Virus record (IMG/VR): IMGVR_UViG_3300022745_000021
Span: 1-64,000 of that record
Strand: one strand, 5' to 3'
Length of the DNA: 64,000 nt
DNA from: a virus
Position 1 is the first letter of the stretch; each line of letters starts with the position of its first letter. The notes beneath the pieces were generated by a model. The model was not told the origin of the DNA. It ran no database searches and saw nothing but the letters and a program-made list of their open reading frames with translations. Shown one piece after another: positions 1 through 64,000 of the stretch. Both the position numbers and the translations under genes were made by a program.

Positions 1-23
1 GGTGGGGGGGGGGGGGGGGGGAA
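1..23. other. Poly-G run at contig edge
   Basis: Positions 4 to 21 are an uninterrupted run of 18 G. It sits at the very edge of the sequence just beyond a stop codon and is best read as an end-of-contig sequencing or assembly artefact rather than phage sequence. Confidence 0.6.
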
Positions 24-308
24 CTACAGGGGAAATTCGTCGGCAGCCTCGCGCAGCGCTGCGTTGGCGCAGTGCCCTTTGCCGAAAACGTCATCGACGA
101 GGCCGGACAGGACGACACACCAGCGGTAGCCGTTGGCCGCGCCCCATCCGAGGGTAGCAGAGATCGTCTCGCGCGACGACGGCCGGGCGCGGGCGAAGAA
201 CACCCAGCACGGTGCCTTGACCAGCACCTGCATGAGGATGTCGATGGTGAGCAGGAGCGAGATCAGCACCTGCAACGCCCGCTTGGGCATAGACGGGGGG
301 TTGGTCAT
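24..308 (-). CDS. Small membrane protein with ETIS...HC pattern
   Basis: A 94-residue protein starting at an ATG with AGGAGG just upstream, one base after the stop of the tail-chaperone gene. An N-terminal hydrophobic stretch (about residues 9-33) is a likely membrane segment. Further on an ETIS motif and a GHC motif appear, a pairing I recall from small phage proteins of unknown function encoded near tail or lysis genes. It is the last gene of the tail operon in this window. No enzymatic function is visible; a role in host-cell exit or exclusion is only a guess. Confidence 0.7.
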   Translation of the reverse strand: MTNPPSMPKRALQVLISLLLTIDILMQVLVKAPCWVFFARARPSSRETISATLGWGAANGYRWCVVLSGLVDDVFGKGHCANAALREAADEFPL

Positions 309-309
309 G

Positions 310-639
310 TCATCCTCCTGCGGTCGGCAATTCCGGCCAAACAATTCCGGCCGGGTGGGGGGCTTGGGTGATGTCGCGCAGCGCCTGCCGGTAGGCCGCC
401 CAGCGCGCGCGGGTCGCGTCGGGCACATCGGGTAGCGCCGCCCAGTCGCAGGCGTGCAGCAACGCGTGACGGCGTGCGCGCACTTCCGCCCAGAGCGCGT
501 CGGGGTCTTCGGTCCGGCGCTCCCGGCGGTGGGCCAGCTTGCGCTTCACTTCGAGCACGCAGTTCCCGCAACGCCCCTTGTCGTCGAGGGCGAAGTCGTG
601 AACGGCGTGACCGCACTTGATGCAGGGTTTCGTATCCAT
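310..639 (-). CDS. Tail-fibre assembly chaperone-like protein with zinc ribbon
   Basis: A 109-residue protein following the giant tip protein gene. Residues 6-9 and 24-27 form two CxxC pairs, a probable zinc ribbon. The second half (about residues 56-105) carries the DW..LPDVP...RA.WA.YRQALRDI...P signature of the phage tail assembly chaperone family often encoded next to fibre genes. It probably helps fold or trimerise the long fibre part of the neighbouring protein. Family recognition is from memory; the zinc ribbon in front of it is less usual. Confidence 0.8.
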   Translation of the reverse strand: MDTKPCIKCGHAVHDFALDDKGRCGNCVLEVKRKLAHRRERRTEDPDALWAEVRARRHALLHACDWAALPDVPDATRARWAAYRQALRDITQAPHPAGIVWPELPTAGG

Positions 640-645
640 GTTACC

Positions 646-3600
646 TCAATATGTAAGCGTCAGCTGGCACTTTTCACCCCCCGGCGTCGCCGAGCGCGAA
701 GAACTGGCCGTACCCGGCGCCGTCCACGACACCGACGTGATCGACGTAACGGAGCCTCCACCGGCATCAGTCGCACCTATGTCCGTGACGCCAGATGGCG
801 CGGTGACCACCTCATCGAACGCACCCGTGATCGTCTTAGTGCCGGGGGTAAAATATGAGTTGGTGCCTGACAGATAGGAGGAACCTGCCAGTACCCACGA
901 GCCAGATACCTTGGCATAGATATAAATCGCCACTGACCAGTCGGCGTAATATAGGCCGTAGCTATCGTAGTAGGCCGTCGAAGTCGTAGACCACGTGCCC
1001 TGTACCCGATACTGGTTGCCCACCGCATCAGGATTTGAACCCTTGCTGACCACACGGTTGGGCTGACCGGTTCCACCCGCAGCATCCGTCGTCAGGTTAT
1101 AGTTGGTCGGTGCCCCCGGCACATTGACCTTGAGCCTTACAGTCGCACCGCTGGCGGTCTGATTATCCAGATACAGGTTGTAATTCTCGGTCGTACCGAT
1201 CGGGGCGAGACCACCGGACTGGAATGTCGGGATTGGCAGGTATCCGGCGTTCGGGTAGCTGATGCTGTCCCCGTCCCCGACCTGCATGATGTACGGCGCG
1301 ACGGCCATACGCAGGGCGAGGCCATTCGTGAACAAGATGCGCCCGCCGATGATGATGTCACCATCAAAGGTGGCGTTGCCGTTGGCAATCTTCATCGCCA
1401 CCTTCTTGTTGGTCCCCGCCGCGTTGGTGACGACGACTTCCTGCGCCTCAAAGCCGATGCTGCTGGTGGGGTTCCCGCTGCCATCAACCGCCATCAGCTT
1501 GACCGACGCTGTAGCAGCGCCTGCGCTGGTCGAGAGGGTCACGTAGGACTGGAGCTTGCCGGTGTGATCGGCGATCACACCTGCCTGATAGGCTGCACTC
1601 GCCTCAGCGGTGTAGTCGGTGGCAACCGAACCAGCTTCGAGCTTGATCTGACGGAAGTTGCACGAACCCCCGTTCGCATTGAATGCGACGCAGCGGACTA
1701 CCAAATAAGCGGTGCCGGTCGGGGCGGTCTCAGTGTGGGCGTAGGACTGACGTGCTTCAAAGGTGTTGCTGAAGTCGTGGCCGGAGCTGTCAACCTGCCC
1801 GCCGTCCAGCAGCACGTTGTTGCTGGCGTCGTAATAGATGACATCGCAATAGCCGTGGGTGCCGCTGCCCCAGATGGCACTGTCGTAGGACAGCGTATGC
1901 ACTTGGCCGGCAGTCGCGGTGATGCGGTCGGAGACCAACACCTGCGTTCCGTCTATCCACGTCGAGACGTAGGCACCCCAGTAGTTGGTCCATGCACCAG
2001 AACCAGCTACCTGCACGTTCCAATTCGTGACGTTCGTCCACTTGGCAAGGCCGCTCTCGAAGCCGCCATTGGGTAGCAGGTTCGGTGAACCGGCAGACAG
2101 GCGCTGGGTGAAGGTCGATGCCTGCGATTGCAGCGTGGCGATGCTGCTCGATTGCATGGTGATGGACGCCGAGAACTGGCTGGCGGTCAGGTCATCCGAG
2201 TAGAGGGTGCAGGATGCCCCTTGCTCCAGCTTCACCCGCTTCCACGCAGCACTCGTGTTGGACCACGTGCTGCCGCCCCAGATATCGAGGTGGACACGGG
2301 CATAACGCACGCCCGAGGGCGGGGTCTGGTTCTCGATCTTGACCAGATTCCATCCGCTATTTCCGGCGTTGACAACCGCCTGCCCCGAATACCCGAGGTG
2401 GTTGTGTCCACTGTCGAGCCACTGGACGTAGGCTCGAACTTGGGCTGACCCCGTCACACCGCCAGCGTAGATTTCCGCCTGCAGACTGATGGCGGCAGTG
2501 GATTGGTAATCGACGTCCTGCCAAAGCCCCGATCCGGTTGTGTTGTTGCCCGAGGCCGAGACGAAGATATTGCCTTCGCCGTAGGTGCCAAGGCTGACAT
2601 AGACGGGGTAGCTAGGGTTGTCCTGGTTCCACCCGGTTGTGCCGTTGGTCGCGCTTGGGTTCTTGAGGATATTCGGCTTGACCGCGATCGACGCGTTGAT
2701 CGTCGATACCGACGTGGCAACCGATGCTATAGCGTTGGTCCGCACATCAGCCTCGTAGCTGATCGCGGCCTGCACGTTCTCCATCTGGTAGCGGCTGCCG
2801 CCGGGGGAGTAGTTGTTGAACAAGGTCTGCCCGCTGCGGGCCTTGCCAATGTAGGGCCTCCAGAACCACGCCCAGCTATCGCTCTGTCCAGAGTTGGTAT
2901 CGATTTTGCGCAGAGCGAGAAACATGCGGGTCGTGCCTGCAGGGGCTTGGATCGCCTTGACGCCAACCTGTGTCCAGTTCGCGGGGTTCTTGCCGCCCGT
3001 GCTGACAGCGTCGCCTGCGTAACCGTAGCCGGTCCAGTTCCCCGCGTCGTCGAGGAACACCAGCACGACTGCGATGGGTGCTCGGTGGGCAGCACAGTAG
3101 GCATAGGCCTGATAGTATTCACCTGCGGTGGCGGAAACAGCAGCACTGCCCCACTCACCGATATCGGTCCCTGTGCCGAGACGACCGTCCTGACGCATCG
3201 ACAGGACATTCTCAGCGACGGGATGCCAGTCTGACCCAGCACCGTTGACGGTGACGTTGTCGAACACCATCGAGCCGTTCGACTTACCGAATGCCCAACC
3301 CGCTGTCAGGCCGTTCGGGAAGTCCGTGTTGTTCAGGAGGTTGCCGCCGCCCGTGAACGCAGCGGACAGGGTGGCGCTAGTCGCAGCGCTCGACTCGCTC
3401 GCCGAAGCTGCGGAAGCTGAAGACGCGGCGTTCGTGGCCGAGGTGTTTGCGTTACCTGCGTAGGTCGCAGCGTTGCTGGCATAGGTCGATGCGGTGGACG
3501 CTGACCCGCTTGCCGACGATGCGGACCCGGCAGCGTTGCTGGCGCTGGTGGATGCCGCGCTGGCCGAGCCGCTGGCACTATTAGCGCTGTTGGACGCTGC

Positions 3601-6600
3601 CGTTGCCGAAGTCCCCGCCGAAGAAGCCGAGGTGCTGGCGCTGCTTGCACTCGACGATGCCGCCGACGCGCTGTTGCCCGCGCTGGTTGCCGAGTTGGCA
3701 GCGTTCGTCGCACTGGTGCTGGCAGACGACGCGGACCCGGCAGCGTTGCTGGCGTAGGTAGCAGCCTGACCGGCACTGGTGCTGGCGTTGCCCGCATAGG
3801 TTGCGGCATTCGTCGCTGACGTGCTGGCGTTGCTCGCCTGCGTCGAAGCGGTTGAGGCCGATCCGGCAGCGTTCGAGGCATAGGTCGCTGCCGAGTTGGC
3901 CGAGCCGGATGCGTTGCTCGCCGAAGTCGCGGCGCTGCCTGCGCTCGACGACGCCTGCCCCGCGCTGGTGGCTGCGTTGTTGGCCGAGGTGGTCGCGCTC
4001 GATGCCTGCTGACCTGCGGTGGTTGCCGACGCCGCAGCGCTCGATGCCGAGGACGCGGCTGCCGTCGCCGAACCGGCAGCGTTGTAGCTCTCGGTAATGT
4101 CGGTCAGTTGCAGGCGGCGAACGTGGTAGACCGCGTCGGAATAGCTCGACCCGGCGTTGTCCCAATTGATGTGCGCGCGCGGACGCGCCCAGAACAGGTT
4201 GCCATCGGCGACCCAGTCGAGGTCGAACGTGGTCCACGTCGCGAACGGCATGGCGGTGAGGAGGTTGACCGCCGACGTCACGCCTTGCCAAGCGCCCGAA
4301 CCATCCTGCCGGTAGAGGCCAAAATGGGCAAACGACGGACGGCCGTTGGTCGCCTCGACGACGCGGGCGATGTCGATCGACACGCGGTAGCGCCGCCCCG
4401 GCGTGGGGACGAACGTACCGCGCGAGGCTACCAGCGCATACTGGTTGGCACGCGAGGCAAACACCGGATAGCTGGCGGAGCCGAACCAGTCGTCGCCCCA
4501 GATATTGCCGGGCGTGTAGTTCCCCTCGTCGCTAATCCAGAACTGGTGCTCATTGGGGGTGAAGCCCGAGGGAAGCAGCTGCGCGGCGGCGGTGGCTGAG
4601 ACTGACGAACTGGTCGCGGCGCTATTGGCGCTGCCCGCCGCGTTGGTCGCCGAGGTCGCGGCGCTGGAAGCCGACGACGCTGCATTGCCCGCGTAGGTGT
4701 AGGCATTACCTGCGTAGGTGAAGGCATTACCCGCACTGCTGGCGGCGTTACCTGCATAGGTCGAGGCGGTGTTGGCGCTGCCCGAGGCGTTGGACGCCGA
4801 GGTCGCGGCGCTCGATGCGCTGCTGGCGGCTTGGCCTGCGCTGGTCGAGGCGTTGTTGGCCTGCGTCGTCGCGGTCGAAGCCGACTGCCCGGCGGCGGTC
4901 TGCGATGCGGATGCGCTGGAGGCCGAGGTGGCAGCCGCCGTCGCCGACAGCCCCGCCGCATATTCGGACGTGATGTCGGTCACGACCGGCGCCGACAGGT
5001 ACATGTTACCGGCGTTGAAGTTCTGCGCTGCGCCGCCCCAGCCCGAGAGGCCAAGCACCTGCACGATCGGGAACCAGTACGGCGGCCAGCCGCTCGCAGG
5101 GATGGTGACGTCGAGGCCGATCGGCACCCAAGTGTTGGCGGGGATATGGAACGACCCGCCGTTGCAACCGGGTGCAACTGCGACGTTATCCCCGCTGACC
5201 CCGACAGAAGTGCCGTCACTCCAGACGCCCGTGTTCGTGCCACCAAGCCAGATATTGACATAGGCGTTGGTGGCATCACCGATGGCCCAAGCCGTGTAGC
5301 GGTAGCGCCGCCCGGGCTGCGTCACGATGCCCTTGGCCGGGTAGATCGAGAGTACGTTGTGACTGGTATCAGTGCGAGCGAGGTAGGGCGATTTCCAGCC
5401 CCAGTCGGCATGCGCGGGTCCATCGATCGAGACGTTGTTCTCGACGATCCACGCCGCGCGTTGATCCGGGGACAGCCCGCCGGGCAGCATCGCTTGTAGA
5501 ACCGAGGTGGCCCCGTCCTTGGCGCTCGCTGCCGTCGTCGCGCTGGAGGCGGCGCTGTTGGCGCTGCCCGAAGCATTGCTGGCGCTGGTCGCTGCCTGCG
5601 ACGCCGACGTGCTCGCATTGCCCGCCGAGGTGTTCGCGGACGTCGCCGACGCAGCGGCAGCGCTGGCGCTGTTGCCCGCGTTGGTGGCCGAGGTCGATGC
5701 TGACGAGGCACTGCCCGAGGCGGCGCTGGCGCTGTTCGCGGCGTTGGTGGCCGAGGTCGCGGCAGCCCCAGCCTGCGTGCTCGCCGTGCTCGCCGAGCCG
5801 GCGGCGCCGGTCGCGCTGGTGCTGGCGTTGTTGGCATAGGTTTGCGCCTGCCCGGCAAAGGTCAGCGCGTTCGACGCCTGCATGTAGGCGTTGCTCGCCT
5901 GCGTCGCGGCGTCGTTCGCCGACGTGCTGGCCGAGGTTGCGCTGTTCGACGCGCTGGTGGCGCTGTTGCCGGCGGCGGTCTGCGATGCGCCTGCGTTCGA
6001 CGCGCTGGTGGCAGCGGCGCTCGCATAACCCGACGCGGCTTGGCTCTCGGTGACATCCTCCAGTCGGAAATCGCTGATGCGGATTTCCATACTGGGCTGA
6101 CCCCAATCGCCATCAATGATTACGAACGGGATGATCGCCTGCACGCCCGCCGGGATCGTGGTGACCGCGTCGATCAGCTGGTAGCCATAGGTGCCCCCAC
6201 CGCCTGCGGCGTTCTGCCACCAGAAACTCTGGGTGCCATCCGCCATGAGCATCGAATAACCAAGGCCGCCGGGGAACGCACCGAACTGCACCGACACGTG
6301 TCCGTAGACGTGCAGCTTGCGCCCGCCCCAGTTGCCGTAAATCCAGTCACCCTCGAAGGCGTCGCGCGTGTTCGCAATGAACAGCGCCTTGCCGCCCGAC
6401 ACGGGGGCGAGAGGCTGGCCGTAGTAGGCGGGGTTGATGACCGAGCACGGCCCGCCGGTCGGGTTGTACCACTGGCCGACCGAGCCGTCCGAGAAGGTGC
6501 CCTTGCGCACGATGTTGCGCGAGGCAGCCGAGCTTTGTGCCTGCGCTGCCAGCGTGGCGCTGTTCGAGGCCGAGGAGGCGCTTCCTGCTGCATTGCTGGC

Positions 6601-9600
6601 GCTGCTCGAAGCCTGCGACGCAGACGTGTTGGCGTTCGATGCCGACGTACCCGCTTGGCCCGCGCTGGTGGCCGCATTAGTTGCCTGCGTCAGCGCCGAG
6701 CTTGCCGAGTTTCCCGCATTGGTCGCGCTGATCGCAGCGTTCGACGCGCTGGTGGCAGCCGCCGTCGCCGACAGCCCCGCCGCATATTCGGACGTGATGT
6801 CCTCAAACTTGATGCCCGTCAGATAGACATGGTTGCCCACCGGACCCGTATAGTTGGCAGCGTTGTAGATATGGAACATCGGACGGACGTACGCGGGCCA
6901 ACCGGCGGGGACGGTGAAGTCGATGCCGACTTTGGTCCACGTGTTGGCGGTCAGCCCGCCCGAGACGATCGCGGCGGGCGGGCTGCTGACGGTCGCGTTC
7001 ACGTTCTGCGAGGTGCCGTCGTCCCAGTTGGATGTGCTGGTGCCGCCCACCCACATTCCGGCGGCGCAGGCGCTGTTCCACGCATAGGCCCAACCCGTAG
7101 CCCGGTGACGCCGTCCCTGAACGGCAGGGATGCCGAGGCGCGGGAATACGTACATATCACTGACAGCCGGATCGCCGTGGGCCAGATAAGGCGCGGGCCA
7201 ACCGTCGTTGACTTGGGCCGGCCCAATTACCTCTGTCGAACGATCGATCCGGTAGGCGTCGCGCCCGTAGGGGTCCAAGTTGGGCGGGAACAGTGCCGCC
7301 GCCGTGTCACGAGCGCTGTTCAGGTAGCCCGCCGTGGTCGAGGAGAACGACGACGCGCTCGACGCACTGCCCGCTGCGTTGGTGGCCGAGGTCGCGGCCT
7401 GCCCTGCGCTGACCGACGCCGCGCCCGCGCTCGATGCGGCGTTGGTCGCCGATCCTGCCGCTGCCGTCGCCGAGTTGCCAGCATTGGTGGCGCTGGTCGA
7501 AGCCGAGGAGGCGCTACCGGCGGCAGCGCTGGCCGAGTTGCCCGAGTTGGTCGCCGACGTGGCGGCAGCCCCGGCGCTGGTCGAGGCCGAGGATGCGCTA
7601 CCGGCGGCATTGGTCTCGGAGGTGTGCGCGTTGCTGGCGTAGGTCGCCGCGTCATTGCGGAACGACAGCGCGTTGAACGCCTGATTGTAGGCGTCGGTGA
7701 CCGACTGCGCAGCGGCGCTCTGGGATGCCTGCGCCGCGTCGCGCGCGGACTGGGCGGCACCCTGTGCGCTTTGCGCGGCATCGCGCGCGGTCTGGGCACC
7801 GGTCTGGTAGCCGAGCGCGGCATCGCGGGCCGACTGCGCGGCGGTCTGCGCGCTCTGGGCGTTGGTCTTGGCGGTCTCGGCGGCGGTCTGCGCGGTGGAC
7901 GCGGCGCTCGATGCCGCCTGCGCCTGATCCTTCGCCGTGCTGGCGGCCGAGGCATAGGTGTTGGCGACGCTGGCGCTGGACGCCGCTGCTGCGGCGCTGG
8001 AAGCTGCCGCCGCCGCCTGCTGCGCCGCGCTCTGGGTCGAGCCGTACGTCGCGATCAGGCTGGCGATGTCGCTCTGCGCCTGCGAAATCTGTCCGGTGAC
8101 ATCGGTCGGCCCGGCGCTGATCTCGGCGCTGGGGGTGCCGTCGCCGAACACGTCGAAGGGCACCAGCTTGAGGTAGTGCGTCGCCTGTGCGAGCTTGGGG
8201 ATCGTCACCCGCGAACCGGTGCCGGTGTAGCGCAGATTGGCATTGGTCAGCGCGACCGGCGAGGTGGTGTCGGCGTAGACGCGGTATCCGGCATAGTCGG
8301 GGTCGGCCGGATCGGCGACGGTGACCATGATCCCGTCTAGCGTGCCGGTTGCAGCCGGTTGCACCGCCCACGTCGGCGCCGGGTTGGTGAACGTCGTCGC
8401 GGCCATCGCCGAGAGGTTGCCGTTGACGTCGAGCATCTGCACCCCGATGCGCGGACCCCGGATCGGGCCGCCGTCGGCGTTCTGCATGTCGTAGGTGTAG
8501 ACGTAGCTCGCATCGGTGACGATGGCGGTGCGGCGCACGCTCACCCCGTTGGCGGCGTAGACCGTGACCTTGAAGCCCGCGAAGAACTGGTCCTTGAAGG
8601 CTTGGCCCACCTGCCCGTCGGGGGCGCCGATCGCGCGGGCATCCCAGCGCACGGCCAGATCAGGTCCCGAGAAGGTGACCATGCCTTCGGGCGTGGTCGG
8701 GTTGGTGACCATCGCGCGTGCGTTGACGTTGGTCGCGTCCTGCACGTTGTAGAGGCCCGAGAGCACCGCCGAGGGCACGCCCATGGTATTGACCGCGAAG
8801 ACGCGGCACTCGTAGGCACCGTTGATCGGGCTGTCGATGATCGCTTCGGTCGAACCGGTCTGGGGCAGCGAGGCCCAGTTGCCGCTGTCAACCCGGTAGG
8901 AGAACATGTAGCCCGAGAGGATCGTGGTGTCCGACTTGGTCCACGTGACGATCAGGCTGTTGGCGACGCTCGCGCCCGAGGTGCGCGTCTCGACCCGGAA
9001 CTGCATGTCGGTCGGCGGCGCGCAGTACGACGGGTTGGGCAGCTTCTGGTAGGTGCCGGCGGGGTCTTCGATGAAGTTGGCGCTGTTGTCGGCGATGTCG
9101 TACTTCTCGGCGCGGTATTCGAGCGCCAGCACCTCGAACTGCCCTTTGGTGGCGTCCGCGATCGACAGCACGCGGAACGGGCGCGGCTCGACGCTGCCGA
9201 TCTCGGACAGCGCGAAGATCGCCCCGACAATCGGCATGTCGCCGCTCGGCAGCGGGGTCGCCAGCGTGACGATGTCGGTGCTGCCCGGCGCGTTGGTGAC
9301 GGCGGCCGAGAACAGCTGGCCGGTCTTGGTCATCACCGAAAGCTCGTACTCCTCGCCCGCCGCGAAGGGGAACGGGGTGTCCATGCGCACGCTGGAGGTC
9401 GCCACGTCGAGAATGCGCCCGCCCATGCGCGGCCCGGCGTAGGCGGGGTCCACGATCTCGATGACTTCGCCCGGGACCAAGTCAGCCGCCTCGTAGCCCG
9501 AGGTGAACTTGACGGTCTCGGTCTCAAGGATTTCGGTGGCGAGCAGCCAGCGCCCGAACCGCCGGGCCTGCCCGCGCGAGGTGCAGCCGATGGCCGCGAC

Positions 9601-10995
9601 TTCGGTGGGCAGCATGCCGTATCGCTTGATACCTTCCTTGTCGGGGATCACCTCGTAGTCGATGGTGTACCCCAGCTGCGGGTTGTTCCACGAGACGATG
9701 GCGACGGTGTGACGGGCCTTCTTGGAGGTGCCCGCGTACTCGAAGTCGCCGTTGATGACGTTGGCGGGCGCGAAAATCTTGACGGTGCCCTGCGGGCGGT
9801 CCTGCGCCAGCGAGAACAGCCCCGCCGACCAATAGGTCATGCCCCGGAACGCCGAGGCGAGGCCGGTGAGCACGTTGTAGACGGTCTCGGCCTTGTTGAT
9901 GACGCCGTTGAACGCGAAGCGCGGCTCGACGCCGCCGTAGCCGTCCGGGACGCCTACAAATGTTCCCGTCGTCTCATTAATCGCGTCGCAGTAGCGCGCG
10001 ATCTGGTAGAGAGACCACTTGTCCACGTAGACCGGGTCGATGCCGGCGCCGTAGCGGGTGTTGGTGGCGATGTCGTACATCACCCACGCCGGGTTGTTGG
10101 TCCACGCCCACTTGAAGGTGCCGTCCCACAGGCCGGTATAGGAGCGCGCGATCGGGTCGTAGTTGCTCGGCACGCGGATGATGAGGCCATAGACCTCGTA
10201 GGCGCGCGCCGGGATCGTGGTCCCGAAATACTGCGCGTCCACGCCCACGCCGATCAGCGCGGTGAACGGGTAGGTGAACTTGTGGTCGTAGACCAGCTGC
10301 ATGCGGCTCCAGTTGGTCGCATTGGTCAGCTTGACGGTGTTGCTGTCCGCCGTCTGGCGCACGATGGTGACATCCCACGGCCCTTGGCCGGGCAGGTCGA
10401 TGCGGTAGTCCTCCTCGTAGGGCGACACGCACTTGCCCGAGATCGTCGAGACGGCGGCGAGCACCTGCGGATCGGTGCCAGCGTCGGCGCGGCTCTTGAC
10501 GTAGATATTGTGCACCACGGTCGAGCCGGCGATGTGCTGGCCGTTGTCCTGCGCCTCGTTGAGCGCGGGGACGTTGAGCGTGACGATCACCGCGTCGGCG
10601 TCGAGATCGCTGATGCGGCGGGTGTTGCTGATGCCGGCTTTCAGTTCAAGCTGACTGAAATCTGCAACGGGTTGCATCGCCGATGGGAAACCCGCGATGT
10701 AGTCCTGATCGGCAAGCCCGGGCGTGAACACCCATTGCACGCCGTTGAAGTTGGCGGTGCCGTCGGCCGAACGGATCGGGGTGTTGTCGAGGTAGATCGA
10801 CTTGTCGCCATTGACCAGCCCCCGGATTTCGCCTTCGCTGATCGCGTCGAGCACGTAGCCGGTCGCGGTCGAGCGCAGCGAATTGGGGTCCTCGACGAAC
10901 TTGCCGCCCTTGCCGCCACCGGCACCCGTAACCGGCCAGCGCCGCAGCGTCTGGGCGGCCGACTTCATCTGGGAGGGCTTGACATGTTCGGTCAT
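646..10995 (-). CDS. Giant gpJ-like tail tip / host specificity protein with fibre repeats
   Basis: A 3449-residue protein; start ATG at 10995 with GGAG-type site upstream, giving an N-terminus MTEHVKPSQ. Residues 1 to about 950 match lambda gpJ-type central tail proteins: hub region followed by fibronectin-III-like domains. From about residue 970 the sequence alternates Ala/Ser/Thr-rich repeats, like those of lambda side tail fibres and likely to form trimeric coiled stalks, with globular modules of 150-180 residues (about 1229-1405, 1492-1652, 1832-2012, 2135-2305, 2548-2725, 2780-2930, 2968-3128). The modules have lengths and motifs reminiscent of carbohydrate-binding jelly rolls, several ending in D[IV]T[SE]-type motifs. 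The C-terminal 300 residues resemble the gpJ/DUF1983-type end. It should sit at the tail tip and bind the host surface. Lambda gpJ is about a third of this length. Confidence 0.9.
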   Translation of the reverse strand: MTEHVKPSQMKSAAQTLRRWPVTGAGGGKGGKFVEDPNSLRSTATGYVLDAISEGEIRGLVNGDKSIYLDNTPIRSADGTANFNGVQWVFTPGLADQDYIAGFPSAMQPVADFSQLELKAGISNTRRISDLDADAVIVTLNVPALNEAQDNGQHIAGSTVVHNIYVKSRADAGTDPQVLAAVSTISGKCVSPYEEDYRIDLPGQGPWDVTIVRQTADSNTVKLTNATNWSRMQLVYDHKFTYPFTALIGVGVDAQYFGTTIPARAYEVYGLIIRVPSNYDPIARSYTGLWDGTFKWAWTNNPAWVMYDIATNTRYGAGIDPVYVDKWSLYQIARYCDAINETTGTFVGVPDGYGGVEPRFAFNGVINKAETVYNVLTGLASAFRGMTYWSAGLFSLAQDRPQGTVKIFAPANVINGDFEYAGTSKKARHTVAIVSWNNPQLGYTIDYEVIPDKEGIKRYGMLPTEVAAIGCTSRGQARRFGRWLLATEILETETVKFTSGYEAADLVPGEVIEIVDPAYAGPRMGGRILDVATSSVRMDTPFPFAAGEEYELSVMTKTGQLFSAAVTNAPGSTDIVTLATPLPSGDMPIVGAIFALSEIGSVEPRPFRVLSIADATKGQFEVLALEYRAEKYDIADNSANFIEDPAGTYQKLPNPSYCAPPTDMQFRVETRTSGASVANSLIVTWTKSDTTILSGYMFSYRVDSGNWASLPQTGSTEAIIDSPINGAYECRVFAVNTMGVPSAVLSGLYNVQDATNVNARAMVTNPTTPEGMVTFSGPDLAVRWDARAIGAPDGQVGQAFKDQFFAGFKVTVYAANGVSVRRTAIVTDASYVYTYDMQNADGGPIRGPRIGVQMLDVNGNLSAMAATTFTNPAPTWAVQPAATGTLDGIMVTVADPADPDYAGYRVYADTTSPVALTNANLRYTGTGSRVTIPKLAQATHYLKLVPFDVFGDGTPSAEISAGPTDVTGQISQAQSDIASLIATYGSTQSAAQQAAAAASSAAAAASSASVANTYASAASTAKDQAQAASSAASTAQTAAETAKTNAQSAQTAAQSARDAALGYQTGAQTARDAAQSAQGAAQSARDAAQASQSAAAQSVTDAYNQAFNALSFRNDAATYASNAHTSETNAAGSASSASTSAGAAATSATNSGNSASAAAGSASSASTSATNAGNSATAAAGSATNAASSAGAASVSAGQAATSATNAAGSASSASSFSSTTAGYLNSARDTAAALFPPNLDPYGRDAYRIDRSTEVIGPAQVNDGWPAPYLAHGDPAVSDMYVFPRLGIPAVQGRRHRATGWAYAWNSACAAGMWVGGTSTSNWDDGTSQNVNATVSSPPAAIVSGGLTANTWTKVGIDFTVPAGWPAYVRPMFHIYNAANYTGPVGNHVYLTGIKFEDITSEYAAGLSATAAATSASNAAISATNAGNSASSALTQATNAATSAGQAGTSASNANTSASQASSSASNAAGSASSASNSATLAAQAQSSAASRNIVRKGTFSDGSVGQWYNPTGGPCSVINPAYYGQPLAPVSGGKALFIANTRDAFEGDWIYGNWGGRKLHVYGHVSVQFGAFPGGLGYSMLMADGTQSFWWQNAAGGGGTYGYQLIDAVTTIPAGVQAIIPFVIIDGDWGQPSMEIRISDFRLEDVTESQAASGYASAAATSASNAGASQTAAGNSATSASNSATSASTSANDAATQASNAYMQASNALTFAGQAQTYANNASTSATGAAGSASTASTQAGAAATSATNAANSASAASGSASSASTSATNAGNSASAAAASATSANTSAGNASTSASQAATSASNASGSANSAASSATTAASAKDGATSVLQAMLPGGLSPDQRAAWIVENNVSIDGPAHADWGWKSPYLARTDTSHNVLSIYPAKGIVTQPGRRYRYTAWAIGDATNAYVNIWLGGTNTGVWSDGTSVGVSGDNVAVAPGCNGGSFHIPANTWVPIGLDVTIPASGWPPYWFPIVQVLGLSGWGGAAQNFNAGNMYLSAPVVTDITSEYAAGLSATAAATSASSASASQTAAGQSASTATTQANNASTSAGQAASSASSAATSASNASGSANTASTYAGNAASSAGNAFTYAGNAYTYAGNAASSASSAATSATNAAGSANSAATSSSVSATAAAQLLPSGFTPNEHQFWISDEGNYTPGNIWGDDWFGSASYPVFASRANQYALVASRGTFVPTPGRRYRVSIDIARVVEATNGRPSFAHFGLYRQDGSGAWQGVTSAVNLLTAMPFATWTTFDLDWVADGNLFWARPRAHINWDNAGSSYSDAVYHVRRLQLTDITESYNAAGSATAAASSASSAAASATTAGQQASSATTSANNAATSAGQASSSAGSAATSASNASGSANSAATYASNAAGSASTASTQASNASTSATNAATYAGNASTSAGQAATYASNAAGSASSASTSATNAANSATSAGNSASAASSSASSASTSASSAGTSATAASNSANSASGSASAASTSASNAAGSASSASGSASTASTYASNAATYAGNANTSATNAASSASAASASESSAATSATLSAAFTGGGNLLNNTDFPNGLTAGWAFGKSNGSMVFDNVTVNGAGSDWHPVAENVLSMRQDGRLGTGTDIGEWGSAAVSATAGEYYQAYAYCAAHRAPIAVVLVFLDDAGNWTGYGYAGDAVSTGGKNPANWTQVGVKAIQAPAGTTRMFLALRKIDTNSGQSDSWAWFWRPYIGKARSGQTLFNNYSPGGSRYQMENVQAAISYEADVRTNAIASVATSVSTINASIAVKPNILKNPSATNGTTGWNQDNPSYPVYVSLGTYGEGNIFVSASGNNTTGSGLWQDVDYQSTAAISLQAEIYAGGVTGSAQVRAYVQWLDSGHNHLGYSGQAVVNAGNSGWNLVKIENQTPPSGVRYARVHLDIWGGSTWSNTSAAWKRVKLEQGASCTLYSDDLTASQFSASITMQSSSIATLQSQASTFTQRLSAGSPNLLPNGGFESGLAKWTNVTNWNVQVAGSGAWTNYWGAYVSTWIDGTQVLVSDRITATAGQVHTLSYDSAIWGSGTHGYCDVIYYDASNNVLLDGGQVDSSGHDFSNTFEARQSYAHTETAPTGTAYLVVRCVAFNANGGSCNFRQIKLEAGSVATDYTAEASAAYQAGVIADHTGKLQSYVTLSTSAGAATASVKLMAVDGSGNPTSSIGFEAQEVVVTNAAGTNKKVAMKIANGNATFDGDIIIGGRILFTNGLALRMAVAPYIMQVGDGDSISYPNAGYLPIPTFQSGGLAPIGTTENYNLYLDNQTASGATVRLKVNVPGAPTNYNLTTDAAGGTGQPNRVVSKGSNPDAVGNQYRVQGTWSTTSTAYYDSYGLYYADWSVAIYIYAKVSGSWVLAGSSYLSGTNSYFTPGTKTITGAFDEVVTAPSGVTDIGATDAGGGSVTSITSVSWTAPGTASSSRSATPGGEKCQLTLTY

Positions 10996-11006
10996 GGGAG
11001 AAGTCC

Positions 11007-11774
11007 TCAAAAGGAAGTGTCGATGTACTCGCCGATCAGGCTGCCGCCGTTCCACGCGAACATGGTGCCGCTGCCGCCGTAGCGAGTGTTGGAGACGCCC
11101 GATGAGATCGGGACCGAGCCGACCCGGATCGGGCCGCCGTAGACCAGCGGTAGCACGTCGCCCTGAACGCCGACGTTGCTCGCACCGGTGAAGATATAGC
11201 TGTCGTCCTTCTTGGCGTCGGACGCGGCGGGGGCCTTGGCGAGGACTTGGCTGACGCCTTGCAGCGCGATCATGCCTCCGATCAGCGCAAGGTTGCCGAA
11301 GGTGACGTTCATGCCGAGCAGCGAGAACGCGGTGGCACCGATCGCGTGCGCACCCGTCGCGGCAGCCCCGGCGCCGATGCCGCTCATGATCGCAGGCGCG
11401 GCGATCCACGCGCCGGCCACCAAGGCGACGCCGATCAAAATCTTGCCGAGGCCGCGTCCGCCCGCGCCGGTCACCGCCGGGATCACGTGCAGGTCGCTTG
11501 CCCCCAGCCCGAGCTTGAGCATGTCCTCGTCCAGCTGGCAGGTCTCGTCGGCCAGTTCCGCGCGCAGCCGCGCCGCCGGGATGCGCCCGCCCCGGTAGTC
11601 GGGGAAGTTCTGGCGGATCAGGGTGAACGCGCCGTCGCGGATGATCCCCTCGAAATCGGGGCGCTGGATCAGGATGGCGCGGATCGCCTCGGACGCGCTG
11701 TGGACGTCAAGCTCGATCCGCTTGGACCCCATCGCCTGCGCCAGCGTCCCGTAGAGGTGGATCGTTTTCTTCAC
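11007..11774 (-). CDS. I: Tail assembly protein I (lambda gpI-like)
   Basis: A 255-residue protein with an N-terminal ubiquitin-like/ThiS-like region (about 1-95), a Gly/Ala-rich hydrophobic central part (about 100-165) and a conserved C-terminus ending near the tip protein gene. This layout and its place between gpK and gpJ match lambda gpI, needed for tail tip assembly. Its start overlaps the end of the gpK gene by 68 bases, as in lambda-like tails. Confidence 0.9.
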   Translation of the reverse strand: MKKTIHLYGTLAQAMGSKRIELDVHSASEAIRAILIQRPDFEGIIRDGAFTLIRQNFPDYRGGRIPAARLRAELADETCQLDEDMLKLGLGASDLHVIPAVTGAGGRGLGKILIGVALVAGAWIAAPAIMSGIGAGAAATGAHAIGATAFSLLGMNVTFGNLALIGGMIALQGVSQVLAKAPAASDAKKDDSYIFTGASNVGVQGDVLPLVYGGPIRVGSVPISSGVSNTRYGGSGTMFAWNGGSLIGEYIDTSF

Positions 11775-12657
11775 ATGGGGTCTCCGGTTGACGGTCCAGT
11801 GAGGTGTGGCGCAGCCAAACTTCGATGCGGGGAAGCCAGCGGGAAAGCGGCGCTTCCTCTGACACCCTATTAAGTAGGTGGTGCACCATCATCTGTCCAC
11901 CCGTGTAGACAACACCATGGTTCAATCTGTGCGGAGACATCACCCGCACCAGCCCGACATCGCCCTTTTGCAGCACCAGCGGCGAGCGTTCGTCGCCCGG
12001 ATCGGTGTGGATTTCATGGGGGGCCAGCCGGCGGAAGCCTTCGCGCCGGTAGTAGTCCATGAACAGGTCGGGGGCGGTGCGCGGGTCTTCGCCTTCCGCG
12101 CCGAGCCACCATTCGTCGTCGCGCGGCTCGCTGGTGATCGCGATGCCGAACTGCTGGCGGTAGTAGCGCACGATGGCCTCGACGCAGTCGGCGACGCCCG
12201 GGCGGAACGGCACGCCGGTGACCGGGGCATCGGCCTCGATCGGGAAGCTGAACTCGTCGATCACGCGCGGCACGGGGTCGCTGTGCGAGAGCGCCGGATC
12301 ACCATCGCTGCAACTGGTTGCAACCGGCGGCACCAGCACCACGATCACCCACGGCACGTTCGTCGCGCGCTGGGAGATCATGTCGGCCCGCGACGGCGCG
12401 CGCTGCCCCTTGGTGTGCGAGTGGACGATGGCGACAAGGTTGCCCGCCTCCAGCGCCGCCTCGTACGCGCCGGGGTCAAGCTCGAAGCTGTCTTCGCGCC
12501 GGTCCTCGGGGGCGACGTTCTCGCAGCGCTGGTAGGCGAGCACACCGTCGTCCTGCCGGGTGACCATGCCGCAACACTCCTCGGGGAAGGTGTCGCGGGC
12601 GTGGGCGTAAATCTGGCCGCGCAGGTACGGCGGCACGCGGAAGGCGTGATCGTTCAT
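11707..12657 (-). CDS. K: Tail tip peptidase gpK (JAMM + NlpC/P60)
   Basis: A 316-residue two-domain protein. The N-terminal JAB/MPN domain has the complete JAMM zinc set: Glu27, His79, His81 (HSH) and Asp92 in a P-S-R-x-D context. The C-terminal NlpC/P60 domain has Cys158 in a DCVE motif, His247 and a second His near 259. Such proteins process tail components and cut peptidoglycan during DNA entry. The start ATG overlaps the gpL stop as ATGA. A paired GTTGCAAC element lies inside the gene at 12308. Confidence 0.93.
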   Translation of the reverse strand: MNDHAFRVPPYLRGQIYAHARDTFPEECCGMVTRQDDGVLAYQRCENVAPEDRREDSFELDPGAYEAALEAGNLVAIVHSHTKGQRAPSRADMISQRATNVPWVIVVLVPPVATSCSDGDPALSHSDPVPRVIDEFSFPIEADAPVTGVPFRPGVADCVEAIVRYYRQQFGIAITSEPRDDEWWLGAEGEDPRTAPDLFMDYYRREGFRRLAPHEIHTDPGDERSPLVLQKGDVGLVRVMSPHRLNHGVVYTGGQMMVHHLLNRVSEEAPLSRWLPRIEVWLRHTSLDRQPETPCEENDPPLRDAGAGDGVQADRA

Positions 12658-13403
12658 CGCTCGTTGACCCCCAGAAAGCCCCCGTAGGGGAGGACGCCCT
12701 TGGCGCCGAAGCGGAGCTTGCACCCGGCAAGGTCCTGACTGCACGTGTCGAGCGCCTTGTCGGTGACCGGGTTGCCGTCGATGTCGAACATCGCCGTGCC
12801 GGTGTACGAACACCCCTGCACGTTCGAGTAGTCGAAATCCCCGGTGTTGACGTCGTAGACGCGGTACGGCCACAGGCAGGTGTGCTTCCAGCACTTGCGC
12901 TTGGGGATGCTCTCGCCCTCGCGGTCGAGGAAGCTCGCCATGGTCCATTCGAGGTAGAGCTTGTTGGCCTTGCCCTTCTGGATCACCTCCCACACCGTCG
13001 GCGGGTAGGCGGCGTCGGGGTCGGCGTGGGTCTGGCCGTCGAGGAACTGCGAGAAGGTGACGATGCGGGTCAGCACCGCGCCCACCAAGTCGCGGTAGGC
13101 CGCCGCGATGCTGCCGGCGATGTTGTTGATGTTGGCGATGCGCAGCATCGGCTGGGGCAGCTGGCCGCGCCCGTTGATCTCGAAGCCCGTCGCCTCGATC
13201 GGCACGCTGGCGTAGGTCTTGCCCCGGTAGACGATCTGGTTCTCGCCGAGCGAGGACGGCGAGAAGTACAGCTTGCCGCCCGGCGGCAGGTCGGCGGTGG
13301 GCAGCTTGAGCGGGGTCAGGTCGAGCACGAACAACTCGACGCGGTTGCCCGGGGCGAGGCTCTGGCTGACTTCGGCGATGGTGGGGTTGGTGGTGCCGGT
13401 CAT
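12654..13403 (-). CDS. L: Minor tail protein L (gpL-like)
   Basis: A 249-residue protein with the layout of lambda gpL: an N-terminal domain binding the tail hub and a C-terminal part with clustered cysteines (CWKHTC, GCSY, DTCSQDLAGC at about residues 168-230). In lambda those cysteines hold an iron-sulfur cluster. It lies between gpM and gpK and forms the tail tip with them. Confidence 0.92.
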   Translation of the reverse strand: MTGTTNPTIAEVSQSLAPGNRVELFVLDLTPLKLPTADLPPGGKLYFSPSSLGENQIVYRGKTYASVPIEATGFEINGRGQLPQPMLRIANINNIAGSIAAAYRDLVGAVLTRIVTFSQFLDGQTHADPDAAYPPTVWEVIQKGKANKLYLEWTMASFLDREGESIPKRKCWKHTCLWPYRVYDVNTGDFDYSNVQGCSYTGTAMFDIDGNPVTDKALDTCSQDLAGCKLRFGAKGVLPYGGFLGVNER

Positions 13404-13426
13404 GGGCGTGCGCCTTGATTACGGGG

Positions 13427-13780
13427 TCACTGGGGGTTGAACGAGCGCACGAAGCTGGCGGTGATACCGTAGTTGGCCGGACCGATGAAGCGCGGCTTCC
13501 ACTTGGTGCAGCGCCAGCGCGTCGCCGCCGCGTCGCCGGGGTACTTCCACATGAACGTCCCCGCACCGGCGAGACCGGTCAGGAACGTGTCCACGCTCTG
13601 CGCCTCGGCCTGCGTCAGCCCTTCCCAGACCACCTCGGTGGATGGCTTGATCGTGTTGATGCCGTCACCCGAAATCTGTTCGTAGCCGTCGCCATAGGTG
13701 CTGACGTTGTTGCGCGGTTCCTTGTCGATCTCGACCGGGAAGATCGGGCCATAGGACAGCGGGAAGGTGGGGGTCGTCAT
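13427..13780 (-). CDS. M: Minor tail protein M (gpM-like)
   Basis: A 117-residue protein matching the phage minor tail M family: an aromatic PTFPLSYGP-type start, a YGDGYEQ motif near residue 29 and a C-terminal RF.G..NYGITASF motif. It acts at the tail tip between the tape measure and gpL. The leader contains the ACACGTGTAGGAG motif, in which the ribosome binding site is embedded. Confidence 0.92.
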   Translation of the reverse strand: MTTPTFPLSYGPIFPVEIDKEPRNNVSTYGDGYEQISGDGINTIKPSTEVVWEGLTQAEAQSVDTFLTGLAGAGTFMWKYPGDAAATRWRCTKWKPRFIGPANYGITASFVRSFNPQ

Positions 13781-13805
13781 GGAAGCTCGCTCCTACACGT
13801 GTTCG

Positions 13806-16800
13806 TCAGCGCTTGGACAGGATGCCGCCCGAGCGCAATTCGTTCGCCAGTTGGCGCTTGACCAGTCCTTCAAGCGCCTTGACGGTCTGCTGGCTGATCT
13901 CGGCACCGGCTGCCTTGGGATCGTGCACGTCGCCCTGCATGGTGATGCTCACCTGCGGCGCGAAGTGGATGACCTGACCGTCGCCGCCCATGCCGCCCTT
14001 GGGCAGGAGCGCCTTCACGCCGAAGTTGCCGTCGGCCATGCGCATGGTCGGGAAGATCGCTTCGCCCGCCTTGGCGATCACCGGTACTTCGCCCGCGTTG
14101 ACCCCGGGGATGCCGCCGACGTGGAACCGGCGCGCACCGGCGAACACCGACGGGCTGACCACGCTGGTGGATGGCGCGTTGCCGCCGGTGATGCCACCGG
14201 TGTGGAACACGCCGAGACCGAAGCCCAGCCCGGGGAAAATGCTCTTGAGGCCCGAGAGCAGCGTCTGCTGGAGCGCCAGCCGGGCGAGGTCGGCAATGAT
14301 CGAGTTGATGAACCCCGAGAAGTTGAACTTGCCGGTGGTGATGAACTCGGCAAGGCCGTCCGACGCGCCCTTGAACGCGTTCTTCCACACGTCGGCGCCG
14401 GTCAGCGCCGTGTTCTCCAGTTCGATGCCGAACTGGATCAGCCCCTTGCGTGCCTGCCCCATGAAGCTGTTGTTGGCTTCGAGCAGCGAGCGGGCGCGGG
14501 CCTGCGCCGCGTTGTAAATGTCCTGATTGATACCAAGGCTGGCGAGGACCTGTGCGAACGCCGCGCCGTCCTGCGTTCGCATGGCTTCGAGCGCGGCAAG
14601 CTCGCGCTGGAGCGCCGCGTTCTTCGAGAGCTTGTCGTTGAAGCCCGCGTAGGCGCTGACCAGCCCGGCAACCAGCGACGCGCCCTTGGTAACGTCCCAC
14701 GCCTTGGCCGCGTCAGTACCGGCCCGGGCGATGTCGGTGTCCACGCCGTGCGCGCGGCCCGCGTCGGTGACCTTGCCATCCTTGTAGAAGCCGGCCTTCT
14801 GCGCTTCGGCGATGGCCTTGTTCTTGGCCTCCATGATCGCAAGGCTGCGCTCGTCGAGCGACAGGCCCGAGAGCTTGGCGCGGTAGTCTCGGTCGGCCGC
14901 GTCGTGGGCAAGGTCGTACTGCTTGGCGAGCGCGTTGCCGATCTTGTCGGTGACCAGCGCGACCAGCTTCGCCATGCGCACCTTGTCGTCGTCGAGGTTG
15001 ACGATCTTGTTGTTCACCGAGAGGATTTCTTCGAGCGCCGACTTCTGCTTCTTGATCTCGGCGTCGAGCGTGGACATACCAGCCTCGTCGGTGTTGTCAG
15101 CGAGCTTCGACCAGAAGTCGCTTTCCTTTTCCGCGTCGGTCTTCGCGCCGCTCGACCCGCGACCCGTCTTCGGGTTGCGGTTGGCCTTGATCGCGTCGGC
15201 GGCTTCCTTGATGCGCCCGCGCGCGTGCTTGTCGGCGTTGGACGCGATATGGTCCATCACCCAGTTGCCGGCCTTGTCGTACTCGCCCCACGACTTCTTG
15301 AACGCGTCGCCCATGTGCTGGCCCATGCGCCCGGCAGCGCCAGCGAAGCGGTTTTCGAGCACCGGGATGTCGTGCTCGCCGACGCGCTGGAACACCTGCC
15401 CGAACCCGGCCGAAGCGAGGATGCCGTTGGCCTTGTCGAGGAACCAGTTCACCCCGTTGATCGCCATCTGGATCAGCTTGTTGATCGCGCCGATCGCGAG
15501 GTTGACCGCCGAGAAGAAAATGTCGCCCAGCGCCGACGGGAAGTCATTCCACGCGGCGATGACCGCGCGGATCGTGCCGGCGAACGCGGTGTAGATCAGC
15601 TTCGCGATCAGGTTGCAGAACTGGCCGATGCTAGACACGAGGTCCTTGAACATCGTCACGATCAGATCGACCGTCGCCTTGATCCACGGCACGTCGTAGG
15701 CGTTGTGGATCGCTTCCTTGACCGTGTCCCAGATGCCGACGATCGTATCGACGTAGGTCACCTGCAAGTCGTTGTGCTTCTTGATCTCGCCGTTCGCGCC
15801 GACGGTCTCGTCCTTGAGCTTGCGCATTTCCTTGGACGTCAGGCCCAGCGAGTTGGCGTAGTTGGTCAGGCTGGTCTTCTCGGCCTCGGTGTTCAGTTCC
15901 TTGTGCACGAGGAACAGCCCGGCCATACCGGCGATGACGACGGGGAGCACGGTTTCGAGCAGCCCCAGCTGCGTGAGCAGGATCGAGGTCGAGCCGGCCA
16001 TGCGGGAGAAGTCGCCGCGCCCCAGTTCGCGGGCGAGCACGACGCTCTCGCGGATCGCGCCCGAACCCAAGTGGAACTTGGCGGCGGTCTTCTCGGCGGC
16101 GATGCCGACCTTCTCGACGTCGCGTGCGGTCTCGCCGTACTGCTGGACGAACGAGGCGGCATCGGCGGCGGATTTGCCGGCGGTGGACCCCCAATGCATC
16201 ACCGCGTCGCGCGCGGCGTCGTACGCGCCGAGCAGCGAGTTCTTGATCCGACCCCCGGAGGCGACCGCGACCTTTTCGGCGTCAGCGGTGGCCTTGGCGA
16301 CGGCAGCCGACGCGACAGCGGCTTCGGCGCCGATGGCGTTGCCCGCCGCGTTGACGATGCGCGTGGTGGGGTTGATGTTCTGCTGCATGGCGGGCTTCGA
16401 GCCGGGACCGGCGCCTGCCCCGACGGCCGGGGTGAGCGGGCCGGTGGCCCCCATGGCGGCGTTGCGCTCCTCCTGCGCGTCCACCGAGCGCGCGACCATG
16501 GCGCTGATCCGGGCCTGCGCCTGCGCTTCGCTTTCCAGCTGGCGGGTCATCGCCCGGCTTGCCTGCGTCGCCCGGTCCCGCACGGCGGCCATGCGTTCGG
16601 TGGTGGTGATGCCGTTGGCCTGCGCCACGTCGGTCGCGCGCACGGCCTGCGCTGCCTGCGACGCGGCGGCCTGCATGTCACGCGACGCGCGGGCGACGTT
16701 GGACAGTTCGCGGGCGGTGTTGGCCGCATCGCGTGCAACCCGCTGCAAATCGGCCGACAGCGACTGGAGCGCCGCCCGCGCGTCGTTGCGCATGCGAATG

Positions 16801-16826
16801 ATGAACAGGATTTCGCGATTGGTCAT
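13806..16826 (-). CDS. H: Tail length tape measure protein
   Basis: A 1006-residue protein, the longest after the tip protein and directly downstream of the tail chaperone genes, as expected for a tape measure. It begins with a helical, Ala/Arg-rich coiled region, has a short hydrophobic segment near residues 287-305 and other hydrophobic helices around 370-450. It ends in a Gly-rich stretch with repeated FH.GG motifs typical of tape measure C-termini. It sets tail length and is expelled to help DNA cross the envelope. A paired GTTGCAAC-type element lies near its 5' end at 16734. Confidence 0.95.
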   Translation of the reverse strand: MTNREILFIIRMRNDARAALQSLSADLQRVARDAANTARELSNVARASRDMQAAASQAAQAVRATDVAQANGITTTERMAAVRDRATQASRAMTRQLESEAQAQARISAMVARSVDAQEERNAAMGATGPLTPAVGAGAGPGSKPAMQQNINPTTRIVNAAGNAIGAEAAVASAAVAKATADAEKVAVASGGRIKNSLLGAYDAARDAVMHWGSTAGKSAADAASFVQQYGETARDVEKVGIAAEKTAAKFHLGSGAIRESVVLARELGRGDFSRMAGSTSILLTQLGLLETVLPVVIAGMAGLFLVHKELNTEAEKTSLTNYANSLGLTSKEMRKLKDETVGANGEIKKHNDLQVTYVDTIVGIWDTVKEAIHNAYDVPWIKATVDLIVTMFKDLVSSIGQFCNLIAKLIYTAFAGTIRAVIAAWNDFPSALGDIFFSAVNLAIGAINKLIQMAINGVNWFLDKANGILASAGFGQVFQRVGEHDIPVLENRFAGAAGRMGQHMGDAFKKSWGEYDKAGNWVMDHIASNADKHARGRIKEAADAIKANRNPKTGRGSSGAKTDAEKESDFWSKLADNTDEAGMSTLDAEIKKQKSALEEILSVNNKIVNLDDDKVRMAKLVALVTDKIGNALAKQYDLAHDAADRDYRAKLSGLSLDERSLAIMEAKNKAIAEAQKAGFYKDGKVTDAGRAHGVDTDIARAGTDAAKAWDVTKGASLVAGLVSAYAGFNDKLSKNAALQRELAALEAMRTQDGAAFAQVLASLGINQDIYNAAQARARSLLEANNSFMGQARKGLIQFGIELENTALTGADVWKNAFKGASDGLAEFITTGKFNFSGFINSIIADLARLALQQTLLSGLKSIFPGLGFGLGVFHTGGITGGNAPSTSVVSPSVFAGARRFHVGGIPGVNAGEVPVIAKAGEAIFPTMRMADGNFGVKALLPKGGMGGDGQVIHFAPQVSITMQGDVHDPKAAGAEISQQTVKALEGLVKRQLANELRSGGILSKR

Positions 16827-16841
16827 GGGTCCGCCCCCGGG

Positions 16842-17180
16842 TTAGGACTTCTTCGACCGGCGATCCTGTTCGGCTTGGGCCTCGGCCACGGCGCTGTCGA
16901 TCACCATCATCGCGATCGTGTAGCGGTAGCCTTGTTCCTCCAGCGAACCGGGATCGGGTAGATACCCACGCATGTAGGAACGATACGCCTGAAAAACAGA
17001 GGCGAAGTATGCCGGCTTCTCGTATATGGGCCGACGCGGGCATCGCCATAGCTCGTGGCCGTCGAGCATGACCGGCAGGGGCGCGTTTTTCTCGCATCCC
17101 CGCTCGGTTTTCTGGAGCGCCGTGCAGGTCGAGCAGTCGCGGTCGGGGAGCAACTGCATCGCCAGCACGGCGACCCTTAG
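16842..17180 (-). CDS. GT: T extension of tail chaperone, made by -1 frameshift (GT)
   Basis: This open frame continues the upstream chaperone in the -1 frame. A GGGAAAC heptamer immediately before the G stop codon would let about 112 residues be added, giving a GT fusion of about 255 residues, as in lambda. The T part carries cysteines (CSTC, GC, RC) resembling a zinc knuckle in its first third and an acidic-basic C-terminus. A GTG at 17168 with AAGGG upstream could alternatively start a free T protein. Its place before the tape measure supports the frameshift reading. Confidence 0.8.
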   Translation of the reverse strand, partial: LRVAVLAMQLLPDRDCSTCTALQKTERGCEKNAPLPVMLDGHELWRCPRRPIYEKPAYFASVFQAYRSYMRGYLPDPGSLEEQGYRYTIAMMVIDSAVAEAQAEQDRRSKKS

Positions 17181-17608
17181 TTTCCCGCTTCGACGCCCGT
17201 CATGTCGTTCATCGCCATGAGCTTGCTGCCCAGTTCGGCGATGACCTCCTGCGGGATGGTCGAGAGCACTTCGTCGGTGACGACGGCGTAGCTCTTGCCG
17301 CCCATGTTGCGCTTGAAGGTGCGGAACGGGATGTCGTTGCCGGCGGTGTCCTTGAGGCCGGTCCACCCGCGCAGGCCGAACTGGCAGGCGAGGTAGTACA
17401 GCTGGTTCTGGCCGACCGAGACGTCCACTTCGTCCTCGGGGGCGGTGGGGTTCACCGCGAAGGTGGTGGCGTCGTCCTTGAGGCGGCCCATGACCTTGCT
17501 GTCGAGGGTGCCGAGCTTGAAGGTGGTCGCGCCGTCCTTGCCCGCGTCGGGGTCGAGCTTGGACTGGTAGGCTTCTTCTGCCGAGAGGGTGAGACCGATG
17601 ATTGCCAT
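17177..17608 (-). CDS. G: Tail assembly chaperone G
   Basis: A 143-residue protein between the major tail protein region and the tape measure. Its position, size and the slippery site at its very end identify it as the G-type chaperone that coats the tape measure during tail assembly. The ATG has an AGGAGA site just upstream. Sequence similarity alone would not name it; the call rests on order and the frameshift. Confidence 0.8.
   Translation of the reverse strand: MAIIGLTLSAEEAYQSKLDPDAGKDGATTFKLGTLDSKVMGRLKDDATTFAVNPTAPEDEVDVSVGQNQLYYLACQFGLRGWTGLKDTAGNDIPFRTFKRNMGGKSYAVVTDEVLSTIPQEVIAELGSKLMAMNDMTGVEAGN
17180..17186 (-). other. Programmed -1 frameshift slippery site GGGAAAC
   Basis: In the chaperone frame the sequence reads GCG GGA AAC TAA, so the heptamer has the X XXY YYZ phasing needed for tandem slippage and is followed at once by the stop codon. 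Slippage enters the open T frame. The lambda G/GT site is GGGAAAG. Confidence 0.85.
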
Positions 17609-17613
17609 GATAC

Positions 17614-17829
17614 CTATCTCCTAGGTTGCTTGGTGGGTTTGGGGGTTCGGTTGGGTCTGGGGGTGTTCTTGGTGACGCGGCGCCGGTCGATGTACGTGCC
17701 GGGGACGACGTCCACGATGCCCTGCGCTTCACTGGCGGTCAGGCACACGTCGTAGATGCGCAGATTGTCGCCCTCGGGGGTGAGGACGTTCATCCGCTGC
17801 ATGACGATGTAGACCTTGATCTCGAACAT
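17614..17829 (-). CDS. Small protein of the tail module
   Basis: A 71-residue protein beginning MFEIKVYIV, with a basic, Pro/Thr/Arg-rich tail (last 20 residues). It lies between the major tail protein and the chaperone gene. No family recognised. A GAGACCC-type site precedes the start. The hairpin at 17853-17891 lies just upstream, so its transcription may depend on read-through. Confidence 0.65.
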   Translation of the reverse strand: MFEIKVYIVMQRMNVLTPEGDNLRIYDVCLTASEAQGIVDVVPGTYIDRRRVTKNTPRPNRTPKPTKQPRR

Positions 17830-17852
17830 GTCGGGTCTCGCCAGTGGAGGGG

Positions 17853-17891
17853 AGCGCCCCGGTGCAACTGGTTGCAACCTTCCGGGGCGCT
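17853..17891 (-). terminator. Hairpin after major tail protein gene, with GTTGCAAC pair in the loop
   Basis: A perfect 10-base stem (AGCGCCCCGG with CCGGGGCGCT) encloses a loop that is itself the dispersed GTGCAACTGGTTGCAAC element. It starts 26 bases beyond the stop codon of the major tail protein. There is no T run, so it could attenuate or protect the 3' end rather than fully terminate. Confidence 0.6.
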
Positions 17892-17916
17892 GGATGGGCG
17901 GCGGTGCCGGGGCGGA

Positions 17917-19155
17917 TCAGCCGAAGTGGAACATCACTTCGTCGTTGCCGGCGTAGCGGGCGAACTGCATGCCCACGTCGTACATGCGGTTGTTGTTGCT
18001 GTCCGAGTAGCCCAGCGACGACGTCTGGACGCGCGGGCCGAACAGCGACACGGTGTTGCCCACGGTGTTGCCGATGCGGGCGAAGAACGCCTTCTGGTCG
18101 CCGGTCTGGTAGTCGCCCCAGAACGCGTGCGTGCCCTCGGTCGTCGCTTCGGGCTGCAAGCCGCCCTGCGGGGTGCGGTCCTGCAAGGTGTAGCCCCGGA
18201 AGCCGAGCGGTGCGTTGGCGTCCTCGCGGACACCGGCCTGCAAGGACAGGTTGAAGCTGATCTGCTTGATGACCAGCGAGGCATCCTTGCCCATGGTGAC
18301 CAGTGCGTCCTGAAACAGCGCCGGCAGCTTTTGCTCGAACACGAGACCGGTCGGCAGCGCCGCATCGACCACGTCGTTGTGCACGCCCATGAAGGTGAAC
18401 TCGGCGGTGACGATGCCGCCCGCGTCCGCCGTGAACTGGAACGTGCCGACGGCGCCGGTGAGCTTGTGCTTGATGCCCTCGTAGTAGACCTCGATCGTCG
18501 CGGTCTCGAAGCCTTCCGACACCGGCACCAGCTTGACGCCGATCGGCCACACCATGACGGTGAAGCGGTCGCCGATGGCAAGGTTGGTCGTGATGGTCGG
18601 GGTGATCGTCGCGCCGCTGGTGCCCAGCGAGATCGCGCCGCTGGCCGCGATGTTGGTCGATGCCGTGCCGTAGTCGGGGTTGTTCGGGGTCACGGTGAAC
18701 TTGGCCGCCGCCGCGTTGCCGCCGGTGGTGCAGGTCAGGTCGAACATCACCGGCTCGGTGTTGTTGGGGGTGCCGCCCGACGCCCACGTCGCCGCGCCCG
18801 CGTTGTTCGCGCCGCCGAACACGTTCGAGACGCGGTCGGCCGTGGTCGAGCACGGCAGCAGCGCGAAACCGCAAGCGCGGAACAGGCGTGCGAGCTTGGC
18901 AGCATCGGCGGTCAGGCCGGTGGCGAGGCCGTTCGAGCGGATTTCGTGCTTGAAGGTCACCTGCCCGAGCCGGCGGCCGATCATGAAGGGGAACGGCGAC
19001 AGGTCAGCCTTCGAGAACTTGCGCTCGATCTTCTGCATGTCGGACGTGTACTTCGGGTCCTCGACCAGCATGGCGTCGCTGGCGGCGGACAGGGTCGCGG
19101 CGGTTCCGGGGGTGCTCTCGATGCCCATGAGCAATGCGGCGAGGGTGTAAAGCAT
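17917..19155 (-). CDS. Major tail tube protein
   Basis: A 412-residue protein, placed between the tail terminator and the chaperones. It is rich in Thr, Gly and hydrophobic beta-type sequence, with an Ig-like middle section (about residues 110-200), as in tube proteins carrying extra domains. The ATG at 19155 has AGGAG at 7-base spacing; an in-frame ATG at 19161 is too close to that site. Usual tube proteins are 200-250 residues, so this one likely includes an added domain. Confidence 0.85.
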   Translation of the reverse strand: MLYTLAALLMGIESTPGTAATLSAASDAMLVEDPKYTSDMQKIERKFSKADLSPFPFMIGRRLGQVTFKHEIRSNGLATGLTADAAKLARLFRACGFALLPCSTTADRVSNVFGGANNAGAATWASGGTPNNTEPVMFDLTCTTGGNAAAAKFTVTPNNPDYGTASTNIAASGAISLGTSGATITPTITTNLAIGDRFTVMVWPIGVKLVPVSEGFETATIEVYYEGIKHKLTGAVGTFQFTADAGGIVTAEFTFMGVHNDVVDAALPTGLVFEQKLPALFQDALVTMGKDASLVIKQISFNLSLQAGVREDANAPLGFRGYTLQDRTPQGGLQPEATTEGTHAFWGDYQTGDQKAFFARIGNTVGNTVSLFGPRVQTSSLGYSDSNNNRMYDVGMQFARYAGNDEVMFHFG

Positions 19156-19157
19156 CG

Positions 19158-19634
19158 TCATTCTCCTATCAGGCGGCAGGGGTCGCCGTACATGTGTCGG
19201 TATCGGACGGTGACGTAGATCGCGCCGCCGACGACAGTCTCGGTTTCGGCCTCGATTTCGCTGTCGGAACCTGTCACCTGCAAATGTAGGCACAGCCCGT
19301 CCAATTGCGAGTGGGCGAACAGCGTTTTCTCGATGTCGGCCAACATGAGGTTCACAAACGTCGCCGGGCTTTCCCCGACGTACGCGCGCACCTCGAACTC
19401 GATCGACAGGTCGAGCGCCTTCTCGATGGCGAGGCTGACCGGGCTACTCCGCTCGTGGCCCTCGACCAGTGCGAGCACCGTCTTGAGCTTGCGGTCGTTG
19501 TCGGAAATGCGCGCGCGGATCACGCGCTCCCAGATCAGCCCCGGCTCGCCGCCGATGTCGGTGGCCGCCTCGAACAGGGTCTTGAGCGTGGTCAGGATGC
19601 GCTCGCGCACGGGGACAGGGGCAGGTGTGGTCAT
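19158..19634 (-). CDS. Tail terminator / gpU-like protein
   Basis: A 158-residue protein directly upstream of the major tail gene. Its size, place and an N-terminal helix followed by alternating beta strands fit the tail terminator family (gpU-like) that caps the tube. The stop codon lies 2 bases before the preferred start of the major tail gene, so the two are translationally coupled. Named by order rather than by a clear motif. Confidence 0.65.
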   Translation of the reverse strand: MTTPAPVPVRERILTTLKTLFEAATDIGGEPGLIWERVIRARISDNDRKLKTVLALVEGHERSSPVSLAIEKALDLSIEFEVRAYVGESPATFVNLMLADIEKTLFAHSQLDGLCLHLQVTGSDSEIEAETETVVGGAIYVTVRYRHMYGDPCRLIGE

Positions 19635-19644
19635 GGCTGGGGTC

Positions 19645-20343
19645 TCACCACTGGATTTTGTCGATTGTGGCGGCGATGGCGGCCATCACCGATGCTTCGT
19701 ACTGGGTCGCGTACAGGTCCCAGACGTTGGGGATGCCTTTGAGGCGGCCCGGGATGCGCACGCTGGTTTTCAGCAGGTACAGCGGCTTGGGTTTGCCGTT
19801 CGGACCTTTGATGCAGATGAGGAGGTTGCCGCGCTTCGAGCGGATCACGAACGTGCCCTGCCAAGCGCGCGAGGACGACTTGAGCGGCACGCCCCGGCCA
19901 TCGCAGGCAGCAGGCAGCGGGATCGTCAGGTAGCGCGACCGCTTGGCGCGGATCACCCCGCCGTCGAGGTGGATGCCGAACACGCCCACGTTCACTTGCG
20001 CGGAAATGCCGTCGATGGTCGGCGCGGGCGTGACCTTGGCGGACTGCTTGAAGCGCTCCATCAACCCGCCCGAGCGGCGCTGGAGGCGGTCGGTATCGTT
20101 CACTAGCTGGCCGTTCCACGGCAGCTTCCCGTGGACTTGCTCGACGTAGCGCACCACCTTGTTGAGGTGTTCGTTTGCAGCGCGTTGCACGCCGACGGCC
20201 GATGCGTCGATCGCCTTGGTCAGCTGGTCGGCGATGTACGCCCCCCAGTTGTCGTCGGGCGCGAACGTCGAGCCGCCGATGGTGACGCTCATAACGTCGG
20301 CAGGGGAAATCCCCGCGCTGGTCGCCGTGAGCGTGTCGGCCAT
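19645..20343 (-). CDS. Tail completion / head-tail joining protein (gpZ or HK97 gp10 position)
   Basis: A 232-residue protein between the connector and the tail terminator. Its helical N-terminal region (QL.KAIDASA..VQRAANEHLNK) followed by beta-rich sequence is typical of proteins that complete the tail at its head-proximal end. Its start overlaps the connector stop (TGATG). Function inferred mainly from order. Confidence 0.6.
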   Translation of the reverse strand: MADTLTATSAGISPADVMSVTIGGSTFAPDDNWGAYIADQLTKAIDASAVGVQRAANEHLNKVVRYVEQVHGKLPWNGQLVNDTDRLQRRSGGLMERFKQSAKVTPAPTIDGISAQVNVGVFGIHLDGGVIRAKRSRYLTIPLPAACDGRGVPLKSSSRAWQGTFVIRSKRGNLLICIKGPNGKPKPLYLLKTSVRIPGRLKGIPNVWDLYATQYEASVMAAIAATIDKIQW

Positions 20344-21026
20344 CAGCCCCTCCCGGTCAGCACGCCGCGATAGTCGAGCAGCAGCGGCATGGCTTCCATG
20401 GGCAGGCCGTAGCTGTTGGGCTTGGCCTTGTTCTTGTCGCCGTCTCCGGTCGATCCGGCGGTGTCGGGCATCACCCGGTTCCACAGGTGGATCGCGGTGA
20501 GGATCGCGGCGCGTTTGAGGTCGGGGGCGAGGTCGCCCAGCGCGGCCGACAATGTCTCGTCGTCGCCGATCGCGTAGCCGGCGGTGTACGTCACCTTGAG
20601 CGTCGAGCGGCCCTGCCGCGTCGGGTAGGTGAGCAGCACGCGGCGCAGGTCGGTGTCAAGGAAGTAATACTCCTGCGGGAGCACGGTCTCGTCACCAAAC
20701 AGGCGGTGCGGGTCATAGCGGACCGTGACGGGCTGTTCTGCGTCGATGTTCATGCCCGACAAGGGCAGCACCTGTTCGCTGGTCACGGTGTGCGAGGCGT
20801 TGTTGGTGCCCCAGTCGTCGCCGTAGAGGTCAATCCCGCGCATGTAGCTTTCGCGGGCATTGTGCAGTTCGGTGCGTTCGGCGCGGGTGAAGCTCTGCCG
20901 GCATTCGCTTTCGATCAGCTTGCTCGCGGCGGCGATGCTGTCGGTGATCCGCTGGTCGTAGGCGGTGTTGTTCTCGCGGATGGAGAGCAGCGGCTTCACG
21001 TCAGCGATGGAGATCAAGCGGGCCAT
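20343..21026 (-). CDS. Head-tail connector (gp6-like)
   Basis: A 227-residue protein. The N-terminus (ISIADVKPLL......YD..I...IAAASKLIESECRQSFTR) matches the HK97 gp6-like connector family, whose helices form the ring below the portal. The C-terminal helix contains ...LKRAAILTAIHLWNR, also typical. Confidence 0.8.
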   Translation of the reverse strand: MARLISIADVKPLLSIRENNTAYDQRITDSIAAASKLIESECRQSFTRAERTELHNARESYMRGIDLYGDDWGTNNASHTVTSEQVLPLSGMNIDAEQPVTVRYDPHRLFGDETVLPQEYYFLDTDLRRVLLTYPTRQGRSTLKVTYTAGYAIGDDETLSAALGDLAPDLKRAAILTAIHLWNRVMPDTAGSTGDGDKNKAKPNSYGLPMEAMPLLLDYRGVLTGRG

Positions 21027-21065
21027 GACGGAAACTCCCCCGGCGAAAAACGGTTGCGCGGCGAA

Positions 21066-21095
21066 CGGGCGGCCGGGGTGATCCCGCGCCGCCCG
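21066..21095 (-). terminator. GC-rich hairpin after 21108-21401
   Basis: Inverted repeat CGGGCGGC / GCCGCCCG with a further inner CGGGG/CCCG pairing, located just beyond a stop codon. It lacks a T run, so termination is uncertain. Confidence 0.4.
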
Positions 21096-21107
21096 CCGGT
21101 GTTCGGG

Positions 21108-21401
21108 TCAGATGGCCTCGAACTTGAACTTCTGCCGGTACTCGGTGCTGGCGTCGTCATCGCCGTCGGTCACGGTCACGCCGTCCACGGCATGTTCTTC
21201 AAGGTAGTCCTTGACCACGCCGCTGATGGTGACGGGAACGCCGGCCTTGAAGCGCAGGATGCGCGTGCCGTCGCCGCTGACGTTGTAGGCATAGTTCGCG
21301 CCGCGCACGAGCGTGGCCTTGAACTTGCGCTCGGCCTTGTCCGCCTTGACGCGGGTGCGCGCGGGGACTTCGGCGGGCGGGTTGGTGGTTTCATCGGACA
21401 T
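21108..21401 (-). CDS. Small head-module protein, unknown
   Basis: A 97-residue protein with a Pro/Thr/Lys-rich N-terminus and a beta-type core (GTRILRFKAGVPVTISG). It sits between the connector and the 210-residue head gene. No family recognised; by position it may be a head or neck component. Confidence 0.65.
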   Translation of the reverse strand: MSDETTNPPAEVPARTRVKADKAERKFKATLVRGANYAYNVSGDGTRILRFKAGVPVTISGVVKDYLEEHAVDGVTVTDGDDDASTEYRQKFKFEAI

Positions 21402-21454
21402 CGGGATACCCTTTCAAAGTGCAACCCGCTGCAACGCGGGCTGGGGATTGCCGG

Positions 21455-22087
21455 TTACGCGGCGGTGGCATCCTTCCCGGCAACAGGCGCCGAGACAGGA
21501 ATTTCGGGAATTTCGGCGTTGACCAGCGCGGCCATGGTGGCGAGCGCGTCGGCCCAGCGCTGGAACGCGGCGGCAAGCTCGGTCACGGCGACGCCCGGCA
21601 GGACGCGGGCATGCGCGGGCAGTTCAACTAGTGCACCGTCCACCACGGCGAAAGGTCCGCTGACGCGGCAGGCGTAGGGAACCGTCAGGCCCTTGGCCTC
21701 GGCGTAGCGCGCCACGTGGTAGGCGCAGGTCTCGATCATGCCGTTGACGACGAGCCGGATGGTGTTGGCGTCGTAGACGCTCATCGCCTCCTCGTGCTCG
21801 ACCAGTTCGGCCATCGCCGGGATCGCCTCGGGGGCGTTCACCGCGCCGATGACCCCGAGCTTGGCAAGGATCGCCGCGACGCCCTCGCACACGCGCTGGA
21901 AGCCGAGCGTCGCCGAGACGCCGGACGCAGCCCCTTGCGCGGCGGGGTGGAACGCGGGCACGCCCAGCAGCACGTCGCACACGGTGCCGCCCGACTGATC
22001 GGCGAGATTGCGGACCGAGAGCGCGGGCCGCATGCGGGTGCGCGGCGCGGGTGCGTCAGCGTCGGCAATATCGGTGGCGTCGGCCAT
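21455..22087 (-). CDS. Head-module protein of unknown function
   Basis: A 210-residue Ala-rich, largely helical protein; the ATG at 22087 has AGGAG at 7-base spacing. It follows the terminator downstream of the major capsid gene. A run of small hydrophobic residues at about 40-95 may be buried helices. No motif recognised; a role in head completion is inferred only from position. Confidence 0.65.
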   Translation of the reverse strand: MADATDIADADAPAPRTRMRPALSVRNLADQSGGTVCDVLLGVPAFHPAAQGAASGVSATLGFQRVCEGVAAILAKLGVIGAVNAPEAIPAMAELVEHEEAMSVYDANTIRLVVNGMIETCAYHVARYAEAKGLTVPYACRVSGPFAVVDGALVELPAHARVLPGVAVTELAAAFQRWADALATMAALVNAEIPEIPVSAPVAGKDATAA

Positions 22088-22133
22088 GGCGCGTCTCCTG
22101 TCTTGTGCGCTACCCATGTAGGCGGCAACACCC

Positions 22134-22174
22134 AAAAGAAAAGGGGCCGGGCCGCTCTAGGGCGGCCCGGCCCC
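22134..22174 (-). terminator. Strong intrinsic terminator after major capsid gene
   Basis: A perfect 13-base stem (GGGGCCGGGCCGC / GCGGCCCGGCCCC) with a 6-base loop is followed on the minus strand by TTTTCTTTT. This is a textbook rho-independent terminator. It lies 40 bases beyond the capsid stop and would allow high capsid expression with reduced read-through. Confidence 0.9.
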
Positions 22175-22213
22175 CAATCCTTGACCAGCCGGCAGGCTAG
22201 ACGTGTTCATCGC

Positions 22214-23176
22214 TTACGACGCCGACCACGAGCTATCGCCGAGATTGATCGCCTTCGAGATCGCTTCCAGCGCCTCGATCTGCACGTCCACGCGCGCGGT
22301 CAGGACGATCACGACTTCGCGGCTGCGGATGTCGCGGTCCTGCTCGATGCGCAGGTTGCGCTGAACACCGAAGATGATGTTCTGCGGGTTGGTGTAGATG
22401 AACTGCGTGAGCGGCATCAGCGCCGCGCCCTGCATGTTCGAGCCGAGCACCGGGATCGGGGTCGAGCCGGTCAGCAGCGCGTCACCCAGACCGGTGAGGC
22501 GAGCCGACTGCTTGACGCGGTAGTCGCTCTCGATGTCCGGGTGGACGATGAAGGCGTTCGACTGCGTCGCCCGGCGGTAGGCCGTCGGGATTTGCTTCTT
22601 CACCTCGTTGAAAATCTCCGGGCGAACGGGCGCATTGCCGCAGTCGAAGACGTTCATCGAAGCGCGCTTGAGGACGCCGTCCACCAGCGCGAGGTAGGGG
22701 TCGCTCGAACCCTTGTCGCCCAGCAGGATCAGTTCCTCGAAGTCGATCGCAGCGCGGCTGGCGATCAGCGACAGCACGGTGTTCGCCATGCCGCCACGCT
22801 CGATGTTGTCTTCGAGCACTTCGTAGGGGATGCGCACCTCGGCGATGGTTTCCTTGGTGGCGAGCTTGATCTGCCCGGTGGTCGGCGCCGAGCGGTCAGC
22901 CGCACGGACGTACCGGTCGTTGCCGCCGTTGTCGGCCGCGCCGGTGTTGCCGGTGGACGAGTTGCGCGCGGCGCGCATGATGCGCTGGCCCAGACCGATC
23001 TTGTTGATCTCGGCGGTCGGACCCGACATCGGATAAACGCGGCAGGCGTTCAGCAGGGTCGGGCTGTCCATCAGCGTCTGGATGAAGACGTTGTTCTGGG
23101 TGGGGTTGAGCAGACCGCCGTTGTCGGTGATCTCGGCGAGGGCAAGGTCGGCCTTGCGCGAAAGCTGTTCAGACAT
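22214..23176 (-). CDS. Major capsid protein
   Basis: A 320-residue protein downstream of protease and scaffold genes. It has an extended N-terminal arm and the pattern of an HK97-fold subunit: an E-loop-like segment with KLATKETIAEVRIPYEVLED, a long spine helix (ANTVLSLIASRAAIDFEELILLGD) and a C-terminal REVVIVLTARVDVQIEALEAISK segment. It begins MSEQLSRKADL with a GGAG site. It is flanked by an ACACGTGT motif upstream and a strong terminator downstream, suggesting its own expression control. Confidence 0.9.
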   Translation of the reverse strand: MSEQLSRKADLALAEITDNGGLLNPTQNNVFIQTLMDSPTLLNACRVYPMSGPTAEINKIGLGQRIMRAARNSSTGNTGAADNGGNDRYVRAADRSAPTTGQIKLATKETIAEVRIPYEVLEDNIERGGMANTVLSLIASRAAIDFEELILLGDKGSSDPYLALVDGVLKRASMNVFDCGNAPVRPEIFNEVKKQIPTAYRRATQSNAFIVHPDIESDYRVKQSARLTGLGDALLTGSTPIPVLGSNMQGAALMPLTQFIYTNPQNIIFGVQRNLRIEQDRDIRSREVVIVLTARVDVQIEALEAISKAINLGDSSWSAS

Positions 23177-23244
23177 GTCTTGGTACTCCGGGTGGCGGGC
23201 CGGGGGGCGTCCCCGGCAGGCCGATTGTTGGCAAATGCGATGCA

Positions 23245-23258
23245 CCTACACGTGTTGG
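23245..23258 (-). promoter_or_regulatory. ACACGTGT motif upstream of capsid gene
   Basis: CCAACACGTGTAGG on the minus strand, about 70 bases upstream of the capsid start and just after the scaffold stop codon. The same palindrome core recurs in other leaders (13792, 28091, 30064, 32797, 37357, 49431, 60197). Role unknown. Confidence 0.45.
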
Positions 23259-23270
23259 GGGCTGATACCC

Positions 23271-23750
23271 TTAGAAGCCCAGCGCGGCCTTGATCCGGCG
23301 CTGCTCGAAGCGAACGTCGGCTTCCGACTTCTGGGTCTCCACGGGATTGCTGCCTTCCGCCTCGCTGGCGTCTGCGCTTTTCCGGGACGGCACCTCCGTC
23401 GAGGCAACCGGTTCGGACGCGGGCGCAGCCTTCTCGGCGACGATCGCGTCCACACGCTCGGACACGGCCTTGACCGAGCCTCGCATTTCGTCGGCGAAGG
23501 ACGCGAACCACGCCGGGGCGGGTTCGCCTTCGCTCTTGGCGACTTCGGTCGCCGGGGCATCGCCCTCGGCAGCGCCGTCAGCGCCTTCGATCACTTCGGT
23601 GCCGGCGTCCTTGGGGGCTTCGCCGCCCTCGGTCTTCTCGGCGACGGGAGCACCGCCCTCGGCGCCGGCTTCCTTGCCGTCAGCGCCTTCGATCGTGAGC
23701 GCGGCGTCGGCAGCGATCTCGTCAGCGGTCTTTTCGGTCTTGATGGTCAT
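23271..23750 (-). CDS. Nested scaffold protein from internal start
   Basis: An in-frame ATG at 23750 is preceded by GAGGAGAATACC, among the best ribosome binding sites of the head region, and would give a 159-residue acidic protein identical to the C-terminus of the long form. Lambda C/Nu3 uses the same design for protease and scaffold. The start begins MTIKTEK. Confidence 0.7.
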   Translation of the reverse strand: MTIKTEKTADEIAADAALTIEGADGKEAGAEGGAPVAEKTEGGEAPKDAGTEVIEGADGAAEGDAPATEVAKSEGEPAPAWFASFADEMRGSVKAVSERVDAIVAEKAAPASEPVASTEVPSRKSADASEAEGSNPVETQKSEADVRFEQRRIKAALGF

Positions 23751-24554
23751 GGTATTCTCCTCGGGCTTGCCGAATGCCTCGGCCAAATCGTCGGCTTCGA
23801 CGCCAACGAGGGTGGAAAGGATGGTCAGCAGCTGGAGGCCGACGGACTTGAGGTCGTCGATGACGGCCTGACGCGGTGCGGCGTCGTCTTCGTCGTCGGC
23901 GTAGATCACGTCGTAGTTCAGGTCGGACACGAGCCACTTGAGGTCGCGGATCAGGTTGGCGAGGGACGAAATGTTGTAGATCGACTTGAGCCGGGCCTCG
24001 GGGATGCCCGCCGCCTTGGCGCGCGCGATCATCGGCGCGTAGACGTCGCCGAGATTGATCGTCACCTCGGCCGCCGATTTTGCAACCGGCTGCACTTCGC
24101 TGGCCGCGTCCGCGCCCTCGGCGCCGGTCACGTCCTCGCCGCCGCCCGCCGGGGCTTCCTCGGCCGCCTTGAACAGGGTGACGCTGATGCCGCCCAAGTC
24201 GATCGTGCGCACGTCCGCGCCCTCGGGCACGTCGTCGCTCTTGACCGCGTAGTCGCCGGGCGTACCGGTCACCGCGTAGTCGGTGTAGCCGCCGTCGTTC
24301 AGCCACGAGGTGACCGCCGTCATATCGGTGTAGCCTTCGCCCTTGAACGCGAACGCGGCGACGGCGTAGCCCTGCGACTTCATGGTGGTAATCATGGTGG
24401 CAAGCTCCTTGTCGTCGGCGGCTTTCAGGCTTTCGGCCTTGCAGGCATTGAGGGCGGTCTGGTTCGCGCCCGCCTTGCACAGCGACACGCGCATCGGCTT
24501 GGGGGCGGTGAGCGCGGTGGCGATGGCCTTGGTCGAAGTGGCGGTGCGGCGCAT
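23271..24554 (-). CDS. Protease-linked scaffold protein (long form)
   Basis: A 427-residue protein. The N-terminus contains RVSLCKAGANQ..N, resembling sequence found after prohead protease domains. The middle is helical (about 185-260). The last 160 residues are strongly acidic, Ala/Glu/Pro-rich and low in complexity, as in capsid scaffolds, ending in a basic RFEQRRIKAALGF segment that could bind the capsid protein. It lies between the XkdF-like protease and the capsid gene. An internal start gives a shorter form. Confidence 0.7.
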   Translation of the reverse strand: MRRTATSTKAIATALTAPKPMRVSLCKAGANQTALNACKAESLKAADDKELATMITTMKSQGYAVAAFAFKGEGYTDMTAVTSWLNDGGYTDYAVTGTPGDYAVKSDDVPEGADVRTIDLGGISVTLFKAAEEAPAGGGEDVTGAEGADAASEVQPVAKSAAEVTINLGDVYAPMIARAKAAGIPEARLKSIYNISSLANLIRDLKWLVSDLNYDVIYADDEDDAAPRQAVIDDLKSVGLQLLTILSTLVGVEADDLAEAFGKPEENTMTIKTEKTADEIAADAALTIEGADGKEAGAEGGAPVAEKTEGGEAPKDAGTEVIEGADGAAEGDAPATEVAKSEGEPAPAWFASFADEMRGSVKAVSERVDAIVAEKAAPASEPVASTEVPSRKSADASEAEGSNPVETQKSEADVRFEQRRIKAALGF

Positions 24555-24562
24555 GGGGGACC

Positions 24563-25153
24563 TCACAGGGAAAAGCGGTGGGTGTGGTTGTCGAGGCCGG
24601 CAGCCATCGTCTTGCAGCTGCCGAAAATCGCGTGGCGGTGACCGTCGGGCGCGGTGTCGGTGAACCCGCCCTCGATCTTGCCCATCTTGCTCACGTAGAC
24701 GAAGAACGTGTGGTCGTGCGGCTCCAGCTGCGCGCCCTTCTCGGTCACCCCGAAGTGGTCGCGGTAGGTGGTCACCTCGACGTCGCACTCCACGGGAACC
24801 ACCATCGCCTCGAACGAGTAGGCGTTGATCTCGCCGCGCTGGTACTTGTCCCACATGTCGTCCGAGCACTTGACGCCCAGCACCCACGCCCCTTCCGGGT
24901 AGTCGGGATCGCCGGCACGGGCGATGAAGCTCTCGACCGGCACCGAACCGTTCGGCACGCGGTCGTGGTTGGTGTCGATCACCTCGTCGAGCTTCAAGCG
25001 CATGAAGTCGTGCGCCATGGTCTCGATGTCCTCGGCGAACATGAACTCGCCGTAGCTGTCCATCACTTCCGGCGCGTACACGACCCCGTAGACGATCTGC
25101 TTGGCAGCATCCGCCTTGACGATCTGGATCATGCGGGTTTGCGCACGAGACAT
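24563..25153 (-). CDS. XkdF-like prohead protease
   Basis: A 196-residue protein matching the XkdF/peptidase S78-like family. The N-terminus reads QIVYGVVYAPEVMDS.GEFM, followed by a DTNHD motif (His63) and AYSFEAM (Ser113), the likely catalytic pair. It should cleave scaffold and capsid arms during head maturation. The ATG at 25153 has an AAGGGA site. It sits between portal and scaffold, as in PBSX-like heads. Confidence 0.85.
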   Translation of the reverse strand: MSRAQTRMIQIVKADAAKQIVYGVVYAPEVMDSYGEFMFAEDIETMAHDFMRLKLDEVIDTNHDRVPNGSVPVESFIARAGDPDYPEGAWVLGVKCSDDMWDKYQRGEINAYSFEAMVVPVECDVEVTTYRDHFGVTEKGAQLEPHDHTFFVYVSKMGKIEGGFTDTAPDGHRHAIFGSCKTMAAGLDNHTHRFSL

Positions 25154-25266
25154 GATGTCGGTCCCTTCCACGCTCGCGGTACGCGATTGCTTGCCACACA
25201 TGTAGGAAGTACGCCGCGTGTCACAAGAGGGGAGCTTGCAACGAGTTGCAAACTACCCCCCACACA

Positions 25267-27105
25267 TCAGACGTGCTGTTCGACCACCTGCGGCGCGTCC
25301 TCGGTCTCGGCGCCGGGCACCACCTCGCCATTGATCGCCGTGTCCGGCCCCATCAGTGCCTCGCGCAGGACCACGAACGCCTCGGCCACCCGCTCCAGCT
25401 TCTGCGCGTTGCCCGAACCGCCCGCGCCGCCGCCCGGGACCTTGCCGGGGATCGGGGTCTGGCCCGGGATGTTGCCCTTGGGCGGCTGCACCTTCGGGAT
25501 CGGGATGATGTTGCCCTGCGCGTCGAGCATCTGCCCTTCGGGCACGTCCTTGGTGACGTCTTCGAGGCCCTTGAGTTGGCCCTTGACCAGCAGCTGGAGC
25601 GCCATTTCAAACGGGATGTCGCCCCATGCCTCCTCGATCCGGGGAAGCTCAAGGTCGAAGTATTCGTTCGCCATGTCGATCGTGGTGTTGGGCGACATCG
25701 CGCCGCCTGCGATGAACGCGTTGATCGCCTTGATGACCTCGTCGGGGTCGGTGATGCGCGGCGGGTTCGAGCGCAGCGACCAGAACTTGGGCTTGTAGGT
25801 CGCGAGGATGTGGTCGTTCATCACCCCGTCGGTGACGCGCCGCGCCGGACCGAACACCTGCCCCTCGGCCACCTCGTAGGCGGTCTTGGCGGTGGCGTGG
25901 GTGTAGTCTTGGCTCTCGCCGACGAACAGCGGCGGCAGGCGGAACGCCGAGCGGATTTTGGTATCGCAGTCGCCGCCGTATTCGAGGAAGAAGCCTTCCT
26001 TCTGGCGCTCGCCGGCCATCGGCTTGAAGTCCACGCGCGGCGGCGGGATCGTCCCCGCTTCGGCCTGCGCATGGCTATCGCCGAGCGCTTCGAGCACCAG
26101 CACGCGGTTCATGCTCTTGCGCCCGCGCGCGGCCGAGACGTGGCTCTCGATCTGTTCGAGCGAGCCTTGCGTGATCCGCCCGCCCGACACCAGCACGGCG
26201 AGCGCGGGGATCGCGTTCTCGCGGAAGAAGTCGAGGTTGGTCAGTTCGGCCTGCCGGGAACCAAGGATCGCGGGCAGCTGGTTGATCCAGCGCGGCACGC
26301 CGTAGACGTAGCCCGGGGCGTAGATCGACATGTGGAAAATCTCGGTGGCGCGGTGCTCCTCGGGGCACGCTTCGTCCACCTGCCCGGTGCGCGCGTCGAT
26401 CGTGCGCGGGTCGCCGAACTCCTTGAAGTAGACGACGCTGGTGCCCGAGCGCTGCACGAACCGGCGGAACTTGCGCTGCACGGTGATCTTCTTGACGGTG
26501 CCGTCCGGCCCCATCACTTCCTGCGTCACCGCCACCGGGTCCTTGTCCTTGAGCGTCATGCGCAGCGTCGCGAACGGGACGTGCGCCATCACCGCGATCT
26601 CCTCGGTCCCCGGGGTGCGCAGCGCCTCGAACGCGGCGTTGCCGGTGGTCTCAAGGTCGGTGCGCAGCCGGGCGCGGGTCTCGTCGAGCGAGTAGTCGGG
26701 GTTCGGGTTCATCAGGAACCATTCGAGCCGGTTCTTCTCGCCGACGGCTTCGGGGCTTTCCTCCTGCCCTTCCGGGCCGGTGTATTCGAGCCGCCAGCCG
26801 TGGCCCTCGGTGTTGACCACCATCGCTTCGATGCACTGGCGCAGCATCGAGTTTTCGCGCGGCAGGTTCTGGAGCGCGTTGATGTTGAACGGCGGCTGGA
26901 TCACGGCAAGCTCGCCCGAGACCGCCATGTAGTTCTGCGAGAACGGGTCTTCGATCACTTGGCTGTTGGCCGACTTGAGCGCGGCCTCCGCGCTGGCGGA
27001 AAACAACAGGCTGTCCCCCATGCCCACCCGGCCGTTGCCATGTTCGGGTGCCACGTAGGCGGGATTGGCGTTGCGCTTGCGCACGCGCGTGGTGTTGGTG
27101 GTCAT
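25267..27105 (-). CDS. Portal protein (PBSX-type)
   Basis: A 612-residue protein with the hallmarks of PBSX/phage-portal families: an N-terminal FSQNYM.V....VIQPPFN segment, the stem region with H.PFATLR, a Y.PGYVYGVPRWI..L motif (about 270-285) and the FRLPPLFVGES..YT.ATA motif (about 385-405). The C-terminus is Gly/Pro-rich. It forms the ring through which DNA enters and leaves. Confidence 0.93.
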   Translation of the reverse strand: MTTNTTRVRKRNANPAYVAPEHGNGRVGMGDSLLFSASAEAALKSANSQVIEDPFSQNYMAVSGELAVIQPPFNINALQNLPRENSMLRQCIEAMVVNTEGHGWRLEYTGPEGQEESPEAVGEKNRLEWFLMNPNPDYSLDETRARLRTDLETTGNAAFEALRTPGTEEIAVMAHVPFATLRMTLKDKDPVAVTQEVMGPDGTVKKITVQRKFRRFVQRSGTSVVYFKEFGDPRTIDARTGQVDEACPEEHRATEIFHMSIYAPGYVYGVPRWINQLPAILGSRQAELTNLDFFRENAIPALAVLVSGGRITQGSLEQIESHVSAARGRKSMNRVLVLEALGDSHAQAEAGTIPPPRVDFKPMAGERQKEGFFLEYGGDCDTKIRSAFRLPPLFVGESQDYTHATAKTAYEVAEGQVFGPARRVTDGVMNDHILATYKPKFWSLRSNPPRITDPDEVIKAINAFIAGGAMSPNTTIDMANEYFDLELPRIEEAWGDIPFEMALQLLVKGQLKGLEDVTKDVPEGQMLDAQGNIIPIPKVQPPKGNIPGQTPIPGKVPGGGAGGSGNAQKLERVAEAFVVLREALMGPDTAINGEVVPGAETEDAPQVVEQHV

Positions 27106-27192
27106 CGGGGCCTCCGGGGAACCTGTGTGGGTTCCCCGGTATGTGGGTACGCGCAGCCTATATGTCTAGGAAGCGCATGCCACGTGCGCCGC

Positions 27193-28917
27193 CTAGAGTT
27201 GCAGCACCCGCCGCGTTGCAACCAGTTGCACTTCCTCCTCCCCGTCCGCGTCTAGGTCGTTGGCCGCTTGGGGCAGGGGGGTGTCTACCCCGAAGGTGAC
27301 GTTGCCCGCGCCGTAGGCAAACCCGAGCAGGTAGCCCGCGACATAGCCGACCCGCGACGTCGCCGGTTTGCCGATCCGGCTGTAGGCGTCTTCGATGCCC
27401 CATGCGTGCTGCGAGCGCGCCGCGCCCCACGTGCACAGCATATGTCCGGGCAGCGGCGTGACGTTGGCGGGGAGCAACGCGTCCAAGTCCTTGCCCGCGC
27501 GCTTGGCCTTGAGCTTCGCGCCGGCCAGTGCATGCAGCGCGTGCTGGAGGAAGTTGGCGAGGCCGTGCGTCGCGCGGATCGCGGTGATGACCTCGGCGGG
27601 GAGGTAGCGGTAGCGCTCGGTGACGTACTTGGTCTCGTCGTGCGCCATGAACACCGGGATCATGTAGGCGAAGTGCGCGCATGGCGTGCGGTAGCTGTCG
27701 GTCACCACCTCGACGGGGAGCATGAACACGCCGTGCCAGCCGATCGCCGAGCGCGTAATCATCAACCGCGCCGCCGGCACCGCCCACCAGAAGTTGGCGA
27801 TCTCGCCGCGATGCTTGTCGAGCACCGGGTAGTGGCGCGCGGTCGCTTCGAGGTTGAGTACGGTGAGGCCGCTGTGGCTGTGGGTCAGCCCGAACACCAG
27901 CGCCGTGCCCGCCGTCTCCGAGCGGTAGGTCACCGTGTTGCGGTTCCTGCGGTACACCGAGTGGTCCGGCTCGACGTGGCGCGTGTGGCGGATCAGGGTG
28001 GGCGAGGTTACCGACGGCGGGAACACGCCCGACGCGCCCTTTTCGGGGCCGATCGTGTCGAGCACGTCGCTGATGTCGAGCATCCGCTTTCCACACGTGT
28101 TCTCTGGCAACGTGTCAGGATCGGCGATGGCCGCGCGCTTCAACGGGTCCTTGGGGACGCCCATGCCGCGCCCGAGCGTGTCCGCGCCGCCGCGCCCGGC
28201 GAGCTTGGCGGCGGCGAGGCTCGACACGTCGTAACCCTCGTGGCGGTAGGCGATCTCCATGTAGTCCCACGCCGACATTTCGCCCGACAGCACCTGCGGC
28301 ACGGCGACGCCGAGCGCGCTGCGGTAGGACGGGGAAGCCGAACCGCGCAGGTTGCCGTGGATCAGGTTCAGTTCGGCCGAGCCTTGGCCCTTGAGCGGGG
28401 CGATGCGGTCGCCGTCGGGATCGGCCAGCGTCAGGTCGATCGGCACCTTGCCGTCCTTGGCCGTGTCGATCCACACCTTGAGGTCGTGGGCAAATGCCAC
28501 GGGGGACCAGATGTTTTCGGTGTCGGTCAGCTGCGGGCACAGGCGGGCGCTATAGGTGCGATCCCGATTACCCGTAAACCCTGCCGCCTTGACGTGTCCG
28601 TTGGGCAGCACCTGCCAGCCGTAGGTGCCGGCGGTGTCGTCCTCGATAAACCGGGCCAGTTCCTGCGCGCCCTCGTCGAGCAAGTCGATCACGATCTCGG
28701 CGTGGCTGAACGTGTGGCTCTTGGGGTCGTTATCGACCACGACGCGCAGCAGCTTGACCTCGAACGTGCGGCGCAGCAGGTCGGTGATCGGTGCCCAGTG
28801 GTAGCGGCGAAGCTCCTCGGCGCGGCCTTCGATGACGGCGCTCTGCGCGTTGTGCGCGGCGATGATGAGGTCGCGCTCGCAGGTGGTCATCGGTTTGGTG
28901 ATGGTCACGGTTGCCAT
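27193..28917 (-). CDS. Conserved-looking 574-residue protein, unknown
   Basis: A 574-residue protein between the portal and a small HTH gene, the place where a terminase is usual. I see no Walker A, Walker B or nuclease motif. The first 90 residues resemble a beta-sandwich; two hydrophobic stretches occur at about 395-420 and 530-550. The C-terminal VQLVAT is encoded by a paired GTTGCAAC element at 27215. It has its own promoter of the repeated family. A virion or head-filling function is possible but unsupported. Confidence 0.75.
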   Translation of the reverse strand: MATVTITKPMTTCERDLIIAAHNAQSAVIEGRAEELRRYHWAPITDLLRRTFEVKLLRVVVDNDPKSHTFSHAEIVIDLLDEGAQELARFIEDDTAGTYGWQVLPNGHVKAAGFTGNRDRTYSARLCPQLTDTENIWSPVAFAHDLKVWIDTAKDGKVPIDLTLADPDGDRIAPLKGQGSAELNLIHGNLRGSASPSYRSALGVAVPQVLSGEMSAWDYMEIAYRHEGYDVSSLAAAKLAGRGGADTLGRGMGVPKDPLKRAAIADPDTLPENTCGKRMLDISDVLDTIGPEKGASGVFPPSVTSPTLIRHTRHVEPDHSVYRRNRNTVTYRSETAGTALVFGLTHSHSGLTVLNLEATARHYPVLDKHRGEIANFWWAVPAARLMITRSAIGWHGVFMLPVEVVTDSYRTPCAHFAYMIPVFMAHDETKYVTERYRYLPAEVITAIRATHGLANFLQHALHALAGAKLKAKRAGKDLDALLPANVTPLPGHMLCTWGAARSQHAWGIEDAYSRIGKPATSRVGYVAGYLLGFAYGAGNVTFGVDTPLPQAANDLDADGEEEVQLVATRRVLQL

Positions 28918-28973
28918 TGACTGTGGTCTCCTCGCTTGTGGTCGGGTCCGCTGCCACGGCCCCTTGCTGATCT

Positions 28974-29001
28974 TTCATACCACAATCGGGGTACGTGTCA
29001 A
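28974..29001 (-). promoter_or_regulatory. Repeated-family promoter for 28917 gene
   Basis: TTGACA, 16-base spacer containing TACC-N8-GGTA, then TATGAA. A GTTGCAAC pair lies 10 bases upstream of the -35 at 29012-29028. Confidence 0.85.
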
Positions 29002-29029
29002 CGAAATCCCGCTGCAACTGGTTGCAACT

Positions 29030-29368
29030 TCACGCCTTGGCGAACTTGCCGCGCCCTTCTTGGCCCGGGTACTCGCGCGGGTGCTTGTCGGGGTTCTCGG
29101 TGATCCAGTGCCGGAAGTGCATGTCGAAGTAGTAGACCACGACCGTCTCGCCGGTGAGCTTGGGGTGGGGCCGTTTCTTGGACTGCACCGGCCAGCCCAG
29201 CGCGCGAAGTTCGCTGGCGCGGGCGTTGATGGTGAGGAGGTTCATTTCCATGAGCGAGGTGAACGGGTCGATCTGCTCGCCGTTCAACAGCCGGGACAGC
29301 AACGCGTACTGCTTGGTGCCCTCCGACGGGATGTGGGGGGCCGAAATAGGGGGTGCCGCAACTGCCAC
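29030..29368 (-). CDS. Helix-turn-helix protein (HTH_39-like)
   Basis: A 112-residue protein. Residues 18-60 (TKQYALLSRLLNGEQIDPF...) followed by ASELRALGWPV resemble the small HTH_39 domain found in phage proteins, with the characteristic ..A.EL.ALG.P. motif. The C-terminus is basic. It may act as a regulator or a DNA-end-binding packaging factor. It is the last gene of the 30 kb-proximal operon and ends just before the promoter of the next. Confidence 0.65.
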   Translation of the reverse strand: MAVAAPPISAPHIPSEGTKQYALLSRLLNGEQIDPFTSLMEMNLLTINARASELRALGWPVQSKKRPHPKLTGETVVVYYFDMHFRHWITENPDKHPREYPGQEGRGKFAKA

Positions 29369-29386
29369 GTTGGTTCTCGGCGCCGG

Positions 29387-29842
29387 TCAGGCTTCGGGCC
29401 AGTGGTCGAGCACCGAGCCGTCGATCTGCACGGTGATCTCGTCCTGCCCCTTTTGCAGGAAAATCTTGGTATAGGGCTTGCGCGTCGAGCTACCCCGGCT
29501 GACGATGATCCGGTAGCCCTGCTCGATGTAATCGCGCACCTTGGTCACCATCGGATGCTCGTCGAGGCCCATGGTGGCGACGATCTCCGCGTTCACCGCG
29601 ATGTTGCCGCCGCGCCCGTCGAGGCTGGAGGGCTTCTGCGCGAACGTGCTGATGAACCCGAGCGCCCGCGTGAAGAACACGCGCAGGTGCGAAGGATAGG
29701 TCCCGGTGACGTACATATATGCGGCCCGGTCGCGAAGATCACGGTAGCCCTTCGATCGCGTGTCGCGCAGGACCATGCTGATCTCTTGCTGCAACTCGGT
29801 CGGATTTGCTTGGCCGGTGGCCGAGCCTTGCGCTGCGTTCAT
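29387..29842 (-). CDS. Hypothetical protein
   Basis: A 151-residue protein with a GGAGG site 6 bases before the ATG. The middle has ...RAAYMYVTGTYPSHLRVFFTRAL, and the C-terminal half is beta-rich with a basic YTKIFLQKG segment. No family recognised. It pairs with the HTH gene 18 bases downstream. Confidence 0.7.
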   Translation of the reverse strand: MNAAQGSATGQANPTELQQEISMVLRDTRSKGYRDLRDRAAYMYVTGTYPSHLRVFFTRALGFISTFAQKPSSLDGRGGNIAVNAEIVATMGLDEHPMVTKVRDYIEQGYRIIVSRGSSTRKPYTKIFLQKGQDEITVQIDGSVLDHWPEA

Positions 29843-30149
29843 GTATTACCTCCATCTGGCCGTCCCCGACGCGGCAATATTGTGCTGGTTTGCCCGAACT
29901 CACCCGCGCTGCGCCGCAACATGCATCCAGTGGTGTTGCGCTACCGCATGGCGGAACATTTGTAAATAGCGTTCGTGTTACCCAGACATTGCCTGTCGGA
30001 AGATATGGCCTCGGTTTTTTCCTACGGGTGTAGCTGCAACGGGTTGCAACTTACTTGTAGAACCCTACACGTGTTGGAAAGTTCCGTAGAAAATAGGGCA
30101 GGGGGGCAGTCACCCGCCCCCCGCATACAAATACCTGTTAACGAATGAT
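29843..30149. other. Intergenic control region
   Basis: About 300 bases without a convincing gene. It holds a paired GTTGCAAC element (30034-30050), a CCTACACGTGTTGG motif (30064-30077) and the hairpin at 30089-30122. Base composition is less GC-rich than the genes around it. Confidence 0.5.
30089..30122 (-). terminator. Hairpin downstream of 30150-30413
   Basis: GGGGGGC / GCCCCCC stem with an 8-base loop, followed on the minus strand by TGCCC and then TATTTTC. Plausible terminator for the small gene that ends at 30150. Confidence 0.55.
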
Positions 30150-30413
30150 TTAGCGCAGGAAAACCGGCAGCGTCCCGGCGTAGGTGAGGTGGCACACTTC
30201 CTCGGGGAACACCGTGTCACCGTCGATGCTGGTCACGGTGCCGATCTCGTCGGTCTCGAAGCACTGCAATCCGCCGTCCTCGTTGACCGCGCCGACGACA
30301 AGATAGGCGCCGACCGGAAAAATGTGATCCTCGGGGACCATCCGGTACGCGTCGGCGTAACCGCAGAAGACCAGCCGGGAGCCGACTTCGATCTTCGTGT
30401 CCACTTGCTGCAT
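30150..30413 (-). CDS. Small hypothetical protein
   Basis: An 87-residue protein, start ATG with GGAG at 9-base spacing. Beta-rich, with FPVGAYLVVGAVNEDGG and PEEVCHLTYAG motifs suggestive of a small SH3-like or beta-barrel domain. Divergent from the plus-strand regulator-like gene next door. No family recognised. Confidence 0.65.
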   Translation of the reverse strand: MQQVDTKIEVGSRLVFCGYADAYRMVPEDHIFPVGAYLVVGAVNEDGGLQCFETDEIGTVTSIDGDTVFPEEVCHLTYAGTLPVFLR

Positions 30414-30536
30414 TGCTATCGTCTCCGGGCCGCGATAGCGCGTTTCATGCGCCGAGCGCGCGCCGTCGTCAAGATTACGCGTGACGGGTGCATGCGTTCC
30501 GGGTAGGTTTGACGTTGAAACGGAACAGGAGCGTTG

Positions 30537-30956
30537 ATGGCCCGCGAGCGTAAGTTCGATACCGAAGCGCATGACGCCGCCGCCGAGATTGCCGACAGCA
30601 TCGTCGCTTCCGTGGACGGCCGGGCGACGGGCATCATCGTGGGCATGCGCGCGTATCGCAAGGGTCAGCGCACCCGCGATCCCGAACTGGCGCGGCTCGA
30701 AGCCCAGCTGGCCGAACTCAAGACCAAGCTCGCCGTGGCGGAAAACAACAGCGTCGGCACGTGGACGCCGTACGAATGCCAGCACGTCGCGACGCTGCAC
30801 AAGTATGGCATGAAGCTGGCCGAGATCGCCAAGCTCACCGGCACCAGCGTGGCGCAGGTGCGCGAAGCCTTGCGACTCAACAAGGACAAGCGCTTCCGCA
30901 CCGCGTCCGACCGGCTGCCGCCGGTGCCGGGCCGCCGGCAACTCGACGCCGACTAG
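30537..30956 (+). CDS. Plus-strand HTH protein, candidate regulator
   Basis: A 139-residue protein, one of only two rightward genes. An AGGAG site precedes the ATG. The middle (about 55-80) is a charged coiled-coil segment; residues about 95-128 (HKYGMKLAEIAKLTGTSVAQVREALRL) form a helix-turn-helix of the sigma/resolvase type. Standing alone and divergent from 30150-30413, it is a good candidate for a transcription factor acting on the repeated promoters or dyads. No direct evidence for that. Confidence 0.75.
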   Translation: MARERKFDTEAHDAAAEIADSIVASVDGRATGIIVGMRAYRKGQRTRDPELARLEAQLAELKTKLAVAENNSVGTWTPYECQHVATLHKYGMKLAEIAKLTGTSVAQVREALRLNKDKRFRTASDRLPPVPGRRQLDAD

Positions 30957-31125
30957 GCGCAGCTGCGCGCTCGGAGTCTGGCTCCATTTAACATAAGAAG
31001 CATTATCGTTCCCAGATCGGGTATGGTGCGAAGGGGTAGGGGTCGATGGGGTGATAGGGGTCGCTCCTCTGGCTGATTGGAGCCTTCCCCCTACACAAGT
31101 ACCCCCGCGCGGGCAAGCCAAACCG

Positions 31126-31142
31126 GTTGCAACTGGTTGCAA
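31126..31142. repeat. Paired GTTGCAAC element
   Basis: GTTGCAACTGGTTGCAA just beyond the stop of the small membrane-protein gene. One of about 38 dispersed copies. Confidence 0.8.
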
Positions 31143-31160
31143 AGTCAGGGTTTGTGCGCG

Positions 31161-31288
31161 TCAGCGGTGCCCGTTCACCGCCAGCAGGATCGGCGCGGCG
31201 AACCCCGCGATCAGCAGCAGGCAAATCCACGCGACCGCCAGACGCCGGCCGATGTCGTGGTGCACGTCAACCCGCCGGACCGCGCGCT

Positions 31289-31292
<4 letters not shown>
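31161..31292 (-). CDS. 43-residue single-pass membrane protein coupled to ThyA
   Basis: A short gene starting at a GTG that overlaps the thyA stop as GTGA, with GAGG at 7-base spacing inside the thyA end. The product has a basic N-terminus and one clear membrane helix (about residues 18-37: [20 protein letters not shown]). No homologue recognised. The coupling and hydrophobic design argue for a real gene. Confidence 0.6.
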
Positions 31293-32188
<896 letters not shown>

Positions 32189-32215
32189 CGGGTGCTTTCC
32201 AGACGTGTTGGTTGG

Positions 32216-32755
32216 TCAGATCAGGCGCTGCATGGCGAGCTTGGTGACGTCCCGGCAGTGCGCGGCATATTCGGCGGTGGCTGGCGATATCATGATCCCG
32301 GTCTTGACCGCGTAGAGCGGGAACACGGCGCCGGTGGGGTTCTCGAAGTCGTAGCCCTCGCCGCACCATTCGCTCATCACGTCGATTTCCTGCCAGCGGT
32401 ACGCTCCCGCGCGCGGGATGAACTCGCGGAACCGGGATTTGATGACGGCGGCGCGGTTTCGCTCAAATGGATCGCGGAACAGGTCGCAGAACAGGAAGTC
32501 GGCGCAGTCGAGGCCGAAGTCGCGGCGCTGTGCTTGCAGCGGGTTGCAAAATTCGATGAGGCGCAGCTTGCGGGATCGGTTCGGGGTCACCCGCCTGCCC
32601 GGGACGTAGTACACGGCGGTGACCTCGGGCTTGGCGACGAGCATCGTAACGAACGCATCACTGGGGCCAAGGACGACCACCGTGCCTTTGACAGCGGGAG
32701 CGTTGACGATCGCGCGCAGGGTTACCTCGTCGCGATTGGGGGCTGGATCGAGCAA
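32216..32755 (-). CDS. Hypothetical protein, uncertain start
   Basis: An open frame of about 179 residues ending shortly before thyA. No ATG lies near the expected start; a TTG at 32755 is the best option, with weak AAGG/AGAAG sites upstream. The product starts LLLDPAPNRDEV, contains TVVVLGPSDAFVTMLVAKPEV and a Cys-containing middle (EFCNPLQ, LDCADFLFCDLF). The VVLGPSDA pattern hints at a nucleotide-binding fold but no family is recognised. A paired GTTGCAAC element lies inside it at 32534. Confidence 0.6.
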   Translation of the reverse strand: MLDPAPNRDEVTLRAIVNAPAVKGTVVVLGPSDAFVTMLVAKPEVTAVYYVPGRRVTPNRSRKLRLIEFCNPLQAQRRDFGLDCADFLFCDLFRDPFERNRAAVIKSRFREFIPRAGAYRWQEIDVMSEWCGEGYDFENPTGAVFPLYAVKTGIMISPATAEYAAHCRDVTKLAMQRLI

Positions 32756-32786
32756 GAGCTTCTGGCCTTTCTGGCGTTGAGAAAGG

Positions 32787-32815
32787 AAGCTAGGTGGAAC
32801 ACGTGTAGGTGTCAA
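32787..32815 (-). promoter_or_regulatory. Possible promoter with ACACGTGT spacer
   Basis: TTGACA, 17-base spacer containing CTACACGTGTTC, then TAGCTT, upstream of the 32216-32755 gene. Confidence 0.45.
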
Positions 32816-32928
32816 GGTGATTATGCGTGCCGCGCGGTATGACCCACTGAAACCCCCCGAAAAATCCCACGAAAAAACCCGCCGCACGTCATCGGTGCAG
32901 CGGGTTGCAAAATCAGCAGCGGGGACGA

Positions 32929-33231
32929 TCAGTCGGCGGGGTGGGCCTCCCCTTCCCCCGTGGCAGCCGCCCGGCGCCGGGTCAGTAGCGCGAACACCGC
33001 GACCAGCGGCCACAGCACGACCACGGCCATGCCGAACCCGCGCCCTACCCGGGTGAAGCGAAACGCGGCGAGGAGTTCGTGATCGTCGTAGCTCTGCGAG
33101 CGCGCGAGGGTTGCCAGTTCGGACAACCAGAGCCGCCGGCCTTGGCGCAGGTAGCACAAGACGGTGATGACCAGCAGGATCGCAAGGACCACGTTCATCT
33201 GTACGGCGTTGAGAAGGGTATTCGTGGGCAT
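32929..33231 (-). CDS. Two-pass membrane protein
   Basis: A 100-residue protein with two hydrophobic helices (about residues 10-28 and 66-85) separated by a charged loop with RQGRRLWLSEL. The ribosome binding site is weak. Size and topology would suit an inner-membrane accessory protein, for example a holin-like or exclusion protein, but nothing specific supports that. Confidence 0.6.
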   Translation of the reverse strand: MPTNTLLNAVQMNVVLAILLVITVLCYLRQGRRLWLSELATLARSQSYDDHELLAAFRFTRVGRGFGMAVVVLWPLVAVFALLTRRRAAATGEGEAHPAD

Positions 33232-33254
33232 CTGGCAGTGTCTTTCGTTCGGGG

Positions 33255-33359
33255 TCAGGCGGACGTGATCGCGGTGTCAGCCCGGCCGCCGCCGAAAACC
33301 TCCCCCGCGCGCTGCGTACTTGTGTTGGCGCTGGGGGCGTGAACGGTATTTGGTGCCAT
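33255..33359 (-). CDS. Very small protein with strong RBS
   Basis: A 34-residue Ser/Thr/Ala/Gly-rich frame; the ATG has GGAGGA at 8-base spacing. It is the first frame after the long intergenic region and lies under a promoter-like sequence. No family. It may be a leader peptide. Confidence 0.4.
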   Translation of the reverse strand: MAPNTVHAPSANTSTQRAGEVFGGGRADTAITSA

Positions 33360-33775
33360 ATCCAAGGTCCTCCCCCCAGTATGTCGGTTGATGTTGCGCC
33401 CATCGCGGGCATGGCAAGGGGGCATTCCCCCCGTTCCTGATATGTGTCTACGTCCAACTTTGACGCGCGTCAACCTATCAAATCACCATAGGTTCCAAAT
33501 AAATTTCTTGAAATGTTGGATAACGTGAGTTTTTTGCGGTGTACCGGGCACATAGCAAAGGTCCGGGCGTAAAAATACCGTAAAAATGCATCAAACCGCT
33601 ATTCCGCGCCAAGTCAACCTGAACCGTTGTTCACTCTAGCTATGCAAATGATTGCGTTGCACGTCGCCCGGTGACTTGGCGGCCCTCCCCGTAACCGCAA
33701 ACGATGCTTCAAGCAACAAACGTACGTCGCACCGTCCGGCATGGCTTCCGGGGGCGTTGCCCGTGCCTCGCCCAC
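33360..33775. other. Long A+T-richer intergenic region, possible origin or control region
   Basis: The longest gene-free stretch. From about 33475 to 33620 it is distinctly richer in A and T than its surroundings and contains a repeated CGTAAAAAT (two copies 11 bases apart near 33568-33588), a perfect palindrome TTGACGCGCGTCAA (33460-33473) and promoter-like boxes. Candidate for a replication origin or switch region; nothing proves it. Confidence 0.45.
33445..33473 (-). promoter_or_regulatory. Promoter-like boxes overlapping a palindrome
   Basis: TTGACG, 17 bases, TAGACA, with the -35 box forming half of the palindrome TTGACGCGCGTCAA. Would serve the small genes to the left. Confidence 0.45.
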
Positions 33776-33814
33776 GAAAAAGGCCCGGAAAGTGGTTTCC
33801 CACCTCCGGGCCTT
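33776..33814 (-). terminator. Intrinsic terminator ending the 35 kb operon
   Basis: A 10-base outer stem (AAGGCCCGGA / TCCGGGCCTT) with an inner GTGG/CCAC stem and a TTTC loop, followed on the minus strand by TTTTTC. It lies about 95 bases beyond the stop at 33909. Confidence 0.85.
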
Positions 33815-33908
33815 GACGCTGCTGACACCACCAATTGGCAGCGGTGATGCCGGCGACCGGCAGGGGGAGGAGACCCACCCGTTACGGCCTTGCGCTTATC
33901 GCTGGAAA

Positions 33909-34523
33909 CTATGTCTGATGGCGCTGATTGTCAAGGTCGAACAGCCGCTTCATTTCGTCTGGATCAAGCACTTGGCGCCCGTGCAGCCACATTTCGAGCA
34001 CCTGCCAGTCCTGCTCCGGGTTGCGCAGCACGATCGTTTGCGGGCCGGTCTGCGTCACCGCGTAGCCCGCGCAGCTGCCAAGGACGAACACCGCCGGCCG
34101 GTCGTCGGCCACCATCGGGTGCCCGGCGATCACCATGTCCGCATCGAGCGCGCCGGGGGTCAGCGTCTTGTCGTCGATCCGCTTGGCGTAGCGCGGCGCG
34201 GCAAGGTACGGGCACACCTGCACCGCGTAGCGCGCGCAGTCCTCGTGCATCGCGGGGTCGAGGAAGGCTCCCTGCGGGTGGGTGAAGCAGATCGGGCCGC
34301 CGATGAACCAAGCCCCCTTCCCTTCGTCCTTGAGCTTGTCGCCGCACAGCCCGCACAGGCCCTTGGTGGCGACTTCGAGCACGCGCATCTGGTCGCTGAT
34401 CGTGAAGTGCGCGCGCTTGCCCTTGTCCACCAGCGCCACGTAGGGGATCGGGTAGCCTCGGGGGTCCTTGGGCCGCTTGCGCAGGCGCTTGGGGACTTCG
34501 ATCGCGGTCTGGGTCGGCATCAT
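33909..34523 (-). CDS. Hypothetical protein with cysteine/histidine zinc motif
   Basis: A 204-residue protein. Residues about 55-110 carry LCGLCG, then ICFTHPQ, MHEDC and VC, a spacing compatible with a treble-clef zinc site as in small nucleases. The rest is basic at the N-terminus and mixed afterwards. Start ATGATG overlaps the stop of the metallophosphoesterase. No family confirmed. Confidence 0.75.
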   Translation of the reverse strand: MMPTQTAIEVPKRLRKRPKDPRGYPIPYVALVDKGKRAHFTISDQMRVLEVATKGLCGLCGDKLKDEGKGAWFIGGPICFTHPQGAFLDPAMHEDCARYAVQVCPYLAAPRYAKRIDDKTLTPGALDADMVIAGHPMVADDRPAVFVLGSCAGYAVTQTGPQTIVLRNPEQDWQVLEMWLHGRQVLDPDEMKRLFDLDNQRHQT

Positions 34524-35074
34524 GCGGCAATCCTCGCGCGGCTGCGCCCCAAGGGCAAGGGATAGCGTTTCGTCGCCGGCACGCCGAGCGCCCAGTTGAT
34601 CTTGGCGCGGCTCACCGGGTGCCACTGGGTCTGATCGACGCACACCGAGACGTAGCGCTCGCTGGGGATCACGCGCGAGTGGAGGTGGCCGTGGACATTC
34701 GCCACCCACTGCCCGACTTGGCACGGGTGCACCGGGATGTGGGTCAGCACCAGCCCCTTGAGGTACTTGCAGCCGTGGACCTCCTCGAACATGTCGAAGC
34801 GCCCTTCCCGCATGTTGCCGTCCCAGTTGCCGCCGACCAGTCGCAGGCGGCCGGGCAGGTCGCGGAACACTTCGATGTCCTTGCCGGTGTCGCCGATCAT
34901 CCACACCACGTCCTCGGGCTGCACCAGCGTGCGCCAGTTGGCGATGATCGTGTCGGCCATCGCGGTCAGGCTCGGGAACGGGCGCGGGTTCTTGCCCGGG
35001 GTCAGCACCGACTTGTCGCCGAAATGCGTGTCGGCGATGAACCATTCGTTGGGTAGGGAAGCGGTAACGGTAAT
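34520..35074 (-). CDS. Metallophosphoesterase with apparent ATT start
   Basis: A 184-residue calcineurin-like phosphoesterase. All motifs are visible: DxH (Asp15, His17), GD (Asp62), GNWD (Asn83; Trp replaces the usual His), TH (His112) and GHxH (His130, His132). These chelate two metals in enzymes cutting phosphoesters. No ATG, GTG or TTG lies upstream of the essential DxH motif; the only sensible start is ATT at 35074, 6 bases after GAGGAGA. The GTG at 35008 would remove metal ligands. Confidence 0.85.
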   Translation of the reverse strand: MTVTASLPNEWFIADTHFGDKSVLTPGKNPRPFPSLTAMADTIIANWRTLVQPEDVVWMIGDTGKDIEVFRDLPGRLRLVGGNWDGNMREGRFDMFEEVHGCKYLKGLVLTHIPVHPCQVGQWVANVHGHLHSRVIPSERYVSVCVDQTQWHPVSRAKINWALGVPATKRYPLPLGRSRARIAA

Positions 35075-35128
35075 GGGTAGTCTCCTCGGGTATGACGGGG
35101 CGCTGCCTTGCCCCCGGTTTGCTCTCTG

Positions 35129-35157
35129 CTCATACCGGTTTAGGGGTACGGCGTCAA
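35129..35157 (-). promoter_or_regulatory. Repeated-family promoter for phosphoesterase operon
   Basis: TTGACG, 17-base spacer with TACC-N8-GGTA, then TATGAG. Confidence 0.75.
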
Positions 35158-35164
35158 GCGCTGT

Positions 35165-35749
35165 CTACAAATCGGTCTCGTCCTCGTCGGTCATGTAGCG
35201 GACAAACTCGTCGGGGTCGCGCGGCTGGAACGCGCCGGTGCGCACCATGCGGTCCCGTACCGCCAGCCCGCTCTCGTTGTCACCCCGGCAGGGGGCGAGG
35301 CGCGGATCGTCCGGGTCCACCCCGTTGGCAATCGCCATGTCGCGGTAGCTCGCGTAAAGCGCGACGCCGTCGGGGTTGCCGACGCGGTCCACATCGAGCC
35401 TGCCGTCCATCTGCGCGAAGCGGACGCCCATGTTGTTCGCCGCGTTGACCAGCAGGAAGCCCGCGCACGTCGCCGGGTTTTCCTTGCCGCTGTCGTGGCA
35501 GGCGAACGTGCTCATCGAGCCGTCATAGGCGGTGTTGGCGCTCACCCGGTACGCTTCGGCGGGGAAGAAGCCGATCGCGGCGTCCTTGCGCCACGGGCAG
35601 GTCGCGCACGGCTTGAGGCGGGCTACCGCCTTGGCTCCGTTGCTCTTGGTTTCGAGCCGGACGACCCCCCAGTCGGCGCCGTCACCGCCCTCCCCCACCG
35701 GCCGGACGCGGGTGGCCTCGGTCTGTCTGCGCTTGGACGTGGGCGTCAT
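35165..35749 (-). CDS. CPWR cysteine protein (DUF6283-like)
   Basis: A 194-residue protein with the C..CPWR.DA motif (residues about 79-87), then FACH and CAGF, the pattern of DUF6283-type proteins with a Cys/His metal site of unknown function. A relative lies at 38716-39234. Its C-terminus is acidic. Ends 90 bases before the phosphoesterase gene, in a separate operon. Confidence 0.7.
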   Translation of the reverse strand: MTPTSKRRQTEATRVRPVGEGGDGADWGVVRLETKSNGAKAVARLKPCATCPWRKDAAIGFFPAEAYRVSANTAYDGSMSTFACHDSGKENPATCAGFLLVNAANNMGVRFAQMDGRLDVDRVGNPDGVALYASYRDMAIANGVDPDDPRLAPCRGDNESGLAVRDRMVRTGAFQPRDPDEFVRYMTDEDETDL

Positions 35750-35786
35750 GGCGGTACGGTCTCCTCGGGTGGTTGCTGCCTGCCCC

Positions 35787-35815
35787 CTCGTACCATATGC
35801 CCGGTATATGGTCAA
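35787..35815 (-). promoter_or_regulatory. Repeated-family promoter for 35749 gene
   Basis: TTGACC, 17-base spacer with TACC-N8-GGTA, then TACGAG. A GTTGCAAC pair (35825-35843) lies 9 bases upstream. Confidence 0.75.
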
Positions 35816-35894
35816 GAAATAGGGGTTGCAACCGCGTTGCAACCCCCTCCCCCCTCCGGGTTAATTTTCCGCGCCCGAGCGCGGGCAGACAGGA

Positions 35895-36350
35895 TCAGAC
35901 CAGCGCGTCGGTGATCGTGATCGTGTACTGCTTGTTCGCGTTGCTGTCCACGAGCGTGCCCGAGGCGACGATCGAGGCGGCGTTCTGCGAGCCGGTGATG
36001 TGGACCACCGAGGCGTTGGTGTAGACCGCGTCGAGCAGCGCAGCGTCGGCCGAGCCGGCAACCACCTTGAGGGTGATCGTGCGGGTCAGGACGGCGATGC
36101 CCTTGGTCTGCGAGCCGGTGTACGAGCCGTTCTTGCGGAACGAGCCATCGACGTTGGCGCGGATGAACGCGTCGAACGCAAGGTGGCGGTCGCGCACGGC
36201 GGCGACGTTGGTGAGGTTGGTCTTGTCGATGGCGAGACGGGTCACTTCCGCCTTGACACCGGCCCAGAACGAATAGGTGTCCTTGCCCTGAATGGCGCCA
36301 GCGAGGCTTTCCCAACCGCGCGGAACCTTGCGTGCATTCGAGTATTCCAT
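35895..36350 (-). CDS. Possible structural protein in the accessory region
   Basis: A 151-residue protein with GGAGG 5 bases before the ATG. The second half is beta-rich with repeated TITLKV...ASVVHITGSQNAASIVASGTL sequence, the style of virion decoration or fibre proteins. The first half is helical. No family recognised. If structural, it is far from the late genes. Confidence 0.65.
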   Translation of the reverse strand: MEYSNARKVPRGWESLAGAIQGKDTYSFWAGVKAEVTRLAIDKTNLTNVAAVRDRHLAFDAFIRANVDGSFRKNGSYTGSQTKGIAVLTRTITLKVVAGSADAALLDAVYTNASVVHITGSQNAASIVASGTLVDSNANKQYTITITDALV

Positions 36351-36397
36351 GGAAGCCTCCTGTATGTGTAGGCAGCAACTAGCACTAGTGCCCCGCT

Positions 36398-36425
36398 CAT
36401 ATAGGAAGCGTCGTGGCGGGTGCAA
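36398..36425 (-). promoter_or_regulatory. Promoter for 36350 gene
   Basis: TTGCAC, 16 bases, TATATG. Lacks the TACC-N8-GGTA dyad. A paired element CTGCAACGTGTTGCA is 34 bases upstream (36460). Confidence 0.55.
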
Positions 36426-36442
36426 TACCGCCCGTGCGGGGG

Positions 36443-36787
36443 TTAATCCAACCCGCCCGCTGCAACGTGTTGCACCAGATCGTGGTAGCCGCCGACGTAC
36501 GCGCCCTTGACGAATATCTGCGGCACGGTGCGCGCGCTGCCCTCCAGTTCGAGGCCGTCGTAGAGCCGATCGCGCTCGGCTTGGGTTTCGAGCTTGAGCG
36601 TGATGTGCTCGGCCCCGAGCCGTTCCAGCAGCGCGTCCGTCCGGCGGCAGAACGGGCAGCCATCCTTGGAAAACACGACGATGCCCTCCTCCAGCGCGTC
36701 CCCGACCATGTCCCACGCGGCGGCGAGCGCGGCGTCGATGTCGTTGTCGGCGATGGCGGGCGGAATGATAGCGGCAGGAGCGTTCAT
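36443..36787 (-). CDS. grx: Glutaredoxin
   Basis: A 114-residue glutaredoxin with a 30-residue Ala-rich N-terminal extension. The redox motif CPFC (about residues 45-48) is followed by RTVPQIFVKG with the cis-proline and GGYHDL, the glutathione-binding segment. It probably reduces ribonucleotide reductase or other phage enzymes. Start overlaps the RNase H-like stop as ATGA. Confidence 0.92.
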   Translation of the reverse strand: MNAPAAIIPPAIADNDIDAALAAAWDMVGDALEEGIVVFSKDGCPFCRRTDALLERLGAEHITLKLETQAERDRLYDGLELEGSARTVPQIFVKGAYVGGYHDLVQHVAAGGLD

Positions 36788-37362
36788 GGCGTATTCCTCT
36801 GGGTTGATGCGGCGTCTACATGTGTTGCTTGGGCGGGCCGAAAACAAGGCGCGGCCACTCCATACGGCGGCTTTCCGGGCGGACGATGATGGCGCGGGTC
36901 ACGCTTGGCGCGCTCGGCGCGCAGGAAATAGCGGGCAACCCGGTCGCAGTAGCCGTTGACCTTGCTGCGCGGATCACCGCCGCCGCTGTGCCCCTTCACG
37001 TGTCGCCATTCGAGCGTCAGGTTGTGCCGGGCAAGGAACTCCTGCGCGACCCGCGCGGTCTCGACACGGTCGGGCTGCTTGTGCCCGCCCTTCTTGGTCT
37101 TGGCCCCGGCAATCGCCACGCCGACGGCGTCGTTGTCGGTCTGCGCGACGATGGTATCGCCCGGCTGGATCACACCAGCCTTGAGGCCCATGTGGATGGT
37201 GTTGAGCAGCGCCCGGCTCTCGGCAACGGTCGTGCTGAACATCGCGTCCTTGAGCACCCCGCCGCCGCGCGCGGTGCCGCGTACGGACTTGACCCAGCCG
37301 CCCCACGTCCCGAGGCGCATGTGCGGGCACAGGCCCGCGTCGGAAAACACTGTCACCAACAC
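36784..37362 (-). CDS. RNase H-like nuclease
   Basis: A 192-residue protein with an RNase HI-type active site: Asp8 (VFSDAG), Glu48 (TVAESRAL), Asp76/Asp78 (QTDND), WRHVKGHSG with His125, and Asp140 (NGYCDRVAR). It would remove RNA primers or cleave RNA-DNA hybrids. The 40-residue C-terminal tail is basic and Pro-rich with no motif. It forms an operon with glutaredoxin. Confidence 0.85.
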   Translation of the reverse strand: MLVTVFSDAGLCPHMRLGTWGGWVKSVRGTARGGGVLKDAMFSTTVAESRALLNTIHMGLKAGVIQPGDTIVAQTDNDAVGVAIAGAKTKKGGHKQPDRVETARVAQEFLARHNLTLEWRHVKGHSGGGDPRSKVNGYCDRVARYFLRAERAKRDPRHHRPPGKPPYGVAAPCFRPAQATHVDAASTQRNTP

Positions 37363-37368
37363 GTGTTG
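37357..37368. promoter_or_regulatory. Perfect CAACACGTGTTG palindrome
   Basis: A 12-base perfect palindrome at the start of the RNase H-like gene, the most symmetric copy of the ACACGTGT motif. Confidence 0.4.
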
Positions 37369-37381
37369 CTCCGACGTGCAA

Positions 37382-37582
37382 TTAGATGAACAAGTCGGGT
37401 TGCGTCGAGACCAGCCGGTCCTCGCCCGAGAGCACGATGCGGCGCGCGAGACCCTTGCGGATCATGGTGGTCGCCCACGAGCGCGTCACGCCGCCGTCCT
37501 TGGGGGTGCCGATCGGTAGACCCCGCGCGCCGGCATGATTGAGCCGTTCCGAGGGGTTCCACGCTGACATCCACCGCTCCAT
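37382..37582 (-). CDS. Small hypothetical protein
   Basis: A 66-residue basic protein (MERWMSAWNPSERLN start) with a possible short helical DNA-binding stretch RSWATTMIRKGLARR. It follows the 146-residue gene with a TGAATG junction. No family recognised. Confidence 0.6.
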   Translation of the reverse strand: MERWMSAWNPSERLNHAGARGLPIGTPKDGGVTRSWATTMIRKGLARRIVLSGEDRLVSTQPDLFI

Positions 37583-38023
37583 TCACTGGGAGCCTCCCGC
37601 GATCTCGGCGAGCATCACGTCGATCTGGTCCCGGGCAGCCTCTAGGTAACGCCGCTTAGCCTGCGCGCCCATGTCGGGCAACTCCCCCGTGGTCAGGCCC
37701 GGGCAGATGCTCGCCGCTTCCAGCATCGAGGCCGCCGCCGCGCCCATTTCGGCGGGCAGGTCGAACGCCATCAGCATGTACGCCGCGACCAGCCGCTGGC
37801 GCCGGTCGATCGGCATGCCGGGCCGGTGCTCGCGCACTTCCCAGTCAACCAAGGTGCCGTCCGGGTGCGTGACCCGGAACGAGCCTTGGTCGTCGCCGTA
37901 GTTGGCCTCCAGTTCGACTGCGAGCGCTTCGACGATCTCGGAAAGGTCGCTGATCTCGGAAAGCTCGGTGTTGCCCTGCACCTTGAGGGTGATCGTCGTG
38001 GTGGTGATCGGTGCCTTGCTCAT
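37583..38023 (-). CDS. Hypothetical protein
   Basis: A 146-residue protein, acidic at the start and helical later, with MLMAFDLPAEMGAAAASMLEAA. Start ATG overlaps the DUF3846-like stop as ATGA. No family recognised. Confidence 0.7.
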   Translation of the reverse strand: MSKAPITTTTITLKVQGNTELSEISDLSEIVEALAVELEANYGDDQGSFRVTHPDGTLVDWEVREHRPGMPIDRRQRLVAAYMLMAFDLPAEMGAAAASMLEAASICPGLTTGELPDMGAQAKRRYLEAARDQIDVMLAEIAGGSQ

Positions 38024-38385
38024 AGCTCGGCCATCCATTCCCGGTCACCCCAGAGCACCACGGCGTTGCCGGCGATGTAGTCGCGGGCGGACAGGCGGGT
38101 TTCCGGCGCGAGCAGCCCGGCGCGCTTGGCGACGCGTTCCCATTCGAGCGTCGCGGGATCGTTCACGGGCTTGAGCGGGCCGCCGTAGGCACCCTTGGCC
38201 CCCTCGTCGATATAGACGACGCAGCGCTGCTTCTCGTCGCCGAGCAGGGTGTCCCAGCCGGGCACCTTTTCCATGTACTGGCACTCCAGCGCCGCGTAAA
38301 TCTCTTGCAGGCTCGGCACCCGGCCGTCGCAGGTGGTGGTCTCGGTCGTGCCATCGGGCCGGATGACCCGCATGTAACCCTTCAT
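38020..38385 (-). CDS. DUF3846-like protein
   Basis: A 121-residue protein with the layout of DUF3846: R.I.PDGT at the start, LQEIYAALE..Y, a central VVYIDEGAKGAYGGPLKPVN segment and a GNAVVLWGD end. Function unknown. Strong GAGGAGA site; first gene of its operon behind a near-consensus promoter. Confidence 0.65.
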   Translation of the reverse strand: MKGYMRVIRPDGTTETTTCDGRVPSLQEIYAALECQYMEKVPGWDTLLGDEKQRCVVYIDEGAKGAYGGPLKPVNDPATLEWERVAKRAGLLAPETRLSARDYIAGNAVVLWGDREWMAEL

Positions 38386-38416
38386 GGTGAAATGTCTCCT
38401 CTTGCTGCCGGCTACG

Positions 38417-38445
38417 AGTATAGCAAAATCACGTTTCTACGTCAA
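38417..38445 (-). promoter_or_regulatory. Near-consensus sigma-70 promoter
   Basis: TTGACG, 17 bases, TATACT, 30 bases upstream of the DUF3846-like start. It lacks the TACC-N8-GGTA dyad of its neighbours. Confidence 0.8.
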
Positions 38446-38719
38446 GCGCAGGCTCCGGGGGAAGGCCGTGTTCATACCAGTCCGCGTAGGCCAGATGCCG
38501 GCCTTCTGGGGGAAGCCCTTCCCGCTTGCAACCGGCTGCAAACCCGGCGCAGGGTCGCACTTCGCCCGGCTCGGCGCTGTGGCAGCCCCAGTTGAGGCCG
38601 CGCTCGCGCTTCCAGCCCATGATCTCGAACACCGAGGGCACGCAGCCGAGGTTGATCGCGTTCTCCGCGCGGTCCGAGTGCGAGAACGGGTAGGTAGGGC
38701 ACATTTTCGCGGCGCTCAC
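38429..38719 (-). CDS. Cysteine-rich small protein
   Basis: A 96-residue protein starting at a GTG that overlaps the upstream stop as GTGA. Cysteines occur as MCP, GC, WGCH, PCAGF and GC, recalling the CPWR proteins on either side. Probably a metal-binding relative of that group. Confidence 0.6.
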   Translation of the reverse strand: MSAAKMCPTYPFSHSDRAENAINLGCVPSVFEIMGWKRERGLNWGCHSAEPGEVRPCAGFAAGCKREGLPPEGRHLAYADWYEHGLPPEPALDVET

Positions 38720-39234
38720 CGCTCGCCCTCCCCGCTGCCCGATCGCGTCCGCGTGCCGCACCCTGCCCTGTCGGGTCGCCAGAAGCGCGCGGCGCGGCCT
38801 TCGGGGTTCTCGTGGTGGAGCAGGAACGCGTTGGGGTTGTCGAACGCCTCGCGCGACGCCTCCAGCGTGGTCTCGGCGACCGCATGCGCGGCGCTGCCAC
38901 AGGGGTGGCCGGGGATCAGGCCCATATTGCGCCGAAACGCCGCCAGACCGGCGCAGGAACGCGGCCGGTCGGCGTCGGGATCGTGGTGGGTGGCGACATG
39001 CCCGTCGAAGTGCTTCGACATGTGGCAGGCGATGTCAGCGGGGCCGAACGCGGCTTCGAGGTACATCGTCGGGGTCCAGCCGCCGAGCGCCCCGGGGACG
39101 GCGTCCTTGCGCCACGGGCACCCATTGCAGGTCTTTTTCGCCGGGCTGCGAAAGCCCTTGGCGGCTGGGACGAGCTTCAAATCCTGCGACAGGGCGTCGT
39201 CAGGCGTGCGGGGGTTGGGTCGGGCTTGCGCCAT
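38716..39234 (-). CDS. Second CPWR cysteine protein (DUF6283-like)
   Basis: A 172-residue protein with TCNGCPWRKDA (about residues 33-43), ACHMS and SCAG motifs, the same order as in 35165-35749. GAGGAGACC site upstream. Function unknown; the two share the motif but little else. Confidence 0.7.
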   Translation of the reverse strand: MAQARPNPRTPDDALSQDLKLVPAAKGFRSPAKKTCNGCPWRKDAVPGALGGWTPTMYLEAAFGPADIACHMSKHFDGHVATHHDPDADRPRSCAGLAAFRRNMGLIPGHPCGSAAHAVAETTLEASREAFDNPNAFLLHHENPEGRAARFWRPDRAGCGTRTRSGSGEGER

Positions 39235-39266
39235 AGGTGTAGGTCTCCTCGTTTGCTGCCGAGGAC

Positions 39267-39294
39267 ACCTTACACCCGTGGGCGCAATAATCAA
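39267..39294 (-). promoter_or_regulatory. Promoter within a long inverted repeat
   Basis: TTGATT, 16 bases, TAAGGT. Its -35 box is part of the 18-base inverted repeat at 39283-39324. Confidence 0.6.
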
Positions 39295-39324
39295 CCCCTA
39301 GATTTGTAGGGGTTGATTATTGCG
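39283..39324. repeat. Perfect 18-base inverted repeat
   Basis: CGCAATAATCAACCCCTA, a 6-base spacer, then its exact complement. It overlaps the stop of 39317-39778 and the promoter of the next operon. It can act as a hairpin in RNA or as a large operator. Confidence 0.9.
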
Positions 39325-39778
39325 AGAGGCGGACGATGACCGAACCGGTCGAACGCGTGAAGTCGAGGTAGTAGGTCTCACCGACCTCCGACGGGATGAT
39401 CGCCAGCTTCTCCTGCGCGTTCCCGGTGAACTGCGCGTAGGCCGCGCCGCCCTGCGTCACCGGCAGCTTGGTGGTGCCGCCGTCGATCGAGCGCAGCAGC
39501 TTGACCGTGCCGGTCCACGTGCCGGACAGCGTCAGCCACATCGCGCGGCCCAGCTGCGGAACAAACGCGTCGCTCTGCCCGGTGGCGTTCAGCGTCGCGA
39601 CCAGCGGGGTGGAACCGGCCGCTCCGACATCGGGGACGAACGAGCCATCCTGATCGACGCCGCCGGTGACCACGGCCATCGCCTGCGGGGACGTCCTGTC
39701 GCCGGCAACCAGCGGCACCGCGCCGTAGAACATCCGGCCGTCGCCAGCATCGAACTTGGAGAGGGTGGGCTTGGGCAT
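39317..39778 (-). CDS. Possible virion surface protein
   Basis: A 153-residue protein whose second half reads WLTLSGTWTGTVKLLRS.DGG, then QEKLAI..EVGETYYLDFTRS.GSVIVRLSQ. This beta pattern is found in phage and prophage structural proteins with a repeat of W.GTV..RS.DGG. Likely a head or tail decoration protein, though encoded among accessory genes. Confidence 0.6.
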   Translation of the reverse strand: MPKPTLSKFDAGDGRMFYGAVPLVAGDRTSPQAMAVVTGGVDQDGSFVPDVGAAGSTPLVATLNATGQSDAFVPQLGRAMWLTLSGTWTGTVKLLRSIDGGTTKLPVTQGGAAYAQFTGNAQEKLAIIPSEVGETYYLDFTRSTGSVIVRLSQ

Positions 39779-39817
39779 GGTCGGTCCCCTGTCTGTGTGG
39801 GTTTCGCGTCAGCCCCC

Positions 39818-39845
39818 CATATAGGAAGGGGGCCGAGCCGATCAA
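39818..39845 (-). promoter_or_regulatory. Promoter for 39778 gene
   Basis: TTGATC, 16 bases, TATATG. A perfect GTTGCAACTGGTTGCAAC element (39865-39882) lies 19 bases upstream. Confidence 0.65.
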
Positions 39846-39884
39846 CAGCCCGGCCCCCTCGCCCGTTGCAACTGGTTGCAACCG

Positions 39885-40523
39885 TCAGTCGGCCAGCACC
39901 GACGTCTTGGCGTTGGTGATCGCCTCGCGCGCGGCCGGGGTCAGGAACCACGTGAACCCCTCCCCCGTGCGCCTGCCCTCGCTGCGCACGAGTGCCCCGG
40001 CAACCTCCAGCGTCCGAATGCGGTTGCCCGTTTCCTTGACGCTCTTGTCGATCAGCGTGGCAATCGAGCGCGTCGTCAGGCCCTCGCGGAACACGTACAG
40101 CGCCCGCATGATCTGCCTACCCGTGTTCTCCCGCTCGGCCAGCGGCGTGTGCCGGCGGGTCCGCATGGTCGCCGTCACCTCCGTGACCGGTTCTTCGGGG
40201 GCAGGCTTGTGCGAAAGCACCACCGGGCGCGCTACCGCCGCCGGATCGAGCTTGGAGACCACGTGTTCGCGCGGCGGGAGCATGACTGGGATCGGCGTGC
40301 CGCTGACGGCGTGGTTGACCAGCCCGCCCGTCGGGGTACGGCGATCCCAAGGGTACTTGGACGGCTCGGTCGGGGCGGGGAACGCTTCCTCGGGGGTGGC
40401 CCACGCGATCAGCGTTCCAGTGTGCTCGGCCTTGCACGGCGCATCGGTTTCGGGGCGCAGGGGATCGCCGATCGGGCGCAATTCCTGCCCGAACAGCGCG
40501 AAGAACTTGTCGATGATACGCAT
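39885..40523 (-). CDS. Protein with C-terminal winged-helix-like domain
   Basis: A 212-residue protein. The last 80 residues (NTGRQIMRALYVFREGLTTRSIATLIDKSVKETGNRIRTLEVAGALVRSEG...) have the pattern of a winged helix: three helices followed by a wing. The N-terminal 120 residues are Pro-rich and probably flexible. It could regulate phage operons. GAGGAGACTGG site upstream. Confidence 0.65.
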   Translation of the reverse strand: MRIIDKFFALFGQELRPIGDPLRPETDAPCKAEHTGTLIAWATPEEAFPAPTEPSKYPWDRRTPTGGLVNHAVSGTPIPVMLPPREHVVSKLDPAAVARPVVLSHKPAPEEPVTEVTATMRTRRHTPLAERENTGRQIMRALYVFREGLTTRSIATLIDKSVKETGNRIRTLEVAGALVRSEGRRTGEGFTWFLTPAAREAITNAKTSVLAD

Positions 40524-40539
40524 GATGCCAGTCTCCTCG

Positions 40540-41583
40540 TTATGCGCCCGGGTGCTCCCAAAGGCTGATCTTGTCGAAGCGGGTGCCCTGACGGTTTTCA
40601 GGCCACTCGTGGAAGGTGAAGATCGGCGCCGAACCGTACACGCCGTCGAGCACGTACAGGAACGCGTCGGCCGGCGGCACATCGCGGGTCAGCCGGTCGG
40701 GCCAGTACGCCTTGAACACCCGGCCCCGGTACTCGAAGCTGTCGGGGAACACGTGGTGCGCCAGTTCGCGCGTCACTTTCATGCGGCGCACAGGTGTTGC
40801 CGTGCCATCGCCGCGCTGGATCACGCCGACGGTGGACGCCGCGCCGCCGGTGAGCGCTTCGCGGGTGGCCTCGGGTTGCTTGGCCGGGCACGGCTTGGCA
40901 AGCTCGCCCCACGTGCCGATCCCGTCGGTTGCACCGCAGTGCACGCAAATCTCGTCGAACGAGCTTGCATCGGACACGCGGGTATCGTGCGATGGGTGGC
41001 AGCCGGCCGGACCGGGCAGCGCGGCGTCGATGCGGGAAAGAATGTCCTTGAACGTCGAGTAGGTCGCCCGAGAGCGCACCTCACCCGCCTCGACCCGCGC
41101 CACGAACCGACGCGCTGCCGCGATAAGATCGGCGGTGGCTTGCGCGTCGGGTTCGGGCACGGGGACTGGCGATGCAACAGGCAGCGCGGAGCCGGTGGGC
41201 TTGGCCCGCTGCTTGGCGCGGATCGCGTCGAGCTTGCCCCAGACGCGGGTCAGTTCGTGGCTGGCGCAGGTGCGCATGTCGTAGGAGCGCGCGTTGCACA
41301 GCGCCGCCAGCGTGACCATGACGCCGCCGATCTCCTGCCCCGGCTCGCCGACCTCGCGGGCGAACACGTAATCGACCAGCGCGTGAGCGCGTTCCTTGGT
41401 CCAGCCGGGGGTGGTCTGCGCCAGTTCCAGCGCTTCCTCGATAAACCGGTCGGCGCGCTCGGTGACATCGCTGGCGATGGCGATGCCGAAACAGGCGATC
41501 GTCCAGTCCTGCACGGCGCGCTGGAACACGCCCAGTTCGAGGCGCATGGGATCGAAGGTCATTACGTCGGTGTCAGGGGTCAC
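40540..41583 (-). CDS. MazG-like NTP pyrophosphohydrolase with C-terminal extension
   Basis: A 347-residue protein. Residues about 15-110 match a MazG-like domain: FQRAVQDW, RFIEEALEL (metal-binding EExxE), HALVDYVF.R..GEP.QEIGGVMVTLAALC. Such enzymes hydrolyse nucleoside triphosphates and may change alarmone levels in infected cells. A CVHCG...C zinc motif follows near residue 215. The GTG at 41583 overlaps the upstream stop and has AAAGG at good spacing; an ATG at 41562 is an alternative. Confidence 0.8.
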   Translation of the reverse strand: MTPDTDVMTFDPMRLELGVFQRAVQDWTIACFGIAIASDVTERADRFIEEALELAQTTPGWTKERAHALVDYVFAREVGEPGQEIGGVMVTLAALCNARSYDMRTCASHELTRVWGKLDAIRAKQRAKPTGSALPVASPVPVPEPDAQATADLIAAARRFVARVEAGEVRSRATYSTFKDILSRIDAALPGPAGCHPSHDTRVSDASSFDEICVHCGATDGIGTWGELAKPCPAKQPEATREALTGGAASTVGVIQRGDGTATPVRRMKVTRELAHHVFPDSFEYRGRVFKAYWPDRLTRDVPPADAFLYVLDGVYGSAPIFTFHEWPENRQGTRFDKISLWEHPGA

Positions 41584-41836
41584 TTCTTGCCTTTCCGCCG
41601 GGCCTTGCCGGCTGCTTTGTTGGCCTTGCGGCTCTGGAGTTTGCGTTTGGCGCGGTGGCCGTAGCGCGCGGCTTCGCGGTCCTTGGATTGGACCCTTCCC
41701 GCGCCCCAGTCGTAGATCGCCTGCTCCGGGTCGGGGTAACGGACATCCTCCGCGCACTCGATCACGTAGGGCGTCCAGCCGTCGCGGCAGGGCCAGCTGT
41801 CGAACAGCAGGTTGGGCACCGTGGGGCTGCTCTGCA

Positions 41837-41837
<1 letters not shown>
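41580..41837 (-). CDS. Small basic-tailed protein
   Basis: An 85-residue protein with an aromatic first half (LLFDSWPCRDGWTPYVIECAEDVRYPDPEQAIYDW) and a very basic last third rich in Lys/Arg. Could bind nucleic acid. Overlaps both neighbours. Confidence 0.7.
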
Positions 41838-42397
<560 letters not shown>

Positions 42398-42524
42398 TGT
42401 GTCTGGTCTCCTCTAGCTACCTACATGTGTTCTACATCGCGCCGCCTACACGCGCAACATAATTTTACGTCAAACGGTTGCACGGATATTTGCAACTCGT
42501 TGCACCGCGATTATCTCTCGGGGC
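42398..42524. other. Divergent intergenic region
   Basis: Lies between the leftward DUF1643 gene and the rightward secreted-protein gene. Holds ACATGT/TACACG motifs, a TTGACG box facing left (42468-42473) and paired GTTGCA-type units (42490-42504). It must contain promoters for both directions. Confidence 0.5.
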
Positions 42525-42944
42525 ATGAAAACGCTCTTGCTTCTCGCCGCTCTGGCCCCGGTTGTTGCCGGCGCTGGCACACCCGCCCCGCGCACCGCGT
42601 CCGATCCGTTCATCCGCTACGCCCGGCACGCGCTCGATACCCGCCTCAAGGACTATCCCCGCGCCCGGTTCCGCGACGCCCATGTCACCGTCTACGGGGA
42701 TACCCACCGCCGGGTGCTGTGCGGGCGGATCAACGCCCCCAATTCCTACGGGGCGATGACCGGCTGGCACGATTTCGTGGTGGGGACCAACGACATCGGC
42801 GATCCCTACCTGTACGAAGGCACCGACGACGTGACCGTGGCGATCATTGCCCAGCGCTGCACCGACGGCGTTCAGGCAGAGGAGCAGGACGTGTCTGGGT
42901 TGATCGCGGCCAGTGCTCCCGGCGCGGGCGCCGGGGTCTCATAG
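42525..42944 (+). CDS. Secreted periplasmic protein
   Basis: A 139-residue protein on the plus strand. A clear signal peptide (MKTLLLLAALAPVVAGAG, cleavage near residue 17-20) is followed by a domain with VLCGRINAPNSYGAMTGWHDFVV and a second cysteine (QRC), a pattern seen in small periplasmic proteins of Gram-negative bacteria. Phage could use it to alter the envelope or block receptors. Its 3' end overlaps the leftward gene by 73 bases. Confidence 0.75.
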   Translation: MKTLLLLAALAPVVAGAGTPAPRTASDPFIRYARHALDTRLKDYPRARFRDAHVTVYGDTHRRVLCGRINAPNSYGAMTGWHDFVVGTNDIGDPYLYEGTDDVTVAIIAQRCTDGVQAEEQDVSGLIAASAPGAGAGVS

Positions 42945-43483
42945 TAGGGCGCGATCCCGCGATAGCGAAAGGCTTCGAGCGCCACGTCGTCGAGCTTGAT
43001 GCCGAGATGCAGGTCAAGGTCGGCCTCTGCCTCGGCGATCAGGCTTGCCGCCAGCGCCGCCGGGTCGAGGAGGTCCTTGTCGGTGCCGTACTCGTGCAGC
43101 GCCCGGATCGCGAACACGATCAGCCCATCATCGCGGTCCAGCTGGCGCGTGCCGTGCGGGACGTACGGGTCGAGGTAGTAGACCGTGCCCTCGGCAAGCG
43201 GCAACGGTTCCTGCCCTTCCACCTCCAACCAGTGGCTGCCCTCGGCGTAGAGGATCAGGCCGCCGATGCGCACGTCCGACGCAAAGTCCCGGTCGGTGTG
43301 CGTGCCTACCCCGCCGCGCCAGCCGGACAGGCAGCCGCACACCATGATCCCTTCCCCGTCCTCGTCGCCGAAGCCCCAGTCCGCCTCGTGGCCGAGCACC
43401 ACCTTGAGCGCGGACCGACGCAGGGCCTCGGGGATCGGCGCGACGCCGGGGTGAATCGACGCGGCGGACGCAGCCCGGTGCAT
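42872..43483 (-). CDS. 2OG-Fe(II) oxygenase-like protein
   Basis: A 203-residue protein with HTDRDF (HxD, about residues 61-63), a beta-rich core with GGLILYAEGSHWLEV..QEPLPLAEGTVYYLDP and PHGTRQ providing the distal His. This is the double-stranded beta-helix of 2-oxoglutarate/iron dioxygenases or related cupins. The substrate is unknown; the distal 2OG-binding Arg may be the one in PHGTR. Converges with the secreted-protein gene and overlaps it. Confidence 0.7.
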   Translation of the reverse strand: MHRAASAASIHPGVAPIPEALRRSALKVVLGHEADWGFGDEDGEGIMVCGCLSGWRGGVGTHTDRDFASDVRIGGLILYAEGSHWLEVEGQEPLPLAEGTVYYLDPYVPHGTRQLDRDDGLIVFAIRALHEYGTDKDLLDPAALAASLIAEAEADLDLHLGIKLDDVALEAFRYRGIAPYYETPAPAPGALAAINPDTSCSSA

Positions 43484-44190
43484 CAGTAGTCCCCCTTCCC
43501 GCGCGACACGTTGTCCTCGTCAAGCTCGATCTTGGTGCCACAGGCGACATAGGCGCGCAGGCGCTGTTCGACGCCGTACACCCGGCCGATGTAGGACTTG
43601 GACTCGGGCGTGATCGTGTTGTCGCCGACGTAGGCCCCGGCGAGCGTGCCGTCCTCGCGGATCAACAGCCGGTGCTTGCAGCGGTACTTGTCACGCTCGG
43701 CGTAGACGTTGTCCTCGTCGAGGTAGACCCACGTCGAGCCGTGGTCGTTATGCTCGACGATCACGGTGATGATCTCGCCCCATGCGTCGCTGTCGTGGGT
43801 TTCGAGCATGTACTCGGCGATCTTCGAGAGCTTGACCTCCTTGGGGGCCAGCGAGAGCAGTTCATCCATGTCCTGCGCCAGCCTGCCGGCGACGACTTCG
43901 CTGACACGCGCCTCGATCTGCGCTTTCAGCATTTGCGTGACGACGTGGCCGTAGCTCGGCAGATCAATGCGATCGACCTTGAGCGCGTCTTGGACCGCCG
44001 CCTCGATCATCTTACCAACGTCGGAATAGGTGCGCAGTGCACGGTCGATGGTCTCGATGACCAGCTTCTCGACACGGGTGTTCACTTCCTTCTCGACGAA
44101 CTCGGGGGTCATCTTGGCCGCGACCGCGTTGGCGATCAGGCCGGTGAAGGCGTCGGGGGCGGTTTCGGTGAGGGTATCGGTGTCAGCCAT
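43483..44190 (-). CDS. Hypothetical protein
   Basis: A 235-residue acidic protein; helical N-terminal half (about 1-115), beta-type C-terminal half with STWVYLDEDNVYAERDKYRCKHRLLIREDG. GGGAGACC site. Overlaps the next genes on both sides by a few bases. No family recognised. Confidence 0.7.
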   Translation of the reverse strand: MADTDTLTETAPDAFTGLIANAVAAKMTPEFVEKEVNTRVEKLVIETIDRALRTYSDVGKMIEAAVQDALKVDRIDLPSYGHVVTQMLKAQIEARVSEVVAGRLAQDMDELLSLAPKEVKLSKIAEYMLETHDSDAWGEIITVIVEHNDHGSTWVYLDEDNVYAERDKYRCKHRLLIREDGTLAGAYVGDNTITPESKSYIGRVYGVEQRLRAYVACGTKIELDEDNVSRGKGDY

Positions 44191-44611
44191 TGCGGGTCTC
44201 CCAAGGCGAGCGGAAGGTGGGGGCGGCGGGGATGTTGTCGCGGTCGAGCACGTAGGAGGTGCGCTCGTCGGGGATACCTCCCCCGCGCTTCACGGTGACG
44301 TGCACCCTGCCCTCCCGATCGTCCGAGAAGCGGATGCTGTCCCGGAAGCTGCGCAGCACGGCGTTGTAGATCATCGTGTCGGTGACCCAGAACATCCACC
44401 ACTTGCGGCGGCCGATGGTCTCGTGCACCAGTTCGGGCACGGTGTCGGTCTCGATCAGGTTGATCTGGTCGAGCAGCATGGGAAGCTCGGCGAGGAAGCG
44501 GTCGCGCACGCCGCCTTCCTTGGGGATTTTCGCCATGTCGTGGATCGTCACGCACGGGTACGTGCGGGGGCCTGATCCCTGACTGGTCTCGGGGTTGGTC
44601 TCGGTAGTGAT
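44183..44611 (-). CDS. Hypothetical protein with apparent ATC start
   Basis: A 142-residue protein if started at ATC (44611), which follows GAGGAGAAGCCCC. The frame is open from there with no ATG, GTG or TTG until GTG at 44551, which has no ribosome binding site. The product contains RKWWMFWVTDTMIYNAVLRSFR and a beta-type end with VHVTVKRGGGIPDERTSYVLDRD. No family recognised. Same start design as the phosphoesterase gene. Confidence 0.65.
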   Translation of the reverse strand: MTTETNPETSQGSGPRTYPCVTIHDMAKIPKEGGVRDRFLAELPMLLDQINLIETDTVPELVHETIGRRKWWMFWVTDTMIYNAVLRSFRDSIRFSDDREGRVHVTVKRGGGIPDERTSYVLDRDNIPAAPTFRSPWETRNG

Positions 44612-44642
44612 GGGGCTTCTCCTCGTTGGTTACTTCCCAAGT

Positions 44643-44670
44643 GTTATACCACAAATGGGGTACATGTGTA
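44643..44670 (-). promoter_or_regulatory. Repeated-family promoter, weak -35
   Basis: TACACA, 16-base spacer with TACC-N8-GGTA, then TATAAC, just upstream of the ATC-start gene. Confidence 0.6.
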
Positions 44671-45153
44671 GCTATTTCGGTTGCAACTCTCGAAGTCGGC
44701 GACCCCGTCCCGGGCGAAACCGCCGAACAACTCGAAGCGCAGCTGGCCGTTGCCATCCCGACTTGGCCCCTTGATGTGCAGCGCCATCACCGTCTCGAAC
44801 GTCCGGGGGTAGCCGCCGCGATCGAGGTGCCGGCATATCGCGTTACCCGCGCCCCTCCCCTGTGCCACGAAGAACGCCGCGTCGATCGTGCCCGCCTCGG
44901 TGCGGTGGCCGTCGGTGTACGTCTCGTCCACGTCGATATTGCCGATCCACTCCAGCGGGATTTCGAGGAGCTTGGGCGGCGGGGCTTGCTTCGCTTCGAG
45001 CGCGCAGGTGACGATCCGATAGGGCAGCAACCGCATTGCCCGCACACAGGTGTTCCCCGGGGCCGCGATCACCACCCGCCGGGGGCCGAGCGCATGGATA
45101 AACCCGCCGCGCAGCGCGCGCAGCATCAGCATGTCATCGTCGTGGGTCAGCAT
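44644..45153 (-). CDS. Hypothetical protein
   Basis: A 169-residue protein starting MLTHDDD with a GGAGACC site. Mixed alpha/beta with APGNTCVRAM and a basic QGRGAGNAICRHLDRGGYPRTFE stretch. The end of the gene overlaps the promoter at 44643. No family recognised. Confidence 0.7.
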   Translation of the reverse strand: MLTHDDDMLMLRALRGGFIHALGPRRVVIAAPGNTCVRAMRLLPYRIVTCALEAKQAPPPKLLEIPLEWIGNIDVDETYTDGHRTEAGTIDAAFFVAQGRGAGNAICRHLDRGGYPRTFETVMALHIKGPSRDGNGQLRFELFGGFARDGVADFESCNRNSYTCTPFVV

Positions 45154-45575
45154 AGGATGTCGGTCTCCGTGACAAGGTGTTGGACGGGAACGAAGCCCGT
45201 GAGGCTTGGTTGCGCCTTGGCGTGCTCTTTCACGGTGCGCAGTGCTTCGGCTCGGGTGCAATCCCGGCCGACGCCGTGGACGAGGACGTGATCGACCGAC
45301 GACAGGCTCTTGCGCCGCTCGAACAGCACCGACACCACGTGCACATGGAGCGTGGACGGCGCGGGGTCAGGCGCGGGCACGGGACCGGGGGCATCGTCTG
45401 CGTAGGGCGCGACCGGCCCCAGCACCACGAACCCGAAGTCGGCAAGCTCGGTGGTCGGGCACGTGTCCAGATGCCCGGCGAACTCCCACCAGCCGCGCCG
45501 GTACGACGCCACCTGCCGCGCGCCCTGCCCGTCGATGTCCTCGACCCAGTAGAAGCCGTCGGCGTAGTCCTTCAT
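45147..45575 (-). CDS. Hypothetical protein
   Basis: A 142-residue protein with an aromatic N-terminal half (YADGFYWVEDIDGQGARQVASYRRGWWEFAG), typical of small phage proteins that describe an unknown fold, and a Pro-rich linker at about 65-85. No family recognised. Overlaps both neighbours. Confidence 0.7.
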   Translation of the reverse strand: MKDYADGFYWVEDIDGQGARQVASYRRGWWEFAGHLDTCPTTELADFGFVVLGPVAPYADDAPGPVPAPDPAPSTLHVHVVSVLFERRKSLSSVDHVLVHGVGRDCTRAEALRTVKEHAKAQPSLTGFVPVQHLVTETDILC

Positions 45576-45967
45576 GCCCGGGCGATCTCCTCTACCGTCG
45601 CCCGCCGGACGCGCACGTAGTCGAAATCCATGTCGTCGTCGGACGAGAACCCGTCGCCCCGGTGGTACACGGCGGTGACGCCCTCCATGACCCACCAGCC
45701 CTCGCCGGGGCAGTCGATCAGCCCGCCCACGGCGTAGTCGAGGAAACTGCCGTACGCCTGTTCGTAGCTGGCCGCGCCGGTGACGCCCTCGGCGCCGTTC
45801 AGCACGGTCGCGCTCTCGATGCTGTGCTTGCCAACGCCCCAATGCGGATCGGTCTGGTCGGCGTACTCCTCGGCCACCACCTCGAAGATGACATCCTCGG
45901 GCGAGTTGAAGTCAAACTTCTCCGGTTCTTCGTCGCGGGCTGGATCGGCTGCGATCAGGTCGGTCAC
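45572..45967 (-). CDS. Hypothetical acidic protein
   Basis: A 131-residue protein. GTG start overlaps the upstream stop as GTGA with GGAGGA ahead. Acidic throughout with FDFNSPEDVIFEVVAEEYAD and a W-rich central segment. No family recognised. Confidence 0.65.
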   Translation of the reverse strand: MTDLIAADPARDEEPEKFDFNSPEDVIFEVVAEEYADQTDPHWGVGKHSIESATVLNGAEGVTGAASYEQAYGSFLDYAVGGLIDCPGEGWWVMEGVTAVYHRGDGFSSDDDMDFDYVRVRRATVEEIARA

Positions 45968-46428
45968 CGGCCGTCCTCCAGCAGGAAGCAGGCACCGTGC
46001 GGGATGCCGTAGGGGTAGCTGTCGAGCAGGACCATTATGTTCTTGTCGGTGCTGCCATACAGGTAGATTTCCCACGCGCGCTTGGGGTCGTCCCAGCGGA
46101 TGTAGTGCAGGCCCTTCTCGATGGCATCCACCTGAGACACCTGCTTGAGCACACTGCGGCGTTGCAACCAGTTGCACTCGCCCTTGAGCGCGGTCACCTC
46201 GGCGTCGAGCTTGTGCCACAGGTACGACATCACGAGGAAGCCGCCGCCGGTCACCATGAACGCCGTCGCCAGCGGCAGCGCGGCAGGATGCAGGTCCCCC
46301 CGGGCGACGCCCATCATGCCGAACACGCCCATGCCGATGGTGATCGCCGCGCAGAGGTTGGCGACCTCCCGCCAGAAGCGGGACACGCGCGGGGGATGGT
46401 CGGTGGGGGACGATGTCGCCGATGCCAT
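45964..46428 (-). CDS. Membrane protein with cytoplasmic domain
   Basis: A 154-residue protein with two membrane helices (about residues 24-44 and 51-70) and a soluble C-terminal half of about 80 residues. GAGGAGACC site and its own family promoter. A paired GTTGCAAC element lies inside at 46161. Function unknown. Confidence 0.75.
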   Translation of the reverse strand: MASATSSPTDHPPRVSRFWREVANLCAAITIGMGVFGMMGVARGDLHPAALPLATAFMVTGGGFLVMSYLWHKLDAEVTALKGECNWLQRRSVLKQVSQVDAIEKGLHYIRWDDPKRAWEIYLYGSTDKNIMVLLDSYPYGIPHGACFLLEDGR

Positions 46429-46469
46429 GGTGGGTGGTCTCCTCGCGGTTCGTTTGCTACCTAGATGTG

Positions 46470-46497
46470 TTCATACCACAACAGGGGTACGTGTCAA
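46470..46497 (-). promoter_or_regulatory. Repeated-family promoter for 46428 gene
   Basis: TTGACA, 16-base spacer with TACC-N8-GGTA, TATGAA; almost identical to the copy at 28974. Confidence 0.85.
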
Positions 46498-46604
46498 GCC
46501 CAGCGTCAGGTTGGTGGTGTCGTAGGTCATGGCGTGACATCCCATGTCGGACCGCCCGGGCAGGTGCAGGTGCATTCGTTACCCGGTCCGCCGTCGCGCT
46601 GACA

Positions 46605-46895
46605 TCACTCCCCATCGCGCGCCTCCATAAGTGCAGCGCGGACGGCGGCAATTTGTGCGCTGGCGAACAGTTCACCCGGCAGGCTGTTTGGATCGGGATG
46701 GACGTACCCGACGACTATCCCCGCCGCCTCCTCCAGCCCGGCGAGACGGCCCGCTGCGAAGGCGGTTTCGCGGTGGGTGGCGATAGATTGAGCCTCAGCA
46801 GTGAAGGCTAGACCAGCGCGTACTCTGTCAGCCATTTCATCGTCGAGTTCCAGCAGGTCGATCAGTAGGGCAATGTCGTCGTCATTCACGGTCAT
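46605..46895 (-). CDS. Small helical acidic protein
   Basis: A 96-residue protein beginning MTVNDDDIALLIDLLEL, mostly helical and acidic. Preceded by GGGAGACAGG inside the end of the 45-residue gene; starts overlap as ATGA. No family recognised. Confidence 0.7.
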   Translation of the reverse strand: MTVNDDDIALLIDLLELDDEMADRVRAGLAFTAEAQSIATHRETAFAAGRLAGLEEAAGIVVGYVHPDPNSLPGELFASAQIAAVRAALMEARDGE

Positions 46896-47029
46896 GGCCT
46901 GTCTCCCTTACGGTATTTCATCCTGAGGGCGGCAACTGCGTCCACCATATCGCGCTTAAACACGCACTCCGGCGTGACCTTGAGCCAGCACCACCACGCG
47001 GCAACTGATAGCCACCAACGAATGCTCAT
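46892..47029 (-). CDS. 45-residue Trp-rich protein
   Basis: A very short gene locked between its neighbours by ATGA overlaps at both ends. The product has a hydrophobic Trp-rich N-terminus (RWWLSVAAWWCWLKV) and a basic C-terminal half. Probably membrane-associated. The double overlap makes it convincing despite its size. Confidence 0.7.
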   Translation of the reverse strand: MSIRWWLSVAAWWCWLKVTPECVFKRDMVDAVAALRMKYRKGDRP

Positions 47030-47697
47030 GGCTTGGCTCCGATGGCTGCGATAATCTTGTGGAGATGCGTGCCGACGCCGAACACGAAACGGATAGCCTC
47101 GTCGGAATCACAACCGTCTGAAACCCAAGCGGCGTACTGGTCTGACATTTCCGCCTCAAGTTCGGTCAGCGCCTCCACAGCCTCCCGCTCCCCCGTCGCT
47201 GCGGGCATGGCGGATAGGGCTGCGGCATTGAGATAGCGTTCGGCAGTTGGCCACTGATCCTCGTCGAGAACCCGCGCGAGATATTCGCCGAGTTCGCGCA
47301 AAGGCTCCGGCGCTTTGCTGACAACGGCATTCATGTGGGCCATCCACTCGACTGCCGCAGCCTCACGGTCTGGCGCGGGCATGGCGGATAGGGCTGCGTC
47401 GGCGATCCACAAATCCCAATCGCTCAAGTCCTCCGGGAACCCGTTCGCATAGTAGTCCGGCGTACGCTTGTGGTCCGCAAGACTGATCGCCCTTGCCACG
47501 CGCTCCCGCACGTCGTCGGCCACAGCCTCACGGTCTGGCGCGCGGAGTGCGGCGAGGTCAACAATCCAGCCATTGCCGCCGCAGCGAGTGCATTCGGTAT
47601 GACAGGCGCCTTCATCCAGCCCGTCCGGATAACCCCCTTCGCCTTCGCACTGCGGGCAGACTTTCACGGCGCGCTCATCCGCCAGTGTTCCGTTCAT
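47026..47697 (-). CDS. Protein with DnaJ-like zinc motif
   Basis: A 223-residue protein. Residues about 14-45 carry CPQCEGEGGYP...C..CTRCGGNGW, like one half of a DnaJ cysteine-rich domain. The remainder contains two imperfect copies of an ALSAMPA..REA motif with acidic helices, also seen in proteins of other phages as a filler between small domains. Function unknown. Confidence 0.7.
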   Translation of the reverse strand: MNGTLADERAVKVCPQCEGEGGYPDGLDEGACHTECTRCGGNGWIVDLAALRAPDREAVADDVRERVARAISLADHKRTPDYYANGFPEDLSDWDLWIADAALSAMPAPDREAAAVEWMAHMNAVVSKAPEPLRELGEYLARVLDEDQWPTAERYLNAAALSAMPAATGEREAVEALTELEAEMSDQYAAWVSDGCDSDEAIRFVFGVGTHLHKIIAAIGAKP

Positions 47698-47921
47698 GGT
47701 GCTTCCTTTCGGGTGTTCCAGACTGATGCGGCTTTGGCGCGGCCTCGGGCATCGTCGGGATACCAGCAGCCGCGTTCGACCGCGCAATCCTCGTCGCTGC
47801 ACTGGACCTTGCAGGCCATTCCGATATGGACGCGGTTCCGTGCCAACATGCCGGCGCTTCCGCAGAACGGGCACGGCAGCAGTTCCGCCGCTCTCACCGC
47901 TTCGGGTGTTGGGTTGCTCAC
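47694..47921 (-). CDS. Lar-like restriction alleviation / zinc-finger protein
   Basis: A 75-residue protein with ELLPCPFCGS, a second CSDEDC pair and the terminal A..VWN.R motif, the signature of the Lar family. The founding member (Rac prophage Lar) eases host type I restriction; many relatives are only known as small zinc fingers. Confidence 0.8.
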   Translation of the reverse strand: MSNPTPEAVRAAELLPCPFCGSAGMLARNRVHIGMACKVQCSDEDCAVERGCWYPDDARGRAKAASVWNTRKEAP

Positions 47922-48679
47922 TGCTCGGGGTTCCTTTCGAGATAGGTGCGGGCGGCTTCCTCTGTCGCGTGTTCGGTGAAAACAACGCGATCATCGCTTT
48001 CCAGCGCGTCCATTTCCTCGGTCGTGCGAACATGAACAGCGCACCAGATCGACGGCAGTGAGCGCGCGCATTCAACTTCAAGGATGTGATGGCCCGGTTC
48101 AGGGTCGTAACGGTCAATCACATCATAAACGTCGAAATCGCAGCTTTCCGTGTAGCTTGGGTGATAGAACCAAGTTGGCTGCTGCGCTTTCGCCAGTGCC
48201 GCCCTCGCCTCTGCCAGTTCGCGGGTGAGGCGGTCGATGGTGTCGCGGTTGGCTTCGAGCGGGTCATCGTCCTCGGTCTGGTTGTCCCGCCGCTGGCTGA
48301 CAAGCTCGTCGTACATCGCAGCGAACTTCTGCGTCATCGCGATCTCGGCGGTCAGCTGCGCGTCACGGGCAGCGATAATCCGCTCTAGCTCCGCGATCTT
48401 GGCGGCCTGCACCGGGTCAGGCATGGTCTGCCACGTGCCGGCGTGGTTGATGTAGAACCACTCGTTGGTCTTGGGGTTCACCGCGAACAGGTTCGTCCCC
48501 TTGGGCAGTGCCGGGTGGGTCGGCAGGGGGGCCGTCCAGTTCTCATCCTTGGCCGCCCGCGCGGAGCAGTGGTTTGGCCCGAGAATTTCGTTCTCTCGGG
48601 GCGTGCCACCGCACCAGCGGCACACGCTATTGGAATGCCCTAGGCTGGCGGACCGGTATTCGTGGGGGCAATTCGTCAC
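47918..48679 (-). CDS. Coiled-coil protein with N-terminal zinc motif
   Basis: A 253-residue protein. The N-terminus has C..E......S.CRWCGG with further Cys/His, residues about 90-165 form a long coiled coil (AAKIAELERIIAARDAQL...), and the C-terminus is a compact acidic domain. GTG start overlapping the upstream stop (GTGA). No family recognised. Confidence 0.7.
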   Translation of the reverse strand: MTNCPHEYRSASLGHSNSVCRWCGGTPRENEILGPNHCSARAAKDENWTAPLPTHPALPKGTNLFAVNPKTNEWFYINHAGTWQTMPDPVQAAKIAELERIIAARDAQLTAEIAMTQKFAAMYDELVSQRRDNQTEDDDPLEANRDTIDRLTRELAEARAALAKAQQPTWFYHPSYTESCDFDVYDVIDRYDPEPGHHILEVECARSLPSIWCAVHVRTTEEMDALESDDRVVFTEHATEEAARTYLERNPEQ

Positions 48680-49281
48680 GCGTGTTCTCCCTCGTTGGTT
48701 GCAACTGGTTGCACCGGGACACGTACCCGGATGCGGGGCTTGGGGAGCACGTCGGCTTCCTCGGCTTCCTGCGCCAGCGACATGCGTTGAAGCTCCCCGC
48801 GCCGCTCGTTGATGATCCGTTGCAGGGACGCCAGCCCTTGCGCGTCGCTTTCCCAGATGATTTCCTCGACGCTGATCCGCTCGATGACGTTGCGGGCCTT
48901 GGTGGTCTTCGGGGCGCGTTCGACCAGCGGGTAGGCGCTGACGGGTTCAGGCTCGGCTTCCTCGGCGGCCAGCGCCAGCATGTGCGCCTTGGCCTTCTCC
49001 TGTTCGGCCACCGCGTCGATCACGATCGGCTCGCCACCGCCCACGGGGTACAGCAGCGTCATCGTGCCGGTCATGTCCGGCTGGCTCGCCATGTCCACGC
49101 CGAACAGCTTGACGTCGGCCGCCGGGGGCTTGCCCGGGGCGTGCTGGTTGAGCCATGCGATCAGGCTCGGCTTGTCGGTGGGGACCTCGATCTTCTCCCA
49201 GCCCTTCATGCCGTCGTTGGCGGCCTTAGCGTCGGCCTCGGTGCCGGTCCACACGTGTCCCTTGGAGCGATAGAGCCGCAT
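48676..49281 (-). CDS. Hypothetical protein
   Basis: A 201-residue protein. The N-terminal 55 residues (MRLYRSKGHVWTGTEADAKAA....KGWEKIEVPTDKPSLIAWLN) look like a small alpha/beta domain; the C-terminal 50 residues are a charged helix. It ends with VQPVAT, encoded by a paired GTTGCAAC element at 48698. No family recognised. Confidence 0.7.
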   Translation of the reverse strand: MRLYRSKGHVWTGTEADAKAANDGMKGWEKIEVPTDKPSLIAWLNQHAPGKPPAADVKLFGVDMASQPDMTGTMTLLYPVGGGEPIVIDAVAEQEKAKAHMLALAAEEAEPEPVSAYPLVERAPKTTKARNVIERISVEEIIWESDAQGLASLQRIINERRGELQRMSLAQEAEEADVLPKPRIRVRVPVQPVATNEGEHA

Positions 49282-49379
49282 CAGAACATGTCCTCCAGCC
49301 CCTTGGCCGCGTCACGGCCGAGCTTGTACCCGAACCCGCGCAGGATGGCGCGCAGGAGGATGGACAGGATATTTCCCAT
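49281..49379 (-). CDS. 32-residue amphipathic peptide
   Basis: A tiny gene with the standard GAGGAGACC leader and a TGATG overlap with the next gene. The product MGNILSILLRAILRGFGYK... is a strongly hydrophobic and basic helix, suggesting membrane binding. First gene of its operon. Confidence 0.65.
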   Translation of the reverse strand: MGNILSILLRAILRGFGYKLGRDAAKGLEDMF

Positions 49380-49440
49380 GGTGGTTGGTCTCCTCGTTCT
49401 TGTAGCGTAGGGGCTGGCCTGCCTGCCGCCCTACACGTGT

Positions 49441-49469
49441 TGCTTAGACCAACGGGGCCTACACGTCAA
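49441..49469 (-). promoter_or_regulatory. Promoter for 49379 operon
   Basis: TTGACG, 17 bases, TAAGCA, followed by the ACACGTGT motif (49431) and the GGCAGGCAGGCC leader. A triple run of GTTGCAAC-type units (49480-49506) starts 10 bases upstream. Confidence 0.65.
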
Positions 49470-49535
49470 GCGTTTTGAGGTGCAACTGGGTTGCAACTGG
49501 TTGCAGTCGCCGGAAGCGCTACCCCCCCTGCCCGC

Positions 49536-50063
49536 CTACCCGGCCTTGTCCGCGTTGGCGCTGGCCCATAACCGCGCCGCGCCCATGCCCGCCCGAATGC
49601 AGCGCAGGGCGAACGTCCCGGGGGCAGCACCCTTGGCGTTGACGAACCCGGCGAACGTCCGCTGCCAGCCTTGGTCGAAGAACTTCTGGTAGGTCTCGCG
49701 CGGCCAGTCAGGGTGCCCCGCAAAGAATACATCCGCCCGTCGCTGGCGGTAGGTCGCGCCGACGTCGGGGTCCGCCTCGGATAGTACCTGTTTGATCCGG
49801 GGCATGTTGTCGCGGCTGCGCTCCGGTGTCATACCGATCGCCAGTTGCGGGGCGCGCTTGGGGGGCGGCGGGGGCGTAGGCGCCGGCAGGTTTTCCAGCG
49901 CATCCCAGATCACGCCGTGGATGACTTCGCGCAGCTGGTCACGCGCCTTGGGTACGCGCCGCCGGGTGTCGGTCATCAATCGCTGCCACAGATCGCGGCG
50001 GCCGGTGACGTCTTGGGCAACCCGGGCGTGTATCGCCGCCGCCGCCGCACGTGGATCGGTCAT
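49536..50063 (-). CDS. Hypothetical protein
   Basis: A 175-residue basic, helical protein with a Pro-rich linker (PAPTPPPPPKRAP, about residues 59-71). The C-terminal half has YRQRRADVFFAGHPDWPRETYQKFFDQGW. No family recognised. Last gene of an operon of five with ATGA/GTGA overlaps. Confidence 0.7.
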   Translation of the reverse strand: MTDPRAAAAAIHARVAQDVTGRRDLWQRLMTDTRRRVPKARDQLREVIHGVIWDALENLPAPTPPPPPKRAPQLAIGMTPERSRDNMPRIKQVLSEADPDVGATYRQRRADVFFAGHPDWPRETYQKFFDQGWQRTFAGFVNAKGAAPGTFALRCIRAGMGAARLWASANADKAG

Positions 50064-50338
50064 GTGTCTTCGCTTGCCCCCTCGATCACGCGCCAAAGCT
50101 CCCAGATCGCGGTCTTGCGGTAGCATTGTTCGGCGGCAAGCTCGATACCGTACGCCGCCTTGAACGCGTCGCGCATCCGGGCGTGATCGTCGGCGTAGAT
50201 CATGCCGTCACCGAGATCGCCCAGCGTGTCGCCCATGTCGATCGGCACGGACGCAGGCAGCGCGTACACCCGGCGGACCAGCGCCAGCAGACGCAGTTCC
50301 TCGGGGGAGTAATCGGGGCCGGATACAGGGACACTCAC
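50060..50338 (-). CDS. Hypothetical protein
   Basis: A 92-residue protein starting at a GTG that overlaps the stop of the 39-residue gene. Acidic and helical with MIYADDHARMRDAFKAAYG. No family recognised. Confidence 0.65.
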   Translation of the reverse strand: MSVPVSGPDYSPEELRLLALVRRVYALPASVPIDMGDTLGDLGDGMIYADDHARMRDAFKAAYGIELAAEQCYRKTAIWELWRVIEGASEDT

Positions 50339-50454
50339 GGCGTCAGCCCCCGCTTCTGGTCGAGCCGACCGCAGCACGTGCACTTGTCAGACAGGTGGTC
50401 CCAGAACACCCAGTGGTGCCGGCCTAGGAACAGGCAGCGAAATAGCTGGATCAT
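50335..50454 (-). CDS. 39-residue cysteine-rich protein
   Basis: Short gene locked by ATGA and GTGA overlaps on both sides. The product starts with a hydrophobic MIQLFRCLFLG stretch and has a KCTCCG motif, perhaps a metal site. Recognised only from the tight packing. Confidence 0.65.
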   Translation of the reverse strand: MIQLFRCLFLGRHHWVFWDHLSDKCTCCGRLDQKRGLTP

Positions 50455-50792
50455 GCGTCCGTCTTTCCGCCGACCTCACTCGGCATAAACGTATGCGCCA
50501 CCCGGGATGCTCTGTGCAGCAAATCGTACAGCCTTGGGTCGAAGTACCGCAGCGTCGGGGGCATATGGTGCACCGCGTCCATGATCGCCCCCCGCAATGC
50601 TGCCACAAGCTGTTCGGGGTCAACCGGGGTGTCCGGTCGTTTGCGCGGCTCGCGATCCAGCGCACCCGCCGCGATCTCCGCTAGGAACTTGGCGTTGTTG
50701 GCCTCCCGCTCGGCAAGCTCGGTAGCCATGCGGGATTGGGCAAGCCCCACCTGACTGTCCAGCAAATCGGCGTATGGGTGACGATCCGTCAC
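50451..50792 (-). CDS. Hypothetical protein
   Basis: A 113-residue protein; GTG start overlapping the upstream stop (GTGA). Helical, with MATELAEREANNAKFLAEIAAGAL. No family recognised. Confidence 0.65.
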   Translation of the reverse strand: MTDRHPYADLLDSQVGLAQSRMATELAEREANNAKFLAEIAAGALDREPRKRPDTPVDPEQLVAALRGAIMDAVHHMPPTLRYFDPRLYDLLHRASRVAHTFMPSEVGGKTDA

Positions 50793-51088
50793 GCGTCATC
50801 CTCCGGTGTCTTGGCGCGCACCACCAGCAAAGCGTTGTTGGCGAACACATCGACGTATTCCAGCCACAGCCCTTGCTCGGCAAGGTAGACGTGATTGGCC
50901 TCCATCACCGCGCCCGGGAGCGTGAACGGGGTGACTTCCTCGGTCCACTTCTCGCCGACCACCATCAGCGCCGGGCGGGTGCCCTGTGACCCCTCCAACT
51001 TGCCGATCTGCACGTCCAGCGCCGGGCCGACGTTCTTGAGGGCGACGCGCGCTTTCTGTTCGGGGGTAAGCGGTAGCTTGGTAACCAT
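50789..51088 (-). CDS. Hypothetical protein
   Basis: A 99-residue protein starting MVTKLPLTPEQKARVALK, with a beta-type middle and end. GGAGATACC site. First gene of the five-gene operon behind the promoter at 51118. No family recognised. Confidence 0.7.
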   Translation of the reverse strand: MVTKLPLTPEQKARVALKNVGPALDVQIGKLEGSQGTRPALMVVGEKWTEEVTPFTLPGAVMEANHVYLAEQGLWLEYVDVFANNALLVVRAKTPEDDA

Positions 51089-51117
51089 GGTGCGGGTATC
51101 TCCGTTGTCTGTCCCTG

Positions 51118-51145
51118 ACCATACCACGCACGCGGTATTACGCAA
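51118..51145 (-). promoter_or_regulatory. Repeated-family promoter for 51088 operon
   Basis: TTGCGT, 16-base spacer with TACC-N8-GGTA, TATGGT. GTTGCAAC pair (51164-51180) 18 bases upstream. Confidence 0.75.
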
Positions 51146-51182
51146 GCGAAAAAGCGCGCCCTAGTTGCAACTGGTTGCAAAC

Positions 51183-51452
51183 TTACTCCCCACGCGCCAC
51201 GCTGGTGGCCTGCCCCGCCGCGAAGATGCCTTCCCAGAACCGCCACTGGTCATCGCTGCCGACAAGCTCGACCTCGGGGCCGTGCCCATGGGCCGCCCGC
51301 CACAGATCGCCGATCCAGCGGCGCACCTTGAGGCGTTCCGGCGGCAACGGGGTAGGGATCAGCAGTTGATCCAGCGGCAGGCCGGGGGTCGGCTTCGTGC
51401 GGGTGACGTCGGCAGCGCTGCCGCGCGGATGTTCATTGGTGGTAGCGGGCAT
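51183..51452 (-). CDS. Hypothetical protein
   Basis: An 89-residue protein. The C-terminal half (RLKVRRWIGDLWRAAHGHGPEVELVGSDDQWRFWEG) is Trp-rich. GAGGAGACCC site. No family recognised. Confidence 0.65.
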   Translation of the reverse strand: MPATTNEHPRGSAADVTRTKPTPGLPLDQLLIPTPLPPERLKVRRWIGDLWRAAHGHGPEVELVGSDDQWRFWEGIFAAGQATSVARGE

Positions 51453-51492
51453 AGTTATGGGTCTCCTCGGATGTGGGACTACCTTAGCAGGG

Positions 51493-51525
51493 CGGGGCAG
51501 CCCTCGCCACCCCTGCCCTGCCCCG
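51493..51525 (-). terminator. Hairpin after 51538-51942
   Basis: CGGGGCAG / CTGCCCCG stem with a GC-rich 17-base loop and no T run; weak terminator candidate. Confidence 0.35.
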
Positions 51526-51537
51526 GTGTCGGTCGGA

Positions 51538-51942
51538 TCACGCCGCCTTGGCGAGCTTGGCGGCTGCCGTGGTGATGCAGCCAAAGCCGAGCAGCCGCAC
51601 CTCGGCGGTCGCGGCATCGACGACGACGTAGCGGTTGCTGGTGTGGCACACGACGTAGACGGTCCGGCCGACGGTGGTGCGCACCTTGCCCAGCACGGCC
51701 GAACGCGGCACGCCGTAGCGCTCGCAGGTATTCTGGATGGTTTCCTCGACCTTGGCCGCCATGTCCACCGGGGCCATCACCCCGTTGGGGTACGCCTTGT
51801 CGAACCTGGCGCGCAGCACGATCGGGTTGGCGTCGTAGTCGCGGGCCACCTCGGTGATGGACTGGTCGAGGTCCTTGCCGTTGCGGACGTCCATGGTGAC
51901 GTCGAGCAGCAGGTCGTTCCAGTTGATCGGGGTCTGGGTCAT
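51538..51942 (-). CDS. Hypothetical protein
   Basis: A 134-residue protein with ...YDANPIVLRARFDKAYPNG and a C-terminal beta segment RTVYVVCHTSNRYVVVDAATAEVRLLG. It carries the standard leader and promoter. No family recognised. Confidence 0.7.
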   Translation of the reverse strand: MTQTPINWNDLLLDVTMDVRNGKDLDQSITEVARDYDANPIVLRARFDKAYPNGVMAPVDMAAKVEETIQNTCERYGVPRSAVLGKVRTTVGRTVYVVCHTSNRYVVVDAATAEVRLLGFGCITTAAAKLAKAA

Positions 51943-51992
51943 CGTTGGTCTCCTCGGTAATCGGTCTGGCCTGCCTGCCGTTCCGATGCCCC

Positions 51993-52020
51993 CTTGTACC
52001 ACGCTGGCGGTGCACGTCAA
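51993..52020 (-). promoter_or_regulatory. Repeated-family promoter for 51942 gene
   Basis: TTGACG, 16-base spacer with TACC-N8-GGTA, TACAAG. GTTGCAAC pair (52029-52044) 8 bases upstream; GGCAGGCAGGCC leader at 51968. Confidence 0.88.
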
Positions 52021-52045
52021 CAGAAAAGTGCAACCGGGTTGCAAA

Positions 52046-52225
52046 TTATTCGTCGCCCCCGGGCGTCGCGGCGAGTGCAGCCTGCGCGTCCTCGAAGGTG
52101 TCAGCGTGGCCCAGCACGTCGAAGACATCCTTGCGGCGGTTGCCCGGGTTCGGCCGGTGCGTGCCATAGTCGTACCCGTCCGCGCCGTCGCGGCGATTGG
52201 TGGCGGTGATGAACGTGCGAAGCAT
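52046..52225 (-). CDS. Small protein
   Basis: A 59-residue protein starting MLRTFITATN with GGGAG at 8-base spacing. Central part basic (NRRKDVFDVLGHADTFEDAQAAL). No family recognised. Confidence 0.6.
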   Translation of the reverse strand: MLRTFITATNRRDGADGYDYGTHRPNPGNRRKDVFDVLGHADTFEDAQAALAATPGGDE

Positions 52226-52256
52226 GGGGGTCACTCCCGTTGCAACTGGTTGCAGC

Positions 52257-52281
52257 AAAAAGGGGAGAGGATCGCTCCCCT
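52257..52281 (-). terminator. Intrinsic terminator after 52303-52605
   Basis: AGGGGAG / CTCCCCT stem followed on the minus strand by TTTTT, then directly by a GTTGCAAC pair (52239-52254). Confidence 0.8.
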
Positions 52282-52302
52282 CCCCCGGTTGGATCGGCTG
52301 GA

Positions 52303-52605
52303 TCAGGCGACGGCCAGCGCGTGGACCTGTTCTGCGGTCAGCGTGGGGGCCAGCTTCTTTTCCTCGCGGGCCAGCTTCACGAACGGCTGGAGGTACTTGT
52401 AGACGTTGTTCTTTGCCTTGAACTCGGACTTGGTCTTGCCGATCAGCGCCAGCACCTCGTCGCGCGTCATGTCAGCGGCGTCGAGCATCGCCAGCAGAAT
52501 GTCCCAGCCCCGGCCGTTGTCCTTGTAGGTCTCGGCGTGGGCGACGACGACGGCGAACAGGTCGGCGGCGGGGACGATCGCGGGAACAGTGGCTTCGATG
52601 GTCAT
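52303..52605 (-). CDS. Hypothetical protein, possible DNA-binding
   Basis: A 100-residue helical protein with RDEVLALIGKTKSEFKAKNNVYKYLQPFVKLAREEKKL, a basic helical arrangement. Expressed from its own promoters, with a terminator behind it, so it is a single-gene unit. Could be a small regulator. No family recognised. Confidence 0.7.
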   Translation of the reverse strand: MTIEATVPAIVPAADLFAVVVAHAETYKDNGRGWDILLAMLDAADMTRDEVLALIGKTKSEFKAKNNVYKYLQPFVKLAREEKKLAPTLTAEQVHALAVA

Positions 52606-52663
52606 GGTAGGTCTCCTCTATCAGCGGGGCGGTGGCCTGCCTGCCAACCGCTCTTGATGTCTG

Positions 52664-52691
52664 ATAGTACCACGCTGGCGGTACACGTCAA
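52664..52691 (-). promoter_or_regulatory. Repeated-family promoter for 52605 gene
   Basis: TTGACG, 16-base spacer with TACC-N8-GGTA, TACTAT; GGCAGGCAGGCC leader at 52634. Confidence 0.85.
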
Positions 52692-52763
52692 CCGAAAAAA
52701 GCACGGGCGCACCAATTATTTTCCCGGGGTCCGAAATTCAGGCGCGCGACGGCATGTCAGTTT

Positions 52764-52791
52764 TTCGCACCACACTGGCGGTATGATGCAG
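52764..52791 (-). promoter_or_regulatory. Degenerate second family promoter
   Basis: CTGCAT, 16-base spacer with TACC-N8-GGTG, TGCGAA. Tandem to the copy at 52664, probably weak. Confidence 0.45.
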
Positions 52792-52800
52792 CCACGTCCA

Positions 52801-52834
52801 CGGTATGGGTGGGCGGTATGGGTCACGGTATGGG
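52801..52834. repeat. Three copies of CGGTATGGG
   Basis: Copies at 52801, 52814 and 52826, spaced 13 and 12 bases, between the tandem promoters and the stop of the next gene. A GTTGCAAC pair follows at 52839-52856. Confidence 0.75.
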
Positions 52835-52859
52835 CGTAGTTGCAACCGGGTTGCAATAC

Positions 52860-53213
52860 CTACCCTAGGTCGATCACCCGACGCATACGGGTGTCACGGG
52901 TGTGCACCCTCGGTCCACGTTCCCACTCATCCCGTCGGCAGTTCCACAGCAACTCGTCATTGCCGTCTGGTCGCTTGACTGCGACAGCGAAGCGATAGTG
53001 GTTCAGTGCGTATACGGTCCCCTGCACAAGGTGCGAGTTGGTTGACAGGATGCGTCCCGGCCTCTCCGGGTGTGGGTAGTCCGCGAAGTACCCGCATATC
53101 ACGGGTACACGGCTATGGACGATCTCTCCGTCCTTGAAGGGGTGGGTGTTCTCCGCGCCCTCCTGCTGTGGATCGTCTCCCGCGCGTTCGGTGAAGTCGA
53201 GTTGCCGTGCCAT
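52860..53213 (-). CDS. Hypothetical protein
   Basis: A 117-residue protein with beta-type sequence and a basic C-terminus ending R.VIDLG. The neighbouring 171-residue protein ends R.IIDLD, hinting at a shared tail. No family recognised. Confidence 0.65.
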   Translation of the reverse strand: MARQLDFTERAGDDPQQEGAENTHPFKDGEIVHSRVPVICGYFADYPHPERPGRILSTNSHLVQGTVYALNHYRFAVAVKRPDGNDELLWNCRRDEWERGPRVHTRDTRMRRVIDLG

Positions 53214-53214
53214 G

Positions 53215-53421
53215 TCAGTCCGTATCCAGCTTCCGTCTGATCCTGCGTCCTATGGTGTTACGTGTGCTCGGTGTCCTCTGCGCCTCACTGGTTTGGCTTT
53301 CCCCCGCGCCCTGCACGTCGTTGGTCACTGCGTCAGCTTCCCCGCGCGTTTGTCGGCCCGCATGATCCCGGTAGGCGATCACGACGTTCAGCAGCGCGTT
53401 GAGCAGTCGGAATACCATCAT
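53215..53421 (-). CDS. Small protein with hydrophobic start
   Basis: A 68-residue protein: hydrophobic first 17 residues (VFRLLNALLNVVIAY), then polar and basic with GRRIRRKL at the end. GGGGAGATC site. May sit at the membrane. No family recognised. Confidence 0.6.
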   Translation of the reverse strand: MMVFRLLNALLNVVIAYRDHAGRQTRGEADAVTNDVQGAGESQTSEAQRTPSTRNTIGRRIRRKLDTD

Positions 53422-53439
53422 GGGTGATCTCCCCGCGCG

Positions 53440-53955
53440 TCAGTCAAGGTCGATGATCCTCTTGGTGCGCTTGCGGGTGTTCTCCCGCGCGTTGCGTTCG
53501 GTCTCGATCTCCGCTTTGGTCTCTCCCCGGCGCCGTTCGTAGGCGAGCAGCATCGTGCGCAAGTGCAGGTCTGCCTTCGGCCCCAGCGTCACGTGCACGT
53601 CCAGCGTCATCATGTCGCGCTCGGTTGCGATCAGTCCCTGCGCCTCTGCGTTGCGGATGGCCCACGCGCTGTCGCGGTCACGATCGGTCATACCAAACGC
53701 CACCACCACCTTGCCGTCGAGGTAGGCGTCCAGTAGGAGGTCGGCGATGTCTATCCTGTCGCGTGATCTCCCCGGTCGGCGTTCCTCGCGCAGTTGCTTG
53801 GCGGCTGCCAGCAGGCGGTGGCCTAGCTCGTTCTCCTCGCGCTGCATTGCAGCCAGTTGCAACATTTGGTCATCGGACAAGCTCGTGGAGGGCACGCCCA
53901 ACGCGGCCAACCGGTCCAGTTCTGCGCGTAGGCGGCTGCGGCCTTCGGGCGACAT
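53440..53955 (-). CDS. Charged helical protein
   Basis: A 171-residue protein, helical and rich in Arg/Glu, with an LLLDAYLDGKVVVAFGMTDRDRDSAWAIRNAEAQGL segment and a coiled C-terminus. A GTTGCAAC pair lies inside at 53847. No family recognised. Confidence 0.7.
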   Translation of the reverse strand: MSPEGRSRLRAELDRLAALGVPSTSLSDDQMLQLAAMQREENELGHRLLAAAKQLREERRPGRSRDRIDIADLLLDAYLDGKVVVAFGMTDRDRDSAWAIRNAEAQGLIATERDMMTLDVHVTLGPKADLHLRTMLLAYERRRGETKAEIETERNARENTRKRTKRIIDLD

Positions 53956-54161
53956 CAGTCTTCGTCCTCGTCTTCGGCGTTCCCCGCGCCCGGCGACACG
54001 ACGGTGCAGGTGTAAACCGGCACGCGCTCGATCGTGCATTCCAGCGCGACGCCGCAACCCTCGCACACGGTCACGCTCTTGTGGTGGTCGTGGTAGCATT
54101 CCGGGCACGTGTACCGGTTGTCCCACGGGGTGTTGGTGAGTTGGTCTCCGACTGCCATCAT
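53955..54161 (-). CDS. Small zinc-finger protein
   Basis: A 68-residue protein with CPEC...CEGC, a four-cysteine zinc knuckle (about residues 20-38), and an acidic tail ending in a run of Glu/Asp. GGGAGACGC site with two possible ATGs. Overlaps both neighbours. Confidence 0.7.
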   Translation of the reverse strand: MMAVGDQLTNTPWDNRYTCPECYHDHHKSVTVCEGCGVALECTIERVPVYTCTVVSPGAGNAEDEDED

Positions 54162-54472
54162 GCGTCTCCCTGCGCGGGCAGATAGTGCCGCCTGCGCATT
54201 TCCCTGCCGTACTCGATACCGGTGGCGATCCACCACGACGCCGGCATGTCGCCAAGGTAGGGGATCATTTCACTGCGGTCGTCGCTGACCCACGTGTCCC
54301 CCGCGCCCGGCTTGAGGCTGGTCGGGCGGTACTGGTTCGCCTTGCGCTCGGCAGCGTCGGTGGGGAAAAGGCCGTTGTCGAACGAGTAGTAGTGGTAGCC
54401 CTCCCCGCGCACCAGTTCGACGCACGGCTCCACGCGCTGGATGCGCTCGTTGATCTGTTTCAGCGTCGCCAT
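54158..54472 (-). CDS. Hypothetical protein
   Basis: A 104-residue protein with EGYHYYSFDNGLF and a basic YGREMRRRHYLP end. GGAGGG site. No family recognised. Confidence 0.7.
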   Translation of the reverse strand: MATLKQINERIQRVEPCVELVRGEGYHYYSFDNGLFPTDAAERKANQYRPTSLKPGAGDTWVSDDRSEMIPYLGDMPASWWIATGIEYGREMRRRHYLPAQGDA

Positions 54473-54475
54473 GCG

Positions 54476-54769
54476 TCAGCCCTCCGTTACGCGGTAGCTG
54501 GCAATACCCTCGCGATCGGAGCGCGTCGAGTAGACCAGCATGAAGCGGTCGTTCGGGTCTTCGGCCGATGCGGCGACGCCGTTGGCGTAATCGCCGATCT
54601 TCATGGCCTGCCCCGCGTTCGCCGCGCGGATCGACAGGTAGACCTCACCCATCACGGGGATGAACGCAACCTCGGGCTGGTCGGCGCCGACGAAAGCAGC
54701 GGCATCGTTGATCGCACGCTGCACGACGGTCATCACCCGGGCGGCACGGAAAAGGCTTTCGGTCTGCAT
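54476..54769 (-). CDS. Hypothetical protein
   Basis: A 97-residue protein, helix then beta segments. Standard GAGGAGACC leader and family-type promoter; first gene of an operon that runs left to 52860. No family recognised. Confidence 0.7.
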   Translation of the reverse strand: MQTESLFRAARVMTVVQRAINDAAAFVGADQPEVAFIPVMGEVYLSIRAANAGQAMKIGDYANGVAASAEDPNDRFMLVYSTRSDREGIASYRVTEG

Positions 54770-54818
54770 CGTTGGTCTCCTCGGTCCCGGTCGGCCTGCC
54801 TGCCTGCCCGGTGAAATC

Positions 54819-54846
54819 ACCTTAGAACATGTGGGTTGCAACGCAA
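54819..54846 (-). promoter_or_regulatory. Promoter for 54769 operon
   Basis: TTGCGT, 16 bases, TAAGGT; no TACC-N8-GGTA dyad. GTTGCAAC pair (54862-54879) 15 bases upstream; extended GGCAGGCAGGCAGGCC leader at 54793. Confidence 0.65.
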
Positions 54847-54890
54847 GCGAAATCTGCCGGCGTTGCAACCCGGTTGCAAATTGTTGCCCG

Positions 54891-55100
54891 TCACGCGTGG
54901 GCGTGTGACCAGCGGTAGCTGGCCTCCAACCCGGACGGCTTGCCCTCGATCATCCAGCGCCCGTCGGTGTCGGGGTGCAGGCGGTCGTTGGCCTGTGCCA
55001 TGGCGCGCAAGCTGTTCGGCGCTTCCACCTCGCAGGACCGGGTTGCCCCCGCGCCCTGCGGCTGGAACGTGAAACGGTAGCGCTTGGTGGTCCCGTTCAT
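54891..55100 (-). CDS. Small protein
   Basis: A 69-residue basic protein, MNGTTKRYRFTFQPQG start, with a beta-alpha-beta look. Overlaps the upstream stop as ATGA. No family recognised. Confidence 0.65.
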   Translation of the reverse strand: MNGTTKRYRFTFQPQGAGATRSCEVEAPNSLRAMAQANDRLHPDTDGRWMIEGKPSGLEASYRWSHAHA

Positions 55101-55606
55101 GCCACCGCCTCCAGACCTTCGCGGCTGGCGAACCACGCCGGGACCGTAGCACGGGCGACGGCGTCATCCTCGGGCCAGCCCTCGACGAACGAGATCAGCG
55201 AGCGCGGCACCCAAACGCGCTTCCCGTAGCGAGCGCGCTGCGGCAGCACGTCCACGAACAGCGCCTTGGCGCTTTCCTTCTGGATCGCCACCTCGACCAC
55301 CACCGGCGCCGGGTCCTCGCGCTCGGGCTTGGCCGGGGCCGCCTCGGCGCGCACGGCATCAACCGTGAAGTCGTCCAGCTTGGCGGCGGCCTGCTTGCGG
55401 TACTTGACCGCGAGCTTCTGCGCGGCGGCGAACTGGCGATCGGACCAGCCGAAGCGCTGACCCTTCTCGATCAGATCGCGGGCGAAGCCGGCGTCGTAGC
55501 CGGAAAAGCCCTTGCCGTCGTCGGAGCGCGCGCCGTCGCAGTCGCCGCGAACGGCCAGCAGCGCGCGGAACGTGAGGGTGTCGGTCAGGGTGATCGTGGT
55601 GCTCAT
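55097..55606 (-). CDS. Hypothetical protein
   Basis: A 169-residue protein with SGYDAGFARDLIEKGQRFGWSDRQFAAAQKLAVKYRKQ, then a linker and a beta-type C-terminal domain with RYGKRVWVPRSLISF. Similar layouts occur in phage proteins of unknown role. Standard leader and promoter. Confidence 0.7.
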   Translation of the reverse strand: MSTTITLTDTLTFRALLAVRGDCDGARSDDGKGFSGYDAGFARDLIEKGQRFGWSDRQFAAAQKLAVKYRKQAAAKLDDFTVDAVRAEAAPAKPEREDPAPVVVEVAIQKESAKALFVDVLPQRARYGKRVWVPRSLISFVEGWPEDDAVARATVPAWFASREGLEAVA

Positions 55607-55653
55607 GGTCGGTCTCCTCGGGTGGTCGGGCCTGCCTGCCCGGCCGATGTCTC

Positions 55654-55681
55654 TACGTACCATGCGGGCGGTACATGTCAA
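55654..55681 (-). promoter_or_regulatory. Repeated-family promoter for 55606 operon
   Basis: TTGACA, 16-base spacer with TACC-N8-GGTA, TACGTA. GTTGCAAC pair (55700-55716) 18 bases upstream; leader at 55629. Confidence 0.88.
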
Positions 55682-55720
55682 GCGTGATCGACGAGAAAAG
55701 TGCAACCGGGTTGCAAAATG

Positions 55721-55936
55721 TTAGGCCCTGCCCTCCTGCATGGCGCGCACCACGTCGAGCTTGCCGTAGTGCGCCAGCGCCAGTCGCGCCGTGTGGCTGG
55801 TAGCCCTGCCGTGGATCGGTTCGCGGCCATTGACCCACGGGCCATCGGGAAGCAGCCGCACGCGGTAGGAGAACATCCCCCGTCCGCGCATCGGCGTCGT
55901 CTCGAACTCCATGCCGTTGACGGCGATGCGGGCCAT
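55721..55936 (-). CDS. Small protein
   Basis: A 71-residue protein with MARIAVNGMEFETTPMRGRGMFSYRVRLL, beta-rich then helical. No family recognised. Confidence 0.65.
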   Translation of the reverse strand: MARIAVNGMEFETTPMRGRGMFSYRVRLLPDGPWVNGREPIHGRATSHTARLALAHYGKLDVVRAMQEGRA

Positions 55937-55939
55937 GGA

Positions 55940-56392
55940 TCAGGCTCCCCCGTGATCGCAGCCGGGGCGCAGGTTGCCGTCATCGTCGTAGTCGGGATCA
56001 TCGTCCCCGTCGTCATCCTCGTCGCCGAGCACGCGGGTCGGAAAGTCCGGCTGGCCGGGCACCTCGATCTCGACCAGTTCGCAGGCGGCGGTGACGGCCG
56101 ACATCATGGCGTCGTCTTCCCCGTCGAGGGCGTCCTCCCATGCCGGCGTGTTCGTCGCCTCGTCGATCAGGTCGATGACGACGCTGCGGACGCGCTCGGG
56201 GATGGCCCCCGGCCCGCCGTCCAGCACGCGCTGCCCGTAGGCGATGGCATCATGGATCGCGGTCACCGCTTCCTCGCACTCGGGCGCGTCGGTGTAGTAG
56301 TCCCCGGTCGCCTTGGCGATCAGGTTTTCGAGTGCGTCACGCAGCTTGAGGTTCTCCTCGGCGAGGTCGGGCTGGGTGTTGGTGTCGGTCAT
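55940..56392 (-). CDS. Acidic hypothetical protein
   Basis: A 150-residue protein with helical first part and a very acidic C-terminus (runs of Asp). Such acidic tails are common in DNA-mimic or chaperone-type phage proteins, but nothing more specific can be said. Confidence 0.7.
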   Translation of the reverse strand: MTDTNTQPDLAEENLKLRDALENLIAKATGDYYTDAPECEEAVTAIHDAIAYGQRVLDGGPGAIPERVRSVVIDLIDEATNTPAWEDALDGEDDAMMSAVTAACELVEIEVPGQPDFPTRVLGDEDDDGDDDPDYDDDGNLRPGCDHGGA

Positions 56393-56396
56393 GGTC

Positions 56397-56816
56397 TTAC
56401 GCCTCCACGTAGTCGGCTTCAAAGCCGGTGGTCAGGTTGATGCGGGCGGGGAGCTTGTAGTGGTCACGCGCCTTGGTCGTGATCCAGAAGCGGTTGCAGG
56501 TCTTGTAGGGGTTGTAGGTGTGGTCCTTGACCACGTAGCCCATCTGAACGAGCGCGTTGAACGCCAGCTGGCCCATTTCCTCCAGCGTCTCGATCGTGTC
56601 GATCACGCGCTTGGTGAGGAGGAACGTGCGGACCTCGTCGTACATCGGGCGCGACTGGCGCACGCGGCGGCCCTTGGCGTCGATCTCGTAGGTTTCCTCG
56701 GCCGGCTGGCTGATCGCCTTGGCGAGGATGGCGGTCGCCTTGCGGTTGGCGTCGCGCTCACGGGCGGCGGCGCGGTTGGCGAGCACACGGGCGGAAACGG
56801 TCGTCTCGAAGGTCAT
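56397..56816 (-). CDS. Basic hypothetical protein
   Basis: A 139-residue basic protein, helical, with ...FLLTKRVIDTIETLEEMGQLAFNALVQMGYVVKDHTYNPYK. Standard leader. First gene of an operon of three. No family recognised. Confidence 0.7.
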   Translation of the reverse strand: MTFETTVSARVLANRAAARERDANRKATAILAKAISQPAEETYEIDAKGRRVRQSRPMYDEVRTFLLTKRVIDTIETLEEMGQLAFNALVQMGYVVKDHTYNPYKTCNRFWITTKARDHYKLPARINLTTGFEADYVEA

Positions 56817-56868
56817 CGTCGGTCTCCTCGTTGGGGTGGGCCTGCCTGCCCGTCCCCGTTGATGTCCC

Positions 56869-56896
56869 TACGTACCATGCTGGCGGTACACGTCAA
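56869..56896 (-). promoter_or_regulatory. Repeated-family promoter for 56816 operon
   Basis: TTGACG, 16-base spacer with TACC-N8-GGTA, TACGTA; starts right after the preceding terminator's T run; leader at 56839. Confidence 0.88.
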
Positions 56897-56898
56897 GC

Positions 56899-56934
56899 AA
56901 AAAAGTGAGTGGGCGGGGATTTTTTCGCCCACTC
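56899..56934 (-). terminator. Intrinsic terminator after 56942-57388
   Basis: GAGTGGGCG / CGCCCACTC 9-base stem, 10-base loop, then TTTTTT on the minus strand, only 7 bases beyond the stop codon. Confidence 0.88.
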
Positions 56935-56941
56935 GTGTTGG

Positions 56942-57388
56942 TCAGGCCGCCTTGCGGGTGTCGGTGGTGGCGGACAGGTTCTCGCCGTAGTGGTCGTCCA
57001 CGGCATCGCGGACCGCCTGCACCTCGCGCTCGGTCGGCGCGCGGGAGAACATGAACTCAAGGTCCAGTTCCATCCCCTGCCAGTCGAGGATCAGGTTGTT
57101 GGTGCCCGAGCCGTCGCCCTCGTGGTCGTAGTAGATTTCCGCGTTGCGCGTGGGATCATGCGCGTCGATCAGCGCGAACGTCCGGTTGCCCAGTTCGACC
57201 AGCGCGTGGTCGGCCGGCTCCCAGACCTTGACGACGGTGGCGTGCAGCGGGGCCAGCACCACGTCGCGCTTGAACATGGCGCGGCCGATCGGACCGGACA
57301 TCAGTTCGGTCACCGATGCGTAGAGCGAGCGGGTCGCGGCGTTGCGGGCGCGGTTCTCGGCGATAGCGGCTTGGACGTCGTAAGTCAT
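56942..57388 (-). CDS. Hypothetical protein
   Basis: A 148-residue protein, helical start then VLAPLHATVVKVWEPADHALVELGNRTFALID beta segment and acidic end. Single-gene unit with its own promoter and terminator. No family recognised. Confidence 0.7.
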   Translation of the reverse strand: MTYDVQAAIAENRARNAATRSLYASVTELMSGPIGRAMFKRDVVLAPLHATVVKVWEPADHALVELGNRTFALIDAHDPTRNAEIYYDHEGDGSGTNNLILDWQGMELDLEFMFSRAPTEREVQAVRDAVDDHYGENLSATTDTRKAA

Positions 57389-57431
57389 GGTCGGTCTCCT
57401 CGGTTGCAGGGCCTGCCTGCCCTGCCCCATC

Positions 57432-57459
57432 ACCATACCGTTATGGCGGTACGATGCAA
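57432..57459 (-). promoter_or_regulatory. Repeated-family promoter for 57388 gene
   Basis: TTGCAT, 16-base spacer with TACC-N8-GGTA, TATGGT; a single GTTGCAA unit 12 bases upstream; leader at 57410. Confidence 0.78.
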
Positions 57460-57487
57460 GCGAAAAGTACAGCCCGTTGCAAACCGA

Positions 57488-57745
57488 TCAGAGCGCGAGC
57501 GGCATCACCCGGTTGGTCGGCTCATAGGTGCCAGTCCGGTCCAGCGCCGTGATCCCGCCCAGCCTGATCTTGTCCGCCGCGTCACGCCACTCGAACGGCA
57601 CGGCCGACAAGGGCAGGCGCCGGCCATCCTCGATCAGCAGCAGTTCGCCGCGCATGTGCAGCGCGCGCACGAACACATCGGCGGGCACGCAGACTTCGGC
57701 GATCTCGTCGAGGTTCATGCGAGAGAACGTAGGGGTGCGTGTCAT
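57488..57745 (-). CDS. Small hypothetical protein
   Basis: An 85-residue protein with VPADVFVRALHMRGELLLIEDGRRLPLSAVPFEWRDAADKIRLGG, a compact alpha/beta style. ATGA overlap upstream. No family recognised. Confidence 0.65.
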   Translation of the reverse strand: MTRTPTFSRMNLDEIAEVCVPADVFVRALHMRGELLLIEDGRRLPLSAVPFEWRDAADKIRLGGITALDRTGTYEPTNRVMPLAL

Positions 57746-57993
57746 AAGGCTTCGTCTCCATGGCGCGGCTCGGACCAGTCCTCGAACCGGCCGTACTCGA
57801 ACGTGTCGCGTGCCACCTTGCCGATGTCGTCCTTGCGCGCGATGGCGATGCACTGGCTCGGGTAGCGTTCGGGTTCGGGGAGCGACGACGCCGCCGCCCA
57901 CCCGTGTTGCGTCCCGACGACGTGGTAATCGCCGGTGTCCAAGTCAATGACCAGCTTGGCGTAAATCGGCGCATCGAGCACAAGCGCGGTCAC
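57742..57993 (-). CDS. Small hypothetical protein
   Basis: An 83-residue protein; GTG start overlaps the upstream stop (GTGA). Contains IYAKLVIDLDTGDYHVVGTQHGW. No family recognised. Confidence 0.65.
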   Translation of the reverse strand: MTALVLDAPIYAKLVIDLDTGDYHVVGTQHGWAAASSLPEPERYPSQCIAIARKDDIGKVARDTFEYGRFEDWSEPRHGDEAL

Positions 57994-58208
57994 GGGGTGT
58001 TCCCCAGCCGGGCCACCCGGCTCGTCCCTGCAACGCGTTGCACCCGGGTGCGCGGGCGTTCGGTCAGGAACACCGCGTCGCACTTGCGCACGTCCCCCGG
58101 GCCGGGGCCGAACCGGACCGTCGTCCAGCCGCCCTTGACCCGGGGGGAGACCACGACGCCATCGCCGTACTGGCTGTGCGTCACGCGCTTTCCATAGGAG
58201 AGCTTCAC
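57990..58208 (-). CDS. Small basic protein
   Basis: A 72-residue protein whose start MKLSYGKRVTHSQYGDGVVVSPRVKGGWTTVRFG resembles an SH3-like/KOW barrel, often RNA- or polymerase-binding. Basic C-terminus. No family confirmed. Confidence 0.65.
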   Translation of the reverse strand: MKLSYGKRVTHSQYGDGVVVSPRVKGGWTTVRFGPGPGDVRKCDAVFLTERPRTRVQRVAGTSRVARLGNTP

Positions 58209-58212
58209 GTGT

Positions 58213-58854
58213 TCAGCCCTCCCGAAGCGGGTCGTTGGGTTTCAGGATCGCGGCCTTGGCGTCATACGCGTCGGGGTTGGCCTCAAAGTCGTCGCCGGTC
58301 TCGAACTCGGGGATCACGTTGCGCGGATCGGACCAGCTGTGGTCGGTCCCGGTCACCCGGCCCCGGTCGCTGTCGCGGTTGTAGCGCCAGCCGCCCGCGT
58401 CCGTCACGGGGTCGTCGAAGCGTGCGCTCTCGTAGTGTGGATGGTCGTGAAGTTCGAGGCAGGTGACTTCCTTGCCCCCCTGCGTCCTATACGTGTTCCC
58501 CACGACAAAAGGCTTGGTCACACGCTGGAAGTGACGGTGCACCGGCGTAGGCGTAGCGGGGGCGGCTGCCTCGGTCGAGGCGGGGGCCTCGAACAGCCCG
58601 GGCCAGAACGTCTTCGGGTCGATCCACATTTCCTCGCGGGACAGGTTCTCGTGTTCCTCGATCGCCTCGATCACGTCTTCGATCACGGTGTCCGCGTCCA
58701 GCGCCGGGTTCTCGTCTTCGTCGGCGTGCGCCTCGTTGTAGTAGGCGATCAGTTCGCCGCGCAGGTGCTCCTCGTCCGGGTGGATCGAGAAGCGCGGACC
58801 AGACGACGTTTCGATGTGGCAGACGATCAGCTTGGGGGTGTTGTTATCGGTCAT
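58213..58854 (-). CDS. Hypothetical protein
   Basis: A 213-residue acidic protein. An N-terminal acidic domain (to about 90), an Ala/Pro linker (about 100-118) and a basic-aromatic domain with FVVGNTYRTQGGKEVTCLELH at its beginning. No family recognised. Confidence 0.7.
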   Translation of the reverse strand: MTDNNTPKLIVCHIETSSGPRFSIHPDEEHLRGELIAYYNEAHADEDENPALDADTVIEDVIEAIEEHENLSREEMWIDPKTFWPGLFEAPASTEAAAPATPTPVHRHFQRVTKPFVVGNTYRTQGGKEVTCLELHDHPHYESARFDDPVTDAGGWRYNRDSDRGRVTGTDHSWSDPRNVIPEFETGDDFEANPDAYDAKAAILKPNDPLREG

Positions 58855-58858
58855 GGGA

Positions 58859-59479
58859 TCAATCCTCCAGTGCAGTGACGTGAACGCTCGCGCTCTCGTC
58901 GTCGTTGACGGTAAATTCGGTAACCAGCGGCTGGCCGTAGTCACTGCCGGACAGGCACTCGTTGGCTTCGCGGACACGCTCGGCCAGCTGCCGGCCGATC
59001 TCGGCGGCGTGGTCTTCATCGCGTGCCCCACGCACGATCAGGTTGAGCGTCATGTCAACCGACACCGTGAAGTCGCCGGACGCGGGGTCCGGGTCAACGT
59101 CGGTGACCAGTCGGGAGAGCTTGAAAACGCCCATGCAGCGCTTACCCATCAGGGTCGGCGTGCCGTTGAGCGGCGGATAGATGACGGTGTCGGTGTCCTC
59201 GGTCAGAAACTTGCCATGGCGGCGACGGATCGAGCGCACGCGGTAGCGCGGGCAGCCCTCCAGCACGTCCTCACCGATGGCCTCGACGGTGCCGTCAACC
59301 CACGCGGCGTACTCGCCGGTGCGGGTGGTGCCGCCGATCTTGCCGTTCGGCATAACGCCCATAGCGAAGTCGAAGCAACGCACGGTGTCGCCCACGGCGA
59401 TCGGCTGGTCGAGCATGTCCTTGTCGGCCGACAGGTCGGACAGGGGGATGGCGGGGGTGATCTCGGTGAAGGTGGTCAC
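58859..59479 (-). CDS. Hypothetical protein
   Basis: A 206-residue protein, GTG start. Beta-rich N-terminal half with GDTVRCFDFAMGV....TGEYAAWVDGTVEAIG suggestive of a barrel, and a C-terminal domain with ...RQLAERVREANECLSG. Head of an operon of six genes. No family recognised. Confidence 0.7.
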   Translation of the reverse strand: MTTFTEITPAIPLSDLSADKDMLDQPIAVGDTVRCFDFAMGVMPNGKIGGTTRTGEYAAWVDGTVEAIGEDVLEGCPRYRVRSIRRRHGKFLTEDTDTVIYPPLNGTPTLMGKRCMGVFKLSRLVTDVDPDPASGDFTVSVDMTLNLIVRGARDEDHAAEIGRQLAERVREANECLSGSDYGQPLVTEFTVNDDESASVHVTALED

Positions 59480-59521
59480 GGTCTTGGTCTCCTCGGGCGG
59501 CCTGCCTGCCGCCGATGTCTC

Positions 59522-59549
59522 TACATACCATGCAGGGGGTACGTGTCAA
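59522..59549 (-). promoter_or_regulatory. Repeated-family promoter for 59479 operon
   Basis: TTGACA, 16-base spacer with TACC-N8-GGTA, TATGTA. GTTGCAAC pair (59557-59573) 7 bases upstream; leader at 59499. Confidence 0.85.
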
Positions 59550-59827
59550 GCGTCAAGTGCAGCCGGTTGCAACTTGGCGAACACTTTTCCGCGCTTGCGG
59601 GGGCGGACCGTGAAGCCCTCCCCCGTGCGGTGCGATCCGCGCTGCGCCAGTTCGGGCACCGGCTGGAGCGGTGCCCAGCCCCAGCCGTGCCGGTCCTCGG
59701 CCAGTCGGAACGCGTGGCCGATCCGGGCCTCCGCGCCGTAGCACAGCCGGGCGTTGTCGAGCGCAGCCGCACGTGAGGCGAACCGGGCGGCGGTCAGGGT
59801 CACCAGTCGCGGCCCCGGTCGCGGCAT
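59546..59827 (-). CDS. Small basic protein
   Basis: A 93-residue basic protein with AARFASRAAALDNARLCYGAEARIGHAFRLAEDRHGWGW. Overlaps the secreted-protein gene by 28 bases at its start; its end overlaps the next promoter. No family recognised. Confidence 0.6.
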   Translation of the reverse strand: MPRPGPRLVTLTAARFASRAAALDNARLCYGAEARIGHAFRLAEDRHGWGWAPLQPVPELAQRGSHRTGEGFTVRPRKRGKVFAKLQPAALDA

Positions 59828-60180
59828 TCGGCCTCACGGCCGGGGATGCGAGCACGTTCGCGCGGGTCGCAGTAATCGAGCGGGCGCGGGCCGAAGATCG
59901 TCCGGTGCAACGGGTGCAGCGGATGTGTGATCGGCATCGCCGGGTGCACCGCGACCGGTGCCGGACGAGCAGGGGCCGCACGCACGATCACCGGCGCCGG
60001 GCGGGTGATGACGACAGGACGGGAGACGACCGGCGCGGAGACGTGCGGCGTCGCGACGTGTGGCGCAGATATGTGCGGTGCGGAAAAATGCGGCACCGAC
60101 ACGTGCGCGGTGAAGCTGGCGTGAGCGGCAGTGCCGGTCAGTGCCAAGGCGGCGGTCAGGAGGGCGAGGCATTGGCGCAT
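59800..60180 (-). CDS. Secreted protein with repeated SAPH motifs
   Basis: A 126-residue protein with a signal peptide (MRQCLALLTAALALTGTAAHA, cleavage near residue 21). The mature part begins with five spaced repeats of [SA]xPH (H.S.PHFSAPHISAPHVATPH) and a Pro/Val/Ala-rich stretch, followed by a compact Cys-containing end (YCDP...AECRDRG). His-Pro repeats may bind metal or extend along the cell wall. Function unknown; likely acts in the periplasm or envelope. Confidence 0.75.
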   Translation of the reverse strand: MRQCLALLTAALALTGTAAHASFTAHVSVPHFSAPHISAPHVATPHVSAPVVSRPVVITRPAPVIVRAAPARPAPVAVHPAMPITHPLHPLHRTIFGPRPLDYCDPRERARIPGREAECRDRGRDW

Positions 60181-60207
60181 TGAATGGGTCTCCTAGCAAC
60201 ACGTGTA

Positions 60208-60236
60208 GGTGTACGAAAACAGGGGAGCCGTGTCAA
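60208..60236 (-). promoter_or_regulatory. Promoter for 60180 gene
   Basis: TTGACA, 17 bases, TACACC, followed by the ACACGTGT motif (60197). Confidence 0.6.
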
Positions 60237-60264
60237 GCTCACCTGCCCGTCTGGTGGCGCTGGA

Positions 60265-60852
60265 TCAGTCCAGCTTGTTGTAATACTGGCCCTTGCCATC
60301 CCATGCGTGCGCCCACGCGTGGCTGGACACCTTGGGACGGTTGTCGGCACCGCACCGCACCTTGAACGGCGTGCCCTTGACGGCGGTCTCGTCGGCTACC
60401 TCGTAACCGTAGAAGCCGGGTTCCGACGACGCGGCGCGCTCGGGGTCGAGCTTGCTGCCCAGCGGCTGGAGCGTCAGTCCGTTCGGCGTGGTGGCGACCA
60501 CCTTGTAGAAGGAGTTGAGGCTCATGGAATATCCCCAATTGGACACGAGGATGTCACCGACTTTGTAGGTGTGCGGCGCGGCGCGCTCGGCCTTGCGAGC
60601 GGCTTTGCGATCGGCGTCCTGCCGGTAGGCTTCAACGGTGCCGGCGATGCGCGCGGCGCGCTTCTCGGCGGTCAGGTAGACCTCCCAGTAGATCGGCTTG
60701 GCCTTCTTGCCATGGAACGCCTTGACGACGGGGCGGCCGGTGGTCTCGTGGTCGTAGGTGTAGAAGACAAGGCCGAGTTCGGTGGCCTCGACCTGTTCGA
60801 GGTTCGGCTTGTCGGTGGGGATGTAGAACTCGCGGTTCAGGGTCATGTGCAT
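60265..60852 (-). CDS. Hypothetical protein
   Basis: A 195-residue protein. Start ATG at 60852 with GAGGAGA. N-terminal half with EVYLTAEKRAARIAGTVEAYRQDADRKAARKAERAA helix; C-terminal half begins TYKVGDILVSNWGYSM.LN.FYKVV, a beta-barrel pattern shared by several phage proteins. Function unknown. Confidence 0.72.
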   Translation of the reverse strand: MHMTLNREFYIPTDKPNLEQVEATELGLVFYTYDHETTGRPVVKAFHGKKAKPIYWEVYLTAEKRAARIAGTVEAYRQDADRKAARKAERAAPHTYKVGDILVSNWGYSMSLNSFYKVVATTPNGLTLQPLGSKLDPERAASSEPGFYGYEVADETAVKGTPFKVRCGADNRPKVSSHAWAHAWDGKGQYYNKLD

Positions 60853-60902
60853 CGAATGTCTCCTCGGTGGTCGGTCCGGCCTGCCTGCCGTTCCGATGTC
60901 TC

Positions 60903-60930
60903 TTAGTACCACGCTGGCGGTACGTTGCAA
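60903..60930 (-). promoter_or_regulatory. Repeated-family promoter for 60852 gene
   Basis: TTGCAA, 16-base spacer with TACC-N8-GGTA, TACTAA. GTTGCAAC pair (60939-60955) 8 bases upstream; leader at 60879. Confidence 0.85.
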
Positions 60931-60959
60931 GCGAAAAAGTGCAACCGGGTTGCAAAATG

Positions 60960-61589
60960 TCAGGCGTGCTGCCTGCCCGGTTCGGCGACGAAGAACTCGG
61001 CGATCTGTTCTGGCGAGAACCCCCAGCCCTGCCCGGCTTGGCCCTTGCCCTCGCGGGACAGCACGATGGCCCCGCTGGTGACCTGTCCGTGGCGCGCGTT
61101 GGTGACGTGGAACTTGTCGCGCGGCTTGAAGGTGACGAGCCGCCCGGTGCCGCCGGGCCGGAAGGCAACCGGCTTGGTGCACATCAGCACCGTCCATTGT
61201 AGGATGGGCTGGCCCGGGTCGATCGGGACCATGCTGTGCTCGAACAGCACGTTGTCGATGATCTTGATCGCCTGCGCGACCGATAGCGCGATCTCCCGGC
61301 CCTCGGTGCGACACGACACCACGCCCACGGGCCTGCCCAGTCCGCCGTCGAAGCTGGCGGCGTACAGCTTCTCGAACTTCTCGGCGGCGGCCGGCGAGAC
61401 GGTGTAGCCCTTTGAGCGGTGGACCCAGCGCCCCCCTACGGCCTCGGCAAGCCATGACGCGCGGCCCTTCATGCCCTCGCGGCTGTCGAGCGGCTGGATC
61501 ACCTTCTTGCCCTTGGCGTAGCGCGCGTCGGTGATCCGGTAGGCGAGGTTGGCGGCGCCGTCGATGGCGATGCGGGTCTCGGCGGTCAT
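60960..61589 (-). CDS. Hypothetical protein
   Basis: A 209-residue protein. The first 75 residues (AYRITDARYAKGKKVIQPL...KGRASWLAEAVGGRWVHRSKGYTVSP) look like a compact domain; the rest is mixed. Ends in a glutamine/glycine-rich segment. No family recognised. Confidence 0.7.
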   Translation of the reverse strand: MTAETRIAIDGAANLAYRITDARYAKGKKVIQPLDSREGMKGRASWLAEAVGGRWVHRSKGYTVSPAAAEKFEKLYAASFDGGLGRPVGVVSCRTEGREIALSVAQAIKIIDNVLFEHSMVPIDPGQPILQWTVLMCTKPVAFRPGGTGRLVTFKPRDKFHVTNARHGQVTSGAIVLSREGKGQAGQGWGFSPEQIAEFFVAEPGRQHA

Positions 61590-61873
61590 GCTACGATCTC
61601 CCCGGCCGGGTGGGTGTAGACCGCGCTGCCGGTCTGGAGCACGCGGCGCTCCTGATCGAGCGCGGTGATCTCGGCGGCGATGCCGGCGGCGCGGTCCTGC
61701 GCGTCGAACAGCGCGATCAGGGCGCGGGCCTGCGCGATGCGGCCCCGGGCGTTGTGGTAGAGGCGTTCGCGGCGCACTTCCTCGCCGACGGCGAGCATCA
61801 GGTCGATGTCGAGCAAGCCGATCGCGTGGGTGATGGCGTCGATGCGGGCTTCGGTGACGGTCTGGAACGACAT
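61586..61873 (-). CDS. Helical coiled protein
   Basis: A 95-residue, almost entirely helical protein with two amphipathic helices (about 8-55 and 55-80). First gene of a two-gene operon. No family recognised. Confidence 0.7.
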   Translation of the reverse strand: MSFQTVTEARIDAITHAIGLLDIDLMLAVGEEVRRERLYHNARGRIAQARALIALFDAQDRAAGIAAEITALDQERRVLQTGSAVYTHPAGEIVA

Positions 61874-61923
61874 GGTATGGTCTCCTCGTATCGGGCCGGG
61901 ACTGCCTTCCCTGCCGATGACCT

Positions 61924-61951
61924 TTCATACCACGCCGGGGGTACGGTGCAA
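61924..61951 (-). promoter_or_regulatory. Repeated-family promoter for 61873 operon
   Basis: TTGCAC, 16-base spacer with TACC-N8-GGTA, TATGAA. No GTTGCAAC pair nearby. Confidence 0.8.
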
Positions 61952-61970
61952 GCGAAAAGTGCGGGCGGCC

Positions 61971-62213
61971 CTAGAGCAGGCCCTCTTTTTTCGCGAGCCA
62001 GCCTTGGATCGAGACCGTCCCCGCGCGCTTGCCCCGGTAGTCGGGGTGGTCGCTCACGCCCTCCTCGTGGAAGTCGGCTTGGCTCTTGGGGAACCACATC
62101 GGCGTCACGACGCGGGCGAGCTTGAGCAGGTAGCTCCGGTCGCTTTCCTTGACGACGATCGCGGCGGCCTCGTACGGGGGCGTTTCGCGGCGAGCGGTGT
62201 AGCCTAGGGCCAT
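61971..62213 (-). CDS. Small hypothetical protein
   Basis: An 80-residue protein with AAIVVKESDRSYLLKLARVVTPMWFPKSQADFHEEG. AGGAGTATACCC site. No family recognised. Confidence 0.65.
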   Translation of the reverse strand: MALGYTARRETPPYEAAAIVVKESDRSYLLKLARVVTPMWFPKSQADFHEEGVSDHPDYRGKRAGTVSIQGWLAKKEGLL

Positions 62214-62223
62214 GGGTATACTC

Positions 62224-62439
62224 CTACTTGCGCTTGCCCCGCGCCCGGCGGCGCTGGCGCTTGGTCTGGGGCACGGTGCTGGTGAAGCGTTCGACGTTGC
62301 GGTCCGCGATCGGCGTGTTCCAGCCGGTGTCCGGCCTGCCCCGACGGGGATAGCCGAGCAGATCATCGAACGGACTGTCCATCGGGACGCCATACGACGT
62401 GGCGGTGAGACCAATGGCGTAGGCGAGTGCGGGGAACAT
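62224..62439 (-). CDS. Small basic protein
   Basis: A 71-residue protein with a hydrophobic first 17 residues (MFPALAYAIGLTATSYG) and a very basic tail of Arg/Lys. The ribosome binding site is poor and a GTG further upstream is possible. Confidence 0.5.
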   Translation of the reverse strand: MFPALAYAIGLTATSYGVPMDSPFDDLLGYPRRGRPDTGWNTPIADRNVERFTSTVPQTKRQRRRARGKRK

Positions 62440-62447
62440 ACGGCGCG

Positions 62448-62819
62448 TCAGTGCACGTCCTGACACATGATTGTCCGGGCACGGTGTCGCACATTGCTGA
62501 ACGCATCGTCTAGTTGTTCGCGGGTCAGCCCCGACGACGACACGAAAACAACCGGGCGGGGCGGCGGGGTGATCCGCTTCTCGCATACCCATGCCAGCGC
62601 CAGCAGGGCGACGGCGACCGGCAGCAGCAGCGCGGCGAGCAGCCAGTCGTGATGCCCGAAGGCAAAGCCGGCGACGGCGCCGGTGACGAGCGTCAGCCCG
62701 CAAGCGACGCTGGTCAGTGCGGCGTAGCCCCGGTGGTAGTACTCGCCGGTGTGCTTGTCCTGCGCGTAGCCATTGACATAGGCGCGGGCTATAGGGATCA
62801 GGTAGTGTAGCGGCAACAT
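62448..62819 (-). CDS. Two-pass membrane protein
   Basis: A 123-residue protein with two membrane helices (about residues 35-55 and 60-80), a Pro-rich cytoplasmic linker and a C-terminal helix. GAGGAGACACCC site. Unknown function; first gene after the terminase fragment and in its own operon. Confidence 0.7.
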   Translation of the reverse strand: MLPLHYLIPIARAYVNGYAQDKHTGEYYHRGYAALTSVACGLTLVTGAVAGFAFGHHDWLLAALLLPVAVALLALAWVCEKRITPPPRPVVFVSSSGLTREQLDDAFSNVRHRARTIMCQDVH

Positions 62820-62849
62820 GTGGGTGTCTCCTCGTCTCTGCCAAGAACA

Positions 62850-62878
62850 CATGTAGCCTACACATTAGCGGGCGTCAA
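62850..62878 (-). promoter_or_regulatory. Promoter for 62819 operon
   Basis: TTGACG, 17 bases, TACATG. GTTGCAAC pair at 62928-62943. Confidence 0.6.
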
Positions 62879-62927
62879 GCGGCTTGGTTCCAGCCCGTGC
62901 TACGATTTTCCCGGCTCGCGCTTTACC

Positions 62928-62943
62928 GTTGCAACTGGTTGCA
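62928..62943. repeat. Paired GTTGCAAC element
   Basis: GTTGCAACTGGTTGCA immediately beyond the terminase C-fragment stop. Confidence 0.85.
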
Positions 62944-62944
62944 C

Positions 62945-63208
62945 CTATTCCGGCCTCGGCCCGGGGTCGCGGCGCTCCCCGCCCTGCCGGATCGTCTGTC
63001 CCGCCTCGGTCTGCGTGATGTGCGCCGCCCGGACGATGCGCGACTGGCGGATTGCGAAGATCGTGCCGCACACCGCGTCGGCGACGTCCTTCGAGTTGTG
63101 GACGAACACGCCTGCGGCCAGCGCGAAGTTTTCAGTCCCCGGCACCGTCAGGTCGAACACCGGAACGGGCTGCGAGGTAGTTATCCGCGTCACGCGAGTG
63201 CATTTCAT
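62945..63208 (-). CDS. Split-intein C-fragment fused to terminase large subunit C-terminus
   Basis: An 87-residue protein. Residues 1-38 match the C-terminal splicing block of inteins: PVPVFDLTV (block F start), GTENFAL, then GVFVHN with the penultimate His and terminal Asn; Ser39 is the +1 nucleophile. Residues 39-87 start SKDVADAV.G, the motif found near the end of phage terminase large subunits. With a GGGAGACC site and ATG of its own, this is a free-standing C-half. It would be joined in trans to an N-half encoded beyond the right edge. Glu replaces the common block F His (HNF). Confidence 0.82.
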   Translation of the reverse strand: MKCTRVTRITTSQPVPVFDLTVPGTENFALAAGVFVHNSKDVADAVCGTIFAIRQSRIVRAAHITQTEAGQTIRQGGERRDPGPRPE

Positions 63209-63999
63209 GGTAGGTCTCCCCCCTTGGCAGGAGCGTGTTTGCGTCGGCCGGGGTACGGAACAGCCGCCTCCTCCCATACCCGTCGTGCGTGCTCGGCGGC
63301 TTCGGCCTCGTCATCGAAGTACCCCTTCGTCACCTTGCGGAAGATCACGCGCCATCGCCCTTGCGGCGCGAACCACGACACGCCGGTCCACTCGGACGAC
63401 TTGACCGCTCGCCTCGTACACGTGTTGAAGTTGGGGATGACGAAGTCTTCGGGCAAGGGGTCGTCGGGGAAGTTAAGCTCCCGGCCCTGACCCGGGTAAC
63501 GCGCCCGCGCCACGCGGTCGTAGACCTTGGCCGCGATGGTGATGTCTCGGTATTGCCCGTAGTGGACCGTGCCCACTGTCACGCGCCAGAACCCGGCTTC
63601 CTTGGCGGGCTTTACCCCGCGATAGCCGTGCGGCGGCGCGTCTCCCATGTAGCCACGGATTGCCACGCGTGTCCTCCCGCAGTTGACGGCGTCCGGCAGG
63701 TGGCGAAGGTTTCGCCGCCGGCAGTCAAGTCGGTCGTGGTTTTCATGGTCAATATGCATACCCGGCGGTGCCCTGCCCGCGATCAGGCTGTGCAGCGATC
63801 GGTTTTCCGTGCGCTTGCAGCTGACCCGGCTGTGCCCCTGTCGGTGCCGGATGCTGTACGCGTAGCCGTTGTTCAGGTGTAGCGCCAGCCCGTCCACCAA
63901 GGGCACGTCGGCATAGTCGATCTTGGCCCACACCCACGTGCCCTTGGGTCCGCGCACCGGAACCTCGACGTAGTCGGGCAAAAACCGAAAGGGCGGCCA
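63205..63999 (-). CDS. HNH homing endonuclease with two AP2-like domains (partial at edge)
   Basis: At least 258 residues (numbering from a TTG at 63981; the frame is still open at the window edge, so the true start may lie outside). It begins with the YVEVPVRGPKG... fold seen before phage HNH nucleases, then SLHSLI and the catalytic D-H pair in HIDHENHDRLDCRRRNLR (about residues 76-93). Two AP2-like DNA-binding domains follow (about 119-171 and 199-236). Its stop overlaps the start of the intein C-fragment as ATGA. It sits exactly where a homing endonuclease lies in fractured split-intein genes. Confidence 0.87.
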   Translation of the reverse strand, partial: WPPFRFLPDYVEVPVRGPKGTWVWAKIDYADVPLVDGLALHLNNGYAYSIRHRQGHSRVSCKRTENRSLHSLIAGRAPPGMHIDHENHDRLDCRRRNLRHLPDAVNCGRTRVAIRGYMGDAPPHGYRGVKPAKEAGFWRVTVGTVHYGQYRDITIAAKVYDRVARARYPGQGRELNFPDDPLPEDFVIPNFNTCTRRAVKSSEWTGVSWFAPQGRWRVIFRKVTKGYFDDEAEAAEHARRVWEEAAVPYPGRRKHAPAKGGDLP

Positions 64000-64000
64000 G

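Follow-up and report, generated by a model that had tools for sequence, protein, structure and literature searches.

In phage lambda, the central tail fibre is the C-terminal part of gpJ and comprises a helical shaft, a beta prism and a receptor domain; the receptor is bound by the C-terminal domain only, and 29.7 nm separate the FNIII domains from the end that binds the receptor (PMC11101478). Long tip proteins have been described for phages of Gram-positive hosts: the protein of Oenococcus phage Vinitor162 (2170 aa, five modules) and the long Tal proteins of streptococcal phages, of up to ~2000-2500 residues, carry several CBM4/CBM22-like modules along an extension that is helical or collagen-linked (PMC8540738, PMC9437275). 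Host binding by the CBMs of streptococcal Dit/Tal proteins has been demonstrated (PMC9437275, citing Lavelle 2020). Xylophilus phage Lumi encodes a protein of 3640 aa, Lumi_025 (WCD44164.1), which runs, like the one studied here, from a gpJ core through coil-like heptads alternating with many ~170-residue beta modules to a Phage_Tail_Tip domain; the paper on this phage does not discuss its tail protein (PMC9959647).

We analysed a window of 64,000 nucleotides from a phage record of ~105 kb, in which the tail tip gene J is a single intact open frame (ATG at 10995, GAGG upstream; Table 1). We read J as a siphophage central tail-tip fibre of the gpJ (Tal) class whose distal part has become much longer and would carry binding modules and a trigger tip, and we give this reading a probability of about 0.65. 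J matches phrog_1727, phrog_2589 and phrog_31 (E<1e-185), and its core has the hub and FNIII homology of lambda gpJ, both in Pfam (PF24801, E 1.4e-22, 80.6 bits against a cut-off of 27; PF13550, E 1e-17, 65 against 23) and in the PDB (lambda J 8iyk, E 2e-103; F2-pyocin fibre 25vf, E 1e-127). The order of the genes is also lambda-like, with J behind the genes for the tape measure and minor tail proteins and ahead of a fibre chaperone. This chaperone-like neighbour, noted earlier from the sequence, is a member of Phage_tail_APC (PF16778, E 1.7e-16, 60.2 bits against a cut-off of 26.6; phrog_4912, tail fiber assembly, 3e-18) and is the only copy in the 105-kb record, while the gene preceding J would, by its position in the lambda order, encode a gpI-like tail assembly protein. 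J aligns to residue 951 with the J of a 100-120 kb Rhizobium phage, and residues 751-983 are probably further fibronectin-like domains. A megablast of the whole gene against phage records gave no match, and a search of genome contigs with the core returned enterobacterial-type loci only (32-36% identity). Two plus-strand frames opposite J (832 and 907 aa) were dismissed as GC-rich shadow frames, J being chosen by codon-usage gene calling. The interval 646-8085 delimited in the earlier note covers only what follows the core (aa 971-3449); the gene itself runs to 10995 on the minus strand.

Table 1. Features of the J locus in the window. Residue numbers refer to J; borders of the stalk blocks, from a composition scan, are approximate; L087 is an IMG/VR contig.
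Feature	Residues	Positions	Strand	Basis or remark
Phage_tail_APC tail fibre assembly chaperone, directly downstream of J	109 aa	310..639	-	PF16778, phrog_4912
Tail tip protein J	3449 aa	646..10995	-	open frame; phrog_1727/2589/31
C-terminal tip region	3136-3449	646..1590	-	PF09327 below cut-off; L087
M7	2966-3135	1591..2100	-	homologues in Chlorobiaceae phage CV-1-33, Xanthomonas phage Valrath J and L087
M6	2770-2935	2191..2688	-	27% identity to M5 over 162 aa, E 1e-5
M5	2545-2725	2821..3363	-	AlphaFold2 jelly roll; tailspike/CBM matches
Stalk 5	2306-2544	3364..4080	-	heptad statistics
M4	2136-2305	4081..4590	-	23% identity to M3, E 2.5e-6; weak Lumi J match
Stalk 4	2012-2135	4591..4962	-	heptad statistics
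51-nt exact repeat, copy 2, at M3 exit		4927..4977	-	repeat search
M3	1828-2011	4963..5514	-	AlphaFold2 all-beta model; CBM matches
Stalk 3	1656-1827	5515..6030	-	heptad statistics; phrog_3279 best stretch aa 1650-1829
M2	1489-1655	6031..6531	-	weak homologue in Rhodovulum phage J; exit motif DVTES
Stalk 2	1408-1488	6532..6774	-	heptad statistics
51-nt exact repeat, copy 1, at M1 exit		6751..6801	-	repeat search
M1	1226-1407	6775..7320	-	35% identity to M3 over 188 aa, E 1.5e-37
Stalk 1, Ala/Ser heptads	984-1225	7321..8046	-	period 3.5 power 6.4 vs shuffle max 1.85
Core-to-stalk region	751-983	8047..8745	-	alignment with Rhizobium phage J
gpJ core (hub domains, FNIII-A_GpJ, Phage-tail_3)	~24-750	8746..10926	-	Pfam, PDB
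Gene preceding J		11007..11774	-	gene calling
Tape measure protein	1006 aa	13806..16826	-	PF09718 E 4e-16, phrog_1716

Open frame, database matches and heptads together bear out the earlier description of a 3449-residue tip protein with a gpJ core and a very long stalk, in which Ala/Ser/Thr repeats alternate with modules. Across the five Ala/Ser/Thr-rich blocks, Ala has a power of 5.4-14.7 at period 3.5, against a maximum of 1.9 among 5000 shuffles per block, so that the stalk heptads lie far beyond chance; in stalk 5, two heptad positions hold Ala in 34 of 35 and 33 of 34 cases, the pattern expected for a predicted thin coiled coil. Should the fibre be a single trimer, the 858 residues of coil, at 0.1485 nm each, would span ~127 nm, which is near the ~150 nm expected for the tail from the 1006-residue tape measure by the lambda rule of thumb. 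A match of stalk 5 to T7 gp17 (PDB, E 4e-4) was taken as coiled-coil composition, not homology.

Modules M1 to M4 lie between the blocks and M5 to M7 follow the last one, ahead of a 314-residue tail, so that composition scan and block borders agree with the four modules in the repeat region and three near the C-terminus counted earlier; all seven differ in sequence, as had also been claimed. The exit motif DVTES is common to M1, M2, M3 and M4 and leads into coil, M4 weakly matches residues 2679-2840 of Lumi J, and M5 has homologues in Lumi, DSS3_VP1, Bhz55 and L087, the last being the one relative that a query with M5-M7 found in IMG/VR, where M1 alone, the module alignment (profile A1) and a Lumi-based query found none. 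The AlphaFold2 model of M5 is a good jelly roll (pLDDT 76.3, pTM 0.79) whose PDB matches have tailspikes on top (K2-2 TSP, CBA120 TSP4) and include CBM61 and CBM4; its match to CBM4-2 (2y64, E 5.6e-5, TM 0.56-0.58) places it in the jelly-roll fold of Pfam CBM_4_9. The model of M3, of moderate quality (pLDDT 67.7, pTM 0.67), is all-beta and best matches CBM16, CBM22 and CBM4, with TM ~0.4. Both models are thus CBM-like jelly rolls and not the mere coiled coil that the earlier note had held against its own proposal. The comparison with carbohydrate-binding families suggested there succeeded for these two folds but missed the Pfam cut-off: M5 scored 14.6 bits against 25.9 for CBM_4_9 (PF02018), and the remaining modules did not match it. 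The top five sequence matches of the M5-family profile are CBM4 xylanase modules, below significance (E 0.11-0.6), and sequence searches of the PDB with profiles A1 and A2 gave no meaningful match. J therefore has the several CBM-like jelly-roll modules on a long extension that mark the multi-CBM Tal class, where the assignment of its seven modules comes from models for M5 and M3, from homology to M3 for M1 and M4 and to M5 for M6, and for M2 from the exit motif only. The modules could bind different glycans, a possibility that the modelled fold supports. The start of the tip region resembles Phage_Tail_Tip (PF09327, E 0.025, under the cut-off); the 314 residues had no match in the PDB, and the end of the region is without relatives.

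The same jelly-roll or CBM-like fold can act as a trimer knot or spacer in structural phage proteins. It is conceivable, if doubtful, that the modules of J are such knots or spacers, setting the register and length of a long trimeric coil while the host is recognised by the extreme C-terminus only. The tailspikes heading the fold matches of M5, where such beta-sandwich domains are also structural, would fit this, as would the passage of the exit motif from stalk module into coil, like a helix-starting cap, and the confinement of receptor binding in lambda to the C-terminal domain (PMC11101478). However, seven divergent modules exceed the needs of a spacer, they move among tail proteins as binding modules do, and streptococcal phage Tal/Dit CBMs bind hosts (PMC9437275). 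The earlier note had instead seen a merger of host-specificity protein and side fibre; the long stalked gpJ stands, but an extended central fibre fits it best, the lambda central fibre being already the gpJ C-terminus and long gpJ/Tal extensions with several CBMs being known. A genuine gpJ fusion to what was once a side tail fibre of Stf type, giving one chain with central and side fibre roles, strikes us as quite improbable. The stalk does share Ala/Ser heptads with lambda Stf and matches Ala-rich tail-fibre families (phrog_3279, E 1e-36; phrog_38058, E 2e-23), the former in J only within the 105-kb record, which also has a single fibre chaperone. Yet Ala-rich heptads carry little information, so that composition may account for the PHROG match; Pfam and PHROGs revealed no Stf C-terminal domain; the stalk is part of J, whereas lambda Stf has a gene of its own and a side-fibre domain at its C-terminus; and in L087 the homologous distal cassette sits behind a different tip core rather than a side fibre. 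A separate Ala-rich fibre was not found in the 105-kb record, but this record may be incomplete and its absence there is no proof of a fusion event.

The J gene is repetitive, as an assembly artefact joining at least two genes or multiplying modules would make it, but its exact repeats do not exceed 51 nt (none of at least 60 nt in the gene), the frame is open throughout, all modules differ and the isolated phage Lumi has the same layout, which makes such an artefact extremely improbable. The repeats are divergent, and collapse, expansion or misassembly of J appears unlikely because no exact repeat is longer than 51 nt; around the 51-nt repeat, identity drops to about half or less on both sides. 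It is a speculative and rather unlikely idea that this conserved module-exit DNA of M1 and M3 serves as a homologous joint in an open-ended, self-lengthening adhesin, whose sugar-binding knobs are duplicated, swapped and dropped on a central rod of about tail length. L087 bears a cassette of stalk, M5, M7 and tip start on a tail protein with an unrelated core (phrog_5616), with 51% identity to J in M5, 28% in M7 and 35% in the first ~80 residues of the tip region, and since the core is unrelated, sequence comparison indicates that the distal cassette moves between tail tips. GC3 at fourfold sites of J is 0.94 in the core, much as in this phage's other genes, but only 0.73 in M5-tip, in parallel with a fall in L087, which fits cassette exchange; Lumi J shows a gradient too, and that of J may partly reflect composition instead of origin.

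For the preferred reading, an extended central fibre, we propose that the N-terminal ~750 residues of J, by homology, form the trimeric hub closing the tail tube, and that the next ~2450 are most likely one long trimeric fibre of thin Ala coiled-coil rods, seven jelly-roll modules and a tip, as the predicted folds suggest. The modules would most likely make many weak, reversible contacts with surface polysaccharides while the phage scans the cell, and the C-terminal tip or last modules would make the decisive contact that is relayed to the hub and opens the tail. The APC neighbour probably aids folding or assembly of the fibre, as its family implies, and exchange of modules and distal cassettes among unrelated tail proteins is probably how the fibre grew. 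A several-fold longer fibre with seven knobs would put direct opening of the tail by tip binding to the test against tethering followed by a second, triggering contact.

The layout is not unique: since other sequenced phages have it, J is a recognisable, unusually large form of a tip protein kind already known. Lumi J carries M5-type modules four times (blastp E down to 2e-12) and the exit motif of M1-M4 three times, but its coil repeats are mixed polar heptads rather than Ala/Ser and its core is only ~25% identical. Pseudomonas phage Lana J (gp20, 2505 aa) has coil and beta-like modules in a layout judged similar by eye, DSS3_VP1 J (2575 aa) and the tail protein of Stenotrophomonas phage Bhz55 (2553 aa) are long tip proteins with M5-type modules, and Rhizobium phage RHph_X66 J (2064 aa) is likewise long; all four are shorter than J and differ in coil repeats and module sequences. 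The phrog_3279 and phrog_38058 tail fibres share the Ala/Ser heptad stalk, which in J lies inside the tip protein, is broken up by modules and lacks a recognised side-fibre tip. Lambda gpJ (1132 aa) has homologous hub domains, the same gene order and a C-terminal central fibre, but its shaft is short and it is without a string of modules. Vinitor162 and the streptococcal phages differ from J in their Gram-positive hosts, gp27-like Tal core and at most five modules, and the available text mentions no Ala/Ser heptad rods (PMC8540738, PMC9437275). CBM-bearing tip extensions of the kind described there would thus also occur on lambda-type gpJ cores, and distal cassettes appear to be common to unrelated tip proteins.

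We found that the tail tip protein gene J reads as an intact frame of 3449 aa with no internal stop, starting at the ATG at 10995 with GAGG just upstream, in a virus record of 104,959 bases. Residues 24-750 form the gpJ core, whose identity is established by the PHROG J families (E 1e-196 to 1e-186), by Pfam FNIII-A_GpJ and Phage-tail_3, both above cut-off, and by the solved lambda J and F2-pyocin fibre structures in the PDB (E<1e-100). The stretch 646-8085, which the earlier note had marked out, is the post-core part of J, and the five Ala/Ser/Thr-rich blocks and seven modules (M1-M7) described after the core are indeed there. Among 84 J-type ORFs of the fetched loci the median is 1099 aa, so J has roughly threefold the common length, without being the longest. 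Gene order is lambda-like, running from the tape measure through M/L/K/I-type genes to J and then a Phage_tail_APC chaperone, a family that occurs once in the record. No member of the Ala-rich fibre family phrog_3279 was found in the record outside J. The chaperone carries a zinc-ribbon-like N-terminus (CIKC...CGNC) before its Phage_tail_APC domain, and the 94-aa called gene beyond it has no Pfam match. Residues 25-311 of the J core match the first half of phrog_30, and the neighbouring JAB/NlpC (K-type) frame matches the second half. A 574-aa protein adjoining the portal gene has no family in Pfam or PHROGs.

Features of the phage and of the other loci compared with it
Feature	Locus	Position	Strand
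94-aa called gene	window	24-308	minus
Chaperone	window	310-639	minus
J gene	window	646..10995	minus
J core	window	8746-10926	minus
JAB/NlpC (K-type) frame	window	11707-13566	minus
Tape measure	window	13806-16826	
574-aa protein	window	27193-28917	minus
Thymidylate synthase	window	31289-32188	
Terminase	L119	56-2197	minus
Ribonucleotide reductase, large subunit	L119	11092-12939	
DNA polymerase	L120	5666-8659	
Tail tip protein of another family, same distal fibre cassette	L087	7091-11956	

Alanine recurs with a period of 3.5/7 in each of the five blocks, far above any of 5000 shuffles, and in the last block it fills 34/35 and 33/34 residues at two heptad positions. J thus has heptad stalks, with the pattern of a predicted thin Ala-based coiled coil. 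That the array is an assembly artefact is improbable, judging from its sequence: tandem units are divergent (about 75% alike in DNA) and the longest exact repeat is 51 nt, with none of 60 nt, so that the repeats lie within reach of short reads. The 51-nt identity lies where M1 and M3 end, flanked on either side by DNA that is about half identical or less, and suggests that this joint was recently duplicated or converted.

Pairwise identity is 35% between M1 and M3, 23% between M3 and M4 and 27% between M5 and M6; M7 weakly resembles M6. M1-M4 share a similar exit motif (EDITSE, EDVTES, TDITSE, TDITES), with EEITAEY, EEYSDEY and EEVTAEY in three modules of the Xylophilus phage Lumi; because of this motif, M2 probably belongs with M1, M3, M4 and the Lumi modules. 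Jelly rolls are predicted for two modules, the AlphaFold2 model of M5 being a jelly roll (pLDDT 76, pTM 0.79) and that of M3 all-beta and moderate (pLDDT 68, pTM 0.67), so neither model shows coiled coil only. Foldseek neighbours of M5 were K2-2 TSP, CBA120 TSP4 and Kp7 gp52 (tailspikes and one tail fibre), CBM61 and CBM4; those of M3 were CBM16, CBM22 and CBM4 (TM ~0.4) and, among viral models, minor tail proteins, J proteins and CenC-like domains. By sequence, the link to CBM_4_9 fell below cut-off. The description of the modules as lectin-like is therefore supported at the level of fold, as predicted for M5 and M3.

The same distal parts occur on another core. Contig L087 has a phrog_5616 core with no significant blastp match to the J core, and after it come a stalk rich in Ala, M5 (51%), M7 (28%) and the tip start (35%). 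Since the core differs and the cassette is the same, the distal cassette has moved between unrelated proteins, and these alignments document cassette sharing between tail-tip proteins. Fourfold-site GC3 in J falls from 0.94 (core) to 0.82 (stalk) and 0.73 (M5-tip), with parallel falls in L087 and Lumi; other genes of this phage mostly have 0.85-0.98. J is a tip fibre that bears several modules on a lambda-type core, and the fusion with a side-fibre proposed earlier is not needed to explain it.

Placed by its terminase, 44% identical over 80% of length, the phage is a distant relative of the ~109-kb Rhizobium siphophages, whose J proteins also gave the longest alignments to the J core; the J of L338C has only 1651 aa, against 3449 here. 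The thymidylate synthase, ribonucleotide reductase and DNA polymerase genes indicate that the phage has a nucleotide metabolism of its own.

J is a real, large and well-delimited tip fibre of a kind already known. The J of Lumi, an isolated phage, has the same layout in 3640 aa, with gpJ core, Phage_Tail_Tip domain and repeated modules homologous to M5, and M5-type modules also occur in DSS3_VP1 J (2575 aa) and Bhz55 (2553 aa). Pseudomonas phage Lana gp20 (2505 aa) combines, judged by eye, a coil with several beta-like modules; M7 has relatives in Xanthomonas phage Valrath J and Chlorobiaceae phage CV-1-33, and M2 a weak one in a Rhodovulum phage J. As a trimer, J would form a rod whose coil spans about 127 nm, with the modules in addition, and in which the modules could bind multivalently and reversibly and the tip would give the final trigger. 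Hub opening is modelled on lambda (PMC11101478), and scanning on the long Tal tip proteins of phages of Gram-positive bacteria, which are strung with CBMs, some of them shown to bind hosts (PMC8540738, PMC7291167, PMC9437275).
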